A DNA stretch of 64,000 bases from Gilliamella apis (GTDB taxonomy: Bacteria; Pseudomonadota; Gammaproteobacteria; Enterobacterales; Orbaceae): assembly GCF_030758615.1 (NCBI RefSeq), contig NZ_CP132381.1, forward strand, positions 496,001 through 560,000. The letters are read 5' to 3'. Below, one piece after another: positions 1-64,000 of this stretch. The first letter of the stretch is position 1. The number at the start of each line of letters is the position of its first letter. A program made the position numbers and the translations under genes. The notes below the pieces were generated by a model that saw only the letters and a program-made list of their open reading frames with translations, had not been told where the DNA came from and ran no database searches.

Positions 1-66
1 ACCCAAACTAACTAATGCGTAAATAAGTCCTATTCCAATTGAGCCTAATAAAAATTCAAATGACAT
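1..66 (-). CDS. ABC transporter permease, N-terminal fragment (cut by window edge)
   Basis: Only the first 22 codons are inside the window. They read MSFEFLLGSIGIGLIYALVS plus LG. The GLIYALVSLG stretch resembles the first membrane segment of the COG4120 permeases that work with TrpX/BmpA-type binding proteins. It lies directly downstream of two such binding-protein genes on the same strand, which is the usual order (binding protein, permease, ATPase). It probably forms the inner-membrane channel of the importer. A hairpin terminator separates it from the binding-protein gene, so the permease is likely expressed at a lower level. The family call rests on few residues plus context. Confidence 0.6.
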   Translation of the reverse strand, partial: MSFEFLLGSIGIGLIYALVSLG

Positions 67-80
67 GAAAAAATCCACTA

Positions 81-107
81 AAAAAGTAACCGCCAAATTT
101 GGCGGTT
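81..107 (-). terminator. Intercistronic terminator/attenuator before the permease
   Basis: On the minus strand a 7-bp stem AACCGCC/GGCGGTT with an AAATTT loop is followed by a run of T residues (complement of 81-85). It sits between the binding-protein gene and the permease start, a position that often lets a binding protein be made in excess over its membrane partners. Confidence 0.65.
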
Positions 108-128
108 TAGTTATTAAAACGGTTTAAA

Positions 129-1105
129 TTATTTTTCGACGACTTTTGCCGCTGATTTTAATACTTCTTCCGATAGCGTTACACCTTGACGTTCAGCAGC
201 TTTCTTATTAATTGTTAACTGTGTGATATTGCCAACTTGTGGTGCAATATCACCTGCTTTTCACCGTTAAGAATTCGAATAACAATTTTACCAGCTTGAC
301 GGCCAAGATCATAATAACTCATTCCTAAAGCGGCAATCGCGCCTCGTTCAGCTGAATCAGGATCAGATGCTACTAGTGGAATTTTGTTTTCATTGGCAAC
401 TTTAGCTAAAGCTTCGTAGGCCGAAACGACGTTATTATCGGTTGTTGTATAAATCAGATCAACTTTTCCTTTTAAACTTCTTGCTGCAGTTGAAATGTCA
501 GAGGTTCGTTGTGCTGGTGCAGCGATGATTTTCATGCTACGTTTTTCAAGTGCAACTTGTAATTCTTTAAGTACAATTGTTGAATTAACTTCACTAGGAC
601 TGTAAACATAACCGATATTTTTTGCATCTGGTTTGATTTTTAACATCATATCGATTTGTGATTCTAATGATAAAGCATCGGAAACCCCGGTTACATTTGT
701 TTTAGATGCTTCCCAACTTGGCGTCAATTTAGCTGCAACTGGATCTGTCACAGCAGTAAAAACGATAGGGATTAATTTAGTGGTAGCAACTAACGCTTGG
801 GTACTTGGTGTAGCAATCCCTACGATAGCATCTGGTTTATTGGCAACAAATTGTTTAGCGATTTGGGCAGCATTAGCGCTACTACCTTGGGCACTAGCAA
901 ATTGCAATTTTAGGTTTTCACCAGCAATATAGCCATTATCTTTTAACTCATCTTCAACACCTTTACGGACATTATCTAAGGCAGGATGTTCGACAATAGC
1001 GGTGATAGCAACAAATTTTTGTTCGGTTTTATTATCTGCAGATGAAAAAAATGTTACTGCGGATAAACTGAGTAACATAAAAAGTTTGATTATTGAATTT
1101 CGCAT
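129..1105 (-). pseudogene. ABC transporter substrate-binding protein (TrpX/BmpA-like), frameshifted near the C-terminus
   Basis: This is a periplasmic binding protein of the ABC_sub_bind family (PF04392 type), paralogous to the next gene upstream. It has a signal peptide (about residues 1-23), then AITAIVEHPALD, GSSANAAQIAKQFVA and DLIYTTTDNNVVSAYEALAK, all matching its neighbour. As read, the frame ends at 215 after NGEK with an unrelated tail (QVILHHKLAISHS). One added base at the A4 run (258-261, minus strand) restores NGEKAGDIAPQVGN and continues to a stop at 129-131 with KSAAKVVEK, which aligns with the paralogue's NGEAPGNITPEIGQ and C-terminus. The call of a one-base deletion is therefore strong. 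Whether it is a real mutation or a homopolymer sequencing error cannot be told from the sequence. Tandem binding proteins suggest related ligands; the ligand is unknown. Confidence 0.85.
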
Positions 1106-1272
1106 TTGCTACTCCTGTAATATTTATTTTACATTCAATCTAAATATTTGCTTACTATAAAGCAAAATCGGACAATTTTCTATAGTTAAAAGAAAGTATA
1201 TGTGTAAATTATTTGTTACAGTTTGTGTTATTTTTGTCGAAATAAATGCGTTATTTACCAATAAACGATAGT

Positions 1273-1302
1273 AATAATTTTTGAGGAGAGGGGTTTTTAA
1301 AA
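1273..1302. repeat. Dispersed TTGAGG motif, copy A
   Basis: An A/T-rich stretch, TTGAGGAG, then GGGGTTTTT, lying between the two binding-protein genes. Similar strings occur at 17048, 24611 and 60236, always in intergenic DNA and always in this orientation. No function is known to me. Confidence 0.4.
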
Positions 1303-1326
1303 CCTTGCTCATTTCAATGAGCAAGG
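1303..1326 (-). terminator. Terminator after the second binding-protein gene
   Basis: A perfect 11-bp inverted repeat CCTTGCTCATT/AATGAGCAAGG with a 2-nt loop lies just beyond the stop of the gene ending at 1354. On the minus strand it is followed by TTTTAAAAA, a short U-tract. Confidence 0.6.
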
Positions 1327-1353
1327 GATTTGATGATTATTTAAGATAAGGAT

Positions 1354-2316
1354 TTATTTTTGACCGATAACTTTATAGGCTGATTCGATAACATCTGCTG
1401 ATAAATCAATGCCTTGCTTCTTAGCGGCATCAATATTGACCACCAAACGTAATGCTTGACCTATTTCTGGCGTAATATTTCCTGGTGCTTCACCATTTAA
1501 AACTCTTACCACAAGTTTGCCTGATTGGCGGCCAACATCGTAATAACTCATACCATAAGCGGCAACTGCACCACGTTCAATTGCATCGGGGAATGATGCT
1601 AACAGAGGTATTTTATTTTCGTTGGCAAATTTAACTAGTGATTCATAAGCCGAAACAACATTGTTATCTGTTGTCGTATAAATAAGATCAACTTTTCCTT
1701 TAAGTGTATTGGCCGCAGTTGAGATATCTGCGGTACGTTGAGCCGGTACCGCTATTAATGATATATTTTGTTGGCTAAGTTGCTGTTGTAGGTTTTTTAG
1801 CACTACAGTTGAGTTAATTTCACTAGGACTATAAATATAACCTACAGCTTTTACATTAGGTACAATTTTCTTCATAAACTCAATTTGAGGGCCTATTTCT
1901 TGATAATCTGAAACGCCTGTAACATTGTTATGTGTTGGTTCCCAGTTTTTGATTAATTTAGCTGCAATTGGATCGGTAATTCCAGCAAAGACGACTGGGA
2001 TTTGTTTGGTCGCGGCAACCGTTGCTTGGGCACTTGGTGTCGCTATAGCGACGATAACATCAGGTTTAGCTGCGACAAATTGGCGTGCAATTTGTGCGGC
2101 TGTAGCACTACTACCTTGGGCACTTCGATATTGTACCTGTAAGTTTTCATTCAATTTAAAACCACTTGCGATTAACTCGTCTTTTACCCCATCACGGATT
2201 TGATCTAATGAAGGATGTTCAACAATTGCTGTTATCGCAACATTTTTTATGGTATCAGCTAAACAGGAAAATGATGTAATTACTAACATCACTATCAATA
2301 ATAAATAACGTTTCAT
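1354..2316 (-). CDS. ABC transporter substrate-binding protein (TrpX/BmpA-like)
   Basis: An intact periplasmic binding protein of about 320 aa with the ABC_sub_bind fold, the solute receptor of an ABC importer. A signal peptide covers about residues 1-20 (hydrophobic LLLIVMLVITSFSCLA). Mature-domain landmarks are AITAIVEHPSLDQIRDG, QGSSATAAQIARQFVA, VNGVSDYQ-type and YSPSEINSTVVLKNL segments, and DLIYTTTDNNVVSAYE. I place the start at the ATG at 2316; a TTG two codons further upstream is possible. It is highly similar to the frameshifted gene downstream, so the pair is a tandem duplication in one operon with the permease at the window edge. The ligand is not identifiable: the family includes tryptophan-type and nucleoside-type receptors. 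Confidence 0.8.
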   Translation of the reverse strand: MKRYLLLIVMLVITSFSCLADTIKNVAITAIVEHPSLDQIRDGVKDELIASGFKLNENLQVQYRSAQGSSATAAQIARQFVAAKPDVIVAIATPSAQATVAATKQIPVVFAGITDPIAAKLIKNWEPTHNNVTGVSDYQEIGPQIEFMKKIVPNVKAVGYIYSPSEINSTVVLKNLQQQLSQQNISLIAVPAQRTADISTAANTLKGKVDLIYTTTDNNVVSAYESLVKFANENKIPLLASFPDAIERGAVAAYGMSYYDVGRQSGKLVVRVLNGEAPGNITPEIGQALRLVVNIDAAKKQGIDLSADVIESAYKVIGQK

Positions 2317-2434
2317 TATCAAGAACTCATAAACTAGTACAGTGATATTATTTTAGTCTTAATAATTTAAAATGTTAAGTAATATTTTTATAATTAATTA
2401 TTATAAAAAGATAAAATGTTCCTAATTGAAAATT

Positions 2435-3343
2435 TTATTTTTGTGCAAAAACAAATGGGTTTATCCCACTTTTTGCGAATCCTTCTTCTTCTGTTTTTAT
2501 ATCTAAGATTAATGATGCTACATCATCGGCAATAACTTCTATGTGAGGATCTTTATCTTGATCTAAAATTTTCAGATAGCTATGACAGGCATCACAACAT
2601 TCAGTTTTTATTGCTGCCATTTCGTTATCTAATGAGAAATATTGGATATCTTGAATATTATCGCAACTAGTACATTTTATCCGTGGTACATACCATTCGC
2701 TTTCACACAAACTACAATGAAGGTATCTTAAACCATTATTACCGCCAAGTTGAATCACACTAGCAACCGGTAGGCTATTACAAACAGGGCATAGCCAACT
2801 TTGATCAGTATTTTCAGCGACTGCTTTTCCTTTAATTTGATTAGCCAGTTGACTGTAATAAACCGATAATGCAGACCAAATAAATATAGATTCGTTGCCT
2901 TCGACTAGATCAAATTTACCTTGTAGTAAACTAATTGCTTTTTCTTGAAGTTGTTCAGGATTATTTTGTTTTAATCGTTGAATTACGGCATCGATTTGTT
3001 CGCTGGTATCGGAAAAAGAATTTAATAGTTCAGATAAATAATCTTGCCAAATATCATTTAATGGTAAATTCTCTAAACTTAATGGCGCTAAGTCATTATT
3101 GAGTAAATTTGGTGCTTCAATAGTGTTTTGTTGGTTAATTAATTTGGCTTGTTGCTCTGCTATTTTTGCACAAAATAGTAAATAATCGCTTAATGGGTTA
3201 TTTTCGGCTAAAGTTTTTAAACGTGCCGCGCGGTGAATATAAAGTGTTTTCGTTGATGGATAAAATAGCAATGGGATCTGCCTAATTACTGAGCTTATAT
3301 TTTGTTGTTCGAGTTGTTCTTGCGAAATGATTTTTATACTCAT
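2435..3343 (-). CDS. fdhE: Formate dehydrogenase accessory protein FdhE
   Basis: A cytoplasmic maturation factor for respiratory formate dehydrogenases. It binds the catalytic subunit before Tat export. At 302 aa it is the usual family length. The C-terminal half has four CxxC pairs, at about residues 185/188, 210/213, 224/227 and 250/253, the rubredoxin-like metal sites typical of FdhE. It is the last gene of a conserved block, 89 bp after fdoI, in the same order as the E. coli fdoGHI-fdhE cluster. Start ATG at 3343. Identification rests on the cysteine layout, length and context. Confidence 0.92.
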   Translation of the reverse strand: MSIKIISQEQLEQQNISSVIRQIPLLFYPSTKTLYIHRAARLKTLAENNPLSDYLLFCAKIAEQQAKLINQQNTIEAPNLLNNDLAPLSLENLPLNDIWQDYLSELLNSFSDTSEQIDAVIQRLKQNNPEQLQEKAISLLQGKFDLVEGNESIFIWSALSVYYSQLANQIKGKAVAENTDQSWLCPVCNSLPVASVIQLGGNNGLRYLHCSLCESEWYVPRIKCTSCDNIQDIQYFSLDNEMAAIKTECCDACHSYLKILDQDKDPHIEVIADDVASLILDIKTEEEGFAKSGINPFVFAQK

Positions 3344-3432
3344 TATTGATTACCACTTTGAGGTTTTATCCAGAATTGATTTAGCCATTTAGCTAATCTG
3401 CTGATTAATATCAGCAGATCTACTATTAGACT

Positions 3433-4131
3433 TTATAAAGCAGGTTTTTGCTCAGTTTGCGATGATTGTTCAACCTTAGTTTCACTTTCGGCATTAAGTT
3501 CTTGCTGATAAACTTTTTTCATTTCTTCTTCGTACCATGATGAATGATTTTTAAGCGCCCAAGCTCGAGAAACATAGCCAGTTATCATACCTTTTATTGA
3601 ACCTTTTACCCAAAGTGCCATATAAGCATGGCCAATGGCTAATAAAATAAGACATATAGCTGCAAAAGAATGTAAAAATATGGCAATACGGACTATTTGA
3701 ATTGGGAAGTAATCGGAAACGTAGCGACGCCACATAATTAAGCCTGTGACAAATAATACAAAGATCAGACTCATAATGCACCAGAATAGAAATTTCTGAC
3801 CAACATTATATTTACCGATCGGAATACCTTCTTCTTTACCCATAATGACGTGTTTAAAGTTTTTAATCCATAACAGATCATTTTTATTTGGAATATTATG
3901 ATGTGCGAGTTTTATAAACATAAACATTAATAAAACGAATACGACACAACCAATGATTGGATGCAACGCTCTAACTAGTTGTGGTGTACCAAGAAATAAT
4001 CCAAATAGCTTAATGGATGGAAAAAACAGGGACAAACCAGATAGTGCCGTTAGAATAAACAAACAGACCATACACCAATGACAGAAACGTACAATAAGTG
4101 GTGTTCTTAATATCATTCCTTTTTTATTCAT
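3433..4131 (-). CDS. fdoI: Formate dehydrogenase cytochrome b556 (gamma) subunit
   Basis: A membrane-anchoring haem b subunit that passes electrons from the iron-sulfur subunit to quinone. It has four predicted membrane segments; haem-ligand candidates are His18, His57 and two histidines in the last segment pair ([20 protein letters not shown]). I take the ATG at 4131, giving 232 aa, because GGAGG lies 8 nt upstream and the product then begins like E. coli FdoI. A longer in-frame start at 4176 would add residues with no family counterpart. The start overlaps the fdoH stop by 8 bp, indicating translational coupling. The C-terminus carries a polar Glu/Gln-rich tail slightly longer than E. coli FdoI (211 aa). 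Confidence 0.93.
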
Positions 4132-5098
4132 GATGAGCCTCCGTTTGCGACGAATTAGGCGTATTTTTTCGGCCAAAAATAGGCAATCCTAAACGTTTCC
4201 TTGCTTGTTTATCTGCTTCTTTTTCATGTTCTATATCTTCTTCATCGACTTCAATAGCACCGACACCCATATAATGGAACAGCAATCCACCAAAAGTAGC
4301 GACAAAAGCCGCGGCTGATAGTGGCTTCCAAGCACCTTTCCAGAATTTAACAATTTCACTAATTTGTGGGTCTTTTGGTAAGCCATGATAAAGTTCAGGT
4401 TGATCGGCATGATGTAAAACATACATAACATGTGTGCCACCCACACCTTCTGGATTATAGAGACCAGCGTGTTCAAATCCACGTTTTTTCAAATCAGTAA
4501 TTCGATGCTCGGCATGACGAATCATATCTTGTTTGGTGCCAAAATGAATCGCTCCCGTTGGGCAAGTTTTTACACAGGCTGGCTCTTGGCCAACTGCGAC
4601 GCGATCAACACATAAGGTACATTTATAAGAGTGATTATCTTCTTTACTAATTCTAGGAATATTAAATGGACAGCCGGCCACACAATATCCACATCCAATA
4701 CAGTGTTCCGATTGAAAATCAACAATACCATTAGCGTATTGAATAATCGCCCCTTCCGACGGACACGCTTTTAGACAGCCAGGATCTGAACAGTGCATAC
4801 AACCATCTTTACGAATAAGCCATTCAAATTTGCCATTAATTTCAACTTCTGAATAGCGCATAACGGTCCATGCTTTAGGTTCTAAGTCGGCAGGGTTGTC
4901 ATAAACACCGACGCTATTACCTATTTCGGCACGCAGATCATTCCATTCGCTACAAGCGACTTGGCAAGCTTTACAACCGATACAGGTAGTTACATCAATT
5001 AACTTGGCAACTTCCTGCTGATAATCTCGTACCCGAGGTGCAGGGGTTAAAGCGTTAGTTGCTGAGCGGCGAATAATATCTTGAGTTTGTAATGACAT
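4124..5098 (-). CDS. fdoH: Formate dehydrogenase iron-sulfur (beta) subunit
   Basis: The electron-transfer subunit with four ferredoxin-type [4Fe-4S] sites. The first cysteine group is C39/C42/C45/C49 ([16 protein letters not shown]); others are around residues 100-112, 133-144 and 160-179. A single membrane helix near the C-terminus (about 255-275, [19 protein letters not shown]) anchors it beside the cytochrome b subunit, as in E. coli FdnH/FdoH. At 324 aa it is slightly longer than E. coli because of a charged tail. It starts 15 bp after fdoG with a GGGAGG ribosome site, second gene of the fdoGHI-fdhE operon. Confidence 0.95.
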
Positions 5099-5113
5099 AA
5101 TTTATCCTCCCTC

Positions 5114-8100
5114 TTATGCCGCTGTAGTAACTTTTTCGATATTAACTAAAAAAGATTTATATTCTGGTGTTTGTGAATTAGCATCACCTAAATGAGGTGT
5201 TAATTCATTAACCAAAAAGCCTTTTTTCGTTTGCCCAGTGAATCCCCATACAATTGGAATTCCTATGGTTTCGATCTCTTTACCATCAACAGTCAAAGTT
5301 GGTAAACGTTTTGTCACAACTGCTTTCGCTTTGATATAACCTCGATAAGAGGTAACTTTTACCGTATCGCCTAATTTTATGCCTTTCTTATTGGCAAGAT
5401 TTTCACTTAATTCAATAAATTGTTCTGGTTGTGTTATTGATGCTAGTCTTGCATGTTGAGTCCAGAAATGGAAATGTTCAGTGATACTATAAGTTGTGCC
5501 GACATAAGGAAACTCGTCTGCTTTACCCAAACGTGCAAGATCTTCTTTAAATGCTCTAGCAACAGGATTATTCACCTGTTTAGGATGCATTGGATTATTG
5601 GAAATTGGTGTTTCAAATGGCTCATAATGTTCAGGGAATGGGCCATCAACCAAACGATTTAAGCAGAATAATCCACCTAAACCATCATTATTCATGATAA
5701 ATGCACCAGCACCAGAGCTTGGTGATAATGTACCTGTAAAGTCAGCGATATCATTACCATCCCAATTTGTACCGTTCCACTTGATTAATACTCGATTTGG
5801 ATCCCATGGTTTACCATTTTCGTCGGCAGAGGCGCGGTTATACAGCACTCGTCGATTCATTGGCCATGCCCATGCCCAGCCCGCATGGATACCTTTACCG
5901 GATGGATCACTAGGATCTCGGCGTGCCATTAGGTTACCTTGTTCAGTCCAAGAACCACAGAATATCCAGATCCCTGATGAGGTGGAGCCGTCAGCTTTTA
6001 ATTGTGAAAAACCACTTAATAGTTGGCCTTTCTTCAAAATAATATTGCCATTATCATCAGTTAAGTTAGTTAATGCTCGACCATTACACTCTTTAGCTAG
6101 TTCTTCAGCCGATGGACCTTCTGGATCTAGATAATCCCAGCTTAAATTGTTAATTGGTTCGTGATAAGCACCACCTTCTTCTTCATAAAGCTCTTTAATT
6201 CTTAAGTAAATGCGGGCAATAATCTCTGGATCATAAAGTGATTCGTAAGGTGGTCTTGCTGCTGCCCAGTGCCATTGTAATAAACGTGATGAGTTAACAA
6301 TTGTTCCGTTTTCTTCAGCAAAGCAGTTTGCAGGAAGCCTAAATACCTCTGTTTGAATTTTGCTTGGATCAACATCATTTGATTCGCCATGATTTTTCCA
6401 AAACTCAGCTGTTTCGGTTGGCATTGGATCAATGCTAACTAAAAATTTAAGCTTAGATAGTCCATCACGAATACTGTTTTTATCAGGCAGTGCTGCTAAT
6501 GGGTTGAAACCTTGGCAAATAAAACCATTAGCTTGACCATCACGCATCATTTTGCTGAATCTTAAAACATCATAGGTTTTATCCCATTTTGGTAACCAAT
6601 CAAATCCCCAATTGTTATCTTGAGTGGCATTCTCGCCGTACATCGCTTTCATAAAGCTAACAAAGAATTTCGGGTAATTACCCCAAAAATTGACCTCATT
6701 TGGACCGAGTGGTTTAGGGGTTTTTTCTGTTAGATATTGCTCAAGTGAAGTTTGCGATTCTTTTGGTAAGTCAAGATAAGCAGGCAAACGATTAGACAGT
6801 AAACCAACATCTGTTAATCCTTGAATATTGGAGTGACCGCGAAGCGCATTTATACCGCCACCCATGACACCAATATTACCAAGAATCAATTGTATCATTG
6901 CCGCGGTACGAATAATTTGCGAACCATAAGTATGTTGAGTCCAACCTAAAGCATATAAGAAAGTTGCTGCACGATCGTTGGTTTTGGTACTAGCAAGAGA
7001 TCGACAAACATGTAAAAAACCGTCTATTGGACTACCGGTTATTTGATTCACCACTTCTGGTGTATAACGACTAACGTGTTGTTTTAATAAATTCCATACA
7101 CAACGTGGATGACTTAGTGTTTTATCTCTTAATGCATAACCCTTTTCATCTTTTTGATATGCCCAGCTGGTTTGATCGTATTGGCGGTTAGCGGCATCAT
7201 AACCACTAAATAAACCACTATTTGTATCGAAGTTAAAATCATCACGGACAATTAAACTGGCATTAGAGTGGGTAACTAGATATTCAAAGTTTACTTCGTT
7301 ATGTGAGATAAGGTAGTTAATAATGCCAAGTAAAAAAGCAATGTCAGAACCAGCACGAATTGGTACATAATGATCGGCGACGGAGGCAGTTCGATGAAAA
7401 CGTGGATCAATTGCAATCAGTTCCGCACCGTTAGTAATTTTAGCTTCAATAGCCCATTTAAATCCAACAGGGTGGGCTTCCGCTGCATTACCCCCCATAA
7501 CGATAACAACATTAGCATTTTTGATATCATTCCAATTATTGGTCATCGCGCCTCGACCGAATGTCGCAGCTAAGCTAGAAACAGAAGGACCATGACAAAC
7601 CCTAGCTTGGGTTTCGAGGCTTAACATTCCTAATGAACGAGCAACTTTAAACGCTAACCAACCAGTTTCATTACTTGCTGCTGAGGTAACCAACCAGCCG
7701 GTTGTTGTCCAGCGATTAACTGTCGTACCTTGTGCATTTTTTTCTTGAAAGTTTTTATCTCGGTCAGCTTTCATGAGTCGTGCAATGCGATCAATTGCTT
7801 CATCCCAACTAATCCGTTGCCATTTATCAGAACCAGGAGCACGATATTCAGGATATTTAACCCGTTGTTCGCTTTTAATATAATCAAGTACTCCAGCTCC
7901 TTTCGGACAAAGAGAGCCACGGCTAACAGGATGGTCAGGGTCACCTTCGATATGAAAAATAGATGATTCGGCATTTTTTGCTCCATCTCCTCGGCTATAG
8001 AGGAGCATTCCACATCCAACGGAGCAGTAAGTACAATTGTTTCGCGTCTCTTTTGATTTTAATAATTTATATTGGCGAGTTTGTGCAAGAGCTATGCTCG

Positions 8101-8182
8101 GGGCAAGACCCAGCGTAGCTACTGTGGTTCCTGCCATGCCACCAGCACAGATCTTAAAGAACTGTCTACGGTTAAATAGCAT
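5114..8182 (-). CDS. fdoG: Formate dehydrogenase major (alpha) subunit, cysteine form
   Basis: The catalytic molybdopterin subunit oxidising formate to CO2 at the periplasmic face. The N-terminus has a twin-arginine export signal (NRRQFFK, then a hydrophobic stretch ending at about residue 34). A [4Fe-4S] motif (CTYCSVGCGM ... CPKGAG, residues 50-92) leads into the bis-MGD domains (TFGRGAMTNNWNDIKNAN, VVIVMGGNAAEAHPVGF). Length is 1022 aa against 1016 in E. coli. In E. coli FdnG and FdoG residue 196 is selenocysteine (UGA). Here residue 196 is cysteine, codon TGT at 7595-7597, in the context ARVCHGPS, so no selenium machinery is needed. The gene could be called fdnG equally well; fdoG is chosen for the adjoining fdhE. 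Confidence 0.95.
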   Translation of the reverse strand: MLFNRRQFFKICAGGMAGTTVATLGLAPSIALAQTRQYKLLKSKETRNNCTYCSVGCGMLLYSRGDGAKNAESSIFHIEGDPDHPVSRGSLCPKGAGVLDYIKSEQRVKYPEYRAPGSDKWQRISWDEAIDRIARLMKADRDKNFQEKNAQGTTVNRWTTTGWLVTSAASNETGWLAFKVARSLGMLSLETQARVCHGPSVSSLAATFGRGAMTNNWNDIKNANVVIVMGGNAAEAHPVGFKWAIEAKITNGAELIAIDPRFHRTASVADHYVPIRAGSDIAFLLGIINYLISHNEVNFEYLVTHSNASLIVRDDFNFDTNSGLFSGYDAANRQYDQTSWAYQKDEKGYALRDKTLSHPRCVWNLLKQHVSRYTPEVVNQITGSPIDGFLHVCRSLASTKTNDRAATFLYALGWTQHTYGSQIIRTAAMIQLILGNIGVMGGGINALRGHSNIQGLTDVGLLSNRLPAYLDLPKESQTSLEQYLTEKTPKPLGPNEVNFWGNYPKFFVSFMKAMYGENATQDNNWGFDWLPKWDKTYDVLRFSKMMRDGQANGFICQGFNPLAALPDKNSIRDGLSKLKFLVSIDPMPTETAEFWKNHGESNDVDPSKIQTEVFRLPANCFAEENGTIVNSSRLLQWHWAAARPPYESLYDPEIIARIYLRIKELYEEEGGAYHEPINNLSWDYLDPEGPSAEELAKECNGRALTNLTDDNGNIILKKGQLLSGFSQLKADGSTSSGIWIFCGSWTEQGNLMARRDPSDPSGKGIHAGWAWAWPMNRRVLYNRASADENGKPWDPNRVLIKWNGTNWDGNDIADFTGTLSPSSGAGAFIMNNDGLGGLFCLNRLVDGPFPEHYEPFETPISNNPMHPKQVNNPVARAFKEDLARLGKADEFPYVGTTYSITEHFHFWTQHARLASITQPEQFIELSENLANKKGIKLGDTVKVTSYRGYIKAKAVVTKRLPTLTVDGKEIETIGIPIVWGFTGQTKKGFLVNELTPHLGDANSQTPEYKSFLVNIEKVTTAA

Positions 8183-8306
8183 ATGAACTCCTTAAAAAGC
8201 TGACATTACATTATTTAGATTGTTATGTTGGAATGGATAAACATCCTTATTAATTGTAATGATAATATTTAATTGAATGGAAATAAAGGGATAAATATTC
8301 AAAAGT

Positions 8307-8320
8307 TTGATATATGTCAA
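8307..8320. promoter_or_regulatory. FNR-type site upstream of the formate dehydrogenase operon
   Basis: TTGATATATGTCAA matches the FNR consensus TTGAT-N4-ATCAA at nine of ten defined positions. It lies about 125 bp upstream of the fdoG start in the 293-bp gap to plsB. Respiratory formate dehydrogenase N of E. coli is FNR-activated, so anaerobic induction fits. I did not find a clear -10 element at an exact class II distance. Confidence 0.55.
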
Positions 8321-8475
8321 AAATAGCGTTTGCTATTTAATTGTTTTAGGGTTTTATTTAGATATAAATATATTGTTAGTGAAATTAATTAAGTGAAAAA
8401 ATTGTTTAAATTAATGATTATAAATGCAGTATATTTGGCTTACTGATAATAATCAAGTAAGCCTTAACCAATTTA

Positions 8476-10896
8476 TTATTTTGGATTAATTTCGTCGATG
8501 GTTTGCATTACACGAGTGGTAATAAGAGGTTTAAGAATTTTATTCATGATTTCGATTTTCGCTAAATTAGCATCACCTTTATCATCTAAATAACCTTGTT
8601 CTCTTAGTGAAGCAACCAATGTTGAAAAGACGCCTTTATCGAAAAATTCTGGTGCATTAATACCATGAAGTATCGATAAACGTTCTGCTATTAATCGCCC
8701 TTCTTTTTCCAAACTTGCTCGGCTGATGGTTGGATCTTTTTGCAATAATGAAAATGCAATGACATAGCGTTGTAATGTATCTTTTGAGGATGATGCCAAT
8801 AGCTGTAAACCTGACATTTTTAAGTAGTTCAAGGTTAATTTGTCTGGCGTGTAACTGATTAGATTCAATTCAGCATAAGTTGCAATAATTTTATTCACAT
8901 ACTCAGTTAGTTGTTCATCATTGTGATATAAAAATAGTTCTGATTTTATTAATGGGAACAGCAGTTTGACTTGCATAAGTACTTCATCAAGCGAAATACG
9001 GTTATTTTTAAGCAAAATTCGCGCGACAATTGCTGGAATGATCAGTAAATGCTGAATGTTATTACGATAATAGGTCATCAATACTGCTTGATCGGCTGTT
9101 AAACCTACCATTTCACCAACTTCATCCGTGGTAATGACAAATTTGCCCATCTCTTTAGCATGTTCGAACATCTGTTCAGCAGTTTGATCAGGAATGGTAA
9201 TTAAGTCGGAATAAGGAATGTTTTTTAATAATTTTAAGAGATAATCAATATTTTCTAATAATTTTACTTTGGTTAATGTACATTGGTCAGCAGCTAACAA
9301 TATTGAACAACATAAATTCATCGCATTAATTGCAGCAGATGAATTTATGTGTTCCATTATTTGTGTAGCCAGCAGGTTAGTTGTGGGTGTTAACCAGCTA
9401 GGGCGTTGTGTTCCTGTTGGATCAATCGCATCTCGCCAATCGGGAATTTGTTGATTTAAAAATTGATTTAAAGGGATAGGATCACCAAAGTTAACATAAC
9501 CAAATCCTAATTTTTTCAATTTTAAAAATGCTTTAATTGTACGCCACAAGCTCTCTTTTTCTTTTTTTGCGCCACGAAGTTCATTGGCATAAGTGGCAAC
9601 TTCTAAAACATGTTCATAACCAATATAAACAGGAACGATTGTGATTGGCCGAGGATCACCACGCAATAAAGTCTGGACTGTCATCATTAACATTCCTGTT
9701 TTAGGATCAAGTAACCTACCTGTGCGTGATCGACCACCCTCAATGAAATACTCGACCGCATAACCTCGGATAAATAACTCAGCTAAATACTCCCGAAATA
9801 CAGCGGTATAAAGTTTATTACCTTTAAATGAACGGCGAATAAAAAATGCCCCTAAGCGCCTAAAAATAGGGCCTGCTGGCCAGAAGTTTAAATTAATACC
9901 TGCAGCAATATGTGGTGGCACCAGTCCTTGTCGATAAAGTACATAAGATAGTAATAAGTAATCCATATGACTGCGATGACATGGCGCATAGACAATTTCA
10001 TGGCCATTTTCAGCTAATTCTCGAACTGGGTCAGCATTAGTAACTTTTAGACCTTGATAAAGTCTATTCCATGCCCAAGTCAGAACAAAATCAGTCACTC
10101 TAAGCATGCGGTAAGAAAAATTAGCTGCAATTTCGTTTAATAATGATAGGGCATTCTTTTTGGCTTTATCCTGATCTATTTTTTTGCTTTTAGCTTCTTC
10201 TTGTATAGCTTCGGCAAGGGCAGGATTAGTTAGTAATTTGTTAAGCATCTCCTGACGAATAGGTAACTTCGGACCAACAGAGGCAGCCCTTTGTTTAGCA
10301 AAGTGTATGCGTGCGACTCGAGCAAGTTTGTGGGCTAAAACAGAGATATCTTGATTATCGTCAACCTTAATATTTTTAAATGATACCGTTCGAGAGAATC
10401 GAGTATAACAGTCGCGGCCAGAAATTAAGATTTTATAAAGTTTATACGTTGCGCCCAAAACTTGTAGTGAAGGCATTTTTTTACCTTCTTTATCTGGTTT
10501 TCGCCCGAACATAACGGAAACTGGCAACATTTGCACATCTAGTTCATCATTTTGTTGATGCGCTGAGATATATTCCCTTAAAATTTCAATTGATTTATTT
10601 TTTTGTTTTTTAGAGGCAAAAATACCCGGCCCTTTATCAATATAAATATAAGCAGGAATAGTATTACCATTAATATCAATGCCTAGTAAAGGATCTGGCA
10701 AATCATATTTAAGACAAAGTGATCTCACTACCATTAAGTCAATTTGCGAATTATAAGGTAGCACATACAAAATTGGTCGATGGATATCGAGATCCAATTC
10801 AGTAATAGGATCGGTAGGAATTGGTTTACTTTTAACAAAAAGCTTAACAGGGATCTGAATTAGTGAAAAATAAACTTTTGTCCACCAAGAAAACAT
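8476..10896 (-). CDS. plsB: Glycerol-3-phosphate acyltransferase
   Basis: An inner-membrane enzyme that acylates sn-glycerol-3-phosphate at position 1, the first step of phospholipid synthesis. The HX4D catalytic motif is present (CHRSHMDYLLLSYVLY), followed by IAAGINLNFWPAGPIFRRLG, FIRRSFKGNKLY and EGGRSRTGR, all close to E. coli PlsB. The product is about 806 aa against 807. I prefer the ATG at 10896 (MFSWWTKVYFSL), which aligns with the E. coli start and has AGG 9 nt upstream; an in-frame ATG at 10911 is the alternative. A single gene, with an uncharacterised 334-bp gap upstream. Confidence 0.95.
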   Translation of the reverse strand: MFSWWTKVYFSLIQIPVKLFVKSKPIPTDPITELDLDIHRPILYVLPYNSQIDLMVVRSLCLKYDLPDPLLGIDINGNTIPAYIYIDKGPGIFASKKQKNKSIEILREYISAHQQNDELDVQMLPVSVMFGRKPDKEGKKMPSLQVLGATYKLYKILISGRDCYTRFSRTVSFKNIKVDDNQDISVLAHKLARVARIHFAKQRAASVGPKLPIRQEMLNKLLTNPALAEAIQEEAKSKKIDQDKAKKNALSLLNEIAANFSYRMLRVTDFVLTWAWNRLYQGLKVTNADPVRELAENGHEIVYAPCHRSHMDYLLLSYVLYRQGLVPPHIAAGINLNFWPAGPIFRRLGAFFIRRSFKGNKLYTAVFREYLAELFIRGYAVEYFIEGGRSRTGRLLDPKTGMLMMTVQTLLRGDPRPITIVPVYIGYEHVLEVATYANELRGAKKEKESLWRTIKAFLKLKKLGFGYVNFGDPIPLNQFLNQQIPDWRDAIDPTGTQRPSWLTPTTNLLATQIMEHINSSAAINAMNLCCSILLAADQCTLTKVKLLENIDYLLKLLKNIPYSDLITIPDQTAEQMFEHAKEMGKFVITTDEVGEMVGLTADQAVLMTYYRNNIQHLLIIPAIVARILLKNNRISLDEVLMQVKLLFPLIKSELFLYHNDEQLTEYVNKIIATYAELNLISYTPDKLTLNYLKMSGLQLLASSSKDTLQRYVIAFSLLQKDPTISRASLEKEGRLIAERLSILHGINAPEFFDKGVFSTLVASLREQGYLDDKGDANLAKIEIMNKILKPLITTRVMQTIDEINPK

Positions 10897-11245
10897 AAAA
10901 ATAAACCTCATATTTTGTGGCTAATTATATAATTAAATCATTGTTAGCCATTCGTTTATCGACTGACTTGTCGATGCATAAATTGCAAATTTATATTGTT
11001 ATTTTACTTTTTAACAATAAACATTAATCCAAGTATATATGTGTTATTGTCTAACTGTTAGTTAATTTGCATAATCTTTCAGCTAGATTGTTTTAATTTA
11101 TAGATGCCTATGCCTACCCATTATAAAGACATATTAATAGCAACACTATATAGTTTATTGAAATTAAGTTATCACAATGGTTGTATTAATGAGCGAAAAC
11201 TAGCCATCACAATCCAGTTTAAATCGTGATGGCATCAGTTTATTA
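10897..11245. other. Non-coding gap between plsB and aroD
   Basis: About 350 bp of AT-rich DNA holding the plsB promoter region and, at its aroD end, the aroD terminator. I see no open frame with a ribosome site, no RNA gene and no repeat. Confidence 0.5.
11195..11233 (-). terminator. aroD terminator
   Basis: An 8-bp stem GCCATCAC/GTGATGGC (11203-11210 with 11226-11233) just past the aroD stop, followed on the minus strand by TAGTTTTC, a weak U-tract. Confidence 0.5.
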
Positions 11246-12010
11246 TCAAGCTTTGCTTTGATACATTACATCTAAAATGTAACGTAATTGTTTAACATCG
11301 AGTTGACCTGGAGCTGAGGCGTTTTTGGCAGCACCAAATGTCATGGCTGAACCAAAGGTTGTCCCTGCAATGCGGCTGATTGCACCAAGACCGGCCATTG
11401 ACATGGTAATAATTGGTTGTGTAGCAAATTTTTCATTCATTTCGCTGGTTGCGGCAAGTAATGTTAATACATCATTAGTATTTTGTGGCATCACGGCAAT
11501 TTTAGGAATATCTGCACCTAAGTCTTGCATTTTTCTTAATCGATAGACAATATCACTTTGTGATGGTGTTTTTTCAAAGTCATGGTTTGAGGCAACCACG
11601 AATACGTTATTTTTATGCGCAATATCGATAATTTCTTTTACATTGTCATCGCCAATAAAGACTTCAACATCAATTAAATCAACTAAGCCACTGCTTGCCA
11701 TTGCTTTATTTAGTTGCATATAAGCATCTAATGGCCATGGTTTTACGCCACCTTCATTTGCGGTACGGAAAGTAAATAAAATTGGTTTATTGGGCAATAA
11801 GGTCGCTATTTTTTGTGCTATGGATTTGACTGCATCAATATTATCAACTTGCGTAAAGTGGTCAACTCGCCATTCTAAAACGTCAAAATCAATAGTTTGT
11901 AAAAACTTTACCTCATCAATGAGTTCATCTTCAGTTTTTCCAATAATTGGCACAATTATTTTTGGAGTACCTTTACCTATCTCAAGCTGTTTAACTGTTA
12001 CTATATTCAT
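11246..12010 (-). CDS. aroD: 3-dehydroquinate dehydratase, type I
   Basis: A class I enzyme of the shikimate pathway that converts 3-dehydroquinate to 3-dehydroshikimate through a lysine Schiff base. Lys170 (DIPKIAVMP) and the general base His143 (VASNHDFEKTP) are both present at E. coli numbering; EWRVDHF and FTFRTANEGG are the N-terminal signatures. Length 254 aa is near the E. coli value of 252. AGGAAAT precedes the ATG. It follows ydiB by 23 bp on the same strand, the same pairing as ydiB-aroD in E. coli, so the two are probably co-transcribed. Confidence 0.96.
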   Translation of the reverse strand: MNIVTVKQLEIGKGTPKIIVPIIGKTEDELIDEVKFLQTIDFDVLEWRVDHFTQVDNIDAVKSIAQKIATLLPNKPILFTFRTANEGGVKPWPLDAYMQLNKAMASSGLVDLIDVEVFIGDDNVKEIIDIAHKNNVFVVASNHDFEKTPSQSDIVYRLRKMQDLGADIPKIAVMPQNTNDVLTLLAATSEMNEKFATQPIITMSMAGLGAISRIAGTTFGSAMTFGAAKNASAPGQLDVKQLRYILDVMYQSKA

Positions 12011-12033
12011 TTTATTTCCTGTTCACCACAAAA

Positions 12034-12906
12034 TTAATCATTAAATCCCATTTGTTCTTTGACATAATCAATTGGTGCATCTTCGCCTGTCCAAATTTTT
12101 ATTTGTGCCGCTCCTTGCCATAGCATCATACCGATGCCATTGAGTGTTTTACATCCTTGTTGTTCGGCCATTTCTAATAGCTTAGTTTTGCGTGGGCTAT
12201 AAATACAATCTGTAACAACGAGATCTGATCGCAAGATTGTTGGATCGGTAATTAAACTTTGCCCTTCTAATGGTTTCATTCCTACACCAGTGGCATTACA
12301 AAGTACATCACTATCAGCAATTTGTTTTCTTAGCTCATTCTCATCAGCTAGATCGGTAATATGTACTTTACATTTTGTCTGTTCATTTAATTTTTTTATT
12401 ACCGATTCTATCTTTGTATAGCACTCATCTTTCTGATTAAAAATAGCAATTTCTTTTACACCATCAAGAGCTGCTTGTACGGCAATTGCGGTTGCCGCAC
12501 CTCCGGCACCGAGAACGGTTATTTTTTTATCTAGCATATTAATGCCAGCTTCTGCTAGCATACGCATATAGCCTATGCCGTCAGTGTTATAACCAGTCAA
12601 TACGCCATTATCATTTGAAATGGTATTACAGGCACCACTCATTTCTACCGCAGGTGTTAATTTATCAAGGTATTGGCAAACAAGTTGTTTATTGGGCATT
12701 GAAATAGCACTACCTCGTAACCCAAGCGCTCGTAAACCTTTTATTGCATCGGGTAGCTTTAGTTGATCGACTTCAAATGCTAAATAAATAAATGGAATAT
12801 TTAATTTAGAGTAAATGGTATTTTGCATTTGCGGTGATAAACTATGACGAATCGGATAAGCCATTAAACCAATCAATAGAAAATGACCATCAATATTACT
12901 TCTCAT
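12034..12906 (-). CDS. ydiB: Quinate/shikimate dehydrogenase
   Basis: An NAD(P)-dependent dehydrogenase of the AroE superfamily. It resembles YdiB rather than AroE proper: LIGLMAYPIRHSLSP at the start, SMPNKQL with the catalytic Lys73, NTDG with Asp109, GAGGAATAIAVQ as the dinucleotide loop, VGMKPLE, and a YVKEQMGF ending typical of YdiB. Length 290 aa against 288. YdiB oxidises or reduces both quinate and shikimate. Being upstream of aroD it could feed plant quinate into the aromatic pathway, or replace AroE if none exists elsewhere. GGAG lies 9 nt before the ATG. Confidence 0.92.
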   Translation of the reverse strand: MRSNIDGHFLLIGLMAYPIRHSLSPQMQNTIYSKLNIPFIYLAFEVDQLKLPDAIKGLRALGLRGSAISMPNKQLVCQYLDKLTPAVEMSGACNTISNDNGVLTGYNTDGIGYMRMLAEAGINMLDKKITVLGAGGAATAIAVQAALDGVKEIAIFNQKDECYTKIESVIKKLNEQTKCKVHITDLADENELRKQIADSDVLCNATGVGMKPLEGQSLITDPTILRSDLVVTDCIYSPRKTKLLEMAEQQGCKTLNGIGMMLWQGAAQIKIWTGEDAPIDYVKEQMGFND

Positions 12907-13267
12907 TTGAAATTCTCCGTAACTAATCTAAATTTTGTCCAAAACTGATCATATACCATGATGTTTGTATATATTAACTTTGTTTAGCCAAAAAGCTGGC
13001 AATTTAGACCTTAGCTTATTTAATTCAATAGGATAATTATTTAATTGTAATTTCAGTTTTGCTATTGCTTTTATAATGACACGAGATCAAGTGTGCTACA
13101 ACCTAAAGATATAACAATATTATTTGTTTTATTGATTCATATTTTAACATGGTCAGTTAATTGGTGATTAAAAAAGGCTTTATGCGAGTAAGCGTATACT
13201 AACAATTGCACTTTAAATAGCTATCGCCTAGAATAACCACCTTTATCTCGCTACGAAGAATCTATTT
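12907..13267. other. Divergent gap between ydiB and the antiporter gene
   Basis: 361 bp containing the divergent promoters. A TATAAT at 13072-13077 is a plausible plus-strand -10 element, but no good -35 is correctly spaced. A short coding-like remnant (13093-13200) is listed separately. Confidence 0.4.
13093..13200 (+). pseudogene. Possible N-terminal remnant of an EamA-type transporter
   Basis: From a GTG at 13093 the frame reads VLQPKDITILFVLLIHIL then TWSVNW before a TGA at 13165. Shifting one base at that point gives VIKKGFMRVSVY. The joined pattern (PKD, hydrophobic helix, W-x-x-N-W, V-I-K-K-G) resembles the first helix of EamA/DMT exporters. No downstream continuation was found. This could be chance in AT-rich DNA; confidence is low. 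Confidence 0.2.
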
Positions 13268-14611
13268 ATGAATACTATTCTTGAGCTGTTTTCCTCAGTA
13301 AATGCAGTTGTTGTTGCTGTTATTTTAATGTTAGTGCTTTCGCTTTGCCGAGTTCATGTGGTAATTAGCTTAATTATTGGTGCATTTGCAGGTGGTTTAT
13401 GCAGTCATCTAACCCTAAAAGAAACCATAGACGCTTTTAATGCAGGTATTAGTAACGGGGCTAATATTGCCTTATCTTATGCTATGTTAGGTGCGTTTGC
13501 CGTGGCTATTTCTAAATCAGGATTACCAGAATTATTAGCTGATAAAGCCATTAAACAATTAACTACTAATGATGCTAAAACACGAATTAAATGGTTATTA
13601 GTTATTATTATCGGGTTAGTTAGTATTTCCTCACAGAATATTATTCCAATTCATATCGCCTTTATTCCGCTTTTAATTCCACCACTTTTATATGTGATGT
13701 CGAGATTACAACTAGATAGACGAATGATTGCGTGTATTATGACATTTGGTTTGATTACGCCATATATGTTTTTACCGGTCGGATTCGGTAATATCTTTCT
13801 AAATCAAATTTTGTTAAAAAATATTATTTCGTCTGGAATGGATGTTAGTCATGTTAATGTCATGCATGCTATGGCTATTCCTGCTTTCGGTATGTTTGTT
13901 GGTTTACTATGGGCTATTTTTGTCAGTTATCGTAAACCGAGACAGTATGAACTTATCCGTGAAGAGAGTCATGCCGAACAGTTTAGTAATGTAAGTGCTC
14001 GTTCACTTATTATCTCATTATTAGCGATTGTTCTTTCTTTCACCGTGCAACTTTGTACTGGATCGATGATATTAGGTGCGTTAATTGGTTTTATTTGCTT
14101 TATTGTTTCAGGTTCAATCAAATGGGGCGAAGCAGATGGAATCTTCACCGATGGTATCAAAATGATGGCAATGATTGGTTTTGTGATGATATCTGCGCAA
14201 GGGTTTGCCGAAGTATTAAAACAGACGCATGAAATAGAACCTTTAGTCATTAATAGTGCAGCGTTATTTGCTGGAAACAAAGTCGTGGCCTCTTTCATGA
14301 TGATGTTAGTTGGTTTGGTCATTACGCTGGGAATTGGCTCGTCATTTTCTACTGTTCCTATTATTGCGGCAATTTATGTTCCGTTATGCGTTCAATTAGG
14401 ATTTTCACCAATTGCAACAGTTTGTTTAATTGGTGCATCAGGAGCTATCGGTGATGCCGGTTCACCACCTTCAGATACTATTTTAGCCACATCTGCTGGT
14501 TTAAATAGTGATGGACAGCATGACCATATTAGAGACAGTGTTATTCCAACCTTTACCCATTTCAATATTCCGTTATTTATTGCTGGATGGGTGGGATCAT
14601 TGATTCTTTAA
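13268..14611 (+). CDS. Na+/H+ antiporter-family transporter (NhaC superfamily, YuiF-like)
   Basis: A polytopic inner-membrane transporter of 447 aa with about 11-12 hydrophobic segments. It belongs to the COG2056/Na_H_antiport_2 group, sometimes annotated as a putative histidine transporter. Recognisable stretches are [23 protein letters not shown] near the N-terminus, [22 protein letters not shown] in the middle, and [17 protein letters not shown] with [19 protein letters not shown] near the C-terminus, the last being strongly conserved in the family. The substrate is not decidable from sequence: sodium/proton exchange or an amino acid. It stands alone, 31 bp before rsmB, so rsmB may be read through from it. 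Confidence 0.75.
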
Positions 14612-14642
14612 ACAATTAAAAGAATTAAGGCTATTATTAGTT

Positions 14643-15932
14643 ATGAATAAAAAGTCATACCAAAATATTCGTGCGCTTTGTGCAAAAGCTATTTTTGCGG
14701 TACTTGAAGAAGGACAATCACTTAGTACGGCTTTAGCATCTTTGAATAATCAAGTTGCTGATAAAGACAAAGCACTAGTGCAAGAGATCTGTTTTGGTGT
14801 AATGCGAGTGCTACCAGAACTGGATTTCTATATTCATAACTTAATGAGCAAGGTCTTAACTGGGAAAAATAGAATTTTACATTACTTATTGCTAATTGGA
14901 TTGTACCAAATTCTTTATACCCGAATTCCTGAACATGCCGCTGTAGGCGAAACAGTTGGTGCGGTTAATGATTTAAAAAAACCGCAATTAAAAGGTGTGA
15001 TTAATGGTGTTTTACGTGAATTTTTACGCCAACAGGCATCATTAAAACAAAAATTTCAGCAAGATAGTAAACAACAAATTAGTCAGACCTTACATCCTAG
15101 TTGGTTATTAAATCGTTTAAAATCAGCTTATCCAGAAAAGTGGCAAGTAATTGTTAATGCGAATAATCAGAAACCACCTATGTGGTTACGAGTTAATCTT
15201 AACCATTATTCGGTTAGTGAATACCAACAATTACTTGAAAAACAACAGATTGCTTCCGAGTCTTTTGCTGATATCCCTTGTGCTATTCGCTTAACTACTG
15301 CGGTAAATGTGACTAAGTTACCGTTTTTTGCTGAAGGAGCGGTAACAGTACAAGATTTATCAGCACAATATGCGGCTTATCTATTAGCACCTAAAAATGG
15401 TGAGCAAATTTTAGATATGTGTGCCGCTCCTGGCGGTAAAACCACCCATATTTTAGAACTTGCGCCAACAGCTAATGTATTAGCTGTAGATGTTGATGCC
15501 AACCGAGTTAAACGAATTGATGAAAATTTAACACGCCTAAAACAACATGCACAAGTCAAAGTCGGTGACGGTTTAACTCCTGAGAAGTGGTGTGATGGGT
15601 GTCAGTTTGATCGCATCTTGCTTGATGCACCTTGTTCGGCTACTGGGGTTATTCGTCGTCATCCTGATATAAAATGGTTACGACGTGATAGCGATATCAC
15701 TCAACTCACCGAACTACAATATGCTATTTTGACACGTATCTGGCCTTATTTAAAAACAGGTGGCACCTTAGTTTATGCCACTTGCTCCGTATTGCCAGAG
15801 GAGAATAAGTTACAAATCGCCCGTTTTTTACAACAAACCCCCAACGCCAAACAGCAGGGAGAACTTAGGCAGTTTTTACCGACTGAATTGGCTGGTGATG
15901 GTTTTTTCTATGCTGTATTAAGGAAAGAATAG
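14643..15932 (+). CDS. rsmB: 16S rRNA (cytosine-967-C5)-methyltransferase
   Basis: Methylates C967 of 16S rRNA. An N-terminal NusB-like RNA-binding domain (about residues 1-140) is followed by a Rossmann methyltransferase domain. The SAM-binding motif is [15 protein letters not shown], and the two catalytic cysteines lie in [16 protein letters not shown] and [11 protein letters not shown], both hallmarks of RsmB/RsmF-type m5C enzymes. Length 429 aa equals E. coli RsmB. In E. coli it follows def-fmt; here it is separated from them and sits behind an antiporter gene. Confidence 0.95.
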
Positions 15933-15988
15933 TTATTAGTAATAATGTTTGATGATTTATTATGCAAATATAAATCATCACCATTATT

Positions 15989-16528
15989 CTATTGTTTATA
16001 TTTTTCAATCATTGTAACTAATTTTTCACTATGTTGTATTGCTTTGGCCTTTATTTCATTTGGCTCAGCGGTTACTGGTGATACCCCATATAAAACAACT
16101 GGTGTTAGGTATTGCATTTGGCTATAAAGTGCAGATAGTTTTACTGGTTGATGTAGATGATCGATTATATTAGCGTCATAATCACTATAATTTTTCTCAA
16201 CTTGTCCGATAGTTAAACTGGTTAGTAATTTTTTATCTTTTAATTTATCGCCTTTTGAACCATAGGCAAATTGATAGGTAAATACATCATCAAACCATAA
16301 TTTTAGGATCGCTGGCATATTAAACCAATACATCGGGTATTGTAAAATGATTAGCTCGTGTCTCAGCAATGCGGTTTGTTCTTCTTGCACATTAATTTGA
16401 TAGTTTGGATAAAGCTGATGAATATTTCGAACTTCAAGATCTTTAACTTCATTTTGTAAGGTTTCAACAATAGTTTTATTGGCTGTTGATTGTTCAATAT
16501 TAGGATGAGCTAAAATAATTAATGGCAT
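15989..16528 (-). CDS. NAD(P)H quinone oxidoreductase, flavodoxin-fold (KefF/YheR-like)
   Basis: A 179-aa flavoprotein of the Flavodoxin_2 (DT-diaphorase) family, likely a two-electron quinone or electrophile reductase. The start ILAHPNIEQSTANKTI and the QYPMYWFNMPAILKLWFDDVF segment are family signatures; FAYGSKGDKLKDKKLL precedes the dimer region. It is divergent from an HxlR-type regulator with only 111 bp between them, a common pairing for redox-sensing regulation. The orthology (KefF, YheR, YwrO) is not resolved. No partner potassium channel gene is next to it, so a KefF role is not supported here. Confidence 0.82.
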   Translation of the reverse strand: MPLIILAHPNIEQSTANKTIVETLQNEVKDLEVRNIHQLYPNYQINVQEEQTALLRHELIILQYPMYWFNMPAILKLWFDDVFTYQFAYGSKGDKLKDKKLLTSLTIGQVEKNYSDYDANIIDHLHQPVKLSALYSQMQYLTPVVLYGVSPVTAEPNEIKAKAIQHSEKLVTMIEKYKQ

Positions 16529-16581
16529 AAAATTTCCTTTGTTTTTATACTATAAAAAATTGAGTTACTCTATTTAGTTTA

Positions 16582-16622
16582 TTGACAAATATTTTTTAAG
16601 CAATATCTATCAAACTTGATAG
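16582..16622 (+). promoter_or_regulatory. hxlR promoter with overlapping palindromic operator
   Basis: TTGACA (16582-16587) and TATCTA (16604-16609) are 16 bp apart, a good sigma-70 pair. A perfect palindrome, CTATCAA-AC-TTGATAG (16607-16622), overlaps the -10 and the expected start site. It fits an HxlR-family operator acting on its own promoter and possibly on the divergent oxidoreductase. Confidence 0.6.
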
Positions 16623-16639
16623 TATAGTTAGGAATATGT

Positions 16640-16981
16640 ATGCAAAGTGGTGAAGAACGGCCGTCAAAACGCTATAACAATAAAACTTATTATTGCCCAA
16701 TAAGTTTAGCAATGGATTTAATTGGTGGAAAATGGAAAGGTGTAATCCTTTATTATTTACTTTCAGGGGAAAAACGATTTAGTGAGTTAAAGATATTGAT
16801 TCCAGAAGTTACCGATATGACATTAAGCATTCAACTTAAAAAATTGGAACAAGATGGGCTTATTATTCGCCGTGTTTATGGCCAAAAACCACCACTTAAA
16901 GTGTTATATAAACTAACTCCACTTGGTGAAAAAGTTGGTCCCGCGCTTGAACAACTCTGTTTATGGGGTGAAGGCGTTTAG
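16640..16981 (+). CDS. HxlR-family winged-helix transcriptional regulator
   Basis: A 113-aa DNA-binding protein. The conserved HxlR core is visible: CPISLAMDLIGGKWKGVILYYL, then RFSELKILIPEVTDMTLSIQLKKLEQDGLI as the recognition helix and wing lead-in, and YKLTPLGEKVGPALEQLC near the end. Cys19 sits at the position of the redox-sensing cysteine found in several members (YodB, QorR type). It is divergent from a quinone-reductase gene, and a palindrome covers its own -10 region, pointing to autorepression relieved by electrophiles. The inducer is inferred, not shown. Confidence 0.85.
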   Translation: MQSGEERPSKRYNNKTYYCPISLAMDLIGGKWKGVILYYLLSGEKRFSELKILIPEVTDMTLSIQLKKLEQDGLIIRRVYGQKPPLKVLYKLTPLGEKVGPALEQLCLWGEGV

Positions 16982-17047
16982 TTGTCATTTTTGTCTTTTT
17001 AATTGTTAGTTGATTTGCAATGATTAATGATGAATTAAATTCTTACT

Positions 17048-17077
17048 CAAAAAATTTTGAGGAACGGGGTTTTTTAA
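17048..17077. repeat. Dispersed TTGAGG motif, copy B
   Basis: CAAAAAATTTTGAGGAACGG followed by GGTTTTTT, between the HxlR gene and serB. Same pattern (A-run, TTGAGG, G-rich, T-run) as copies at 1273, 24611 and 60236. Confidence 0.4.
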
Positions 17078-17180
17078 GCGATAAAATTTAATCAATAACA
17101 TCTTATCATCGTTACTTGGACAATCTTTGGCAGATATGGTAAATTCCGAATCTGTTTTGCACTTTTAAGACTCTCGAAAT

Positions 17181-18155
17181 ATGGCTTACACATTAACCTA
17201 TAGTGATCTCCCTGAAAATATACAATATTGGCAAGGTTTACCTTTATCTTTAAATGGTTGTGAAGTAGTCCCATTAGATTACAATGCCGGAAAAACCGGT
17301 TGGATTATTTATGGTAAAAAGTTAAATAAAACCTTGCTGTCAAAATTTCAAAGACAGCTAGCAATGCCGATGGTTGTGGTTTCTTCATGGAAAATTAAAA
17401 CCTATCAAATTGTACGTATTGCAGGGGTAATGCCGAAAAAAGCCAAATCGATTTCGTTAAGCTTAGGGATTGATGTTGCACCAATCGATAATTTACCAAC
17501 CTTACATTCTCCTGGCCTATTGGTTATGGATATGGATTCAACAGCTATTGGTATTGAATGTATTGATGAGTTGGCAAAGCTACAAGGTGTGGGTGAACAA
17601 GTTGCTGCAGTTACTGAACTTGCTATGCGAGGTGAACTTGATTTTGCCTCCAGCTTACGCAAACGCGTGGCGACGTTAACTGGTGCTCCACAAGATATTT
17701 TAGAGCAAGTAAAAAAAACACTACCGCTAACGCCGGGATTGACTTGTTTAGTTAAAGAGCTACATAAAAAAAATTGGCACGTTGCTATTGTTTCTGGAGG
17801 ATTTACCTATTTTGCTGACCATTTAAAACAGAAGTTGAAACTGGTTGCTGCTCATGCTAATGAGTTAGAAATTAAAAAAGGCCAGTTAACTGGTAAAGTG
17901 ATAGGGCAAATTGTTGATGCTAAATATAAAGCTCGAATGTTACAACAATTGGCTGCTTCTTTAGATATTCCGATTGAACAAACGGTTGCGATTGGCGATG
18001 GTGCCAATGATTTAATGATGATTCGAATTGCTGGACTTGGGGTTGCTTATCACGGCAAGCCGAAAGTGGTTGAAAAAGCAAAAATTAGTATCAATTATGC
18101 TGATTTAACTGGTTTATGGTGCATTTTATCTACCAGTTTATTAAGTGAAGGTTAG
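17181..18155 (+). CDS. serB: Phosphoserine phosphatase
   Basis: Last step of serine synthesis, a HAD-superfamily phosphatase. The catalytic motif is MDMDSTAIGIE with Asp117 and Asp119; VSGGFTYFADHLKQKL holds the motif II serine, and GDGANDLMMI is motif III/IV. An N-terminal ACT-like region of about 100 residues precedes the catalytic domain, as in E. coli SerB (322 aa; here 324). It is followed 9 bp later by radA, the conserved enteric order serB-radA, and the pair is probably one transcript. Confidence 0.96.
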   Translation: MAYTLTYSDLPENIQYWQGLPLSLNGCEVVPLDYNAGKTGWIIYGKKLNKTLLSKFQRQLAMPMVVVSSWKIKTYQIVRIAGVMPKKAKSISLSLGIDVAPIDNLPTLHSPGLLVMDMDSTAIGIECIDELAKLQGVGEQVAAVTELAMRGELDFASSLRKRVATLTGAPQDILEQVKKTLPLTPGLTCLVKELHKKNWHVAIVSGGFTYFADHLKQKLKLVAAHANELEIKKGQLTGKVIGQIVDAKYKARMLQQLAASLDIPIEQTVAIGDGANDLMMIRIAGLGVAYHGKPKVVEKAKISINYADLTGLWCILSTSLLSEG

Positions 18156-18164
18156 GAGAAAAAT

Positions 18165-19542
18165 TTGGCCAAAACAGTAAAGCGCGCTTATGTATGTAAT
18201 GATTGTGGCGCCGACTATCCTCGTTGGCAAGGTCAATGTAGTGCTTGCCATGCTTGGAATACTATTACTGAAGTGAGGTTAGCCAGTTCCTCATCACGCA
18301 ATGATCGATTAACCGGTTATGCTGGTGGTGCAGGGCAAACTAAGATCCAAAAGCTATCTGAGATTAGTTTAGAAGCCTTACCTCGATTTTCAACTGGATT
18401 TTCTGAATTTGACCGCGTACTTGGCGGTGGCGTGGTACCAGGTAGTGCTATCTTAATTGGTGGTAATCCTGGTGCCGGTAAAAGTACTTTGTTATTGCAA
18501 ACAATGAGTAAATTGTCTGCACAAATGAATACACTCTATGTTACTGGTGAAGAGTCATTGCAACAAGTAGCAATGCGTGCCCATCGTTTAGGTTTACCTA
18601 CTGATAATATTAATATGTTGTCTGAAACCAGTATCGAGCAGATCTGTTTACTGGCCGAACAATCTCAACCAAAATTAATGGTTATCGATTCAATTCAAGT
18701 GATGCATCTTGCTGATATCCAATCTTCGCCAGGCAGTGTGGCACAAGTTCGAGAAACAGCAGCTTATTTAACTCGCTTTGCGAAAACCAAAGGAATTGCC
18801 ATTATCATGGTTGGCCATGTGACTAAAGATGGTTCGCTGGCAGGACCTAAAGTGCTTGAACACTGTATTGACTGCTCGATTTTACTTGATGGTGATGCGG
18901 ATTCTCGATTCCGTACTTTGCGTAGCCATAAAAATCGTTTTGGTGCCGTAAATGAGCTTGGTGTGTTTGCCATGACCGAACAAGGCTTGAAAGAGGTTAG
19001 CAATCCATCAGCAATCTTTTTAAGTCGTGGTGAAGAGATGTTATCTGGTAGTTCAGTAATGGTGCTGTGGGAAGGCACTCGGCCATTATTAGTTGAGATC
19101 CAGAGCGTTAGTTGATCACTCTGTTTATGGTAATCCAAGACGAGTAACTGTCGGACTTGATCAGAACCGATTAGCACTGTTATTGGCTGTTTTACATCGT
19201 CATGGTGGTTTACAAATGGCCGATCAGGATATTTTTGTTAATGTTGTCGGTGGGGTAAAAGTGACTGAAACGAGCGCAGATCTAGCATTAATTGCCGCAT
19301 TGGTATCGAGTTTCCGTAATCGTCCTTTACCACAAGATGTGGTAATTTTTGGTGAAATAGGATTAGGTGGTGAAATCAGACCGGTACCAAGTGGTCAAGA
19401 GCGTATTTCAGAAGCGGCTAAACATGGCTTTAAAAAAGCGATAGTACCTATTGCCAATATGCCGAAAAAGAAACCAGAAAATATGCAGATCTTTGCGGTT
19501 AAGAAAGTATCTGAAGCACTAGATATTTTAAGTGATTTGTAG
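18165..19542 (+). pseudogene. radA: DNA repair protein RadA, interrupted by a one-base frameshift
   Basis: A branch-migration ATPase in recombination repair. The start is a TTG at 18165 with AGGAG 6 nt upstream, giving MAKTVKRAYVCNDCGADYPR. Then come a zinc finger (CNDCGADYPRWQGQCSACHA), Walker A GGNPGAGKSTLL, the KNRFG motif (SHKNRFGAVNELG) and a Lon-like C-terminal domain. The first frame runs into a stop after EIQSVS (19115). Removing the single A at 19104 restores EIQ-ALVDHSVYGNPRR and the frame continues to 19542 with KVSEALDILSDL. RadA of this family is about 460 aa, matching the joined length. One inserted base therefore separates the KNRFG core from the Lon-like domain. Either a real lesion or a sequence error; no slippery heptamer was seen at the site. 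Confidence 0.9.
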
Positions 19543-19562
19543 GGGGATTCTTGCTGAAAATA

Positions 19563-19614
19563 TTCCGCCGATTTAATTCTGCAATTTAATCTTAGAATTT
19601 AACTATCGACGGAA
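19563..19614. terminator. Terminator hairpin between convergent radA and ppnN
   Basis: TTCCGCCGAT pairs with ATCGACGGAA with one mismatch, and an inner AATTCT/AGAATT pairing extends the structure. It sits between convergent genes; T-rich sequence follows on either strand but no strong U-tract. Confidence 0.4.
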
Positions 19615-19636
19615 AAGAAGTTATTTAATTTTAGCG

Positions 19637-21013
19637 TTAATAACAAATTTCATAACAAGGTTGGTAAGCACTGCCTCCAGGTAGCTTCATACGGTCTTGT
19701 TTTACATAGTTAAGCAGTAAATTATCTAATTGTTTCATGATCTCTGGATCACCTTGTAATTTATAGCGTCCATGTTCGGCGATTTGCTTCATACCGAATT
19801 CTTTAACATTACCGGCTACAATACCTGAGAAAGCTCGACGTAAGTCAGCTGCTAACATTTCAACAGGTTGATTTTTATGTAAATTAAGTGATGCCATATT
19901 TTCATGAGTTGGTTCAAATGGATGCTGTAATGATTCATCAATTTTAAGTAACCAGTTAAATCCGTAAGCATCTCCAGTCGCTAAACGTGATGATTTAACC
20001 TGTTTAACGCCATGTTTCATGATGCGAGCGACTTGTTCTGGCGAATCAATGATAATTTCATACAGTTTAGTTGCTTCATCTCCTAAGGTGTTGCGGATAA
20101 ATTGGTCAATTGCAGCAAAATAATCTTCACACTCTTTGGGACCAGTTAAAATAATTGGTAAAGTTTGATTTTTATTAGCAGGATTGAGCATTATCCCCAA
20201 AATATAAAGCAATTCTTCTGCGGTACCAGGGCCTCCAGGAAAGATAACAATACCGTGCGCCATACGCACAAAGGCTTCAAGTCTTTTTTCAATATCCGGC
20301 ATAATAATAAGTTCATTAACCAGTGCATTTGGTGGCTCTGCGGCAATAATGGATGGTTCGGTCATACCAATAAAGCGACTATCTTTGATCCTTTGTTGAG
20401 CGTGACCAACTGCAGCCCCTTTCATTGGTGCTTCCATAATACCCGGTCCACAGCCAGTGCAGATATTGAGTTCGCGTAGCCCTAACTGCATACCAACCTG
20501 ACGAGCATAATAATATTCACTTTCGTTAATGGAATGCCCACCCCAACAGACAATTAAATTAGGTTCTTCACCCACATGTAAAGCATTGGCATTACGTAAA
20601 ATTGAGAAAACAAGATTGGTGATGTAATAGGAGTGTTCTTTTTCTAGTTTATCATTAGGCACCAAATGTTTAATTGCACTAATTTGGCTATTTAAAAACA
20701 GGATATCACGCAACACCGCAAATAGATTGGCTTGAATGGAGCGAATAATTTTTTTGTCGACAAATGCGGTTTCAGGAGCATCAATAAGCTCTAATTTGAC
20801 CCCTCGTTCTTTGCTGATAACGTTAATTTCGAAAGATTTAAATCTATCCAATAATTCTTGAGTATTATCAGTTTTGCTACCTGCATTTAGTGTGGCTAGT
20901 GAACAATTTCTAAATAATTGGTATAGTTCACTATTTGCTGACTTTTTCAGAATATCGACTTCTGCTTGGGCAAGTAAATCCATTGATCCTAATGGACTAA
21001 TATGGGTAATCAT
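19637..21013 (-). CDS. ppnN: Pyrimidine/purine nucleotide 5'-monophosphate nucleosidase
   Basis: Hydrolyses nucleoside monophosphates to base plus ribose-5-phosphate; in E. coli PpnN (YgdH) is activated by (p)ppGpp. The central LOG-type Rossmann domain shows [16 protein letters not shown] and [16 protein letters not shown]. Flanking conserved segments are [20 protein letters not shown] at the start and [16 protein letters not shown] at the end. I choose the ATG at 21013 (458 aa), which has GGAGG 5 nt upstream and matches the E. coli N-terminus; an in-frame start at 21025 lies before that ribosome site. Transcribed alone and convergent with radA. Confidence 0.93.
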
Positions 21014-21500
21014 TACAACCTCCATTTGACGGTTTTATCGACAAAAAATCATTATATATTCAAACAGAATAAAAAATAAGTAAAGCTGATAATAACCTAA
21101 TTTATCAATTAAATTAATTTAACATGAAAATATGTAACTATTTTTTTAAATTGAATTTTTCAATATTACATTAACCAATGATTTAAATATCATTGTAGTA
21201 AAAAATTATCGCAATTTTAGTTATTAAATAAGTTTGTCATCAATGAAAACAGATTTTTTTTACGGCTAGAGCCAGCTAAACAAGGACATTACCTGATTGG
21301 CTTAGCATTATCGCTACTGAGTATAGTAATAACTATGTTGAATGTTAGATAAAAATAAATTGTTTTTTATTAGATTGATATTAAATAATTGTTCATAGTC
21401 AAAAAATAAACGCTATGCTAGACTAAACTAAACTCTGAAGCTGATTTGCCTAAGTGATAATATTATTCATATGGTAATTTAGCCGCGGTATAGCACAGAA
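21014..21500. other. Gap between ppnN and moaA
   Basis: About 490 bp of strongly AT-rich DNA with the divergent promoters of ppnN and moaA. It holds a short coding-like stretch (21243-21352) listed separately. A possible leader hairpin, GTATAGC/GCTATGC, straddles the first in-frame ATG of moaA at about 21488-21511. No other feature is supported. Confidence 0.4.
21243..21352 (+). pseudogene. Possible frameshifted small membrane protein with a T8 tract
   Basis: An ATG at 21243 reads MKTDFFYG and stops. If the T8 run were T9, the frame would read MKTDFFLRLEPAKQGHYLIG then LALSLLSIVITMLNVR and stop at 21350-21352: 36 residues with an amphipathic start and one membrane helix. No good ribosome site is visible. 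It may be a decayed or slippage-controlled small gene, or chance. Confidence 0.22.
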
Positions 21501-21542
21501 ATGGCTATGCTTCCCGATTTGGATAAGGTGTTTATTATATAT

Positions 21543-22517
21543 ATGCAATTAGTGGATAATTATCAGCGTCGCTTTCAATATTTGCGTTTATCAATTACTG
21601 AACTATGTAACTTTCAATGTCAGTATTGTTTACCTAATGGGTATCGACCTAATAAAGATCATAAATTTTTATCGTTAAATGAAATTGATAATGTCATATC
21701 AACATTTACCGAACTTGGTGTGCATAAAATTCGCTTAACTGGTGGTGAACCGACTTTGCGTCGAGATTTTATGGATATTTTGTCAATTATTTCGGCTTAT
21801 CCAAGTATTAAACAATTGGCAATTACCACCAATGGCTCACGATTATTAAAAAATGTCCATTATTGGCAACAAGCTGGACTTAATGCTATTAATATTAGTA
21901 TTGATAGTTTTTCTCCTTATATTTTTAAACGAATAACAGGCCAAGACAAACTCCAAGAGTTAATGCAAGGAGTTGAAAAATCATTAGATGTTGGTATTGA
22001 GAAAGTTAAAATTAATACCGTTCTAATGAAAAATATGAATGATCATCTGAGTGATTATTTAGCTTGGATTAAACACCGGCCAGTAGAATTACGTTTTATT
22101 GAACTGATGGAAACAACCGAAAGCCGTCAATTATTTAATCATTATCATTTAGCTGGTCAAGCGATGGAGTCTCAACTTGTTGAACAAGGTTGGCAATTAC
22201 AAGCAAAAGAGGCATTATCTGGCCCAGCGAAAGTTTATGCTCATAGTGATTATCAGGGTAAAATTGGTCTAATTATGCCTTATTCGCAGGATTTTTGTAA
22301 AAGTTGCAACCGATTACGGGTTTCATCGCTTGGTAAATTACATTATTGCCTTTTTGGTGATGCAGCTGTTGATTTACGGGATTTGCTAAACAGTCCAGAA
22401 CAGAAAGCACAACTTAAAGCACGCGTGTTAGCTTCACTATTAATAAAACCAGAAAAACATTTATTACATGAGCATAATCTAGGCATCACACCTAATTTAT
22501 CTTATATCGGTGGTTAA
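21543..22517 (+). CDS. moaA: GTP 3',8-cyclase (molybdenum cofactor biosynthesis MoaA)
   Basis: A radical-SAM enzyme, first step of molybdopterin synthesis. The N-terminal [4Fe-4S] motif is CNFQCQYC in the YLRLSITELCNFQCQYCLPN block, the SAM motif is LTGGEPTLRRD, and the C-terminal cluster is CKSCNRLRVSSLGKLHYC. The chain ends in Gly-Gly as expected. I prefer the ATG at 21543 (MQLVDNYQRRFQYLRLS, 324 aa), which aligns with family starts; an in-frame ATG at 21501 adds 14 residues. The product would supply cofactor to the formate dehydrogenase at 5-8 kb. Other moa genes are not adjacent. The 3' end overlaps gluQ tail-to-tail by 21 bp. Confidence 0.93.
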   Translation: MQLVDNYQRRFQYLRLSITELCNFQCQYCLPNGYRPNKDHKFLSLNEIDNVISTFTELGVHKIRLTGGEPTLRRDFMDILSIISAYPSIKQLAITTNGSRLLKNVHYWQQAGLNAINISIDSFSPYIFKRITGQDKLQELMQGVEKSLDVGIEKVKINTVLMKNMNDHLSDYLAWIKHRPVELRFIELMETTESRQLFNHYHLAGQAMESQLVEQGWQLQAKEALSGPAKVYAHSDYQGKIGLIMPYSQDFCKSCNRLRVSSLGKLHYCLFGDAAVDLRDLLNSPEQKAQLKARVLASLLIKPEKHLLHEHNLGITPNLSYIGG

Positions 22518-23387
22518 CACTTGGTTTTGTTTCGGTATTTGGTTAATTTTCCAGTGAGTTATTGCCCAATCTAATAACTGTTTTTGTGAGGCATCTTGCC
22601 AGCTTTCCGGTAATTGCTGACCTAAAAACTGTAATGCTTGTGCAGTTAATAAATTCGTATTTTTACTATCAATAGGGCTAGCATGGTTTTGTTTTGACAG
22701 CTTATTACCAAGATTATCTAAAGCCAATGGTAAATGGCAGTAATTAGGAATAGTAAAATTAAATAATCGATAAAGCGAAATTTGTTTAGCTGTAACGGGT
22801 AGTAGATCTGCTCCTCGAACAATTTCAGTTATTCCTTGATAATTATCATCTAATACTACAACTAAATTATAAGCAAATAGCCCATCTTTGCGATGAATAA
22901 TAAGATCCTCTTGAGCATTGGCTGGATCAACAGTTTGTTGACCACGAATTTTATCATCGAAAGAAAAAACTGGCTGACTTTGCTTTAATCGAATAGCACA
23001 TTGTTGTTGGTTAGTTGATGCTAACTGTCGATCACGACAAAAGCCATCATATATCCCATTGCTAAGATTATGGATCCTTTGTCTGGTACAATCACAATAA
23101 TAAGCTTTTTGCTGAGTAATAAGCGTTTGTAATACGGCTCGATAACGCTCACTACAATTTGATTGATATAAAACTTGGTCGTCCCAATGCAGTTCGAAAG
23201 CTTCTAATGTTTTTAATATTAAGGATGAGGCGCCTTTGACTTCTCGTGGAGGGTCAATATCTTCAATGCGAACAAGCCATTTACCAAAATTGGCTTTGGC
23301 TTGTAGGTAACTACCGAGAGCCGTCACCAACGAACCAAAATGCAATGGTCCAGATGGTGAGGGTGCAAAACGACCAATATATTGCAT
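22497..23387 (-). CDS. gluQ: Glutamyl-Q tRNA(Asp) synthetase
   Basis: A truncated GluRS paralogue without an anticodon-binding domain, which glutamylates queuosine in tRNA-Asp. The class I HIGH-like motif is in GRFAPSPSGPLHFGSL, and the KMSKS-like motif appears as GNKLSKQNHA. Zinc-ligand residues fall in YYCDCTRQRI with YDGFCRDR. Length 296 aa is typical (E. coli 308). It lies 35 bp after dksA on the same strand, the widespread dksA-gluQ operon. Its end overlaps moaA on the opposite strand by 21 bp. Confidence 0.95.
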   Translation of the reverse strand: MQYIGRFAPSPSGPLHFGSLVTALGSYLQAKANFGKWLVRIEDIDPPREVKGASSLILKTLEAFELHWDDQVLYQSNCSERYRAVLQTLITQQKAYYCDCTRQRIHNLSNGIYDGFCRDRQLASTNQQQCAIRLKQSQPVFSFDDKIRGQQTVDPANAQEDLIIHRKDGLFAYNLVVVLDDNYQGITEIVRGADLLPVTAKQISLYRLFNFTIPNYCHLPLALDNLGNKLSKQNHASPIDSKNTNLLTAQALQFLGQQLPESWQDASQKQLLDWAITHWKINQIPKQNQVLTTDIR

Positions 23388-23422
23388 GGGCGTATTAAGT
23401 AAAATAATAGTTTAAATGGAAA

Positions 23423-23878
23423 TTACATACCCATTTGTTTTTCACGAAGTTCAGCTAATGTTTTGCAATCGATACATAGATCAGCTGTCGGTCTTGCTTC
23501 TAAACGACGAATACCAATTTCAACACCGCATGATTCACAAAAACCAAAATCATCGATTTCAATTTTCTTTAATGTCTTTTCAATTTTTTTGATTAATTTA
23601 CGTTCTCTGTCACGCGCTCTTAATTCTAAGCTAAATTCTTCTTCTTGAGTAGCACGGTCAGCCGGATCTGGGAAATTTGCAGCCTCATCTTGCATGTGAG
23701 AAACTGTTTTACCCATTTCACCTTGTAACTGTGACAGCCATGCTTCTAAGATAAGTTTGAAATGTTTTAATTGCTTAGGATTCATGTACTCCTCATCTTT
23801 CGCCTCTTTATAAGGCTCAAGCCCAGCAATAGCAAGCAGGCTAAGAGAAGATGTATTTACTTTTTGTTCCTTTTTCAC
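23423..23878 (-). CDS. dksA: RNA polymerase-binding transcription factor DksA
   Basis: A secondary-channel factor that works with (p)ppGpp. It is an alpha-helical coiled coil with the tip motif DPADRA (in [15 protein letters not shown]). The C4 zinc finger is [12 protein letters not shown] ... CIDC. Length is 151 aa, identical to E. coli. The start is GTG at 23878, with GGGGG 6-10 nt upstream. First gene of dksA-gluQ. With PpnN, another (p)ppGpp-responsive protein, encoded 2.4 kb away, stringent control is clearly retained in this genome. Confidence 0.97.
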
Positions 23879-24014
23879 AGCAATCCCCCTTAAGTACAGA
23901 TTATTTGCGAGCGGTAAACTATAGCAATAATTTAGCCTTTGGCAAATTTTTTTTATTATTTTTTTTGCATTTAGACCATAAAAATTTACAACTATATGTT
24001 ATTAATAAGATTAA

Positions 24015-24500
24015 TTATTCATGCCATTTTTTTAATCCATTCATGGGACATTTTGTTAATAAATTAAATAGGTTATCGTTATCGGGTAATATTAGGTCAG
24101 GTGAAATATCAAATAAAGGATAAAGCACAAATTCTCTTTTTTTCATATGATAGTGTGGTATGGTAAGCCTTTCTGTATCTATAACTAAGTCATCATATAA
24201 CAATATATCTAAATCTAATGTTCTTGCCCCCCAGCGATTTTCTTTACGGACTCTACCCTGTGACTTTTCAATGGTTTGTAAATGATCTAATAGTGCTATT
24301 GGTGTCAGAGACGTGGTTAATTTGATGACTGCATTGAGATAATCATTTTGATCTTGTGGTCCCAATGGTTTGCTACGATAAAATGGCGAAATATCAGAAA
24401 CAACTGTTTCAGGTAATTGTTTTAAGGCCGCAATAGCTTGATTAGCTTGCTCTAATGGATCGTTAAGATTACTGCCTAAGGCAATATAACAAATTGGCAT
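24015..24500 (-). CDS. folK: 2-amino-4-hydroxy-6-hydroxymethyldihydropteridine pyrophosphokinase
   Basis: HPPK of folate synthesis, transferring pyrophosphate from ATP to the pterin. Diagnostic segments are YIALGSNLNDPLEQ, FYRSKPLGPQDQNDYLNAV, GRVRKENRWGARTLDLDILL and TIPHYHMKKREFVLYPL. I take the ATG at 24500 (MPICYIALGSNL, 161 aa, E. coli 159); a longer in-frame start at 24548 has no family support. In E. coli the order is dksA-gluQ-pcnB-folK; here pcnB is missing between gluQ/dksA and folK, leaving only a 136-bp gap before dksA. Confidence 0.94.
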   Translation of the reverse strand: MPICYIALGSNLNDPLEQANQAIAALKQLPETVVSDISPFYRSKPLGPQDQNDYLNAVIKLTTSLTPIALLDHLQTIEKSQGRVRKENRWGARTLDLDILLYDDLVIDTERLTIPHYHMKKREFVLYPLFDISPDLILPDNDNLFNLLTKCPMNGLKKWHE

Positions 24501-24610
24501 AATTAGATTCAATTGAGGTGATGTTAAAACATGGTGATATTTTAGCATATAAACAAGTTAGTAACTAATAAAGGAAATAGAATATAGAATAATGTTTCAA
24601 TTAAATTTTT

Positions 24611-24638
24611 GAAAAAATTGAGGAGCAGTTTTTTTGAG
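24611..24638. repeat. Dispersed TTGAGG motif, copy C
   Basis: GAAAAAATTGAGGAGCAG followed by TTTTTTT, between folK and aspC. Same A-run/TTGAGG/T-run architecture as the other copies. Confidence 0.4.
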
Positions 24639-24687
24639 TTTTATAACTATCTATTTATTATTTTTTTATAATATTTTCACTAAAACT

Positions 24688-24725
24688 GGATGTGAATTTG
24701 GTTCAATTTAACCTTAAACACATCC
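24688..24725 (-). terminator. aspC terminator
   Basis: GGATGTG pairs with CACATCC around an inner GGTT/AACC helix, 33 bp past the aspC stop. On the minus strand it is followed by GTTTTAGTG. U-tract weak. Confidence 0.45.
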
Positions 24726-24758
24726 AATTATGAAGAATATACGTTATTTTAGTTTATA

Positions 24759-25934
24759 CTATAAAACTTCGACAATTGATTCACAAAGTCTAGACATATT
24801 ATCGATAGTCATTCCGGCAACATTGATTCGTCCCGAATTAACAATATAAATACTATAATCATTACGCAATTTAAGTACTTGTTCTTCAGTTAAACCACTA
24901 AATGAAAACATACCATTTTGTTTGGCAATAAAACTAAAATCTTGGTTAGCGCCTTTGTCTTGTAGCGTTTTCACAAATAGTTGGCGCATACGATGAATAC
25001 GTTGACGCATGCCCGTTAATTCATCAATCCACTCTTCTTTTAATTCAGCATTGTTTAATATATAAGAGACAATCTTAGCACCATGGGCTGGAGGATTAGA
25101 GTAGTTGGCTCTGATAATAGTTTTGACCTGACTAAATGCTCGATCGGCAATTTCGCTATCAGCTGCAATTAAAGTGAATGCACCAACACGCTCATTATAT
25201 AGACCGAAATTTTTTGAGTAAGAGCTAGCAATCAGTAGTTCAGGTTGATTATTCGCAAACAGTCTAAGTCCATATACGTCTTCTTCTATACCTTGACCAA
25301 ACCCTTGATAAGCGAGGTCAAATAGTGGTAACCAACCATTTTTTAAGGCTAACTCTGAAATTGTTTGCCATTGTTCTGGAGTCGGATCGATACCGGTAGG
25401 GTTATGGCAACAACCATGAAATAGCACTGCTTCACCGGCAATAACTTGATTCAAATCACTCATTAAACCATCAAAATCTAGGCTTCGAGTTTGAGCATCA
25501 TAATAACGGTATTCTCGAACTTCTAATCCCGCAGTTTGAAATACGCTACGATGATTAGGCCACGATGGATTGCTTATCCAAACTCGTTTTATTTTCGTAC
25601 GGCGAGATAAAAAATCTGCCATAATGCGTAATGCACCGGTTCCGCCAGGGGCTTGCGCAGTTCTCGCTCGTTGATTTTCACTACCGAACAGTAAAACTTG
25701 AGTGGCAATATTAAATGAATTAACACCATCAATGGGTAAATAGCTTTTTGTGGTTTCATCATCTAGCAATAGATGCTCAGCTTTTTTTACACTTTCTAAA
25801 ATAGGTGTTTTGGTGGTTTCATCTTTATAAACACCAACACTTAAATTAATTTTGTTGGTACGTTCATCCTTGTTGTAGAGATCCGCTAAGCCTAAAATAG
25901 GATCTGCTGGTGCTGCTAATAAATATTCAAACAT
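24759..25934 (-). CDS. aspC: Aspartate aminotransferase
   Basis: A PLP enzyme interconverting aspartate/oxaloacetate and glutamate/2-oxoglutarate. It follows E. coli AspC closely from start to end: [60 protein letters not shown], and the PLP-lysine segment [17 protein letters not shown]. Length 391 aa against 396. The SxxK context and the ASYSKN-type motif favour AspC over TyrB, which is encoded separately at 60462. Single gene with its own terminator. Confidence 0.94.
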
Positions 25935-26063
25935 AAGTTACCTATTTCTTTTAGTGACACTTATTGCATTATATACATATTGTTTGGCAAGTTACAATTT
26001 GTAAACCACAATGCACTTGAACCTCATTTGTACCACAGCTTAGTGATTATCGAAAGCTAATTA

Positions 26064-26597
26064 TTATGCTATAACGATAAGTTTTTCAAGAAATGACGCT
26101 AAATCAGATGATAATGTTGTCAATTGTCCAGTTATTAAATCTTCTTTAACTACTTCACCAGTCAAATTATTTAATGCGACGATTTCAGTATCTTCATCGG
26201 TTGAGGCGATAAAAATGGTCGGCGTTCGCTTTAATTTTTTTTGTTGCGATAGGTGAGCAATTAAATTTTTTTCTAAATTTGAAAAGTCATCGTCATTCCA
26301 TGCTTGCAATAAAATTAAATTAACGTCAGCAAATTTTGCTGTCAGATTTGCAGCATATTGTGTACCGTAAAATGTATGTGCACTTGGGTGGATTTTGATG
26401 TTAATAACTTGTTCTGCTATGGTTAAATCTCTTGGAGGATTAAGTAAAAAAGGTTGCCAATAAACGACTAGATTTTCAGTTTTGATAATGCAAGGCGAGG
26501 GTAAACCATGTAATTCTTCACTTTGTGGAGCATGTTCAAATTGAGCGATCCAACGCTGGGTAAAATCAAGCAATGCTACTTTTTCTGGCGATTCCAT
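26064..26597 (-). CDS. syd: SecY-interacting protein Syd
   Basis: A peripheral inner-membrane protein that binds SecY and monitors translocon integrity. Recognised by LKDFTxR-like LLDFTQRWIAQF, SEELHGLPSPCII, VYWQPF, IKIHPSAHTFYGTQYA, LLQAWNDDDF and LIAHLSQQKKLKRTPTIFIAS, each with a direct counterpart in E. coli Syd. Length 177 aa against 181. It stands alone, divergent from rne across a 743-bp gap. Confidence 0.9.
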   Translation of the reverse strand: MESPEKVALLDFTQRWIAQFEHAPQSEELHGLPSPCIIKTENLVVYWQPFLLNPPRDLTIAEQVINIKIHPSAHTFYGTQYAANLTAKFADVNLILLQAWNDDDFSNLEKNLIAHLSQQKKLKRTPTIFIASTDEDTEIVALNNLTGEVVKEDLITGQLTTLSSDLASFLEKLIVIA

Positions 26598-27340
26598 AAC
26601 TAAATATTATCTCATAGTTCATTTTATAATCGATAGTTGTTTAATATTATACGGACTAAATTGGCATATACACAATTGTTAAAGTTAAGTTTTTAAATTC
26701 ATGAAATGTGTTATAAATTGATATAAAAAATTTGCCAAAGTTATTCCCAATTAAATGATGAAAAATTAATCGATAAAGCCTTTTTTTATTGTGTTTTCAG
26801 TTTAATTTTAGGGCAGTACAAAACCAGTATTAAATTGTTTATAAAACAGTCAGTTTAATTTACTTGCTATCCGTTGCTGAAACGTGAATAATAGACACGG
26901 ATATTTTATCCATGTAATGCAGCAATGGCGTTAGACATTACAGTTTGTCAAAATAAAATAGCGTAAGTAGAATTATTATAATTAATTAATATGTTTATTT
27001 TAAACAATCATATAAAGATTTAGTGGTTTGTTAAATTGTAGAAAAAATAGAATTTGCAAACTCATCATTGAAATAATATCAATAATTGTATGTTTAGTGG
27101 TGTTCAAAAAGTGCATAGGTGTTTTGAATGTAATATTACCTCTAAAAAGTGTATTGATGTTGGATAAGTTATACTGATTTCACATAAAATAATAACAAAA
27201 ATAACACAAATAAAATAATGAATACGGTATAAAAAATATTTAAGTAAGTACTATTGTTTATCATTGTTAAAAATAAGCGTTTATTGTTAATAATAAAATT
27301 CTACCTACAGTTAATTTAGATTAATGAAGAGTGTAGAATA
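26598..27340. other. Long gap between syd and rne, including the rne leader
   Basis: 743 bp without a supportable gene. The part nearest syd carries its promoter; the middle holds a cluster of inverted repeats (26869-26942) listed as a candidate rne 5' leader structure. The last 350 bp before rne is extremely AT-rich and unstructured by eye. Confidence 0.5.
26869..26942 (+). ncRNA. Candidate structured rne 5' leader
   Basis: Two adjacent inverted repeats: ATCCGT (26869) with ACGGAT (26897), and TGTAATG (26913) with CATTACA (26936), plus an alternative GGATA/TATCC pairing between them. They lie about 400-470 nt before the rne ATG. E. coli rne has a 361-nt leader whose hairpins mediate autoregulation by RNase E, so position and structure fit, but no sequence homology to that leader was recognised. 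Confidence 0.35.
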
Positions 27341-30028
27341 ATGAAAAGAATGCTAATCAACGCAACCCAGCAAGAAGAGCTGCGTGTTGCCCTTGTTGAT
27401 GGCCAACGCTTGTATGATTTAGATATCGAAAGCCTTGGTCACGAACAAAAAAAAGCCAATATTTATAAAGGCAAAATCACTAAAATCAATCCTAGTTTAG
27501 AAGCTGCATTTGTCTCTTACGGTGGTGAACGAGATGGTTTTTTACCTCTAAAAGAGATCGCTGAAAGCTATTTCCCTTCCAATATCTCTGGTCGTCGTAG
27601 TATTAAACATTTACAAGAAGGCCAAGAAGTTCTTATTCAAATAGAAAAAGAAATTCGTGGTAAAAAAGGTGCCGCTTTAACGACTTATATTAGTTTAGCC
27701 GGTAGCTATTTAGTTTTAATGCCAAATGACCCTAGAGCCGGTGGCGTTTCTCGTCGTATTGAAGGTGAAGAGCGTGCTGACCTTAAGCGTATTATTGATG
27801 CACTAGAAAAACCAAAAGGTATGGGCGTTATTGCGAGAACAGCAGGGGTTGGTAAAAGCCAGGAAGAGTTGCAACAGGATTTGAATGCTTTAGTCAACTA
27901 TTGGACTGCGATTCAAAATGAATCTAAAAATCATCCAGCGCCAAGTTTAATCCATAAAGAAAGCGATATAATTACTCGTGCATTCCGTGATTACTTGCGT
28001 GATGATGTTGGTGATATTCTCATTGATAATCCAAAAGTACTTGAAATTGCTAAAAAGCGATTAGCTGATTTAGGCCGAGTTGAGTATGTTAGTCGCTTAA
28101 AACTTTATGAGGGTGATGTACCATTATTTAACCATTTCCAAATTGAAGGGCAGATTGAATCAGCATTCCAACGTGAAGTTCGATTGCCATCTGGTGGCTC
28201 AATTGTTATTGATGCAACCGAAGCATTAACTGCTATTGATATCAACTCAGCGAAATCTATCCGTGGTAGCGATATTGAAGAGACTGCATTTAATACTAAC
28301 CTTGAAGCAGCGGAAGAAATTGCTCGTCAATTACGCTTACGTGATTTAGGTGGTTTAATTGTTATCGATTTTATCGATATGACGCCAATCCGTAATCAGC
28401 GTGAAGTTGAAAATCGCTTGAAAGAAGCGATGAAAACTGACCGAGCAAGAATTCAAACCACACGTATTTCTCGTTTTGGTCTACTTGAGATGTCTCGTCA
28501 ACGTTTAAGCCCTTCGTTGCGTGAAGCTACTCACCATATTTGTCCTCGTTGTCAAGGGACAGGTACGGTTCGTGATAATAACTCATTATCACTGTCAATT
28601 CTTCGCTTAATTCAAGAAGAAGCGATGAAAGATAATACCGTGCAGATTGACGTGATTGTGCCAGTGCCAATTGCAAGTTATTTGCTTAATGAAAAACGTC
28701 GAGCCATTACCAATATCGAAAGAATGCATCCAGATGTTAAAATTGTTATTGCTGGTGATGAAGAGATGGAAACACCTCTTTATAAAGTCATTCGTAAACG
28801 TCGTGGTGAGGAGACCGATGTATTAAGCTATAATTTACCTAAATTGATTCGTGAGCTTGAAGAAGAGGAAGAAGATCAAGTTACTGAATTGGTGGTAGAA
28901 GAAGCAGTATTATCTGGCCCTAAAGTAGAAGCAAGCAAAGCGCCAAAAGCAAAAGTTGAGCCGAAAAAAGTTGAAACATCAACTGGTTTATTCGGTGGAT
29001 TGTTTAAAAAGATTCGTCAACTATTTGTGACTGAAAAAGAGGCTCCAAAACCTGAAGTTAAACCTCAGCAAAATAGACGACGAGACAATCAACGTTCAAA
29101 TAATCGACGTCAACGTAATAATCGTAACAATAATGCGGCAGCTGCAGCAAATAATATAACTACTGAAGAAGTTAAAGAGCCGACACGTAACAATCGTCGT
29201 AGCAAACAAAATAACAATGGCAACACCAATACAGCGAATAATATCAAGGCAGATAAAGTAGTTAATGAGACTGCACAACCAAAACAAAAAGAAGCTAAGC
29301 CACGCAGACAACCACGAAACTTAACTAAGAGTGTTCGGGTCAAAAATAGTGATGCGCCAGTTCAGAACGAAAAAGAGCGTATTGTGATCCCTTCTTTATT
29401 GTTACCAATTATTGTTCCAGAAACAGGTGAAAATAAAGCTGTTGGCGAATCACAACCAAAACGTCAACGACGCACATCTCGACATTTGCGTATGAATACA
29501 CCGCGTACCAAACGTCGTGGTAAAAATACTGAACTAAAACAGTCGCCAGTGCCATTGTCATTTGCTGCTGCGTCTTTAGAGCTAGCATTAGGTCGGGTAG
29601 CGGTTGATTATAGTCAAGTGAATAGTGAACAACCAAATAACGTCGTACCAGTCATTCCTTCACTTTTATTACCAATCGTAATTAAAGATGAGGTGAATAC
29701 TAATAGTGCTGAAAAAGCGGTTGTTAGTGACCGAAAACCACAACAACAACCAAAAGCAGCAGCAACGAGCTCTCAAGCTGATTTTGATGTTCAAGAAAAT
29801 AAACCGCAGACAGATGAAGTTGTCACCATGCCTGCAACAGAAACGACTGCTGGTTATTCTTCATCAGTGATGACAAAGGCTCCTGCTCCAGATTATGTAG
29901 AATCTAATAGTGGGATAAAAACTCGAGAAGAGTTGGATTATCATTATGAAGGTAAAGGTAATGCGGGTGGCTTAAGTGCACAAGATCACGCTTATGCAGC
30001 TGCAAGTAAACCGGTTATACCTGAGTAG
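27341..30028 (+). CDS. rne: Ribonuclease E
   Basis: The essential endoribonuclease and scaffold of the RNA degradosome. The N-terminal catalytic half is fully conserved: MKRMLINATQQEELRVAL, an S1 domain at about 35-120, metal-binding aspartates near 303 and 346 (AIDINSAKS; VIDFIDM), and the zinc link CPRCQGTG near 404-407. The C-terminal half is shorter than in E. coli (895 against 1061 aa) and low-complexity. It has an amphipathic GLFGGLFKKIRQLF membrane-targeting helix, Arg/Asn-rich RNA-binding stretches, an RRTSRHLR block with SLELALGR (enolase-site-like), and a C-terminus APAPDY ... YEGKGNAGG matching the E. coli PNPase-binding end. VIPSLLLPI occurs twice. Confidence 0.96.
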   Translation: MKRMLINATQQEELRVALVDGQRLYDLDIESLGHEQKKANIYKGKITKINPSLEAAFVSYGGERDGFLPLKEIAESYFPSNISGRRSIKHLQEGQEVLIQIEKEIRGKKGAALTTYISLAGSYLVLMPNDPRAGGVSRRIEGEERADLKRIIDALEKPKGMGVIARTAGVGKSQEELQQDLNALVNYWTAIQNESKNHPAPSLIHKESDIITRAFRDYLRDDVGDILIDNPKVLEIAKKRLADLGRVEYVSRLKLYEGDVPLFNHFQIEGQIESAFQREVRLPSGGSIVIDATEALTAIDINSAKSIRGSDIEETAFNTNLEAAEEIARQLRLRDLGGLIVIDFIDMTPIRNQREVENRLKEAMKTDRARIQTTRISRFGLLEMSRQRLSPSLREATHHICPRCQGTGTVRDNNSLSLSILRLIQEEAMKDNTVQIDVIVPVPIASYLLNEKRRAITNIERMHPDVKIVIAGDEEMETPLYKVIRKRRGEETDVLSYNLPKLIRELEEEEEDQVTELVVEEAVLSGPKVEASKAPKAKVEPKKVETSTGLFGGLFKKIRQLFVTEKEAPKPEVKPQQNRRRDNQRSNNRRQRNNRNNNAAAAANNITTEEVKEPTRNNRRSKQNNNGNTNTANNIKADKVVNETAQPKQKEAKPRRQPRNLTKSVRVKNSDAPVQNEKERIVIPSLLLPIIVPETGENKAVGESQPKRQRRTSRHLRMNTPRTKRRGKNTELKQSPVPLSFAAASLELALGRVAVDYSQVNSEQPNNVVPVIPSLLLPIVIKDEVNTNSAEKAVVSDRKPQQQPKAAATSSQADFDVQENKPQTDEVVTMPATETTAGYSSSVMTKAPAPDYVESNSGIKTREELDYHYEGKGNAGGLSAQDHAYAAASKPVIPE

Positions 30029-30038
30029 TGTATAGATA

Positions 30039-30066
30039 AATAACGGTGACAAATGTCACCGTTATT
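30039..30066 (+). terminator. rne terminator
   Basis: A perfect 12-bp stem AATAACGGTGAC/GTCACCGTTATT with an AAAT loop, 11 nt after the rne stop. The tail (CTTAACTC) lacks a U-run beyond the stem, so termination may be partial and sap genes could receive read-through. Confidence 0.6.
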
Positions 30067-30096
30067 CTTAACTCATAAAAGCGATAAAGATAAACA

Positions 30097-31026
30097 ATGA
30101 TTATCTATATTTTAAAAAAAATAGTGACGTTTTTATTTATTATCTGCGTACTTGCCCAGATCAGCTTTTGTCTGGTTTATTTTGTTCCTCAATCTATTTT
30201 TAGTGATTTAACTTTTATTGATGCCTATAGCGCTTTTTTTAAGCAACTATTGCAAGGTCAATTTAGGTTAATGTCTGGTGAAACCGTTCCTTTTTTCGAT
30301 ACGTTATTAACGACATTTGAGCTTTGTATTTTAGCGTTACTTGTTGCGTTATTTATTGGTATTCCGTTAGGGATTTTTCTTGGTTTAAGTAATATAAATT
30401 GGCTAAATACCACAATTCGATTAGGTTGTTTAATCTTTTATTCTTGTCCGATTGTTATGTTAGCAACATTAGTGATGTTTTATCTTTCATCAACATTGCC
30501 AATGTCAATGAACTTCGATATATCAATATCAGTAACGGGGAGTTCTTTATTAGATATTATTCTTTCATCGCGAGCAGACAAATTACCGGCACTTTGGGAA
30601 CAACTGCATTATTTACTTTTGCCAACAATCATTTTAGCGATTCAACCAAGTATTGTGACTATTCAATTAGTCAGTGAAAATGTTAAAAATACCTCAAGGC
30701 AAAACTATATTAAAATGGCAATTATACGCGAGCGTTCACCATTTAAGATTTTACGTCGACATTTATTACCAAATTCGATTCCATCGACAATCCCACAATT
30801 GACATATAATACAACGACTCTATTATTTTTAACGATGGTGATTGAAATCTTGTTTAACCGTGTTGGTCTTGGCCAATGGGTTATGTTGGCTTATCGTAAT
30901 CATAATTATTTTATTATTTCGATAGCAATCCTTGCTTGTGGAACAGTAATTAGCTTATTAACTTTATTAGGTGAGATATCTGCTATTGCTATTTATCCAT
31001 TACGTCATAAGGAACATTATGCCTAG
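30097..31026 (+). CDS. sapB: Peptide/polyamine ABC transporter permease SapB
   Basis: An inner-membrane permease of the Sap system (antimicrobial-peptide resistance, putrescine export and Trk potassium uptake in enterics). It has six hydrophobic segments. A binding-protein-dependent transport signature is seen in the cytoplasmic loop (SRQNYIKMAIIRERSPFKILRRHLLPNS). Length 309 aa against 321. It opens a four-gene block sapB-sapC-sapD-sapF; a sapA binding-protein gene, first in the enteric operon, is absent. The gene starts 31 bp after the rne terminator, with only a weak ribosome site. Confidence 0.88.
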   Translation: MIIYILKKIVTFLFIICVLAQISFCLVYFVPQSIFSDLTFIDAYSAFFKQLLQGQFRLMSGETVPFFDTLLTTFELCILALLVALFIGIPLGIFLGLSNINWLNTTIRLGCLIFYSCPIVMLATLVMFYLSSTLPMSMNFDISISVTGSSLLDIILSSRADKLPALWEQLHYLLLPTIILAIQPSIVTIQLVSENVKNTSRQNYIKMAIIRERSPFKILRRHLLPNSIPSTIPQLTYNTTTLLFLTMVIEILFNRVGLGQWVMLAYRNHNYFIISIAILACGTVISLLTLLGEISAIAIYPLRHKEHYA

Positions 31027-31879
31027 GATGAACCAGTTAGCCAAGAACATGAAAATATGCTTGCATAAACTGCATAGTAATTTGTACTTAATTGTCAGTT
31101 TTTATGGGATTTTGGGTATAGCTTTTATTGCATTATCAACTAAATGGTTTTTTCATGCTCATTTAAATCCAGTATATGTCGCTTCTTTGCCTCCTGCTTG
31201 GTGGCCAACTGGTGATATCAATCATATATTAGGAACAACGGCTCAAGGACAAGATATTTTCGATTATTTATTGATCGGCTATCGGTCAACTATTTCAATG
31301 ACATTAAAAGCGGTTTTTTATGTCATTATCATTGGTGGTGTGATTAATTATTTGATGTTTTTTGTCGCATTTATTCGACCGTTTATCTTATTTATCTTTA
31401 GATTCTTTATGGTTGTACCACCATTATTGGGTGTGATTGTAATTAGTTTGCTATTAGAAGATGATATTACCAATATCTTAGTGATCATTGGTTTATCTTA
31501 TGCGCCAAGATTTATTTATAATATCCATCAACGTGTTATCAAAGAATGGAATAAAACTTACATCACCGCTTATCGACTTGATGGTTTATCTTCATTTTCT
31601 ATTTTAAACCATTATATTGTACCTAATATCTTACCGGTTTATTTGACCGAGATAGTGTCATTATTTGGTTCGGTTATTTTAGCTATCACAACCATTACAT
31701 TTTTAGGCTTTGCGAATGATTTTTCTCGACCTGATTTAGGCATGATGATGTTTAAAATGAAAGACATAATGGATGTTAATTTATTGGCCTTTTTAGCTCC
31801 AGGAATTGCCGTCTCTGTTACGATTATTTTGGTTTATTTATTCAATTTTGGGTTATATGGTCAGCGAGTAGGGCATTAA
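31019..31879 (+). CDS. sapC: Peptide/polyamine ABC transporter permease SapC
   Basis: Second permease of the Sap system. I take the ATG at 31019 ([12 protein letters not shown], 286 aa; E. coli 296): AAGGA is 6 nt upstream and it overlaps the sapB stop by 8 bp, implying coupling. An upstream in-frame ATG at 30971 would lie deep inside sapB. Membrane segments are at the N-terminus ([17 protein letters not shown]) and through the rest. The EAA-type loop is [29 protein letters not shown], matching SapC (ARLDG). Confidence 0.88.
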
Positions 31880-31881
31880 TC

Positions 31882-32871
31882 ATGGCACTATTAGACATTC
31901 GTAATTTAACTATTGAATTTATTACTCCTGATGGCCTGTTACGGGCGATTGATCGCGTCAATTTAAAACTATCAGAAGGTGAAATTCGAGGTCTAGTTGG
32001 TGAATCAGGTTCAGGTAAAAGTCTAATTGCTAAAGCGATACTTGGTGTCACTAATCATAATTGGAAGATTTCTGCTGATCGTTTTTATTTTAATGATGTT
32101 GATTTATTGAAGTTGACACCGAAACAACGGCGAAAAGTGATTAGTGATAATATATCCATGGTTTTCCAAGAGCCACAATCTTGTTTAGATCCGTCTATGA
32201 AAATTGGCCAACAATTAATTGAGGCCATTCCGCGAAGAACATTTAAAGGTCATTGGTGGCAACGACTGTTTTGGCGTAAGAATCGCGCGATTGAGTTACT
32301 ACATCGTGTTGGGATTAAAGATCATAAAGAAATACTTAAATCATACCCATTTGAATTAACGGAAGGCGAATGTCAAAAAGTGATGATCGCTATAGCATTA
32401 GCTAATCAACCTAAATTACTTATTGCCGATGAACCAACCAATGCCATGGAAGCGACAACCGAAGCGCAAATATTTCGTTTGCTTGCGAGTATGAATCAAA
32501 ATATGGGTACGACTATTTTACTGATTAGCCATGATTTGCAAATGGTTACTCGCTGGACTGATCGTATCAATGTCCTATATTGCGGACAAACTGTTGAGGT
32601 TGCTGATAGTGAAGATTTGATTAAATCACCTTATCACCCTTATACTCAGGCATTGATTTATGCTATTCCTGATTTTGGTAAAGCGATGCCGCATAAAAGC
32701 CCTTTAAATACCTTACCTGGCGTTATTCCATCATTGGAACATTTACCCATTGGTTGTCGATTGGGGCCTCGTTGTCCTTATGCACAAAAAAAATGTATAC
32801 AAGCACCAGAACTTATCCCAATCAAAGATCATTCGGTAGCCTGTCATTTTCCATTAAATACTGATGAGTAG
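31882..32871 (+). CDS. sapD: Sap ABC transporter ATP-binding protein SapD
   Basis: ATPase of the Sap system; E. coli SapD is the TrkE function needed for Trk potassium uptake. Walker A is [12 protein letters not shown], the signature is the unusual [13 protein letters not shown] seen in SapD, Walker B is [12 protein letters not shown], and the C-terminal oligopeptide-transporter domain has [14 protein letters not shown]. Length 329 aa against 330. It begins 2 bp after sapC. Confidence 0.94.
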
Positions 32872-32892
32872 TTTGAGATATAGGAATAGTTA

Positions 32893-33705
32893 ATGAACCC
32901 AATATTAAAAGTCCGAAATTTATCAAAGCGATTTAAAATCCCTAAAGGACTCTTTGGTCATTTACAAATTGATGCTGTCAAACCTTTGTCATTTTCGCTA
33001 AATGAAGGGAAAACGTTAGCCATAATTGGACAAAATGGTTCCGGAAAATCGACATTAGCTAAAATGCTGGTTGGTATGATTAAACCAGATAGTGGCGATA
33101 TTTGGATTGATGGTAACAAAGTAGAATATGGCGATTTTGGCCATCGTTCTCAACTGATTCGCATGATATTCCAACATGTTGAAAGTTCATTTGATCCACG
33201 GCTTCGTATTGGCCAATTGCTTGAAATTCCACTTAAACGCAATGCCAATTATAGCAGTCATGAACGGGAAAAATTAATCAATGCTGTTTTAAAACAAGTT
33301 GGTTTATTACCGGAACATGCTTCCTATTATCCGTCAGTGATGGCAGCAGGACAAAAACAACGCGTTGCTTTGGCTAGAGCACTAATTTTAAAGCCTAAAG
33401 TGATAATTCTTGATGAAGCTTTAGCTGCATTAGATATTTCAATGCGTTCACAAATTGTTAATTTAATGTTGTCATTACAAGAAGAGCAACAGATATCTTA
33501 TGTTTATGTCACACAAGATATCGGAATGATGAAACATATTAGTGACCAAATTATCGTTATGCATAATGGTGAAGTGGTCGAATATGGTAATACTGCCGAA
33601 GTTTTAGCTTCGCCATTAAGTGACATTACTCAAAAGCTTATCAATAGTTATTTTGGTGAAGCACTAACAGCCGATACTTGGCGGACAGATACTCGAGCTT
33701 TTTAG
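32893..33705 (+). CDS. sapF: Sap ABC transporter ATP-binding protein SapF
   Basis: Second ATPase of the Sap system. Walker A is GQNGSGKSTLAK, the signature is AAGQKQRVALARALIL, Walker B is VIILDEALAALDISMRSQ. The C-terminus FGEALTADTWR is nearly identical to E. coli SapF. Length 270 aa. Twenty-one bp after sapD. With SapD it would form the ATPase heterodimer for SapB/SapC. Confidence 0.94.
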   Translation: MNPILKVRNLSKRFKIPKGLFGHLQIDAVKPLSFSLNEGKTLAIIGQNGSGKSTLAKMLVGMIKPDSGDIWIDGNKVEYGDFGHRSQLIRMIFQHVESSFDPRLRIGQLLEIPLKRNANYSSHEREKLINAVLKQVGLLPEHASYYPSVMAAGQKQRVALARALILKPKVIILDEALAALDISMRSQIVNLMLSLQEEQQISYVYVTQDIGMMKHISDQIIVMHNGEVVEYGNTAEVLASPLSDITQKLINSYFGEALTADTWRTDTRAF

Positions 33706-33790
33706 TTTTATTTTGCAGCAGCATTAACCAAATAACGCAGTTATTATTCTGATTTTGTTTAAAATATTCTATTTATTTTCCAATAAATAC

Positions 33791-33844
33791 TCGACAAATT
33801 TTTTAAAACGCTCTATATTTAGCTATATAGATTTCTAGACGTCC
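33791..33844 (+). promoter_or_regulatory. metA promoter with tandem MetJ boxes
   Basis: TCGACA (33791-33796) and TATATT (33814-33819) are 17 bp apart. Immediately downstream are contiguous 8-bp units: AGCTATAT (33821, weak), AGATTTCT (33829, 6 of 8) and AGACGTCC (33837, 7 of 8) against the met box AGACGTCT. Tandem boxes in exact 8-bp register across the start site are the known MetJ arrangement. Confidence 0.7.
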
Positions 33845-33894
33845 GTTTTTTCAGTGTTATAGAAGATAATTTATTATTGTTAGGAGCTTTTGTT

Positions 33895-34827
33895 ATGCCT
33901 ATATGTATTCCTGATTCATTACCGGCAGTTGATGTTCTTCGAAATGAAAATGTATTTGTGATGACTTCAACGCGTGCTAATACTCAAGAAATTCGTCCAC
34001 TTAAGCTTCTTTTCTTAAATTTGATGCCGAAAAAAATAGAAACTGAAAATCAATTTTTGCGGTTACTTTCTAACTCATCTTTACAGGTGAATATTCAGTT
34101 ATTAAGAATAGATCAGCGTGAATCTAAAAATACGCCAATAGAACATTTGAATAGCTTTTATTGTGATTTTGATGATATTCGTGAACAGAATTTTGATGGA
34201 CTTATTATTACTGGAGCGCCATTAGGTAAAGTCGCTTTTTCAGATGTTGTGTATTGGCCTAAGTTAGCTGAAATTATTACTTGGGCGAAAGATCATGTAA
34301 CCTCAACCATGTTTGTTTGTTGGGCGGTGCAAGCGGCATTAAATGTCTTATATGATTTACCTAAATTCACCCGTTCACAAAAGTTATCCGGTGTTTATCA
34401 ACACCAAATCTTGCAACCAAATGCTATTTTAACCCGTGGTTTTGATGATACATTTTTAGCACCACATTCTCGTAATGCTGATTTTCCAATTGATAAAATT
34501 AAAAACTATACCGATTTAAATATTTTAGCTGAGTCAGATATAACTGGCCCATACTTAATGGCAACCGCTGATAAACGAATGGCGTTTGTTACTGGGCATC
34601 CAGAATATGATTCATTTACTTTGGCTAATGAGTATTATCGTGACTTGAAAGCAGGTATAAACCCTAAAATACCTTTTAATTACTTCCCAGAAAATAATCC
34701 TAATTTAACTCCGAAAGCAACATGGCGAAGTCATGCTTATTTACTATTTAGTAATTGGCTCAACTATTACGTTTATCAATTAACGCCATTTGATTTAACG
34801 ACTCGTAATTTGACAATTGATGATTAA
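33895..34827 (+). CDS. metA: Homoserine O-succinyltransferase
   Basis: First committed step of methionine synthesis. The catalytic Cys142 ([12 protein letters not shown]), His235 and Glu237 (TGHPEYD) are at E. coli numbering. Gly111 (GAPLG) is the residue associated with succinyl-CoA rather than acetyl-CoA use. I choose the ATG at 33895 ([15 protein letters not shown], 310 aa, E. coli 309), with AGGAG 8 nt upstream; the in-frame ATG at 33877 precedes that site. Tandem MetJ boxes upstream indicate repression by MetJ-SAM. Confidence 0.95.
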
Positions 34828-34835
34828 CTTTAATG

Positions 34836-34870
34836 ATAGATGGATTTATTAAATGAATAACTCCATCTAT
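34836..34870. terminator. Bidirectional terminator between metA and fucO
   Basis: ATAGATGGA/TCCATCTAT with an inner TTATT/AATAA helix, between convergent metA and fucO. Long stem; moderate T-rich tails on both strands. Confidence 0.55.
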
Positions 34871-34913
34871 TTGATAATTATTAAATATTGTTAATTATGT
34901 TAAGTTACTAAAA

Positions 34914-36065
34914 TTAAAAAACTGAGTGATATAGTTTTTCAATATCTGATATATTTGTTTCTCTTGGATTTCCTTGTGTACATACATCAGCATACGCTGC
35001 TTCGGCTAATGCTGTTATGTCTTCCTTCTTCACGCCAACCATATGTAAGTTTGTTGGAATTTTGACATCATTATTTAATTGGAAAACGGCATTCACGGCT
35101 GCATTTCGAGCATCTTCAATTGTCATATCTTCAGTATTTTTTATCCCCATTGCTTTGGCTATATGACGATATTTTTCACCTGTGTACGGTGCATTATATT
35201 GCATGATATGAGGAAGTAATATTGCATTAGCAACACCATGAGGAACATTATAAAAAGCACCTAATGGATGTGCCATACCATGAACTAAGCCGAGACCAAC
35301 ATTTGAGAATCCCATTCCAGCAATATATTGACCTAAAGCCATTTGTTCAACGCCATTGAGATCACCATTCACCGAATCGCGTAGTGAACGAGAGATAATT
35401 TCAATTGCTTTCAAATGAAACATATCACTCATCTCCCATGCACCTTTTGTGATATAGCCTTCTATTGCATGAGTCAGTGCATCAATCCCCGTTGCTGCTT
35501 TTAAACTGGCTGGCATACTAATCATCATATTAGGATCAACTAAAGTCAAAACAGGTATATCGTGAGGATCTACACAGACAAATTTTCTCTTATTTTCTTC
35601 ATCGGTAATAACATAATTGATCGTTACTTCTGCTGCTGTTCCCGATGTGGTTGGAATTGCAATGATTGGGATAGACGGTTTTTTGGTTTCCGCTAAACCT
35701 TCTAAACTACGAATATCAGAAAATTCAGGATTATTTATTACAATTCCAATCGCTTTAGCGGTATCTTGCGGTGAACCACCACCAATCGCTATTAAATAAT
35801 CTGCATTTGATTGCTTAAATATCTCTATTCCTTGTTTTACAATACTAATTGTTGGATTAGGCATAACTTCATCAAATATTTGATAATCTAATTCTGCCGA
35901 ATCAAGTAACTCAGTAACCTTAGTTGCAACTTTAAATTTAATCAGTTCTTTATCAGTAACAACTAAAGCTTTTTGATAGCCGCGTTTTTTTACTTCATCG
36001 ATAATATTATGAATCGAATTCACCCCAAAATATGCGGTTTGATTCAAAATCATTCTATGACTCAT
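34914..36065 (-). CDS. fucO: Lactaldehyde reductase (iron-dependent alcohol dehydrogenase)
   Basis: Reduces L-lactaldehyde to L-1,2-propanediol with NADH. Very close to E. coli FucO over all 383 aa: RMILNQTAYFG, DYLIAIGGGSPQDTAKAIGI, TTSGTAAEVTINYVITDEENKRKFVCVDPHDIP, DALTHAIEGYITKGAW, and the metal-site histidines in LVHGMAHPLGAFYNVPHGVANAILLPH. It ends the rhm operon, 18 bp after rhmA, and would dispose of the lactaldehyde that RhmA releases. In E. coli fucO is in the fucose regulon, so its place here is a functional re-grouping. The enzyme family also reduces glycolaldehyde. Confidence 0.93.
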   Translation of the reverse strand: MSHRMILNQTAYFGVNSIHNIIDEVKKRGYQKALVVTDKELIKFKVATKVTELLDSAELDYQIFDEVMPNPTISIVKQGIEIFKQSNADYLIAIGGGSPQDTAKAIGIVINNPEFSDIRSLEGLAETKKPSIPIIAIPTTSGTAAEVTINYVITDEENKRKFVCVDPHDIPVLTLVDPNMMISMPASLKAATGIDALTHAIEGYITKGAWEMSDMFHLKAIEIISRSLRDSVNGDLNGVEQMALGQYIAGMGFSNVGLGLVHGMAHPLGAFYNVPHGVANAILLPHIMQYNAPYTGEKYRHIAKAMGIKNTEDMTIEDARNAAVNAVFQLNNDVKIPTNLHMVGVKKEDITALAEAAYADVCTQGNPRETNISDIEKLYHSVF

Positions 36066-36083
36066 TTTTAACCTCTTTCTTTA

Positions 36084-36890
36084 TTAATATGAAACTGAAG
36101 ATGATTTATTGGGGCTTTTTAACTGTTTAAAGTGTTTTAATCTTTCATCAATAGCCTGCATATACAGCATTGTATCCACACCTACAGCAACGAAATTTGC
36201 TCCCCATGAGATACATTTTTGCGCCATTTCGATATCAACAGCTAAAAACCCAGCAGCTTTACCTAATTGCCTAATTCTTCTAATTGTTTTTTCAATTATT
36301 TTTTGTACGTCTGGATGCCCAGCATTATCTGGATAACCTAAGGATGCGGATAAATCTGCAGGGCCAATAAATACGCCATCTACTCCTTCGGTCATAACAA
36401 TTTCATCAAGATTTTCGAGTGCTTTTTTACTTTCAACTTGTACTAACAGACAGAGTGAATCATTGACTTGTTGCATGTACTTTTCAATTTTTCCCCAGCG
36501 GGCAGCTCTTGCTACACTAGCACCTACGCCACGGGTTCCTTCGGGTGGATAACGTGTCGCTGAAACTACAGCCTTTGCTTGTTCGCCTGTTTCAACCATT
36601 GGTATTAATAATGTCTGAGAACCAATATCTAAAATCTGTTTTATGTTAGCTTGACTGCCTTCTAAAGGGCGCACGACAGGATGACTGGCATATGGAGCGA
36701 TTGCTTGTAGCTGGGTGAGTAAGGTTTGTGCTGTATTTGGTGCATGTTCACCATCAAGTAGTAACCAATCATATTCTGAGGTTGCAGCAATTTCAGCCAT
36801 ATAAGATGTCGCTGAAGATAACCAAAGGCCAATTTGTAAATTTCCTTTGGTAATTTCTTGTTTAAATTTATTTTCCAATAGTTTTTTCAT
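36084..36890 (-). CDS. rhmA: 2-keto-3-deoxy-L-rhamnonate aldolase
   Basis: A class II (metal-dependent) HpcH/HpaI-family aldolase cleaving 2-keto-3-deoxy-L-rhamnonate to pyruvate and L-lactaldehyde. Nearly colinear with E. coli RhmA (YfaU): [71 protein letters not shown], and [20 protein letters not shown]. His47 of DGEH and the Glu/Asp metal ligands are present. Length 268 aa against 267. Fourth gene of the rhm operon. Confidence 0.94.
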
Positions 36891-36945
36891 TATGTTATCC
36901 CTAATGTATTAGGAGCTTATTGATAAAATCAATAAGCTCTGTTTG

Positions 36946-38211
36946 TTAACTATTTTTGTTAGTTTGTTTTAGCATGAATATAGTTATAGTGCCGATTATT
37001 GTTATCAGTGCTAAAGTTAGTAAGCCTGCTATATTGTTATTAAAAAGCGTTTCAGCTTTTACACGAATAATTGGTGCTAAAAAACCACCAAATGCACCAA
37101 ACATATTAATAAATCCTATGCCTGCTGCTAGGGCAGCTCCAGATAAAAGGTTAGTTGGTATAGTCCAAAAAACAGGTTGTACCGCAATAAAACCAATCGC
37201 CGCAAAACAAAGGGCAATAATTGCAATACTAGGACTTGCAAGTGCAGAAATTCCAATACCTAGACCTGCTACCAATAATGTTATAGCGGCGATATTTCTT
37301 CTTTCTCCAACTTTGTCTGAATATCGAGGAATAAAATAAGTACCGAATAATGCTGCAATCCAAGGAATTGCCGCTACGAGTGATGCTTTAAAACCAACCG
37401 TTGTTCCCATTAATTGAGCTACTTGTGTTGGTAAAAAGAAAATTAGCCCGTAAACACTAATTTGAATTATCATGTAAATAATGGCTAGATGCCAAACAGT
37501 GACATTACTGATAGCATCGATTATTTTAGATGTAGTTTTTACACTCTCTTCTGATGATAATTTTTCATGTAATGCTTGTTTTTCATTTTCATTTAAAAAT
37601 CTAGCATTACTGATGTTGTCATCAAGGTAAATAAAAGTGACAATACCAGCTATAACAGCAAGAATACCTTCAATAATAAACATCCAGTACCAACCTGGGT
37701 GATCTAAAAAGCCATGCATTTCTAATAAAGCACCAGATAGCGGTGAGCCAAATGTTAGCGCTAAAGGTGCTCCCATATAAAATAACCCCATTATTCCTGC
37801 GCGATGCTTTTGTGGGAACCATTGCGAAGTTAAATAGATCATACCTGGGAAGAAACCGGCTTCCGCCATACCAAGTAGTACACGAACAGTTAAAAATTTC
37901 CATTCAGAATCAGCATAAGCCATTGCAGCGGATAATAATCCCCATACTAAAGTTGTACCGCCAATCCAGTAACGAGCACCAAATTTACGCATTAATAAAT
38001 TGGCTGGTGCGCCTAAAAAAGCATACGCTACGAAGAAAATACCGGCTCCAAGTGCAAATGCTTCATTACTGAGCCCTGTATCTAATTGATATGCTGATTT
38101 GGCAAAGCCAATATTTGCGCGGTCTAAAAATGCTAATACGTATAGTATTAACATGAATGGAACAAGTCTTAAACGGGTTTTGCTTACCGCTTTTTCGAGA
38201 ATATTAGACAT
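36946..38211 (-). CDS. rhmT: L-rhamnonate transporter (MFS)
   Basis: A twelve-segment major facilitator of the anion:cation symporter family, the proposed rhamnonate importer. Close to E. coli RhmT (YfaV): PFMLILYVLAFLDRANIGFAKSAYQLDTGLSNEA, GMIYLTSQWFPQKHRAGIMGLFYMGAPLAL, and IPWIAALFGTYFIPRYSDKVGERRN. I take the ATG at 38211 (421 aa), which has a GAGAGGGGG ribosome site 6 nt upstream; an upstream in-frame start lacks support. It lies between rhmD and rhmA; a hairpin precedes it. Confidence 0.92.
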   Translation of the reverse strand: MSNILEKAVSKTRLRLVPFMLILYVLAFLDRANIGFAKSAYQLDTGLSNEAFALGAGIFFVAYAFLGAPANLLMRKFGARYWIGGTTLVWGLLSAAMAYADSEWKFLTVRVLLGMAEAGFFPGMIYLTSQWFPQKHRAGIMGLFYMGAPLALTFGSPLSGALLEMHGFLDHPGWYWMFIIEGILAVIAGIVTFIYLDDNISNARFLNENEKQALHEKLSSEESVKTTSKIIDAISNVTVWHLAIIYMIIQISVYGLIFFLPTQVAQLMGTTVGFKASLVAAIPWIAALFGTYFIPRYSDKVGERRNIAAITLLVAGLGIGISALASPSIAIIALCFAAIGFIAVQPVFWTIPTNLLSGAALAAGIGFINMFGAFGGFLAPIIRVKAETLFNNNIAGLLTLALITIIGTITIFMLKQTNKNS

Positions 38212-38291
38212 AAAAATCCCCCTCTCCATAAAAATTACAGAGATATAAATGATGTTCATATGAAGAAAATAATTTTATTGAATCTAAAATC

Positions 38292-38318
38292 GCAGTTTTA
38301 AGTTCCTTTTAAAACTGC
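38292..38318 (-). terminator. Attenuator-like hairpin between rhmD and rhmT
   Basis: A perfect 10-bp inverted repeat GCAGTTTTAA/TTAAAACTGC with a 7-nt loop in the rhmD-rhmT gap, followed on the minus strand by GATTTTAG. It may lower transporter expression relative to the dehydratase, or protect an mRNA end. Confidence 0.45.
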
Positions 38319-38355
38319 AATAAATCAATAAATAAGCTTATTATTCCTCATATAA

Positions 38356-39561
38356 TTAATGAGAATAAGGACGAATTAATTTACATTCACGATTTAATTC
38401 AACACCAAATCCTGGTTTATCAAGTACTGATTTATGAATTCTTCCATTTACAGGAACGGGTTCATTAATCAATATTGGATCAAATTGCGGACGGAGTGTT
38501 GAACAATCAGGACTCGTCATTAAAAACTCACTAAATGGGGTATTTGTGAATGTAATTACTGCATGGTGAGAATAAACGGATGAACCATGAGGTACGACCA
38601 GTTGTCCTTTTGATTTCGCAATTGCAGCAATTTCAAGTAATGTGGTTAAGCCTCCACACCAACCAACATCTGGTTGCATGATATCAATTCCAGTTTCAGA
38701 TAATGTTCTAAATGATTGAATTGTTCCATGATGTTCACCAGATGTGACCATCATTCCTGGCGGTGCATTGCGTTTTAACTCTCGGTATCCTTCATATTGT
38801 TGCGGAGGTAAACATTCTTCAATCCATTTTAAGTTATAAGGCGCACAAGCATAAGCAAGTTTTGTGGCATAATTTACGTCTTGACTCATCCAGCAATCAA
38901 GCATTAGCCAAAAATCAGGTCCACACTTTTCGCGCATGTTGGCAACCATTTCCGCATCTTTTTTGATGCCTTGATCTCCATCATGTGGTCCCCAATGTGT
39001 AGGCATCTTGCCACCAATAAAGCCCATCTCTTTTGCCAAATCAGGGCGAGCACCTGTTGCATAAAATTGAATTTCATCACGGACTGCACCACCTAATAAT
39101 TTATATACAGGTAGATCAGTCACTTTACCAAATAGATCCCAAAGGGCTAAATCAACACATGATATCGTGTTCATTACTAAACCACCTGAACCAGAATAAT
39201 ACATAGTTGCATTCATCATTTGGTCGTGAATTAGTTTGATATCAGAAACACATTTTCCTTCAATAAATCTATTTAGATGTTTTTCAACAATAAAACATCC
39301 CATTTCTCCGCCTGTTGATACGGCAAATCCAATTTGTCCATTATCAGCTTCAACTTCGACAATAAGTGTTCCAAGGACGTTGATACCAAAAGATTGACGT
39401 GATTGTTCATAGTCTTTATACTTGCTCATTGGCGTGGCGATATGGTCGTCGATCCAGTGGTGGCCGCCCTGATCGTGATAGTCTGCCCCGCCACTACCTT
39501 TCTCGGCGGTTGCTCCTCCCATAAAATAAGCTCTAACTTCTTTTATTTTTGGTAGCTTCAT
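38356..39561 (-). CDS. rhmD: L-rhamnonate dehydratase
   Basis: An enolase-superfamily enzyme dehydrating L-rhamnonate to 2-keto-3-deoxy-L-rhamnonate. Extremely similar to E. coli RhmD throughout: [62 protein letters not shown] (metal ligand), [12 protein letters not shown], and [25 protein letters not shown] with the catalytic His. Length 401 aa. GGAG lies 8 nt before the ATG. Codons for about residues 14-44 (39431-39520) are GC-rich, about 64% GC, unlike the AT-rich rest of the gene, which suggests a recombined segment. Confidence 0.96.
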
Positions 39562-39589
39562 TTAATTTCTCCTTTAAAAGTTACAAAAA

Positions 39590-40348
39590 TTATTCGTACA
39601 TAAGACAACCCAATTCTTTTGAGATATCTTTTGCACATTCCTTGATTTTAATCGTAATTTCCGGTAATACATGGTCGGTTATTTGAAATGTTGTTCCTAC
39701 AGCCGATATTGCCGCAGCAATATTATTTTGTGCGTTAAATATAGGTGCCGCTATGCATCTTATATTGATATAATCTTCTTCATTATCAAAACTACAACCT
39801 TGTTGACGAATCTTGGCCAATTCAGTATGTAATGAACTAATGGACATAATTGTATTTGCGGTTTTTTGTTCGAAAGAAAGTTGGTTAACGATTTCAGATA
39901 TTTTTTCGCTAGGTTGGAAAGCTAATAAGCATTTGCCGACGCCAGAACGATAAAGCGATACTTGTTTTCCTACATAAGAACGAACACTGATTGTGCTATG
40001 TGATTCACATTTCAAAATATAATAAGCGGTTTTGTTATCTAAAATTCCTAAATGAGTTAACAGCCCGGTATTATTGGTTAATCTGGCAAGATGTTTTTTG
40101 GCTATTTCTCTAATATCAAAACAATTTGAAGCAAGCTCACCTAACTCAACTAATTTGATCCATAAAAAATAATCACCATTCTGATCTTGTTTAATAAATT
40201 GATATGACTTTAGTTCTTCTAGTAAAAGATAAGCAGAACTTTTAGGTATTTGTAGGCCATTGATTATTTCTGCGGCACTGCATCTACCTTTAGATGAGAT
40301 AAAGTTAAGTATTTTGATTGTTCTTTGTAAAGCGGGTACTTTAGACAT
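39590..40348 (-). CDS. rhmR: IclR-family regulator of the rhamnonate operon
   Basis: A winged-helix IclR regulator, 252 aa: N-terminal HTH (ALQRTIKILNFISSKGRCSAAEIINGLQIPKSSAYLLLEEL), then the GAF-like effector domain (SVRSYVGKQVSLYRSGVGKCLLAF; CSFDNEEDYINIRCIAAPIFN). First gene of the rhm block, 28 bp before rhmD, corresponding to E. coli rhmR (yfaX). AGGA lies 5 nt before the ATG and overlaps an operator-like repeat. Several palindromic repeats upstream suggest autoregulation of the whole operon; the effector is probably a rhamnonate-derived acid (inferred). Confidence 0.88.
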   Translation of the reverse strand: MSKVPALQRTIKILNFISSKGRCSAAEIINGLQIPKSSAYLLLEELKSYQFIKQDQNGDYFLWIKLVELGELASNCFDIREIAKKHLARLTNNTGLLTHLGILDNKTAYYILKCESHSTISVRSYVGKQVSLYRSGVGKCLLAFQPSEKISEIVNQLSFEQKTANTIMSISSLHTELAKIRQQGCSFDNEEDYINIRCIAAPIFNAQNNIAAAISAVGTTFQITDHVLPEITIKIKECAKDISKELGCLMYE

Positions 40349-40351
40349 ACA

Positions 40352-40387
40352 TTCCTATATATTGTACTTTTATCCTGTATATTGGAT
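40352..40387. promoter_or_regulatory. IclR-type operators next to rhmR
   Basis: TTCCTATATATTGTAC (40352-40367) and ATCCTGTATATTGGAT (40372-40387) fit the palindromic pattern WTCC-N4-TATTGGAW, the second with matching ATCC/GGAT arms. They cover the rhmR translation start region, as expected for autorepression. Confidence 0.5.
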
Positions 40388-40439
40388 GAAGTAGATTGTA
40401 CTTTCATCAAATATTGGTACAACTATTTAATCGCATTAT

Positions 40440-40455
40440 TGTGAACTTGATCATA
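40440..40455. promoter_or_regulatory. CRP-like site upstream of the rhm operon
   Basis: TGTGAACTTGATCATA matches TGTGA-N6-TCACA at nine of ten positions. Located 92 bp before rhmR, next to the IclR-type palindromes. Consistent with catabolite control; not demonstrated. Confidence 0.4.
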
Positions 40456-40480
40456 AAAAATTTATAATTTACAATTGGTT

Positions 40481-40526
40481 ATTCCTTTATATTGGAATTT
40501 TTGGGGTTGTTCCAATATAAAGGAAT
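40481..40526. promoter_or_regulatory. Perfect 17-bp inverted repeat, probable RhmR operator pair
   Basis: ATTCCTTTATATTGGAA (40481-40497) is followed after 12 bp by its exact reverse complement (40510-40526). Each arm is itself a near palindrome TTCC-N8-GGAA, the same pattern as the sites beside rhmR. IclR regulators bind such symmetric sites, often in pairs. It would also form a strong hairpin if transcribed. Confidence 0.55.
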
Positions 40527-40659
40527 TTAAAATAGTCTAATTTATAAGATGTCTTAAATTTGAATGTTGTGATTTAAATTGAAATGATGAAATAGTGTGG
40601 TTTTAAATTAGAAACGATTTAGTAGTATAAATAAGATAACATGAAAATATTAGTTAGGT

Positions 40660-40689
40660 GGTATAGACTCCTCAATTATTTTTACAAAT
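40660..40689. repeat. 30-bp direct repeat, copy 1
   Basis: Begins GGTATAGACTCCTCAATTAT and ends TTTACAAAT. It matches the copy at 40881-40910 at 29 of 30 positions. Its complement contains AATTGAGGA, recalling the dispersed TTGAGG motif. Confidence 0.65.
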
Positions 40690-40880
40690 AAACTTTATCA
40701 ATCAAGCAAAGATAATAATTATCTGAAAAAATAATTAACCAATAAGAATATTGATTGATAAAGATTAATACATACCATACTATTGGCAAAAACACTGGTT
40801 AAAGGTTAATGTTATTATATCTTTACTCATTTTTGCACGTTTTTATGAGTAGTTTACTCATACTTAAAACTTAATAACAT

Positions 40881-40910
40881 GGTATAGAATCCTCAATTAT
40901 TTTTACAAAT
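40881..40910. repeat. 30-bp direct repeat, copy 2
   Basis: Begins GGTATAGAATCCTCAATTAT; differs from copy 1 only at the ninth base. The two copies are 221 bp apart and bracket an inverted-repeat segment. Confidence 0.65.
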
Positions 40911-40962
40911 CAAATTCAGTAACTCGAACCTAAGTAATTATATTTCTATGCGAAATATGTTT

Positions 40963-41739
40963 TTATTGTTTTTCTGCTGCTATTAAGAACATTGGCGTTG
41001 AATGATAGTTAATTTGTTCAATTTTATCCCAGACTATCTTTGATATATCGTTTTCAATATGAATATTTTTATAACCAATTGATTGTAAAATCTTCTTATC
41101 CCATTCAGGTCTAATTTCTTTACTCAATGGTAGTAATTTGGCGATTCGTTCCATTTCTTGCGTATTGGTTTGTCGATAATGATCTTCAATGCCATAATTC
41201 ATGGTATTTTGTCTATCCTGCATATATTGTGAATAAAGATCTTTATTAAAAAGAAATAGGTACCAGTTGGCATCAAAATTAAGTAATTTACCTTTAGTAC
41301 TTAACACTCTAAACCATTCTTGATATGCTAAAGTTGGATTACTCAAATTCCACGTAACATTACGCAATATAATTAAATCAAAACTATTGTCTTCGAATGG
41401 TAAGCAATGAACATCGGATAAAACAAAATTAACCTTTACTTGGTATTGTATTGCATTTTTTTTTGCTTGATTTATCATTTCTTCAGTAGCATCTACAGCA
41501 GTTACTTCATGTCCGGCTAAAGCTAACGTGATAGCTAAAAAGCCGGGCCCAGCGCCTATATCTAATACACGTAGTTTTTCTTTTTGTGGTGCATGATGCA
41601 TAATTAACTTTTGCCAGATAATTCTTTTTTCAGTTGCTAGTTCATCTTGATTGGTTTGGCTGTACTCTTTTGCTCGGTTTGCCCAATAAATGATAAGATC
41701 CCTTAAAATATTATCATCAATATTATTCGCTAATATCAC
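40963..41739 (-). CDS. Class I SAM-dependent methyltransferase, substrate unknown
   Basis: A 258-aa methyltransferase with the Rossmann motifs VLDIGAGPGFLAITLALAGHEVTAVDAT (motifs I-II), DVHCLPFEDNSFDLIILRNVTWNL (motif IV) and VLSTKGKLLNFDANWYLFLF. It starts with GTG at 41739. It lies between the two sugar-acid cassettes but shares no obvious pathway with them; gaps of 614 and 235 bp on either side suggest its own transcript. The enzyme looks like a UbiE-type small-molecule methyltransferase; the substrate cannot be named. Confidence 0.7.
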   Translation of the reverse strand: MILANNIDDNILRDLIIYWANRAKEYSQTNQDELATEKRIIWQKLIMHHAPQKEKLRVLDIGAGPGFLAITLALAGHEVTAVDATEEMINQAKKNAIQYQVKVNFVLSDVHCLPFEDNSFDLIILRNVTWNLSNPTLAYQEWFRVLSTKGKLLNFDANWYLFLFNKDLYSQYMQDRQNTMNYGIEDHYRQTNTQEMERIAKLLPLSKEIRPEWDKKILQSIGYKNIHIENDISKIVWDKIEQINYHSTPMFLIAAEKQ

Positions 41740-41974
41740 TTAATCTTCTCGCTTTTTATTTTGAATTTTTAATTCTGAGGTAGGTGGTATATAGTTATTA
41801 ATATTACTTAATAGCATAATACTCTTTACATTACTCTATAGACAAGTTATTTAGGATTGATATTTGGAGCATTATTGAATGATCATTAAGAATGAACAGA
41901 TAGATTATATTTATTTTTAATAAATGATTTAAAGTGCCACTAATGTTGTTAGATGGCACTTTAGATTTAATTTA

Positions 41975-43687
41975 TTATTCTATATATGCCCCAGCCATTA
42001 ATGATTTAGCTCTTTCTGTATATTGTTTAAATACACCTTTTCGTTTGGAATAATCTGGCGGTGTCCATTTTTCTTTCCGTTTAGCAAATATTTCAGCAAT
42101 TTCTTGTGCTGATTTGCTCTCGCCATTTATGCCAATGATATTGAGTTTTCTTGCATGCACATCAATTTCGACAATATCATTATCTTCAACAAGTGCGATT
42201 GGACCACCATCGGCAGCTTCTGGTGATACATGTCCTATGCATGGTCCATGTGTTGCCCCAGAAAAACGGCCATCAGTAACTAATGCTACACTGCCATTAA
42301 GTCGTTTATCAAAGACAATCGCATCAGTAGTCATTAACATTTCTGGGGCACCTGAACCTTTTGGTCCTTCATAACGAATGAAAATAACATCACCAGGATT
42401 AACTTTATTATTAATAATGGCCTCTTGAGCAGCTTCTTCAGAATTATAAACTTTGGCTGGTCCAGTATGTTTATGCATATCAGGACTACAAGCTGTATAT
42501 TTTATAACTGCACCATCTGGAGCTATATTACCTTTTAAAACAGCGATAGATCCCATTTTTTCTTTGTTAGGATTTCGAATTAAATCATTTCGTTCTAATT
42601 TGTAATTATGCAAATAGCCTAAATTACGGTCAAAGAAACCAGTTTGTTGCATCATTTCCAAATTATCACCTAAAGACTGCCCAGTAACTGTCATTACATC
42701 AAGATCGAGTAAATCCTTAATCATCCATTGAACCATTGGAATACCGCCGGCAAACCATAATAGTTCTGTTACGTATTTTCCACTTGGTTGTACATTGGTA
42801 AGGTATGGTACGGTATTATTAATGCGATCAAATACATCTGCGGTTAATTCAAATCCTGATGCATGTGCAATTGCTGGTAGGTGAATAAGCGCATTTGTAC
42901 TACCACTGATAGCAGCGTGTACTTTAATGGCATTTTCAAATGCTGCTGGTGTGAGTATTTTTCGTGATGTTATTCCTTCTTTGGCTAGATACATGGCATG
43001 ATGTCCAGCAGATCTGGCCATCCTACGAATTTCGGACATTGTCGATGGTGCTAATGCACTTCCAGGTAATGCTAGGCCAAGTGCTTCTGACATACATTGC
43101 ATTGTACTTGCGGTACCCATGAATTGACATGCTCCAGCGGTAGGGCAACCACACCTTTGTAAGGTTTGAATCTGTCTTATATCAATTTCACCTTTTTTAT
43201 ATTGTGCTGTGGCACCACCTAAATCAGATGTTGTCATATTAGGTGCCGGGCGCATTGAACCACCTGGCACATGAACTAATGGTATATCAAGTCGTGCTGC
43301 TGCAATTAAGTGAGCAGGTACTGATTTATCACAGCTAGAAATAAGTACGGCTGCATCATATGGTATGACAGAGCCATGGATTTCAACCATATTAGCAATC
43401 GCTTCCCTTGAGGCTAATATATAATTCATGCCATCATGACCTTGTCCCCAGCCATCACAAATATCTGTAACATGACTACGTACTGAACGACCGCCTCGTT
43501 CATGCACGCCAAGAACAACTTCATAACCTAAACTATCAAGATGATAACTACCAGGGTGACTTTCGCCAAAACAGTCATCAATCAGGACTTGAGGTTTTTC
43601 CGTATCTTCAACGGTATAATTCATTCCCATTCGTAATGCATCTAATTGTGACCATAGATCCCTGGCAAATTTACATTTTTGTTGCAT
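41975..43687 (-). CDS. IlvD/Edd-family aldonate dehydratase (YjhG/YagF-related)
   Basis: An iron-sulfur dehydratase of about 570 aa, predicted to convert a sugar acid to its 2-keto-3-deoxy form. Cluster cysteines appear in DDCFGESHPGSY, ISSCDKSVPAHLIAA and RCGCPTAGACQFMGTASTMQ; SALAPSTMSEIRR, AISGSTNALIHLPAIAHASG and DGRFSGATHGPCIGHVSPEA are family landmarks. The middle section resembles E. coli YjhG/YagF (D-xylonate dehydratase) more than IlvD, but the protein is shorter (YjhG 655 aa). I take the ATG at 43687, with GGAGG 6 nt upstream. Its neighbours, an MFS transporter and a YagE/YjhH-like aldolase, point to a pentonate such as D-xylonate or L-arabinonate; exact substrate unknown. Confidence 0.82.
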   Translation of the reverse strand: MQQKCKFARDLWSQLDALRMGMNYTVEDTEKPQVLIDDCFGESHPGSYHLDSLGYEVVLGVHERGGRSVRSHVTDICDGWGQGHDGMNYILASREAIANMVEIHGSVIPYDAAVLISSCDKSVPAHLIAAARLDIPLVHVPGGSMRPAPNMTTSDLGGATAQYKKGEIDIRQIQTLQRCGCPTAGACQFMGTASTMQCMSEALGLALPGSALAPSTMSEIRRMARSAGHHAMYLAKEGITSRKILTPAAFENAIKVHAAISGSTNALIHLPAIAHASGFELTADVFDRINNTVPYLTNVQPSGKYVTELLWFAGGIPMVQWMIKDLLDLDVMTVTGQSLGDNLEMMQQTGFFDRNLGYLHNYKLERNDLIRNPNKEKMGSIAVLKGNIAPDGAVIKYTACSPDMHKHTGPAKVYNSEEAAQEAIINNKVNPGDVIFIRYEGPKGSGAPEMLMTTDAIVFDKRLNGSVALVTDGRFSGATHGPCIGHVSPEAADGGPIALVEDNDIVEIDVHARKLNIIGINGESKSAQEIAEIFAKRKEKWTPPDYSKRKGVFKQYTERAKSLMAGAYIE

Positions 43688-43716
43688 AATATCCTCCAAT
43701 GCATTTTTAAATTTTA

Positions 43717-44985
43717 TTATTTTGTTGGTTTTGCTGTTATTGCTGGTAAAGTGAACAATAAAATGATTGCAATGATTAATGCGCCAACCAAGGTATATAA
43801 TCCTGCATTTTTACTTACTGTAACGGTTAATAAACCAACAAGGTACGGTCCAATAAATCCTCCTAAATTGCCTAGAGCATTGATTGTTCCTCGGACGCCA
43901 CCTAAAACATTTGATGGGAATAATAATGGTGGTAAAGTCCAAAATGGCCCTGCGTATGCTTGTAGGAAAAAGCCACATAGAACCATCATTCCATATGCAA
44001 GCCATGTGTTGTTTTCTAATAATATTGATAAAGTTAAACAGATAGCGAAACCAATCATTGGAATTGCGGTATATAATCTACGATTCATGGTTTGGTCACA
44101 TAATTTAGCAATATAATATTGCCCAAAAATGCAAAGAATGTATGGTGCTGCAGTTAAAAGGCCGACAATAGACATACCACTTCCAGTTAATTGTTTAATT
44201 AACATTGGCATCCAAAGTGCAAAACCATAGAAACCAATTTGGAAGAAGAAATAGATAGCAACAAGTTTCCATAAGTTGATACTGCTTAATACTGTTTTTA
44301 CACTCGCTTTATCATCTAATTTTATAAGTGCTTTATCTTCTTCAAACTGTTGATTTAACCAATTTAATTCTCTTTGATCGAGCCATTTAGCTTGATGAGG
44401 GTAGTCAGAAACTAGAGGCATCCAAACGAAGAGCAATGCTAAAGATATAATTCCTTCAATTATAAACATTTCTCTCCATCCCCAAGCTTCAATTAACCAG
44501 CCAGATAGAGGACCTGTAATAATAGAAGCAGCAGCTAAATTCATTTGGAAAAATGCAATTGCTCTCGCTCTTTCATGGTTAGGGAACCAATGACCAATGA
44601 GTGCTAAAATAGCTGGATAAACGCCACCTTCAGCGACACCGAGGATAAAGCGTATAATAAGTAGTTGAATAGGATCTCGAACAAACCCTGTGATGGCAGC
44701 AAAGCCCCCCCAAACAACAATTGTCCATGCAATAAATTTTTTTGCGCTATAGCGTTCAGCAATTTGACCGCCAGGTATTTGTAAAAAGATATAACCAATA
44801 AAAAATATCCCTGCGACGAGCCCAGCAAAGGATGCGGTCATGCCCAAATCTTTATTCATTCCTCCGGCAATACCAATAGCTATATTGGTTCTGTCCATAT
44901 ATGCCACTATATAGACAAGAATAGTGGCCGGAATTATATGTTTCCAACGACCTTTGGGAATTGTTTTATCTTCAATATTATTCAT
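43717..44985 (-). CDS. MFS sugar-acid transporter (anion:cation symporter family)
   Basis: A 422-aa twelve-segment transporter of the GudP/DgoT/ExuT group: IPATILVYIVAYMDRTNIAIGIAGGMNKDLG, IPGGQIAERYSAKKFIAW, GVAEGGVYPAILALIGHWFPNHERARAIAFFQMN, PLSGWLIEAWGWREMFIIEG. Family members import aldonates, aldarates or uronates with protons. It sits between the dehydratase (29 bp) and the aldolase (14 bp) on the same strand, so it probably imports the acid those enzymes degrade. GGAG precedes the ATG. Related to RhmT at 37 kb in fold but clearly a different subfamily. Confidence 0.85.
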   Translation of the reverse strand: MNNIEDKTIPKGRWKHIIPATILVYIVAYMDRTNIAIGIAGGMNKDLGMTASFAGLVAGIFFIGYIFLQIPGGQIAERYSAKKFIAWTIVVWGGFAAITGFVRDPIQLLIIRFILGVAEGGVYPAILALIGHWFPNHERARAIAFFQMNLAAASIITGPLSGWLIEAWGWREMFIIEGIISLALLFVWMPLVSDYPHQAKWLDQRELNWLNQQFEEDKALIKLDDKASVKTVLSSINLWKLVAIYFFFQIGFYGFALWMPMLIKQLTGSGMSIVGLLTAAPYILCIFGQYYIAKLCDQTMNRRLYTAIPMIGFAICLTLSILLENNTWLAYGMMVLCGFFLQAYAGPFWTLPPLLFPSNVLGGVRGTINALGNLGGFIGPYLVGLLTVTVSKNAGLYTLVGALIIAIILLFTLPAITAKPTK

Positions 44986-44999
44986 ATGGATGTCTCCAA

Positions 45000-45917
45000 T
45001 TATTTATTTTTAATAGGTATTTGAGCTGACTTTAAAACTTGAAGTAATAAGTCTTTTTTATGTTTTGGTAGCTTTTCTACTGGAGCTAAAACTTCCGTCG
45101 AAATATCGACGCCAGAAAGTTTTATTGCTTGTTTGATTACGCCAAAGAAAGGTGATTCAATGGCATAGACAGGCATTAATTTTGCAAGTTGACGTTGTAA
45201 TTTGAATGCTTTTTCATAATCTTTTTTAATGAAAGCTTTATAAATTCCTTTAGTAATTTTGGGTGCAAAATTAAAGGTTGCAGGAATACCACCGTGGCCG
45301 CCAAGAATAAGGGTGTCTAACATATATTCATCAAAGCCACTGAAAATGATAAAATCTGGACGGAAGGCGTGAACTCTGTTGATGACTTCTCGGGTATGGC
45401 TGATATTATCAATAGTATCTTTCAAACCAATAATATTTGGCAAATCCTTTGCCAGTCTTGTAATAACATCAATACCTATATCTTGACCGGTTAATGCCGG
45501 AAAATTGTAAAGTAGAACAGGGATATCGATATTTTCAGCAACAGTTTTATAATGGTTATAAATCGCATCACTATTTAATAAAGCATAATAAGGATTAACA
45601 ACTAAAACTGCATCAGCACCAATTTGGGCTGCATGTTTGCCATATTGAATCGTCTCAGCAGTGCTTGGGCTTGATATGCCAAGCATAACTGGAATACGTT
45701 TATTGATATAATTTACTGCGAATTCAGCAACTTCATATCGCAACTTAGGCGGCATATGGCAGAACTCACCACCACTACCTAGAATCAAAACACCATCAGC
45801 TTCGTTATCGATTAGATGATCTAATAATTTGCCCATTCCTTTTTTATCTAGTTCCCCTTTTTTATTAACGATAGTAGGGACTGGAGGGAATATACCTTTA
45901 AATTTTTCTAAATTCAT
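45000..45917 (-). CDS. 2-keto-3-deoxy-aldonate aldolase, DapA family (YagE/YjhH-like)
   Basis: A class I Schiff-base aldolase, 305 aa. The family core is GVLILGSGGEFCHM, GISSPSTAETIQYGKHAAQIGADAVLVVNPYY, LLYNFPALTGQDI with the catalytic Tyr, and IIGLKDTIDNISHTRE with the Schiff-base Lys. These match E. coli YjhH and YagE (2-keto-3-deoxy-gluconate/xylonate aldolases) better than DapA, and the LKDT lysine context is typical. The expected reaction is cleavage of a 2-keto-3-deoxy acid to pyruvate plus an aldehyde (glycolaldehyde if the substrate is a pentonate). First gene of the minus-strand operon, GGAG 7 nt before the ATG; a divergent alcohol dehydrogenase begins 219 bp away. Confidence 0.85.
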   Translation of the reverse strand: MNLEKFKGIFPPVPTIVNKKGELDKKGMGKLLDHLIDNEADGVLILGSGGEFCHMPPKLRYEVAEFAVNYINKRIPVMLGISSPSTAETIQYGKHAAQIGADAVLVVNPYYALLNSDAIYNHYKTVAENIDIPVLLYNFPALTGQDIGIDVITRLAKDLPNIIGLKDTIDNISHTREVINRVHAFRPDFIIFSGFDEYMLDTLILGGHGGIPATFNFAPKITKGIYKAFIKKDYEKAFKLQRQLAKLMPVYAIESPFFGVIKQAIKLSGVDISTEVLAPVEKLPKHKKDLLLQVLKSAQIPIKNK

Positions 45918-46022
45918 TTTTTCTCCTTGTTCATAATGCGGAACATTATTTCTTACACGGGAACAGATTATTGGTAAAAAAATTTAGAATTGCAATGTAT
46001 TAATTCAAAAGAAAATTAATTT

Positions 46023-46038
46023 TGTGATCATCCTCTCA
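46023..46038. promoter_or_regulatory. CRP-like site in the divergent aldolase/dehydrogenase promoter
   Basis: TGTGATCATCCTCTCA fits TGTGA-N6-TCACA at nine of ten positions. A TATAAT at 46077-46082 puts it near -59 of the alcohol dehydrogenase promoter, compatible with class I activation. No convincing -35 is present, which also suits an activator-dependent promoter. Confidence 0.4.
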
Positions 46039-46136
46039 TTGTCGAAAATATTTTTTTTGGTAATTAATTTTTTCCGTATAATGAAATTTAGTTCTTTTTG
46101 TGGGAATTTTTGAATATTATTAATTAAGAGGTAAAT

Positions 46137-47279
46137 ATGATTTATTACATTCCGCCGGTTAATTTATTAGGTAAAGGATGCTTATCTGAGTTAGGTGTAC
46201 CAGTTAAAAAACTTAATTGTCAGAAAGCATTTGTTGTTAGTGATAAGTTTTTAGTGGGCAATGGTACTGTAGATAGAGTAGTAGATATCTTAGCAAAAGA
46301 GGGCATTGAATCGGTTATTTTTTACGATGTAAAACCGAATCCAACCGTTGCTAATGTTGAAAATGCACTAAAATTATGTCAAGAATCTAACTGTGATTTT
46401 ATTGTCTCTATTGGTGGTGGATCACCTCAGGACTGTGGTAAAGCAGTTGCTGTGTTAGCGACAAATGGCGGTAAAATTACTGACTATGAAGGGATGCATA
46501 AAAGTAAACATAAATGCTTACCAATTGTGGCAATAGCAACAACAGCCGGTACCTCTGCTGAGGTGACGATCAACTATGTTATTACCGATGAAAGTAGACA
46601 TGTAAAAATGATTATGGTTGATCCGAATACATTGGCGTCAATAACGGTTAGTGATCCTGATTTAATGATCTCAAAACCAGCCAATTTAACTGCGGCAACA
46701 GGTATGGATGCATTAACTCATGCTATTGAAGCTGTAGTGGCTAAAGGCGCGATGGATGTTACTGATTCAACCGCATTATATGCGATTGGTCAAACCTTTA
46801 AATATTTAGCTCGAGCGGTTAAAAATGGTAACGATATCGAAGCAAGAGAACAGATGAGTTATGCCTGTTTTTTAAATGGGATTGCATTTAGTAATGCCGG
46901 TCTGGGTAATGTTCATGCTATGGCTCATCAACTAGGTGGTCTTTATGATTTACCTCATGGGGTATGTAATGCAATGTTATTATCGGTAGTTGAAGAAGAA
47001 AATGCTAAACATGCGCCAGAAAAATTTAGAGTTATCGCAGAAACAATCGGATTAGAGACTAAAAATAAAACGGATCAAGAGTGTGTTGATTATGTGATAA
47101 AACGAATTAAAGATTTGGCACAAGAGGTAGGTATTCCTAAATCTTTAAAAGAAATTGGTGTTGATAATCCAGATTTTGAATTATTGGCTGAAAATTCGAT
47201 GAAAGATGCTTGTGCCGGAGCAAATCCAGTATTTTTTGATAAACAAAAATTGATTGAGTTATTTAAGAAAATAGCTTAA
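46137..47279 (+). CDS. Iron-dependent alcohol dehydrogenase (FucO/YiaY-like)
   Basis: An NAD-linked group III alcohol dehydrogenase, 380 aa. Nucleotide motif FIVSIGGGSPQDCGKAVA, then TTAGTSAEVTINYVITDE, GMDALTHAIEAVVAKGAMD and the metal histidines in NVHAMAHQLGGLYDLPHGVCNAMLL. It is about as related to FucO as YiaY is. It is divergent from the dehydratase-transporter-aldolase operon across a shared promoter region, and next to the IclR regulator. Likely role: reduction of the aldehyde made by the aldolase (for example glycolaldehyde to ethylene glycol), which is inferred from context. AGAGG precedes the ATG. Confidence 0.85.
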   Translation: MIYYIPPVNLLGKGCLSELGVPVKKLNCQKAFVVSDKFLVGNGTVDRVVDILAKEGIESVIFYDVKPNPTVANVENALKLCQESNCDFIVSIGGGSPQDCGKAVAVLATNGGKITDYEGMHKSKHKCLPIVAIATTAGTSAEVTINYVITDESRHVKMIMVDPNTLASITVSDPDLMISKPANLTAATGMDALTHAIEAVVAKGAMDVTDSTALYAIGQTFKYLARAVKNGNDIEAREQMSYACFLNGIAFSNAGLGNVHAMAHQLGGLYDLPHGVCNAMLLSVVEEENAKHAPEKFRVIAETIGLETKNKTDQECVDYVIKRIKDLAQEVGIPKSLKEIGVDNPDFELLAENSMKDACAGANPVFFDKQKLIELFKKIA

Positions 47280-47303
47280 CAGCTAATTTATCCAATGAGT
47301 TAA

Positions 47304-47336
47304 AATAATATTGAATCATAGTGATTCAATATTATT
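47304..47336. terminator. Bidirectional terminator between the dehydrogenase and iclR genes
   Basis: A perfect 15-bp stem AATAATATTGAATCA/TGATTCAATATTATT with a TAG loop, between two convergent genes; the stem touches the iclR stop codon. Confidence 0.65.
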
Positions 47337-48085
47337 TAAAACTTATCCGTCAATTTTTGGCATGCATCACGTACTAATTGTGAATATTTATCAATTTTAT
47401 CCACAGGTAGTTGAAAAAGAACACCCGAAATACTAATAGCGGCGATGGGTTCGTTATTTTTATTGAAGATTGGTGCAGCGATACAATGAACACCTTGAAC
47501 ATCTTCCTGATTATCATAAGCCCAACCTTGAGACCTAATTTTTGCAAGCTCTTTTTTTAACTGTTTCTTGCTGGTTATTGTTGTGTCGGTATATTTGATT
47601 AATTTGTCTTCGGGAATAAGTTGATCAATTTTTTCGTCTGGTAACCAAGCTATTAATGCTTTACCAATACCAGAGCTATGTAAAGGCAATTTTTTACCAA
47701 TCCAAGTACGAATACCAATAGCCTGATCATTTTCAATTTTAGCAATGTAAACAGAATAAAGACCGTCAAGAACACCTAAATGGCAGGTCAAGTTGGTTTT
47801 ATCTCTCAGTTTAATCATTAATGGTTCGGCTATTTTAGTGATATCAAACTGTTCTAAGGATTTATCTCCCCATTCATGTAATTTTAACCCAAGATAATAC
47901 TTATTTTGATCTTGTCGCAAAATACCATGCATAACTAAGGCATTTAATAGTGTTGATGTACTGCTTTTAGGTAAATTGAGATCCTGAAATATTTGACTAA
48001 AAGTAGCCCCTCGGTGATTATCTAAATAATCACAAATACGGACAATTTTATCTAATGCTGGTACAAGTGTCTGAATATTTGGCAT
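47336..48085 (-). CDS. IclR-family transcriptional regulator (YagI/YjhI-like)
   Basis: A 249-aa IclR regulator: HTH at the N-terminus (LVPALDKIVRICDYLDNHRGATFSQIFQDLNLPKSSTSTLLNAL) and an effector domain (GIRTWIGKKLPLHSSGIGKALIAWLPDEKI; GWAYDNQEDVQGVHCIAAPIFN). It closes the second sugar-acid cassette, much as yagI and yjhI accompany yagEFG and yjhFGH in E. coli. Probably represses the divergent dehydratase operon and dehydrogenase. It is a distant paralogue of RhmR at 40 kb. Confidence 0.82.
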   Translation of the reverse strand: MPNIQTLVPALDKIVRICDYLDNHRGATFSQIFQDLNLPKSSTSTLLNALVMHGILRQDQNKYYLGLKLHEWGDKSLEQFDITKIAEPLMIKLRDKTNLTCHLGVLDGLYSVYIAKIENDQAIGIRTWIGKKLPLHSSGIGKALIAWLPDEKIDQLIPEDKLIKYTDTTITSKKQLKKELAKIRSQGWAYDNQEDVQGVHCIAAPIFNKNNEPIAAISISGVLFQLPVDKIDKYSQLVRDACQKLTDKF

Positions 48086-48341
48086 GAAATATCCTAATAT
48101 AATAATGTAAGAAATATATTTATTTTATTGATACTAATTGTTTAGAAAAACATTTTTTGAACGGTTTAGTGTATTAAGTGTCTTATCTTTAACATTATAT
48201 TCAAGTTACTTGATAAGGAAAAGAAAATAACTTTTATTATTTCCCTGTTTAGTGTATTTAAATCGATAAATCCTTATCTTGCATCATGTTAGGCATAGTT
48301 ATATTATGAGTAGCAATGCTATATTATTTAAGGAATGAGTT

Positions 48342-49991
48342 ATGTTAAAATCAATAGATCCAACCTCTACATCTTCTTGGAAATCCCTTCAAGCTAGTTA
48401 TCAAAAACATCATAATAAAACTATAGCCGAAATATTAAAAGACGAGCCCAAGCGCGTCGAAAAACTGAGTATTCCGTTTGAGGATGAGTTTTTGGTTGAT
48501 TTTTCAAAAAACCGTTTAACGCAAGAAACATTAGAAATTCTTTATCAGCTTGTGGATGAGTGTGATTTAGGTGGCGCAATTAAAGCGATGTATAGTGGTG
48601 AAAAAATTAATCGCACAGAAGATCGAGCCGTGTTACACGTTGCACTTCGTAATGTATCTAATACTCCAATTTATGTTGATGGCAAAAATGTCATGGATGA
48701 TGTCAATGCAGTGCTTGCTAAGATGGAGTCCTTTAGTAAAAAAGTGATTAGCGGTGAATGGAAAGGTTATACCGGCAAGGCTATCACCGATGTTGTTAAT
48801 ATCGGCATTGGTGGTTCAGATTTAGGCCCTCACATGATTACTGAAGCTCTTCGACCTTATAAAAACCATTTAACGATGCACTTTGTATCTAATGTTGATG
48901 GCACTCATATTGTAGAAGCATTAAAAGATCTTAATCCAGAAACAACACTCTTTTTAGTTGCGTCGAAAACTTTTACAACTCAAGAAACGATGACTAATGC
49001 TCAAACTGCCCGTCAATGGTTACTTGATGCAGCTAAAGATGATAAAGCAGTAGCACTGCATTTTGTTGCATTATCAACTAATACTAAAGAAGTGGAAAAG
49101 TTTGGTATTGATACTGCTAATATGTTTGAATTTTGGGATTGGGTTGGTGGTCGCTATTCGTCTTGGTCGGCAATTGGTTTATCAATCGTTCTTTCCATTG
49201 GCTTTGAAAACTTTAAACAGTTTTTAGCAGGTGGCCATGCAATGGATAAACACTTCCAAACAGCGCCGGTTGAGAAAAATATTCCAACATTACTTGCGTT
49301 AATTGGTCTTTGGTACAATAACTTCTGTGGCGCAGAAACTGAAGCAATTTTACCTTATGATCAATATATGCATCGTTTTGCTGCTTATTTCCAACAAGGT
49401 AATATGGAATCAAATGGTAAAAGCGTTGATCGTAATGGTAATAAAACGACTTATACTACTGGACCTATTATTTGGGGTGAGCCTGGTACTAATGGCCAAC
49501 ATGCCTTCTATCAATTGATTCATCAAGGTACTAAACTGATTCCTTGTGATTTTATTGCACCAGCAATTAGCCATAATCCGGTTGGAGATCATCATCCTAA
49601 ATTACTTTCAAATTTCTTTGCACAAACTGAAGCTTTAGCTTTTGGTAAAACCGAACAACAGGTAGAACAAGAATTCCTTGCGGCTGGTAAAAGCCTTGAT
49701 GAAGTTAAATCTATTATTCCTTTTAAAGTTTTTGCTGGTAATAAGCCAACCAACTCTATTTTAGTCAAAAAAATCACACCTTATGCATTAGGTGCATTAG
49801 TTGCTATGTATGAACACAAAATCTTCACGCAAGGTGTTATTCTTAATATCTTTAGTTTTGATCAATGGGGGGTTGAACTCGGTAAACAGCTAGCTGGTCG
49901 TATTTTACCTGAATTAGCCGATGATAAACCTGTAAGTTCTCATGATGATTCAACTAACAACTTAATCAATCAATACAAGAAATGGCGTTAG
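48342..49991 (+). CDS. pgi: Glucose-6-phosphate isomerase
   Basis: Interconverts glucose-6-phosphate and fructose-6-phosphate. Family motifs: [64 protein letters not shown], and [17 protein letters not shown] with the catalytic Lys. Length 549 aa equals E. coli Pgi. AAGGAA precedes the ATG. Single gene with a strong terminator, convergent with the PTS operon. Confidence 0.97.
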
Positions 49992-50012
49992 AGCGGGTTC
50001 TACCGTAGATAG

Positions 50013-50045
50013 AAAAAACCTTCAGTTTTAACTGAAGGTTTTTTT
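50013..50045. terminator. Bidirectional terminator between pgi and crr
   Basis: AAAAAACCTTCAGT/ACTGAAGGTTTTTTT with a 4-nt loop: a classic rho-independent terminator with U-tracts on both strands. Confidence 0.9.
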
Positions 50046-50053
50046 ATAGATGA

Positions 50054-50557
50054 TTATTTTTTAACACGCATAATTGGCGTTTTACCTGCTTCAACAGAAC
50101 CAGTTAGTTTGGTTAGTTCAACTACTGTTTCCATATTTGAAATTACAACAGGAGTTAAAACTGATTTGGCTTTACTTTCAAGTAAAGGTAGATCAATTTC
50201 AATGATGGTATCGCCAATTTTAACTTGTTGTCCTTCTTCAGCAACACGAGTAAAACCTTCTCCTTTTAGTTCAACGGTATCTATACCAAAATGAACAAAA
50301 AGTTCAATACCTTCATCTGACTCAATCGCAAAAGCATGATTGGTTTCAAAAATTTTGCCAATTTTACCATTTAATGGTGCGACAATTTTGTTGCCAGATG
50401 GTTTAATTGCAACGCCATCACCAACGATTTTTTCAGCAAAAACAACATCAGGAACATCTTCGATTTTAACGATCTCTCCACTAAGAGGTGCAATAATTTC
50501 AATGCTATTTTTGTTATCGTCAGAGACAAACTGTTTTATTTTATCAAATAGACCCAT
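50054..50557 (-). CDS. crr: PTS glucose-specific EIIA component
   Basis: Cytoplasmic phosphocarrier of the glucose PTS and central regulator of catabolite control. The phosphorylated histidine is His89 (LFVHFGIDT) with His74 nearby ([10 protein letters not shown]); PLSGEIV and [12 protein letters not shown] are conserved. Length 167 aa. Third gene of ptsH-ptsI-crr, 9 bp after ptsI. The CRP-like sites found before both sugar-acid cassettes fit an intact EIIA-Glc signalling route. Confidence 0.97.
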
Positions 50558-50566
50558 TATGGCCTC

Positions 50567-52294
50567 CTAACAAATTTGCTTTTCAGCAGTATATTTTTCA
50601 ATTAAATCAGTTATTTCTTTAGCGGTTGCTTTTTCTAGTGCAGTTTCAGCAAATTTTTTCGCTTCTTCGTAATTGGTATTACGAATTAATTTTTTGATTT
50701 TAGGAATTGATACAGCACTCATACTAAACTCATCAAGTCCCATACCTAATAATAGGATAGTTGCTCTTTCATCACCAGCAAGTTCACCACACATTCCTGT
50801 CCATTTGCCTTCTTTATGAGAAGCATCAATGACATTTTTAATTAATGTTAACACTGATGGTGAAAACGGATTATAAAGATGTGAGATAAGCTCATTACCA
50901 CGGTCAACAGCAAGTGTATATTGGGTTAAATCGTTAGTACCAATACTGAAGAAGTCAACTTCTTTAGCTAAGTGACGAGCAATAACTGCTGCTGCAGGTG
51001 TTTCGATCATAACACCAATTTCAATTTCTTTATCAAACGCTTTACCTTCGGCGGTTAATTGTTCTTTAAGAATGTTGATTTCAGATTTTAAGATACGAAT
51101 TTCTTCAACTGAAATAATCATTGGGAACATGATACGTAATTTACCAAAGGCTGAAGCACGTAGAATTGCGCGTAATTGTGCATGTAATATCTCTTTACGA
51201 TCTAAACAGATACGGATTGCACGCCAACCTAAGAATGGGTTTTCTTCTTTTGGTAAATGCATATAAGGTACATCTTTGTCACCACCAATATCCATGGTAC
51301 GAACAATAATTGATAAGCCATTAGTTGATTCGGCAACTTCTTTATATGCTTTGAATTGTTCTTCTTCATTAGGATACGCATCACGATCCATAAATAAGAA
51401 CTCAGTACGATAAAGGCCAACACCTTCATAGCCATTGCGATCCGCACCGGCAATATCACGTACCGTACCGATATTGGCACAAATTTCCACTTGGTGACCA
51501 TCAAGAGTTACCGCAGGTAAATCTTTTAATTTTGCTAATTCTTCTTTGTCAGCAATATATTTTGTTTGAACTTGTTTTAATTTTTCTTCAGTTGTGTGAT
51601 CAGGATTAATATAGATTGCATTGTTAATCGCATCTAAAATAACAAAATCACCTTGTTTGATTGCTTGTGTTGCATTAGATGTACCAACAATTGCTGGAAT
51701 TTCTAATGAACGAGCCATGATTGAGGTATGTGACGTACGGCCACCTGCATCAGTGATAAAGCCTAATACCATATCTAAATTTAATTGTGCAGTTTCTGAT
51801 GGTGTTAAATCAGTTGCAACTAGGATACATGGTTGGCTAATAGCACTTAAATCAACAATTTCAATACCGAGAATGTTTTTCAATAGACGTTTGCCAATAT
51901 CACGGATATCTGCAGCACGTTCTTTTAAATATTCGTCATCTAAGTTTTCTAACTCTTTTGCTTGCGTTTCAAATACAGATTGAACGGCAGCATCAGCACT
52001 TGAGTGTTTACTTTGGATACGAGAGATAACTTCTTGTTCAAGATCTTCATCTTCAAGAAGCATTATGTGACCTTCAAAAATGGCAGCTTTATCTTCACCT
52101 AATGTGGTCTTTGCTCTCTCCATAATAGCATTTAGCTGTTCGCTTGATTTTTGACGCGCTTCTTTAAAGCGCTCGATTTCAGCGTCAATTTTGTTATCAA
52201 GAATTTGCCTATTATTAATTACAATAGGTTCTTCTTTTAATAATAGCGCTTTTGCAAAAGCGATACCTGGGGAAACAAGTATACCTGATACCAT
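50567..52294 (-). CDS. ptsI: PTS enzyme I (phosphoenolpyruvate-protein phosphotransferase)
   Basis: Transfers phosphate from PEP to HPr. Active-site His189 in [13 protein letters not shown] is at E. coli numbering; the PEP-binding domain shows [45 protein letters not shown] and [20 protein letters not shown], and the conserved Cys region GMCGELAGD follows. Length 575 aa, same as E. coli. Start [19 protein letters not shown]. 51 bp after ptsH. Confidence 0.97.
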
Positions 52295-52345
52295 AACATT
52301 TAATCCTTATTCAATATTAAAACCGTTCAATAATAATTGGGAGTA

Positions 52346-52603
52346 TTATTCCAATTCAGGAATTAATTTTACTAAATGAGTTACTGCTTCTTTTTCATCT
52401 TCACCTTCGGCTGAAATAGTAATCGTTGTGCCTTGAGTTAAGCCTAATGTTTGTAATTTGAATAAGCTTTTAGCGCTAGCACTTTTTCCGTTTGATGTGA
52501 CAGTAATTTCAGCATTAAAGTTTTTTGCTTCTTTTACAAATTGCGCAGCAGGGCGAGTATGAAGGCCATTCGATGCAGTAATGGTTACATCTTGTTTGTA
52601 CAT
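52346..52603 (-). CDS. ptsH: PTS phosphocarrier protein HPr
   Basis: General PTS phosphocarrier, 85 aa as in E. coli. The phospho-accepting His15 is in [14 protein letters not shown] and Ser46 in [11 protein letters not shown]. First gene of ptsH-ptsI-crr. An inverted repeat GTGAAA/TTTCAC (52660, 52677) lies in the promoter region, of unknown meaning. Confidence 0.97.
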
Positions 52604-52745
52604 AATTATTTTACTCCCAAAAATATGTTTTTTCAGACGACAATATAAATAAAAACAGCGTGAAAGGCTAGTAAGATTTCACTGTTCTTTAACAATTCGT
52701 CTAATTTTGATGGTGATAAATCAACCAAGTTCGCCGATATTATTG

Positions 52746-53090
52746 TTAATATCGGTAAATTCGAGTGATTTTATCACGACATTTTTTAAATTCTACCTGC
52801 CCGTGAATTCCTCGTTTGATATTTTCAAACACAACTTCTTCACTACCATCAAGTTGTGAAGCTCGGATCTCTTCGTGGCAAAAAGATTCAAATTTTTCAA
52901 GCTCTTGTTCGCTGTTGCCTAAATGATAATTTTTAGGTAAATCTTGGCTAGTTATAGAGGTATTTGTTTGATTCTGTACATTAAGAACAATCACGCCTTT
53001 ATTGGGCACCCATGAACTACATGCAGTTAATGACATAACAAAGAATAAAAATAGCGAGGGCAATGCTACGATCAATCTAAAAATGTTCAA
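52746..53090 (-). CDS. Small putative lipoprotein, unknown function
   Basis: A short secreted protein with a lipoprotein signal: hydrophobic IVALPSLFLFFVM, then the lipobox LTAC with Cys about 24-31 residues from the start. The mature part (about 90 aa) has three further cysteines (SFCHEE, FKKCRDK) and charged segments, but I recognise no family. I prefer a TTG start at 53090 with AAAGGA 6 nt upstream; a GTG at 53111 gives a longer form. It is divergent from ygfB and not in an operon. Confidence 0.6.
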   Translation of the reverse strand: MNIFRLIVALPSLFLFFVMSLTACSSWVPNKGVIVLNVQNQTNTSITSQDLPKNYHLGNSEQELEKFESFCHEEIRASQLDGSEEVVFENIKRGIHGQVEFKKCRDKITRIYRY

Positions 53091-53213
53091 AATATTTCCT
53101 TTATAAAGCACAATAACCTGTTTATTATTTATAGCTAGGCATAAATTATATACTATTAATCCGTGAAAGTGCAGGGGTGTGTTTTTACGGTATTTAAGAC
53201 TAAGGTGGATTTA

Positions 53214-53756
53214 ATGACTAATAGCAATAATTACAATGAGCTTAATCGCCAACTTATCCAAAATAAAATCGGCATGACAGCGGCTGAATTACATGGTTTT
53301 TTATCAGGTATTTTAGCAGGAGGTAATCATGATGAAAGCTGGAAAATTTTAACTAAGGATATGTTAAATGATGGGCAAAGCATTGCTGAACCTTTAAACA
53401 AAGAAATTGAAAAATTATATCATTCAACTAAACAACAACTTATTGATGAAGATTTTGAATTTCAATTGTTACTCGGCGATCAAGATCTATTTACTCAGAT
53501 TGATGATTTAGTCGGTTGGGTTAATCATTTTTTATTAGGAATTGGTTTGGTTCAACCTAAAATTAATCGTGTTAAAGGTGATGTTGGTGAGGCAATATAC
53601 GACCTGAGACAAATCGTTAAATTGGGTTATGATGAAAATGAAGATCAGCAAGAGTTAGGCTTTGCATTTGAAGAAATTAAAGAATACGTTCGGATTACGG
53701 CGATGCTTTGTTTTGATGAATTTAACGAATCTGATATAACCCCAACTATTCATTAA
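53214..53756 (+). CDS. ygfB: UPF0149 family protein YgfB
   Basis: A small all-helical protein of the UPF0149 family, about 180 aa, biochemical role not established. Recognised by GMTAAELHGFLSGILAGG, LLLGDQDLFTQIDDLVGWVNHFLLGIGL and the acidic FAFEEIKEYVRITAMLCF. I choose the ATG at 53214, with AAGGTGG 5 nt upstream; a longer frame from 53163 lacks family support. It precedes pepP by 32 bp, the conserved ygfB-pepP arrangement. Confidence 0.88.
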   Translation: MTNSNNYNELNRQLIQNKIGMTAAELHGFLSGILAGGNHDESWKILTKDMLNDGQSIAEPLNKEIEKLYHSTKQQLIDEDFEFQLLLGDQDLFTQIDDLVGWVNHFLLGIGLVQPKINRVKGDVGEAIYDLRQIVKLGYDENEDQQELGFAFEEIKEYVRITAMLCFDEFNESDITPTIH

Positions 53757-53788
53757 TATTAGTATCATTGATTTTTAAGGTGCAAGTT

Positions 53789-55102
53789 ATGGTAGATATG
53801 CATAGCAAAACAGAACTTTTAGCGCGACGAAATAAATTATTGGCACAAATGGAGCCAAATAGCATCGCTTTGTTTTTTGCTTCACCAGAGGTTACGCGAA
53901 GCAATGATACTCACTATCCTTATCGGCAAGATAGTGATTTTTGGTATTTTACTTTTTTTGCTGAGCCAGAAGCGCTATTGGCGGTGATAAAGGAGTCTGA
54001 TAATCAAGCTCGTTACGTATTATTTAACCGTAAAAAGGATCCTTTAGCGGAAACATGGACCGGATATCGATTAGGTCAGCAGGCAGCATTAGAAAAAATT
54101 TGCGTAGATGAAGCTTATCTTTTTGATGATATTAATAATCTTTTGCCAAATTTATTGAATGGTAAAAAGGTTATTTATCATGCTGACCAGTTATACGAAT
54201 ATGCTGATGAAATAGTTAAAACAACATTACATAATTTAAGGCAAGGTGTTCGCAACAAATTTGTTGTCCCAAATATAATGATTGATTGGCGATCTATTGT
54301 TCATGAAATGCGTATGTTTAAATCGGATTTCGAAATGGCTATATTGCGCGAAGCTTGTGAAATAAGTGCTAAGGCACATATTCGCGCAATGCAAAAGTGT
54401 CAGCCTAGTTTGTATGAATATCAGTTAGAAGCGGAAATTTTACATGAATTTGCTTGGTATGGTGCTCGTTCGCCATCTTATAACACTATTGTTGGTGGGG
54501 GAAATAATGGTTGTATATTGCATTATGAAAATAATAGCGACCAATTGAAAGATGGCGATTTAGTCTTAATTGATGCTGGTTGTGAATATCAGTATTATGC
54601 TGGGGATATCACCCGTACATTTCCTATAAACGGTAAATTTAATCAGTCACAACGTGAAATATATGACATTGTGTTAACGGCACAATACGCGGCAATCAAA
54701 TTATTACAACCAGGTACTTCAATATCAATAGTAAACCAACAAATTATTCGAATTATGGTTGAAGGTTTAGTTAAACTTGGCATTATGCAGGGCGATATCG
54801 AGACGTTAATTGCAAATAAAGCTTACATGACATTTTATATGCATGGTTTAGGACATTGGTTAGGTATTGATGTGCATGATGTCGGTAGCGATCGTGATCG
54901 CATCCTTGCTCCAGGCATGGTGTTAACGGTTGAACCAGGGCTCTATATTAATCAAGAAGCCGATGTTCCTGAACGTTATAAAAGCATTGGCATCCGTATA
55001 GAGGATAATATTTTAATTACTGATTCAGGCAATGAAGTTTTAACCGCAATGGTGCCTAAAGATCCTCAACAAATTGAACAATTAATGCAAATCAATCAAT
55101 AG
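53789..55102 (+). CDS. pepP: Xaa-Pro aminopeptidase
   Basis: A dimetal peptidase removing N-terminal residues before proline. Creatinase fold: N-terminal domain ending near residue 170, then the pita-bread catalytic domain with DAGCEYQYYAGDITRTFPINGKF (two Asp ligands), HGLGHWLGIDVHDVG (His) and VLTVEPGLYI/IRIEDNILIT (Glu ligands). I choose the ATG at 53789 with AAGGTG 6 nt upstream (437 aa; E. coli 441). In E. coli ubiH and ubiI follow pepP; here a terminator and convergent tonB follow instead. Confidence 0.95.
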   Translation: MVDMHSKTELLARRNKLLAQMEPNSIALFFASPEVTRSNDTHYPYRQDSDFWYFTFFAEPEALLAVIKESDNQARYVLFNRKKDPLAETWTGYRLGQQAALEKICVDEAYLFDDINNLLPNLLNGKKVIYHADQLYEYADEIVKTTLHNLRQGVRNKFVVPNIMIDWRSIVHEMRMFKSDFEMAILREACEISAKAHIRAMQKCQPSLYEYQLEAEILHEFAWYGARSPSYNTIVGGGNNGCILHYENNSDQLKDGDLVLIDAGCEYQYYAGDITRTFPINGKFNQSQREIYDIVLTAQYAAIKLLQPGTSISIVNQQIIRIMVEGLVKLGIMQGDIETLIANKAYMTFYMHGLGHWLGIDVHDVGSDRDRILAPGMVLTVEPGLYINQEADVPERYKSIGIRIEDNILITDSGNEVLTAMVPKDPQQIEQLMQINQ

Positions 55103-55118
55103 ACTTATGATCAAGTAA

Positions 55119-55148
55119 GGTGCTAATCAATAATTTAAGATTAGCGCC
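55119..55148 (+). terminator. pepP terminator
   Basis: GGTGCTAATC/GATTAGCGCC (one G-U pair) with a 10-nt loop, then ATTAAGTTTTATTT. Between convergent pepP and tonB. Confidence 0.55.
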
Positions 55149-55208
55149 ATTAAGTTTTATTTCAAATAAATACTATTGAATGATAGTTATGGATTGATAA
55201 ATGTCAGT

Positions 55209-56054
55209 TTAGTTATTACCTAAACTAATTGAACTATCGCGATTAAAGATAATCTTCATTTTGATATTTTTACCAGCAATTGGTTTGTATTTCCATGTTT
55301 TCATTGCCGTGATCACTGCGCGATTAAAAATATTATTGGGTTGAGCTTCAATAATTCTAATATTTTCAACACGTCCTTCACTATTTACATCAAACATGAC
55401 AATAACATGACCTTCTAAGCGCATGTCTAGTGCTCTTCTTGGATATTCTGGGCGATTTCGGCTAATCGGTGTTGGATTACCCGAATATTGCTGATTATCA
55501 GAAATTTTAGGTGCTACTGACGTTTTGGCAGTATTATCACTAATTGCTTCTTGTCTAACTTGTTGCCGAGAGGCTTTTTGTGTTGGTGGTTTTTTCTTTT
55601 TTGGTTTCGGTTTTGGTTCTGGTTTTACTATTGTTGGTTTATCAGGTTCAACAGTAGGTTTTTCGGGTTCTTTTTCCGGTGTAGGATCAGGTGTTTCTTC
55701 TTTAACGATTTCAGGCTCAACAACAGGTTCAACGGGTTGTTCTTCAATAGGTTTATTATCTATGATTTCACTGTTTTCTGCGCCTTGAATATCAGGTGTA
55801 TTTTCAACTAATGATTGTTCAGGGGCTGCTAATTGAGTAAGATCAACCATTACGGCTTTAATTGAATCATCACCTTCATCAACCATGATGTTATTTGCAA
55901 ACAACGCTGAGCTAAATAATAATCCTAATAAAAGTAGATGTGATATCACAGCAACAGATACAAATACATATATATAATTATCCTGTTGCTTGTTAGCAAT
56001 AGGTGATTGTGGCTCTTTTTCTGTATTGATATCTATATCAAAATTGATCTTCAT
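55209..56054 (-). CDS. tonB: TonB energy transducer
   Basis: Couples the ExbB/ExbD proton motor to outer-membrane receptors. It has one N-terminal membrane helix (residues about 28-52, YVFVSVAVISHLLLLGLLF), a long Pro/Glu- then Pro/Lys-rich spacer (about 85-160), and the C-terminal domain (YPRRALDMRLEGHVIVMFDVNSEGRVENIRI; AVITAMKTWKYKP). Length 281 aa. exbB and exbD are not adjacent. A Fur box lies 39-53 bp upstream, so iron repression is likely. Confidence 0.92.
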   Translation of the reverse strand: MKINFDIDINTEKEPQSPIANKQQDNYIYVFVSVAVISHLLLLGLLFSSALFANNIMVDEGDDSIKAVMVDLTQLAAPEQSLVENTPDIQGAENSEIIDNKPIEEQPVEPVVEPEIVKEETPDPTPEKEPEKPTVEPDKPTIVKPEPKPKPKKKKPPTQKASRQQVRQEAISDNTAKTSVAPKISDNQQYSGNPTPISRNRPEYPRRALDMRLEGHVIVMFDVNSEGRVENIRIIEAQPNNIFNRAVITAMKTWKYKPIAGKNIKMKIIFNRDSSISLGNN

Positions 56055-56092
56055 AGCAGTAATAATTTATCCCTTAGGGCGTGTATTCTAAA

Positions 56093-56107
56093 TGAAAATG
56101 CTTATCA
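56093..56107. promoter_or_regulatory. Fur box between tonB and ispB
   Basis: TGAAAATGCTTATCA matches the 7-1-7 Fur motif TGATAAT-N-ATTATCA at 12 of 14 paired positions; flanking AA/TT extend the symmetry. It lies 39 bp upstream of tonB, a known Fur target. Confidence 0.7.
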
Positions 56108-56209
56108 TTTGTAGCATTTTTTTAAATATGATTTATCAATAACTTGTTGCATAAAAATATTTATCAGATAATAGTAAGTAAATATCTCTCATTTGTAGCG
56201 GTTAGACTG

Positions 56210-57193
56210 ATGAATAATCCATCGATAAAACAGATACTCGATCTAGTTCAAGAAGATTTAGTGAAGGTTAATCAGGCAATACAAGCAGAGCTTAGCTCTG
56301 ATGTTGTATTAATCAATCAATTAGGCAATTACATTATTAGTAGTGGCGGTAAACGTATTCGTCCAATCATTGCGCTACTTATTGCTAAAGCACTGAATTA
56401 TCAGGGTGATAAACATATTATAACGGCTGCTTTTATTGAATTTATTCATACTGCAACCTTATTGCATGATGATGTTGTTGATGAGTCAGATTTACGCCGA
56501 GGCAAATCAACAGCTAATGCATTATTTGGTAATGCTGCTAGTGTTTTGGTCGGTGATTATATTTATACTCGTTCTTTTCAAATGATGGTTCGTACCGAAT
56601 CATTTAAAGTATTACAAATTATGTCTGAGGCCACGAATGTTATCGCAGAAGGTGAAGTCCAACAACTACTTAATTGTAATGATCCAGATATTACTAAAGA
56701 ACAGTATCTACAAGTCATATATCGTAAAACAGCAAGACTATTTGAAGCGACATCTCATTCCGCTGCAGTCCTTGCTGAAGCGACCCCAGAACAAGAATTT
56801 GCCTTACAAGAATATGGAAAATATTTAGGAACTGCTTTTCAAATTATTGATGACTTATTAGATTATAGTGCCGATAGTAATCAAAAATTGGGTAAAAATT
56901 TAGGTGATGATCTTAATGAGGGTAAACCGACATTACCACTACTACATGCAATGCATCATGCTAATGCACAGGATGCGGCTTTAATCCGGCAAGCAATTGA
57001 ACAAGGAAATGGCCGCCATTTATTAGATCATGTTTTAGCGGTGATGAAGTCATGCGGATCGCTTGAATTTACTTTAGAAACAGCCCAGCAAGAGGCAAAT
57101 AAAGCGTTTAATGTGATTTCAATTTTACCAGATTCTCCTTATAAAAAAGCACTACAAGATCTGGCATTGTTATCAGTAAAAAGGGAAAACTAA
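56210..57193 (+). CDS. ispB: Octaprenyl diphosphate synthase
   Basis: A trans-prenyltransferase making the quinone side chain. First Asp-rich motif LLHDDVVDESDLRRG, second IIDDLLDY; GGKRIRP and GDYIYTRSFQMM are typical of IspB. I take the ATG at 56210 (MNNPSIKQILDLVQED, 327 aa; E. coli 323); upstream in-frame starts from 56144 have no family counterpart. Quinone made here would receive electrons from the formate dehydrogenase. Divergent from tonB. Confidence 0.94.
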   Translation: MNNPSIKQILDLVQEDLVKVNQAIQAELSSDVVLINQLGNYIISSGGKRIRPIIALLIAKALNYQGDKHIITAAFIEFIHTATLLHDDVVDESDLRRGKSTANALFGNAASVLVGDYIYTRSFQMMVRTESFKVLQIMSEATNVIAEGEVQQLLNCNDPDITKEQYLQVIYRKTARLFEATSHSAAVLAEATPEQEFALQEYGKYLGTAFQIIDDLLDYSADSNQKLGKNLGDDLNEGKPTLPLLHAMHHANAQDAALIRQAIEQGNGRHLLDHVLAVMKSCGSLEFTLETAQQEANKAFNVISILPDSPYKKALQDLALLSVKREN

Positions 57194-57359
57194 CAGTGAT
57201 GTTTATTTGATAATTTTAAATACATTAGTTATACAATTTGTTTAATTAATATTGTTTTTTACCATTGATGGTGAATATTTCAAATTGAATTTTATTATGT
57301 TATGTAAATAGGTTGTACCCTTTTTATAACAATCCCATTGTTCAAATAAGGTTATTATC

Positions 57360-58232
57360 ATGTTCAAAAGGTCTTGGCCGGTTTTTTTAATTTTCGTATC
57401 GATGATTTCTGTGCAATCAAGCGCTTCATTTGCTAAATATTTATTCCCAGTACTTGGTCCAGAAGCAATGACTGCTTGGCGTTTATTTTTTTCCGCTATT
57501 TTATTGGTCATAATCTTTAAACCTTGGCGTAAAACGATTTCTAAACCAGCAATTAAATATATTATTTTATATGGTATTGCCATGGGATGCATGAATTTAT
57601 CTTTTTATAATGCTATCTCTCGTATTCCTTTAGGTATTGCTGTCGCAATTGAATTGACGGGGCCAATTATGGTCGCTATGTTTTCCGGTCGACGATTAAC
57701 CGATTTTATTTGGTTAGCTATTGCCATAATTGGATTAGTTATGTTGTTGCCTATTCATCAAGCAGCCAGTGATTTAGATCCGATAGGTCTTTTACTTGCT
57801 TTAGGTGCTGGAGGCTGTTGGGCTGGTTATATTCTTTTTGGTCGTAAGGCAGGCGAAATATATGGTGCACCAAGTGTTGCACTCGGCTCGATTGTTGCTT
57901 CAGTATTACTCTTTCCTATTGGGGTATGGCAAAGTGGTAGCACAATGTTTTCCTTGGACATTTTACCATTAGCTTTCATGGTTTCACTGTTAGCATCAGC
58001 GATTCCTTATGGTCTTGATATGGTCGCATTACCGCGTTTACCAGCCCAAACTTTTAGTACCTTAATGAGTTTGTCGCCAGTATTTGCGGCATTTTCGGGA
58101 TTAATTGTTTTACATGAACAGTTAACACATTACCAGTGGTTAGCTATTATGTTTATTATTGTTTCTTCGATTGGTACGGTATTAACTATGCATCGACCAA
58201 GTAAAATTAAAGTGCTAAATCGAGAAGATTGA
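57360..58232 (+). CDS. rhtA: Threonine/homoserine exporter (EamA family)
   Basis: A ten-segment drug/metabolite-type exporter, 290 aa. Resembles E. coli RhtA (YbiF): VQSSASFAKYLFPVLGPEAMTAWRLFFSA, PLGIAVAIELTGPIMVAMFSGRR, ALGAGGCWAGYILFGRKAG, IPYGLDMVALPRLPAQTFSTLMSLSPVFAA. It would export threonine, homoserine or related amino acids. Single gene, AAGG before the ATG; convergent with ffh. Confidence 0.88.
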   Translation: MFKRSWPVFLIFVSMISVQSSASFAKYLFPVLGPEAMTAWRLFFSAILLVIIFKPWRKTISKPAIKYIILYGIAMGCMNLSFYNAISRIPLGIAVAIELTGPIMVAMFSGRRLTDFIWLAIAIIGLVMLLPIHQAASDLDPIGLLLALGAGGCWAGYILFGRKAGEIYGAPSVALGSIVASVLLFPIGVWQSGSTMFSLDILPLAFMVSLLASAIPYGLDMVALPRLPAQTFSTLMSLSPVFAAFSGLIVLHEQLTHYQWLAIMFIIVSSIGTVLTMHRPSKIKVLNRED

Positions 58233-58242
58233 GTGTATTGAG

Positions 58243-58272
58243 TTACTATCGCGTGTTTGGGCGCGATAGTAA
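58243..58272. terminator. Hairpin between convergent rhtA and ffh
   Basis: A perfect 11-bp stem TTACTATCGCG/CGCGATAGTAA with an 8-nt loop. No U-tract on either strand, so it may act with Rho or simply stabilise 3' ends. Confidence 0.5.
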
Positions 58273-58300
58273 TTAAGTGAAAGAGAAGTAAAGTTAACTT

Positions 58301-59668
58301 TTATCGAGGCGGAAAACCCATGCCTCCGCCCATTAAGCCTTTCATTTGACGCATCATCTTCATCATGCCACCACCTTTCATTTTTTTCATCATTTTTTGC
58401 ATATCTTCAAACTGTTTAAGTAGTTTGTTAACATCTTGTACTTGTGTTCCGGATCCATTTGCAATACGGCGTTTGCGTGATCCTTTGATGATTTCAGGAT
58501 TTGCTCGCTCTTTTAATGTCATAGAGCCAATTATTGCTTCCATCTTGATGGTGATTTTGTCATCCATTTGCGCTTTAATATGATCTGGTAGTTGACCTAC
58601 ACCTGGTAATTTAGCCAGCATGGCCCCCATTCCACCCATATTACGCATCTGTTTAAGCTGATCTTGGAAATCATTAAAGTCAAATTTATCGCCTTTTTTT
58701 AACTTTTTCGCGATTTTTTCCGCTTTTTCACGATCAACATTACTCTGCAATTCTTCAATTAAGGAGAGAACATCTCCCATGCCTAAAATGCGCGAAGCAA
58801 TGCGGTCAGGGTAAAAAGGCTCTAATGCATCCGTTTTTTCCCCCATCCCTAAAAACTTAATTGGTTTGCCAGTGATATGGCGGATTGATAATGCTGCACC
58901 ACCACGAGCATCACCATCAACTTTAGTTAAAATGACACCGGTTAGTGGTAAGGCATCATTAAATGCTTTAGCTGTATTGGCGGCATCTTGTCCGGTCATT
59001 GCATCGACAACAAATAGTGTTTCAATTGGATTGATTGCATCATGTAGTGCTTTGATTTCATCCATCATGTCGCTATCAACATGCAATCGACCAGCGGTAT
59101 CGACAATCAGTACATCAAAAAATTGTAATTTCGCATGTGAAATTGCTTTATTAACAATATCAACCGGTTTTTGATTGATATCTGATGGGAAGCACTCGAC
59201 ATCAATTGTTTTAGCAAGTGTTTCTAATTGTTTTATCGCTGCGGGTCGATAAACATCGGCAGAAACAACTAATACTTTCTTTTTTTGTTTTTCTTTTAAA
59301 AATTTTGCTAGTTTTGCAACGCTAGTTGTTTTACCTGCACCTTGTAAACCAGCCATTAGCATTACCGCTGGAGGCTGAGTAGCTAAGTTAAGTGAACTAT
59401 TAACTTCACCCATTGCTGCAGTCAGTTCAGCTTGAACGATTTTTATAAACTCTTGGCCTGGGGTTAGTGTTTTATTTACGTCTAAACCGACGGCTTTTTG
59501 TTTAACTTGGTTAATAAATTCCCGTACTACAGGTAGGGCAACATCAGCTTCAAGTAATGCCATTCTGACATCACGCAGCGCATCTTTGATATTATCTTCA
59601 GACAGACGTCCACGACCACTAATATTGCGGAATGTCTGTGATAAACGGTCAGTTAAATTCTCAAACAT
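58301..59668 (-). CDS. ffh: Signal recognition particle protein Ffh
   Basis: The SRP GTPase. N domain, then the G domain with GLQGAGKTTSVAKLAKFL, DTAGRLHVD and TKVDGDARGGAALS, then a methionine-rich M domain (KMMKKMKGGGMMKMMRQMKG) that binds signal peptides and 4.5S RNA (SGTQVQDVNKLLKQF). I take the ATG at 59668 (MFENLTDRLSQTF, 455 aa; E. coli 453), with GAGAG upstream; a longer frame from 59707 adds unrelated residues. Confidence 0.97.
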   Translation of the reverse strand: MFENLTDRLSQTFRNISGRGRLSEDNIKDALRDVRMALLEADVALPVVREFINQVKQKAVGLDVNKTLTPGQEFIKIVQAELTAAMGEVNSSLNLATQPPAVMLMAGLQGAGKTTSVAKLAKFLKEKQKKKVLVVSADVYRPAAIKQLETLAKTIDVECFPSDINQKPVDIVNKAISHAKLQFFDVLIVDTAGRLHVDSDMMDEIKALHDAINPIETLFVVDAMTGQDAANTAKAFNDALPLTGVILTKVDGDARGGAALSIRHITGKPIKFLGMGEKTDALEPFYPDRIASRILGMGDVLSLIEELQSNVDREKAEKIAKKLKKGDKFDFNDFQDQLKQMRNMGGMGAMLAKLPGVGQLPDHIKAQMDDKITIKMEAIIGSMTLKERANPEIIKGSRKRRIANGSGTQVQDVNKLLKQFEDMQKMMKKMKGGGMMKMMRQMKGLMGGGMGFPPR

Positions 59669-59752
59669 ACTAACTCTCAACAAATTAAAAAAATTATCAC
59701 CTATCATATCAGAAAATTTGCAGAAGTCCCATGATCATAAATTTGTTATGGC

Positions 59753-59781
59753 TTGACACAAAATTGTGTTCCTGTTGAAAT
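59753..59781 (+). promoter_or_regulatory. ridA promoter
   Basis: TTGACA (59753-59758) and TGAAAT (59776-59781), 17 bp apart, ending 33 bp before the ridA ATG. The -35 is perfect, the -10 weak. Confidence 0.45.
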
Positions 59782-59814
59782 GAGAGTCATAATAAATAAA
59801 GGAGAAAGTTATCT

Positions 59815-60198
59815 ATGGTGAAAGTAGTTAATACCGATAAAGCCCCTGCAGCTATTGGTCCTTATGTACAAGGTGTCGATTTGGGTAATATGTTATTTGC
59901 ATCAGGTCAAATCCCAATTAATCCAGCAACTGGTGAGATGCCAACTTGCGTGAAAGAACAAGCTAAGCAAAGTTTAGCTAATGTTAAAGCAATTATTACT
60001 GAGGCGGGTTATCAAGTTAAAAATATCGTTAAAACAACTATTTTTTTAGCTGATATGAATGATTTTGCTGATGTTAATAGTGTCTATGAAGAATTTTTTA
60101 CCGAAAATCAAGCAAGCTTTCCAGCTCGTTCTTGTGTGCAAGTAGCTCGAATTCCGAAAGATGCTAAAGTTGAAATAGAAGTTATTGCTGTTAAATAA
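59815..60198 (+). CDS. ridA: 2-iminobutanoate/2-iminopropanoate deaminase RidA
   Basis: Hydrolyses reactive enamine/imine intermediates from PLP enzymes such as threonine dehydratase. 127 aa of the YjgF/YER057c/UK114 fold: APAAIGPYVQGVDLGNMLFASGQIPINP, FLADMNDFADVNSVYEEFF and PARSCVQVARIPKDAKVEIEVIA with the active-site Arg. GGAG 9 nt before the ATG. Single gene. Confidence 0.96.
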   Translation: MVKVVNTDKAPAAIGPYVQGVDLGNMLFASGQIPINPATGEMPTCVKEQAKQSLANVKAIITEAGYQVKNIVKTTIFLADMNDFADVNSVYEEFFTENQASFPARSCVQVARIPKDAKVEIEVIAVK

Positions 60199-60210
60199 GT
60201 TTGCCAAAAT

Positions 60211-60233
60211 CATTAGCACCAATAGTGCTAATG
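60211..60233 (+). terminator. Hairpin after ridA
   Basis: A perfect 9-bp stem CATTAGCAC/GTGCTAATG with a 5-nt loop, 13 bp past the ridA stop. No U-run follows directly; the TTGAGG motif with its T7 run comes next. Confidence 0.5.
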
Positions 60234-60235
60234 AA

Positions 60236-60263
60236 GCAAAAAAGTTGAGGGAAGTTTTTTTGC
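60236..60263. repeat. Dispersed TTGAGG motif, copy D
   Basis: GCAAAAAAGTTGAGGGAAG then TTTTTTTGC. Here the ends are also complementary (GCAAAAAA/TTTTTTGC), placing TTGAGGG in a loop, so this copy could form a weak hairpin with a U-rich end after ridA. Confidence 0.4.
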
Positions 60264-60461
60264 GGCTTTTCTTGCTAAATTTTCCTATTTTTTGTCATCA
60301 GTTATGATGCTTTTCTATCTGGATCAGGCTGTTAAACACTCGATTTTATTTGCCTAAAATTATTTATATTTAAACTGTTATTTAGTGATTGATTGCTAAT
60401 TGAGTTGGTGCAATAATCTACAATTATACATTGCTATTTATTGGTTAATTAGGTTGGAAAA

Positions 60462-61658
60462 ATGTTTGAAAAAGTAGAGTCGTATGCTGGTGACCCAATT
60501 TTGTCATTAGTCGCAGAATTTAATAATGATAGCCGTCAGGATAAGACCAATTTAAGTATTGGATATTATTATGATGAAAACAGTGAGGTTCCGCAGTTAT
60601 CATGTGTTAAAACGGCCCGTGATTATATTTATCAACATCAACAAGGCGCACAACTTTATTTGCCAATGAGTGGTTTACCTAGTTATTGCCAAGCGATCCA
60701 ATCACTGCTTTTTGGTGAAGATAATTCTGCTATTCAAGCTAAACGTATTGCAACTATTCAAACGTTAGGTGGGTCAGGTGCCCTGAAAGTTGGTGCTGAT
60801 TTTCTTTATCACTATTTTCCGAATTCTCAAGTATGGGTGAGTGATCCAACTTGGGAAAATCATATTGCTATTTTTAGTGGTGCAGGCTTTAAAGTAAATA
60901 AATATCCTTATTTTGACCCAACAACTTGTGGTGTAAAATTTGACGCTATGCTTGATACATTAAATAGCTTACCGGCTAAAAGTATCGTGCTATTACATCC
61001 TTGTTGTCATAATCCTACTGGTGTCGATTTAACACAGCCGCAGTGGGATAAAGTGATTGAAGTTTTACAAAATCGTGATCTTATCCCATTTATGGATATT
61101 GCTTATCAAGGTTTTGGTGAAAGTATCGAAAATGATAGTTATGCAATCAAAAAAGTCGCTGAGAAAGGATTATGTGGTTTGATCAGTAATTCTTTTTCTA
61201 AAACTTTTTCACTGTATGGAGAACGGGTAGGTGGATTATCCGTATTATGTGATGATAGCCAAGCAGCAAATTGTGTATTTGGTCAGTTACAAGCAACAGT
61301 TCGTCGTAACTATTCCAGCCCAGCTGCGTATGGAGCGCAATTGGTCTCATATGTATTAAATAATACGGAACTTAAAGCTTTATGGCTTAATGAAGTTCAA
61401 ACCATGCGCAACCGTATTGTAACCATGCGTTCAACCTTAGTCGATTTATTAAAAACAGCAGCACCGGCACAAAATTTTGATTATTTGGTTAAACAAAGAG
61501 GTATGTTTAGCTATACAGGTTTTTCTAAAGAGCAAGTCACACAGCTAAAAGATGATTTCGCCGTTTATTTGGTGGGCAGCGGAAGAATGTGTGTGGCGGG
61601 ATTAAATCACCATAATATACATCGTGTAGCAGAAGCATTTGCCACAATAAAATCATAA
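60462..61658 (+). CDS. tyrB: Aromatic amino acid aminotransferase
   Basis: A PLP aminotransferase for tyrosine, phenylalanine, aspartate and leucine. It follows E. coli TyrB rather than Asp[26 protein letters not shown] start, [52 protein letters not shown], and the PLP-Lys segment [21 protein letters not shown]. Length 398 aa against 397. Together with aspC at 25 kb the genome has both classical enzymes. A 263-bp gap upstream holds its promoter. Confidence 0.94.
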
Positions 61659-61682
61659 TGTGACTAACTAGAGGAGAATCAC

Positions 61683-61832
61683 ATGTTACGTAAAGTATTT
61701 ATTTTAATAGTAAGTATTGCGATGACAACAATGGTAGTTGGTTGTAACACGTTTAAAGGTGTCGGTAAAGATGTTCAATCTGGCGGTAAAGCAATTACGA
61801 ATACGGCTGAAAATGTTAGTGAAAAGATGTAA
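61683..61832 (+). CDS. ecnB: Entericidin-type small lipoprotein
   Basis: A 49-aa lipoprotein precursor with GGAG upstream. Signal peptide MLRKVFILIVSIAMTTMVVG followed by the lipid-modified Cys21. The mature part CNTFKGVGKDVQSGGKAIT matches the E. coli entericidin pattern CNTTRGVGEDISDGGNAIS. Entericidin A/B form an antidote/bacteriolytic pair in E. coli; only one copy is seen here, so whether it acts as antidote, toxin or neither is open. It follows tyrB by 24 bp and may be co-transcribed. Confidence 0.85.
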   Translation: MLRKVFILIVSIAMTTMVVGCNTFKGVGKDVQSGGKAITNTAENVSEKM

Positions 61833-61877
61833 ATAGTGGCTGGAGTTACTTATAAATATTTTATAAATAAACAATAA

Positions 61878-62384
61878 ATGAAGTATCGTATTTTTAATAT
61901 TTTCTTTATATTTTTACTTGTAGGGTGTAGTTCGTTGAATTTTCGAACTGCACCTTTAACAATGGAAAATTGCCAGTATCAAAATCGTTCAGGTATTGAA
62001 TTCAAGTTAAACCAACTTGAAAGCAATGTTTCAACATATCCCCATATTTACCTTTCTCAAAGTCGAGCTAGTCGTCATTTAACAACTAACTATGTCGGTT
62101 TAAAAGGCAAATTAACTGGTCAAATTTTTGTACGAGATTATCCGAAAGAGACATTTTGGCGAAGTCCTAATATATTTGAACGAGCATCAATGTATGATGA
62201 CGGTTATGATGATTTGTATATTAGTCGTAAACAGAAGGAATCTCGTGATCGTAAGGCAAAATTTGTAGTAAAAGAAGCGGTATTAGAAAACTGTCAGATT
62301 ATCTATATTTCCATTGATTCTTTAGCTAAAGATAGAGATAATCCTTCATTAATCGAATCTGCGGATTTATCTATTATTAAATAA
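61878..62384 (+). CDS. Putative lipoprotein, unknown function
   Basis: A 168-aa protein with a lipoprotein signal (MKYRIFNIFFIFLLVGC; Cys17). The mature domain has two cysteines (MENCQYQ near the start, ENCQIIYIS near the end) that could form a disulfide, and a mixed alpha/beta look with many charged residues in the middle (YDDGYDDLYISRKQKES). I recognise no family. No clear ribosome site precedes the ATG. It is 45 bp after the entericidin gene and 10 bp before a DUF2569 gene, so the three small envelope genes may form one unit. Confidence 0.65.
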   Translation: MKYRIFNIFFIFLLVGCSSLNFRTAPLTMENCQYQNRSGIEFKLNQLESNVSTYPHIYLSQSRASRHLTTNYVGLKGKLTGQIFVRDYPKETFWRSPNIFERASMYDDGYDDLYISRKQKESRDRKAKFVVKEAVLENCQIIYISIDSLAKDRDNPSLIESADLSIIK

Positions 62385-62394
62385 GGATATTTAT

Positions 62395-62895
62395 ATGACT
62401 GATAACTCACCCCTTAGAGGATTAGGTGGCTGGCTTATTGTTGTTGCAATAAGATTAATTTTGAGTTGTATCAGTAATATATTTTTGATTATTTATATAA
62501 GCATTATCTTTATAAGATTGGCTAATTTTACTAATTCAAATTCCATTTTTTATAGTGAAAATCTTAACTGGATTTATCCATTAGAAATTGGTATGAATTT
62601 GATTCTTATTTTTTTTAATATCTACTTACTTTATCTTTTTTTCACTAAAAATTATAAATTTCCATCTTTGATGATTTGTTTTGAACTGTTAGTTATTGGA
62701 TTGATGCTTTTAGATCAGTTTATTACTCATCAATTTACCACATTTAAAATTGAAAGCCGTGATTTGTTTAATATAGCCAAAAACATTATTTTGAGCGTTA
62801 TTTGTATTTCTTATATGTTAAAATCTGAAAGAGTTTATAACACGTTTGTTAATGGGCGTCGTAGAGTGGAAAGTAATAACAATATTATTAGTTAA
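62395..62895 (+). CDS. DUF2569 family membrane protein
   Basis: A 166-aa inner-membrane protein with four predicted helices: about 12-42, 60-84, 92-112 and 125-142. The opening LRGLGGWLIVVAIRLILS and the closing SYMLKSERVYNTFVN are the signatures of DUF2569 proteins, whose role is unknown. AAGGA lies 7 nt upstream. It follows the unknown lipoprotein by 10 bp, suggesting co-expression. Confidence 0.75.
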   Translation: MTDNSPLRGLGGWLIVVAIRLILSCISNIFLIIYISIIFIRLANFTNSNSIFYSENLNWIYPLEIGMNLILIFFNIYLLYLFFTKNYKFPSLMICFELLVIGLMLLDQFITHQFTTFKIESRDLFNIAKNIILSVICISYMLKSERVYNTFVNGRRRVESNNNIIS

Positions 62896-62915
62896 TATAT
62901 TTTTAAGGAACTAAA

Positions 62916-63830
62916 ATGTCATCAAATTTTGAACCATCTTTAAAGGGCAAAGTTAAGAAAGCCGTAATTCCAGTCGCAGGCCTTGGCACGAGAATGTTGC
63001 CTGCAACCAAAGCGATTCCTAAAGAGATGTTACCCGTGGTGGATAAACCACTTATACAATATGTTGTTAAAGAGTGTATTGCAGCAGGAATAACTGAGAT
63101 TATTTTTGTGACACATTCTTCTAAAAATTCGATTGAAAACCATTTTGATACTAGCTTCGAGCTTGAAGCTATGTTAGAAGCGCGAGTTAAACGTCAACTC
63201 TTGCAAGAAGTGCAAGGAATACTACCAAAACATGTTACTATCACAAGTGTTCGCCAAGGTTTAGCCAAAGGGCTTGGTCATGCGGTACTTTGTGCTTATC
63301 CTTTAGTTGGTGATGAACCTTTTGCTGTTGTGTTACCGGATGTGATTATCGATGAGTATGAAAGTGATCTTACTCAAGATAATTTAGCGGCGATGATTCA
63401 TAATTATCATGAGACTAAACATAGCCAAATTATGGTTGAGCCGGTACCAAAAGAACTTGTTTCATCTTATGGTATTGTTGACTGCCGTGGTGAAGAGTTA
63501 TCTGCAGGTAATGTAACACAAATGTATAGTGTAGTTGAAAAACCGTCAATTGAAGAAGCACCATCTAATCAATCTGTGGTAGGCCGTTATGTATTGTCTG
63601 AAAAAATTTGGCCTTTATTAGCCAAAACACCATTAGGTGCTGGTGGTGAAATTCAATTAACTGACGCAATTGCGATGTTACTTGCAGAAGATCCTGTTGA
63701 TGCGTATTGCATTAAAGGCCGAAGCCATGATTGTGGTAATAAATTAGGTTATGTCCAAACTTTTGTACAATATGCAATGCGTCATAAAAGTTTAGGCGAT
63801 GATGTTAAAGCGTGGTTAAAAACGATTTAA
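62916..63830 (+). CDS. galU: UTP-glucose-1-phosphate uridylyltransferase
   Basis: Makes UDP-glucose for LPS, trehalose and galactose metabolism. Nucleotidyltransferase signature [30 protein letters not shown], then EQEVQGIL-like [35 protein letters not shown] and [13 protein letters not shown]. Length 304 aa (E. coli 302). AAGGA upstream; strong terminator after. Confidence 0.96.
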
Positions 63831-63854
63831 TTTTTGGCCTAATCAACTGATATA

Positions 63855-63880
63855 AAAAAGACGCCAATTGGCGTCTTTTT
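63855..63880. terminator. Bidirectional terminator after galU
   Basis: AAAAAGACGCC/GGCGTCTTTTT with an AATT loop; U-tracts on both strands. It serves galU and the convergent gene at the window edge. Confidence 0.9.
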
Positions 63881-63920
63881 GCTATTTGTTTAGAATATAT
63901 CGAAAGTGTAATTTTTATCA

Positions 63921-64000
63921 TTAAACTTCTGACTGCTCATTATCCAAGGTCACATTAGGATCGTTATAGATATCCATATTCATTAATCCAACTTCATGAT
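63921..64000 (-). CDS. C-terminal end of an unidentified gene (cut by window edge)
   Basis: An open minus-strand frame enters from the right edge and ends at a TAA at 63921-63923. The visible end reads HEVGLMNMDIYNDPNVTL then DNEQSEV. It points at the shared terminator after galU, which supports a real gene end. I do not recognise the protein. Confidence 0.5.
   Translation of the reverse strand, partial: HEVGLMNMDIYNDPNVTLDNEQSEV

Follow-up and report, generated by a model that had tools for sequence, protein, structure and literature searches.

From the open reading frames, protein families and gene neighbourhoods of a 64,000-nucleotide stretch of DNA (hereafter the window), we propose that this Gilliamella bee symbiont probably carries an island for scavenging plant sugar acids, in which cassette 1 would serve L-rhamnonate and cassette 2 most likely D-xylonate, the aldehydes from both being reduced to alcohols. 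All ten genes named in the original prediction are open reading frames (Table 1), and its picture of two parallel pathways, alike in logic but built from different dehydratase and aldolase families, is retained. The substrates, the products, the redox role and the operator function of both cassettes we infer from this comparison.

Table 1 Features of the two cassettes, in positions of the window.
Feature	Position	Strand	Remarks
fucO1, lactaldehyde reductase FucO	34914..36065	-	NCBIfam NF007911 686 bits (cut-off 537); last gene of cassette 1
rhmA, 2-keto-3-deoxy-L-rhamnonate aldolase	36084..36890	-	NF007521 484 bits (cut-off 441)
rhmT, MFS transporter, presumed L-rhamnonate carrier	36946..38259	-	MFS_1; same slot in gene order as E. 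coli yfaV
rhmD, L-rhamnonate dehydratase (enolase superfamily)	38356..39561	-	NF011968 803 bits (cut-off 393)
rhmR, IclR-family regulator	39590..40348	-	IclR_C + HTH_IclR; first gene of cassette 1
Two TTCC-N8-GGAA dyads, candidate RhmR operators	40482-40497, 40510-40525 (span 40482..40525)		Inverted repeat upstream of rhmR
Methyltransferase-domain protein	40963-41739		Eleventh gene, between the two cassettes
Exchangeable front-end module	41775..45077		Last 25 codons of ald2, mfs2 and dht; blastn
dht, IlvD/Edd-family aldonate dehydratase (XynB-like)	41975..43699	-	PF00920 + PF24877
mfs2, MFS transporter, presumed aldonate carrier	43717..44985	-	MFS_1; 81% to Leminorella neighbour
ald2, YagE/YjhH-type aldolase	45000..45917	-	PF00701 (DHDPS family); first gene of operon
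Tandem TTC-N8-GAA dyad pair before ald2, candidate operator	45930-45943, 45950-45963		20 bp apart
Tandem dyad pair before adh2, candidate operator	46072-46085 (exact), 46092-46105 (one mismatch)		20 bp apart
adh2, iron-type alcohol dehydrogenase, presumed glycolaldehyde reductase	46137..47279	+	PF00465 + PF25137
iclR2, IclR-family regulator (XynR-like)	47336..48085	-	Beside adh2-ald2 in 10/10 core loci

Cassette 1

The expected set rhmR-rhmD-rhmT-rhmA-fucO is present, with RhmD, RhmA and FucO above the NCBIfam cut-offs by which equivalog status was judged. RhmD is 91.5% identical to E. coli RhmD and matches PDB entry 2i5q (E 2e-266), RhmA matches YfaU in the PDB (2vws, E 1e-129), and the rhmR product shares 54% identity with E. 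coli YfaX. The fucO1 product is 68% identical to E. coli FucO, and the Asp and His residues that we take to be the metal binders of FucO are conserved in it. Together, these proteins would convert L-rhamnonate to pyruvate and L-lactaldehyde, and the latter to propanediol.

That each cassette has its own reductase is true of adh2 in all ten core loci, but of fucO in four of the five rhm loci found, as the fifth (G027) has no linked fucO and a FucO-like gene elsewhere in the genome. The genome analysed here encodes another FucO in its rha operon, to which fucO1 matches at 77%. A recent duplication of that gene is not favoured as the origin of fucO1, because the remaining Orbaceae FucO proteins form a clade (support 0.874) that excludes fucO1, with a value of 0.777 at the joining node. 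No paper treating both Gilliamella and rhamnonate was found in the literature searched.

Cassette 2 and the identity of its dehydratase

All five families ascribed to cassette 2 were found, though not as one operon, the genes forming three transcription units, i.e. an aldolase-MFS-dehydratase operon, a divergent iron-type alcohol dehydrogenase gene and the IclR gene. Within the operon the gaps are 14 and 17 bp, all three genes lying on the minus strand; adh2 diverges from ald2 over 219 bp and iclR2 is convergent with adh2. In the proposed pathway, mfs2 would import the aldonate, most likely D-xylonate, and dht, as an Fe-S dehydratase, would dehydrate it. Cleavage of 2-keto-3-deoxy-D-pentonate by ald2 would then give pyruvate and glycolaldehyde, which adh2 would reduce to ethylene glycol, while iclR2 may control both divergent units via paired operators.

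Both dht and ald2 score below every NCBIfam cut-off. The dht protein, listed with a TTG start although relatives suggest an ATG four codons in, at 43687, is only about 36% identical to the E. coli D-xylonate dehydratases and reaches 342 bits against the YjhG/YagF family TIGR03432 (cut-off 808). Despite this score, its clade falls on the YagF/YjhG side of the tree (0.968), with CDG and CQF motifs common to both. Here dht and protein P0004 are sister to proteins of Salmonella, Leminorella and Budviciaceae (clade support 1.0). The identity to Salmonella P0016, which we equate with SL1344_3498 of the published D-xylonate locus, is 75%.

It is highly improbable that dht is a branched-chain dihydroxy-acid dehydratase (DHAD, IlvD) located here by chance. 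Its best NCBIfam names are indeed dihydroxy-acid dehydratase models, its relatives carry the same name in their source records, and it has PG at the PC[N] position, where the Cys is a ligand in [2Fe-2S]-type enzymes; PC occurs in three of the five DHADs compared, whereas E. coli IlvD and the Bacillus enzyme have PG as well. However, dht stays under the IlvD cut-off (TIGR00110, 498 versus 618 bits), groups apart from the five proteins taken as DHADs, has a CDG cysteine found in none of them, and shares its operon with an aldonate-type aldolase and an MFS carrier. In addition, a protein like dht at E 1e-60 is absent from 37 of 44 family genomes. On the NCBIfam score together with the tree and the CDG cysteine, we reject the IlvD assignment despite the names of the relatives and the PG that dht has in common with E. 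coli IlvD.

The SADHT class of IlvD/Edd sugar-acid dehydratases is characterized by a C-terminal histidine (PMC11316719, in excerpt). The dht protein ends in AGAYIE and so is without this residue, which E. coli YagF and YjhG lack, too. A search of E. coli genomes with dht DNA gave no match. Relatives of dht occur in 44 plasmid records, all at less than 60% identity, and the two neighbourhoods examined pointed to no substrate, apart from a gluconate symporter next to one of them. As a counterpart of the locus, we also considered the SEN1432-1436 hexonate cluster, which proved to be a different system.

Taken together, D-xylonate would most likely be the best substrate for dht. A possible, though unlikely, alternative is that cassette 2 acts on another acid, i.e. 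a 6-deoxy-aldonate yielding lactaldehyde, another D-pentonate or L-arabinonate, with ald2 and adh2 being broad and the dehydratase setting the substrate. In line with this, Pleomorphomonas (L059) has RhmD and RhmT together with an aldolase that is 54% like ald2, hence the substrate does not follow from the aldolase family, and one and the same Gilliamella aldolase gene occurs with different front ends, of which that of G. apis has an MFS protein 64% like RhmT. All four D-pentonates, moreover, lose their C2 and C3 stereochemistry and yield the same 2-keto-3-deoxy-D-pentonate, as is textbook knowledge. Nevertheless, the closest genetically tested relative locus, that of Salmonella, is required for growth on D-xylonate (PMC12445098, in excerpt), and the high identity of dht to the Salmonella protein likewise argues for this acid.

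Candidate operators and the place of adh2

The ald2 protein is 41% identical to both YjhH and YagE, with a PDB match to YagE at E 4e-75. The adh2 protein, 40% identical to FucO, is under the lactaldehyde-reductase NCBIfam cut-offs (423 versus 523 and 386 versus 537 bits) and is not classified as FucO, from which it also separates as a clade of its own in the tree; its best named relatives outside Gilliamella are from Fusobacterium and Clostridia (74-78%). In each of the ten genomes holding adh2 at 93% or more, the gene adjoins ald2 and iclR2.

The only exact TTCC-N8-GGAA occurrences in the window are the two upstream of rhmR, both of which are kept in the four sequences aligned, out of five rhm loci. 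With mismatches, the rhm dyad pattern is not clearly commoner than in shuffles (4 versus 2.35). The 16-mer operator pattern, allowing up to two mismatches, has 3 matches versus 1.17 expected, and, as it was built from the two sites themselves, its exact matches carry no weight. In the ald2-adh2 intergenic region, two dyad pairs of 20-bp spacing, one per promoter, recur in every one of the 9 regions examined, and the simulated chance of two such pairs is 0.00045, for a pattern that allows up to one mismatch per dyad and was picked after looking. A single related dyad site in 219 bp has a chance probability of 0.136. The paired spacing is a stronger operator test than the 16-mer or the rhm pattern, if equally selected by eye. 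Upstream of iclR2, no dyad of the paired form of cassette 2 was seen. Rfam gave no matches at gathering score in 34700-48400, and the sigma-70 (72 versus 66.4 shuffled) and terminator scans (9 versus 7.8) both stay at about shuffle level.

That both promoters have dyad pairs of one form speaks for adh2 as part of the pathway. That it is an independent alcohol dehydrogenase, which shares the intergenic region and acts on ethanol, methanol or other diols, is improbable, even though it is most similar in the PDB to alcohol dehydrogenase 2, NAD methanol dehydrogenase and 1,3-propanediol oxidoreductases, and such reactions are reversible. Against it, adh2 stays with its neighbours in all ten genomes, including those with another front end, and no AldA-type dehydrogenase was found that would complete an oxidative route.

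Fate of the aldehyde

The search for aldehyde-oxidizing enzymes covered PF00171, of which the only members in the genome are AdhE and ProA; neither an AldA-type PF00171 dehydrogenase nor a BMC shell gene match was detected there. For this reason reduction is the expected fate of the aldehyde, as had been anticipated, and each aldonate would therefore yield pyruvate and allow one NADH to be reoxidized. Classical ALDHs (E < 1e-100) occur in 1 of 35 same-genus genomes and 5 of 44 family genomes. The electron-sink idea thus gains support from gene content. A point against the proposed assignment of the reductases is that further Fe-ADHs of the genome (a GldA-type enzyme, one of 393 aa, AdhE and the rha FucO) could reduce the aldehydes as well. 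It is rather doubtful that the reductases serve detoxification only, removing aldehyde for safety without net redox benefit. Uncontrolled xyn operon expression does lower the fitness of Salmonella, for which the authors blame likely aldehyde accumulation or redox imbalance (PMC12445098, in excerpt). Detoxification is, however, compatible with an electron sink, and without an oxidative PF00171 route the reductant would be consumed anyway.

A variable site with exchangeable front ends

The block was expected to be an island, and its pgi-metA site is indeed variable among related genomes: of the 22 genomes in which the site could be measured, 11 leave no more than 1.5 kb between the two genes, one has a different insert and ten hold the fixed back end of regulator, reductase and aldolase. 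The neighbourhood comparison thus gives a back end that is kept in ten Gilliamella genomes, whereas the front end differs, being IlvD-type in seven and GarD-type in three. In blastn alignments with the three GarD-type loci, the DNA match breaks off each time at the same base, 45078, inside ald2. In two of them (L054 and L056) it picks up again at 41774, and in the third (L084) it returns only at metA. We suggest from these breakpoints that front ends have been exchanged by recombination onto a fixed back end comprising iclR2, adh2 and most of ald2.

Two of the three GarD-type front ends have a nickel-pincer isomerase with LarB/C/E. In the G. apis front end, outside the window, the isomerase is accompanied by LarB, LarC and LarE and is of the LarA-superfamily nickel-pincer type, NCBIfam group 22 (PMC7583248, in excerpt). 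A term search of the excerpted PMC11770544 found no substrate for this group. A search for group-22 isomerases elsewhere found one among 369 class genomes, close to the end of a contig, and another in Haloferax volcanii, the control genome. The exchangeable front end and its nickel-pincer variant go beyond what the original prediction had seen.

In a wider and still tentative model, Gilliamella may combine a fixed reductive back end, i.e. an IclR regulator, an NADH alcohol dehydrogenase and a 2-keto-3-deoxyaldonate aldolase, with front ends swapped at the joint inside the aldolase gene and feeding one 2-keto-3-deoxy-D-pentonate; excretion of ethylene glycol or propanediol would then be its obligatory electron sink inside the bee gut. 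As the D-pentonates converge on this one intermediate, unlike front ends can feed the same back end. The alternatives would be an Fe-S dehydratase or a nickel-pincer C2-epimerase with a GarD/UxaA-type dehydratase, e.g. with D-ribonate epimerized to D-arabinonate and then dehydrated. The locus would then be a natural example of modular front-end exchange in a pathway, and the nickel-pincer front end would point to aldonate epimerization as the role of one group of nickel-pincer isomerases. The prediction is that aldonates serve Gilliamella as electron acceptors in the bee gut, with release of ethylene glycol and 1,2-propanediol.

Comparison with known systems

Among the matches listed in a literature search on Gilliamella and locus topics, none concerned this locus by title or abstract start. 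The E. coli rhmRDTA genes (yfaXWVU) have the same order as cassette 1, but K-12 fucO sits in the fuc region, whereas it is linked in cassette 1. E. coli yagEFG/xynR and yjhIHG share a D-xylonate dehydratase, aldolase, transporter and IclR regulator with cassette 2 (PMC13279387, in excerpt). Unlike cassette 2, the yag/yjh stretches read are without an alcohol dehydrogenase, and the claim that E. coli does not link these reductases to the acid pathways agrees with the K-12 stretches read. In Enterobacter cloacae, the yjh operon takes xylonate to pyruvate and glycolaldehyde and on to ethylene glycol in vivo; there, the reductase YqhD is outside the operon, and glycolate is formed too, with the aldehyde dehydrogenase BetB being named (PMC7158088, in excerpt).

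The closest likeness is to the Salmonella Typhimurium locus of xynABC and xynR (SL1344_3497-3500) with the linked SL1344_3496, which, in another organism and at another genomic site, also has an IlvD/Edd-type dehydratase, a DHDPS-type aldolase, an MFS protein, an IclR repressor and a nearby dehydrogenase. The gene order, from the locus numbers, is aldolase-dehydratase-MFS in Salmonella and aldolase-MFS-dehydratase here, and the Salmonella dehydrogenase is named glycerol dehydrogenase, whereas that of cassette 2 is FucO/AdhB-like (PMC12445098, in excerpt). In the excerpted text, the authors include this putative glycerol dehydrogenase in the xylonate regulon and call its sugar-acid link undeterminable; the reading proposed here would give the dehydrogenase gene of aldonate loci a testable function. 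A GldA-type dehydrogenase also adjoins the Leminorella cassette, in whose 21-kb stretch no IclR match was seen. Two lineages would thus have equipped dehydratase-aldolase pathways of one kind with dehydrogenases of different subfamilies, and the linkage of a reductase to an aldonate locus is not unique to Gilliamella, with precedents in Salmonella and Leminorella.

Organization and conservation of the two cassettes

The source genome is a single contig of 2.71 Mb, rated 99.99% complete, in which the block containing both cassettes is flanked by pgi and metA. The genes of cassette 1 are separated, from rhmR to fucO, by 28, 96, 55 and 18 bp, and its RhmD, RhmA and FucO all pass curated equivalog cut-offs. 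In cassette 2, adh2 is divergent from ald2-mfs2-dht and iclR2 is convergent with adh2. Seven of the ten loci that hold the iclR2-adh2-ald2 core also have the methyltransferase-domain gene that lies between the cassettes; it is missing from L055, L084 and L086.

Positions of the cassettes and of compared loci (window coordinates unless a locus or contig is named)
Feature	Position	Strand	Content
Cassette 1	34914-40348	minus	rhmR-rhmD-rhmT-rhmA-fucO
Methyltransferase-domain gene	40963-41739		between cassettes 1 and 2
Cassette 2	41975-48085	ald2-mfs2-dht minus; adh2 plus; iclR2 minus	ald2, mfs2, dht, adh2, iclR2
Lar-associated front end	L054:12506-18106 and L056:14077-19697		nickel-pincer isomerase, LarC, LarE and LarB beside GarD-type dehydratase(s)
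rha operon (L072)	C1:2007000-2023000		rhaB-rhaA-rhaD-rhaT-fucO-rhaM
Small-gene run (L079)	G010:C45:59000-70500		pgi-metA insert
Pleomorphomonas locus	L059:10001-13585		YagE-type aldolase preceding RhmD and RhmT

Among 35 same-genus genomes, 22 carry pgi and metA on one contig at most 20 kb apart. The gap is 154-1536 bp in 11 of these, with no ORF of at least 90 aa found in the ten that were read, while the core lies between the two genes in ten. A single genome, G010, has a 7.8-kb insert that includes a gene with a polymorphic-toxin domain; this run of small genes, among them a 249-aa Ntox50-domain protein and a DUF6717 protein, is possibly an interbacterial toxin/immunity cassette at the same site.

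Across the family, adh2 occurs at 93-100% identity in 10 of 44 genomes, and adjoins ald2 and iclR2 in every one (the window, L051-L057, L084 and L086). The original prediction of two five-part cassettes, each with its own aldehyde reductase, is partly supported. fucO is linked to the rhm genes in four of five rhm loci (no fucO was detectable between rhmA and metA in genome G027), and cassette 2 consists of three transcription units. Its IlvD-type front end is found in seven of the ten core genomes, five of which also hold the rhm cassette.

The core also shares putative control elements. In the 219-bp ald2-adh2 intergenic region, a pair of TTC-N8-GAA dyads with 20-bp spacing precedes each gene, and both pairs were found in all nine such sequences compared (the window plus eight loci, with L057 omitted because it duplicates the window), with at most one mismatch per dyad and with other front ends included. 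Two such pairs arose by chance at a frequency of 0.00045 in 20,000 simulated regions with the dinucleotide make-up of the window region, for a pattern picked after looking. Upstream of rhmR lie two TTCC-N8-GGAA dyads, the only exact copies in the window, which are kept in all four sequences aligned. According to the available part of PMC13279387, XynR and YjhI have no characterised binding consensus.

Probable exchange of the front end

In the remaining three core genomes (G017, G013 and G003), a GarD-type dehydratase replaces the IlvD-type front end. It is accompanied by a group-22 nickel-pincer isomerase, an RhmT-like MFS carrier, LarC, LarE and LarB in G017 (G. apis, L054) and G013 (L056), and by a different MFS carrier in G003 (L084), where Lar genes were not found up to metA. 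L056 has two tandem GarD-type copies, 93% and 64% identical to the single L054 copy. As determined by blastn, identity to all three loci breaks off at base 45078 of the window, in codon 280 of the 305 in ald2; for L054 and L056 it picks up again at 41774, immediately outside the methyltransferase gene. Over metA and the flanking DNA, L054 and the window share 97% identity, and over 45078-50200 they share 95%, suggesting that the exchange was recent and local.

The nearest adh2 relatives outside Gilliamella include, among the matches listed, unnamed proteins at 78-89%, and the best named ones in the best 120 matches are from Fusobacterium and Clostridia (74-78%; the tree of these relatives was a quick FastTree run with few references). 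The latter kinship hints that the cassette 2 set was assembled from more than one source.

Candidate substrate of cassette 2

The NCBIfam name scores of dht resemble dihydroxy-acid dehydratase (DHAD), yet fall below the cut-offs of those models, and the source-given names of its relatives are of the same kind. In a 21-protein tree with E. coli Edd as the root (a quick FastTree run, few references), dht clusters with YagF/YjhG (support 0.968) and separately from five proteins treated as DHADs. CDG and CQF motifs are common to dht, YagF and YjhG and absent from these five, whereas CDK is present in all 21. At the position occupied by PC in three of these DHADs, dht has PG, as do E. coli IlvD and the Bacillus protein. 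Like YagF and YjhG, dht lacks the C-terminal histidine by which, according to the available part of PMC11316719, the SADHT class is defined. Within the tree, dht and an unnamed relative (P0004) are sister to Salmonella P0016, a Leminorella protein and one Budviciaceae protein (support 1.0), with dht 75% identical to P0016 and 77% to the Leminorella protein.

For ald2, which is 100% identical to the aldolase of an uncultured Gilliamella MAG, all seven matches at or above 86% are from Gilliamella, followed by Leminorella at 62%. In Leminorella grimontii, a single run of genes comprises mfs (81%), dht (77%) and an aldolase (62%), and a GldA-type dehydrogenase lies next to them in divergent orientation; no IclR match was found in the 21 kb read there. 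According to the available text of PMC12445098, growth of Salmonella on D-xylonate is lost on deletion of a locus that encodes a repressor of the IclR type, an aldolase, a dihydroxy-acid dehydratase and an MFS carrier. A putative glycerol dehydrogenase is co-regulated with this locus, in a role that the paper leaves undetermined. P0016 was equated with the dehydratase of that locus by name and organism. Given the kinship of dht to P0016 and the requirement for the Salmonella locus on D-xylonate, this acid is the best substrate candidate for cassette 2. However, a firm assignment is opposed by Pleomorphomonas, where an aldolase 54% like ald2 sits with RhmD (86%) and RhmT (73%). In this P. carboxyditropha locus, no RhmA match was found in the 20 kb read, and the YagE-type aldolase is a possible non-orthologous candidate for 2-keto-3-deoxy-L-rhamnonate cleavage.

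Probable reduction of the aldehyde

The rha operon of the source genome has its own FucO. Together with fucO1 of cassette 1 and adh2 of cassette 2, this gives a predicted reductase to all three of the pathways identified here that release an aldehyde. Aldehyde-oxidising enzymes were searched for as the PF00171 family, of which the source genome has two matches, AdhE and ProA. A classical full-length ALDH (E <1e-100) is found in 5 of 44 family genomes, five of the 44 being less than 90% complete; among the 35 same-genus genomes, G011 is the one that has it. The source genome gave no BMC match. By textbook chemistry, conversion of xylonate to pyruvate and glycolaldehyde yields no NADH and reduction of glycolaldehyde consumes one, which can come from pyruvate oxidation to acetate or from co-metabolised hexose.

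Among the literature matches listed, none was found to report enzyme, binding or growth data on this locus. A strict need for these reductases is argued against by further iron alcohol dehydrogenases in the genome, namely a GldA-type enzyme, an unnamed 393-aa protein and AdhE. In E. cloacae, according to the available part of PMC7158088, xylonate is converted to ethylene glycol with the help of an unlinked YqhD. In E. coli K-12, fucO is located in the fuc region, whereas in the Gilliamella source genome a FucO lies inside the rha operon.
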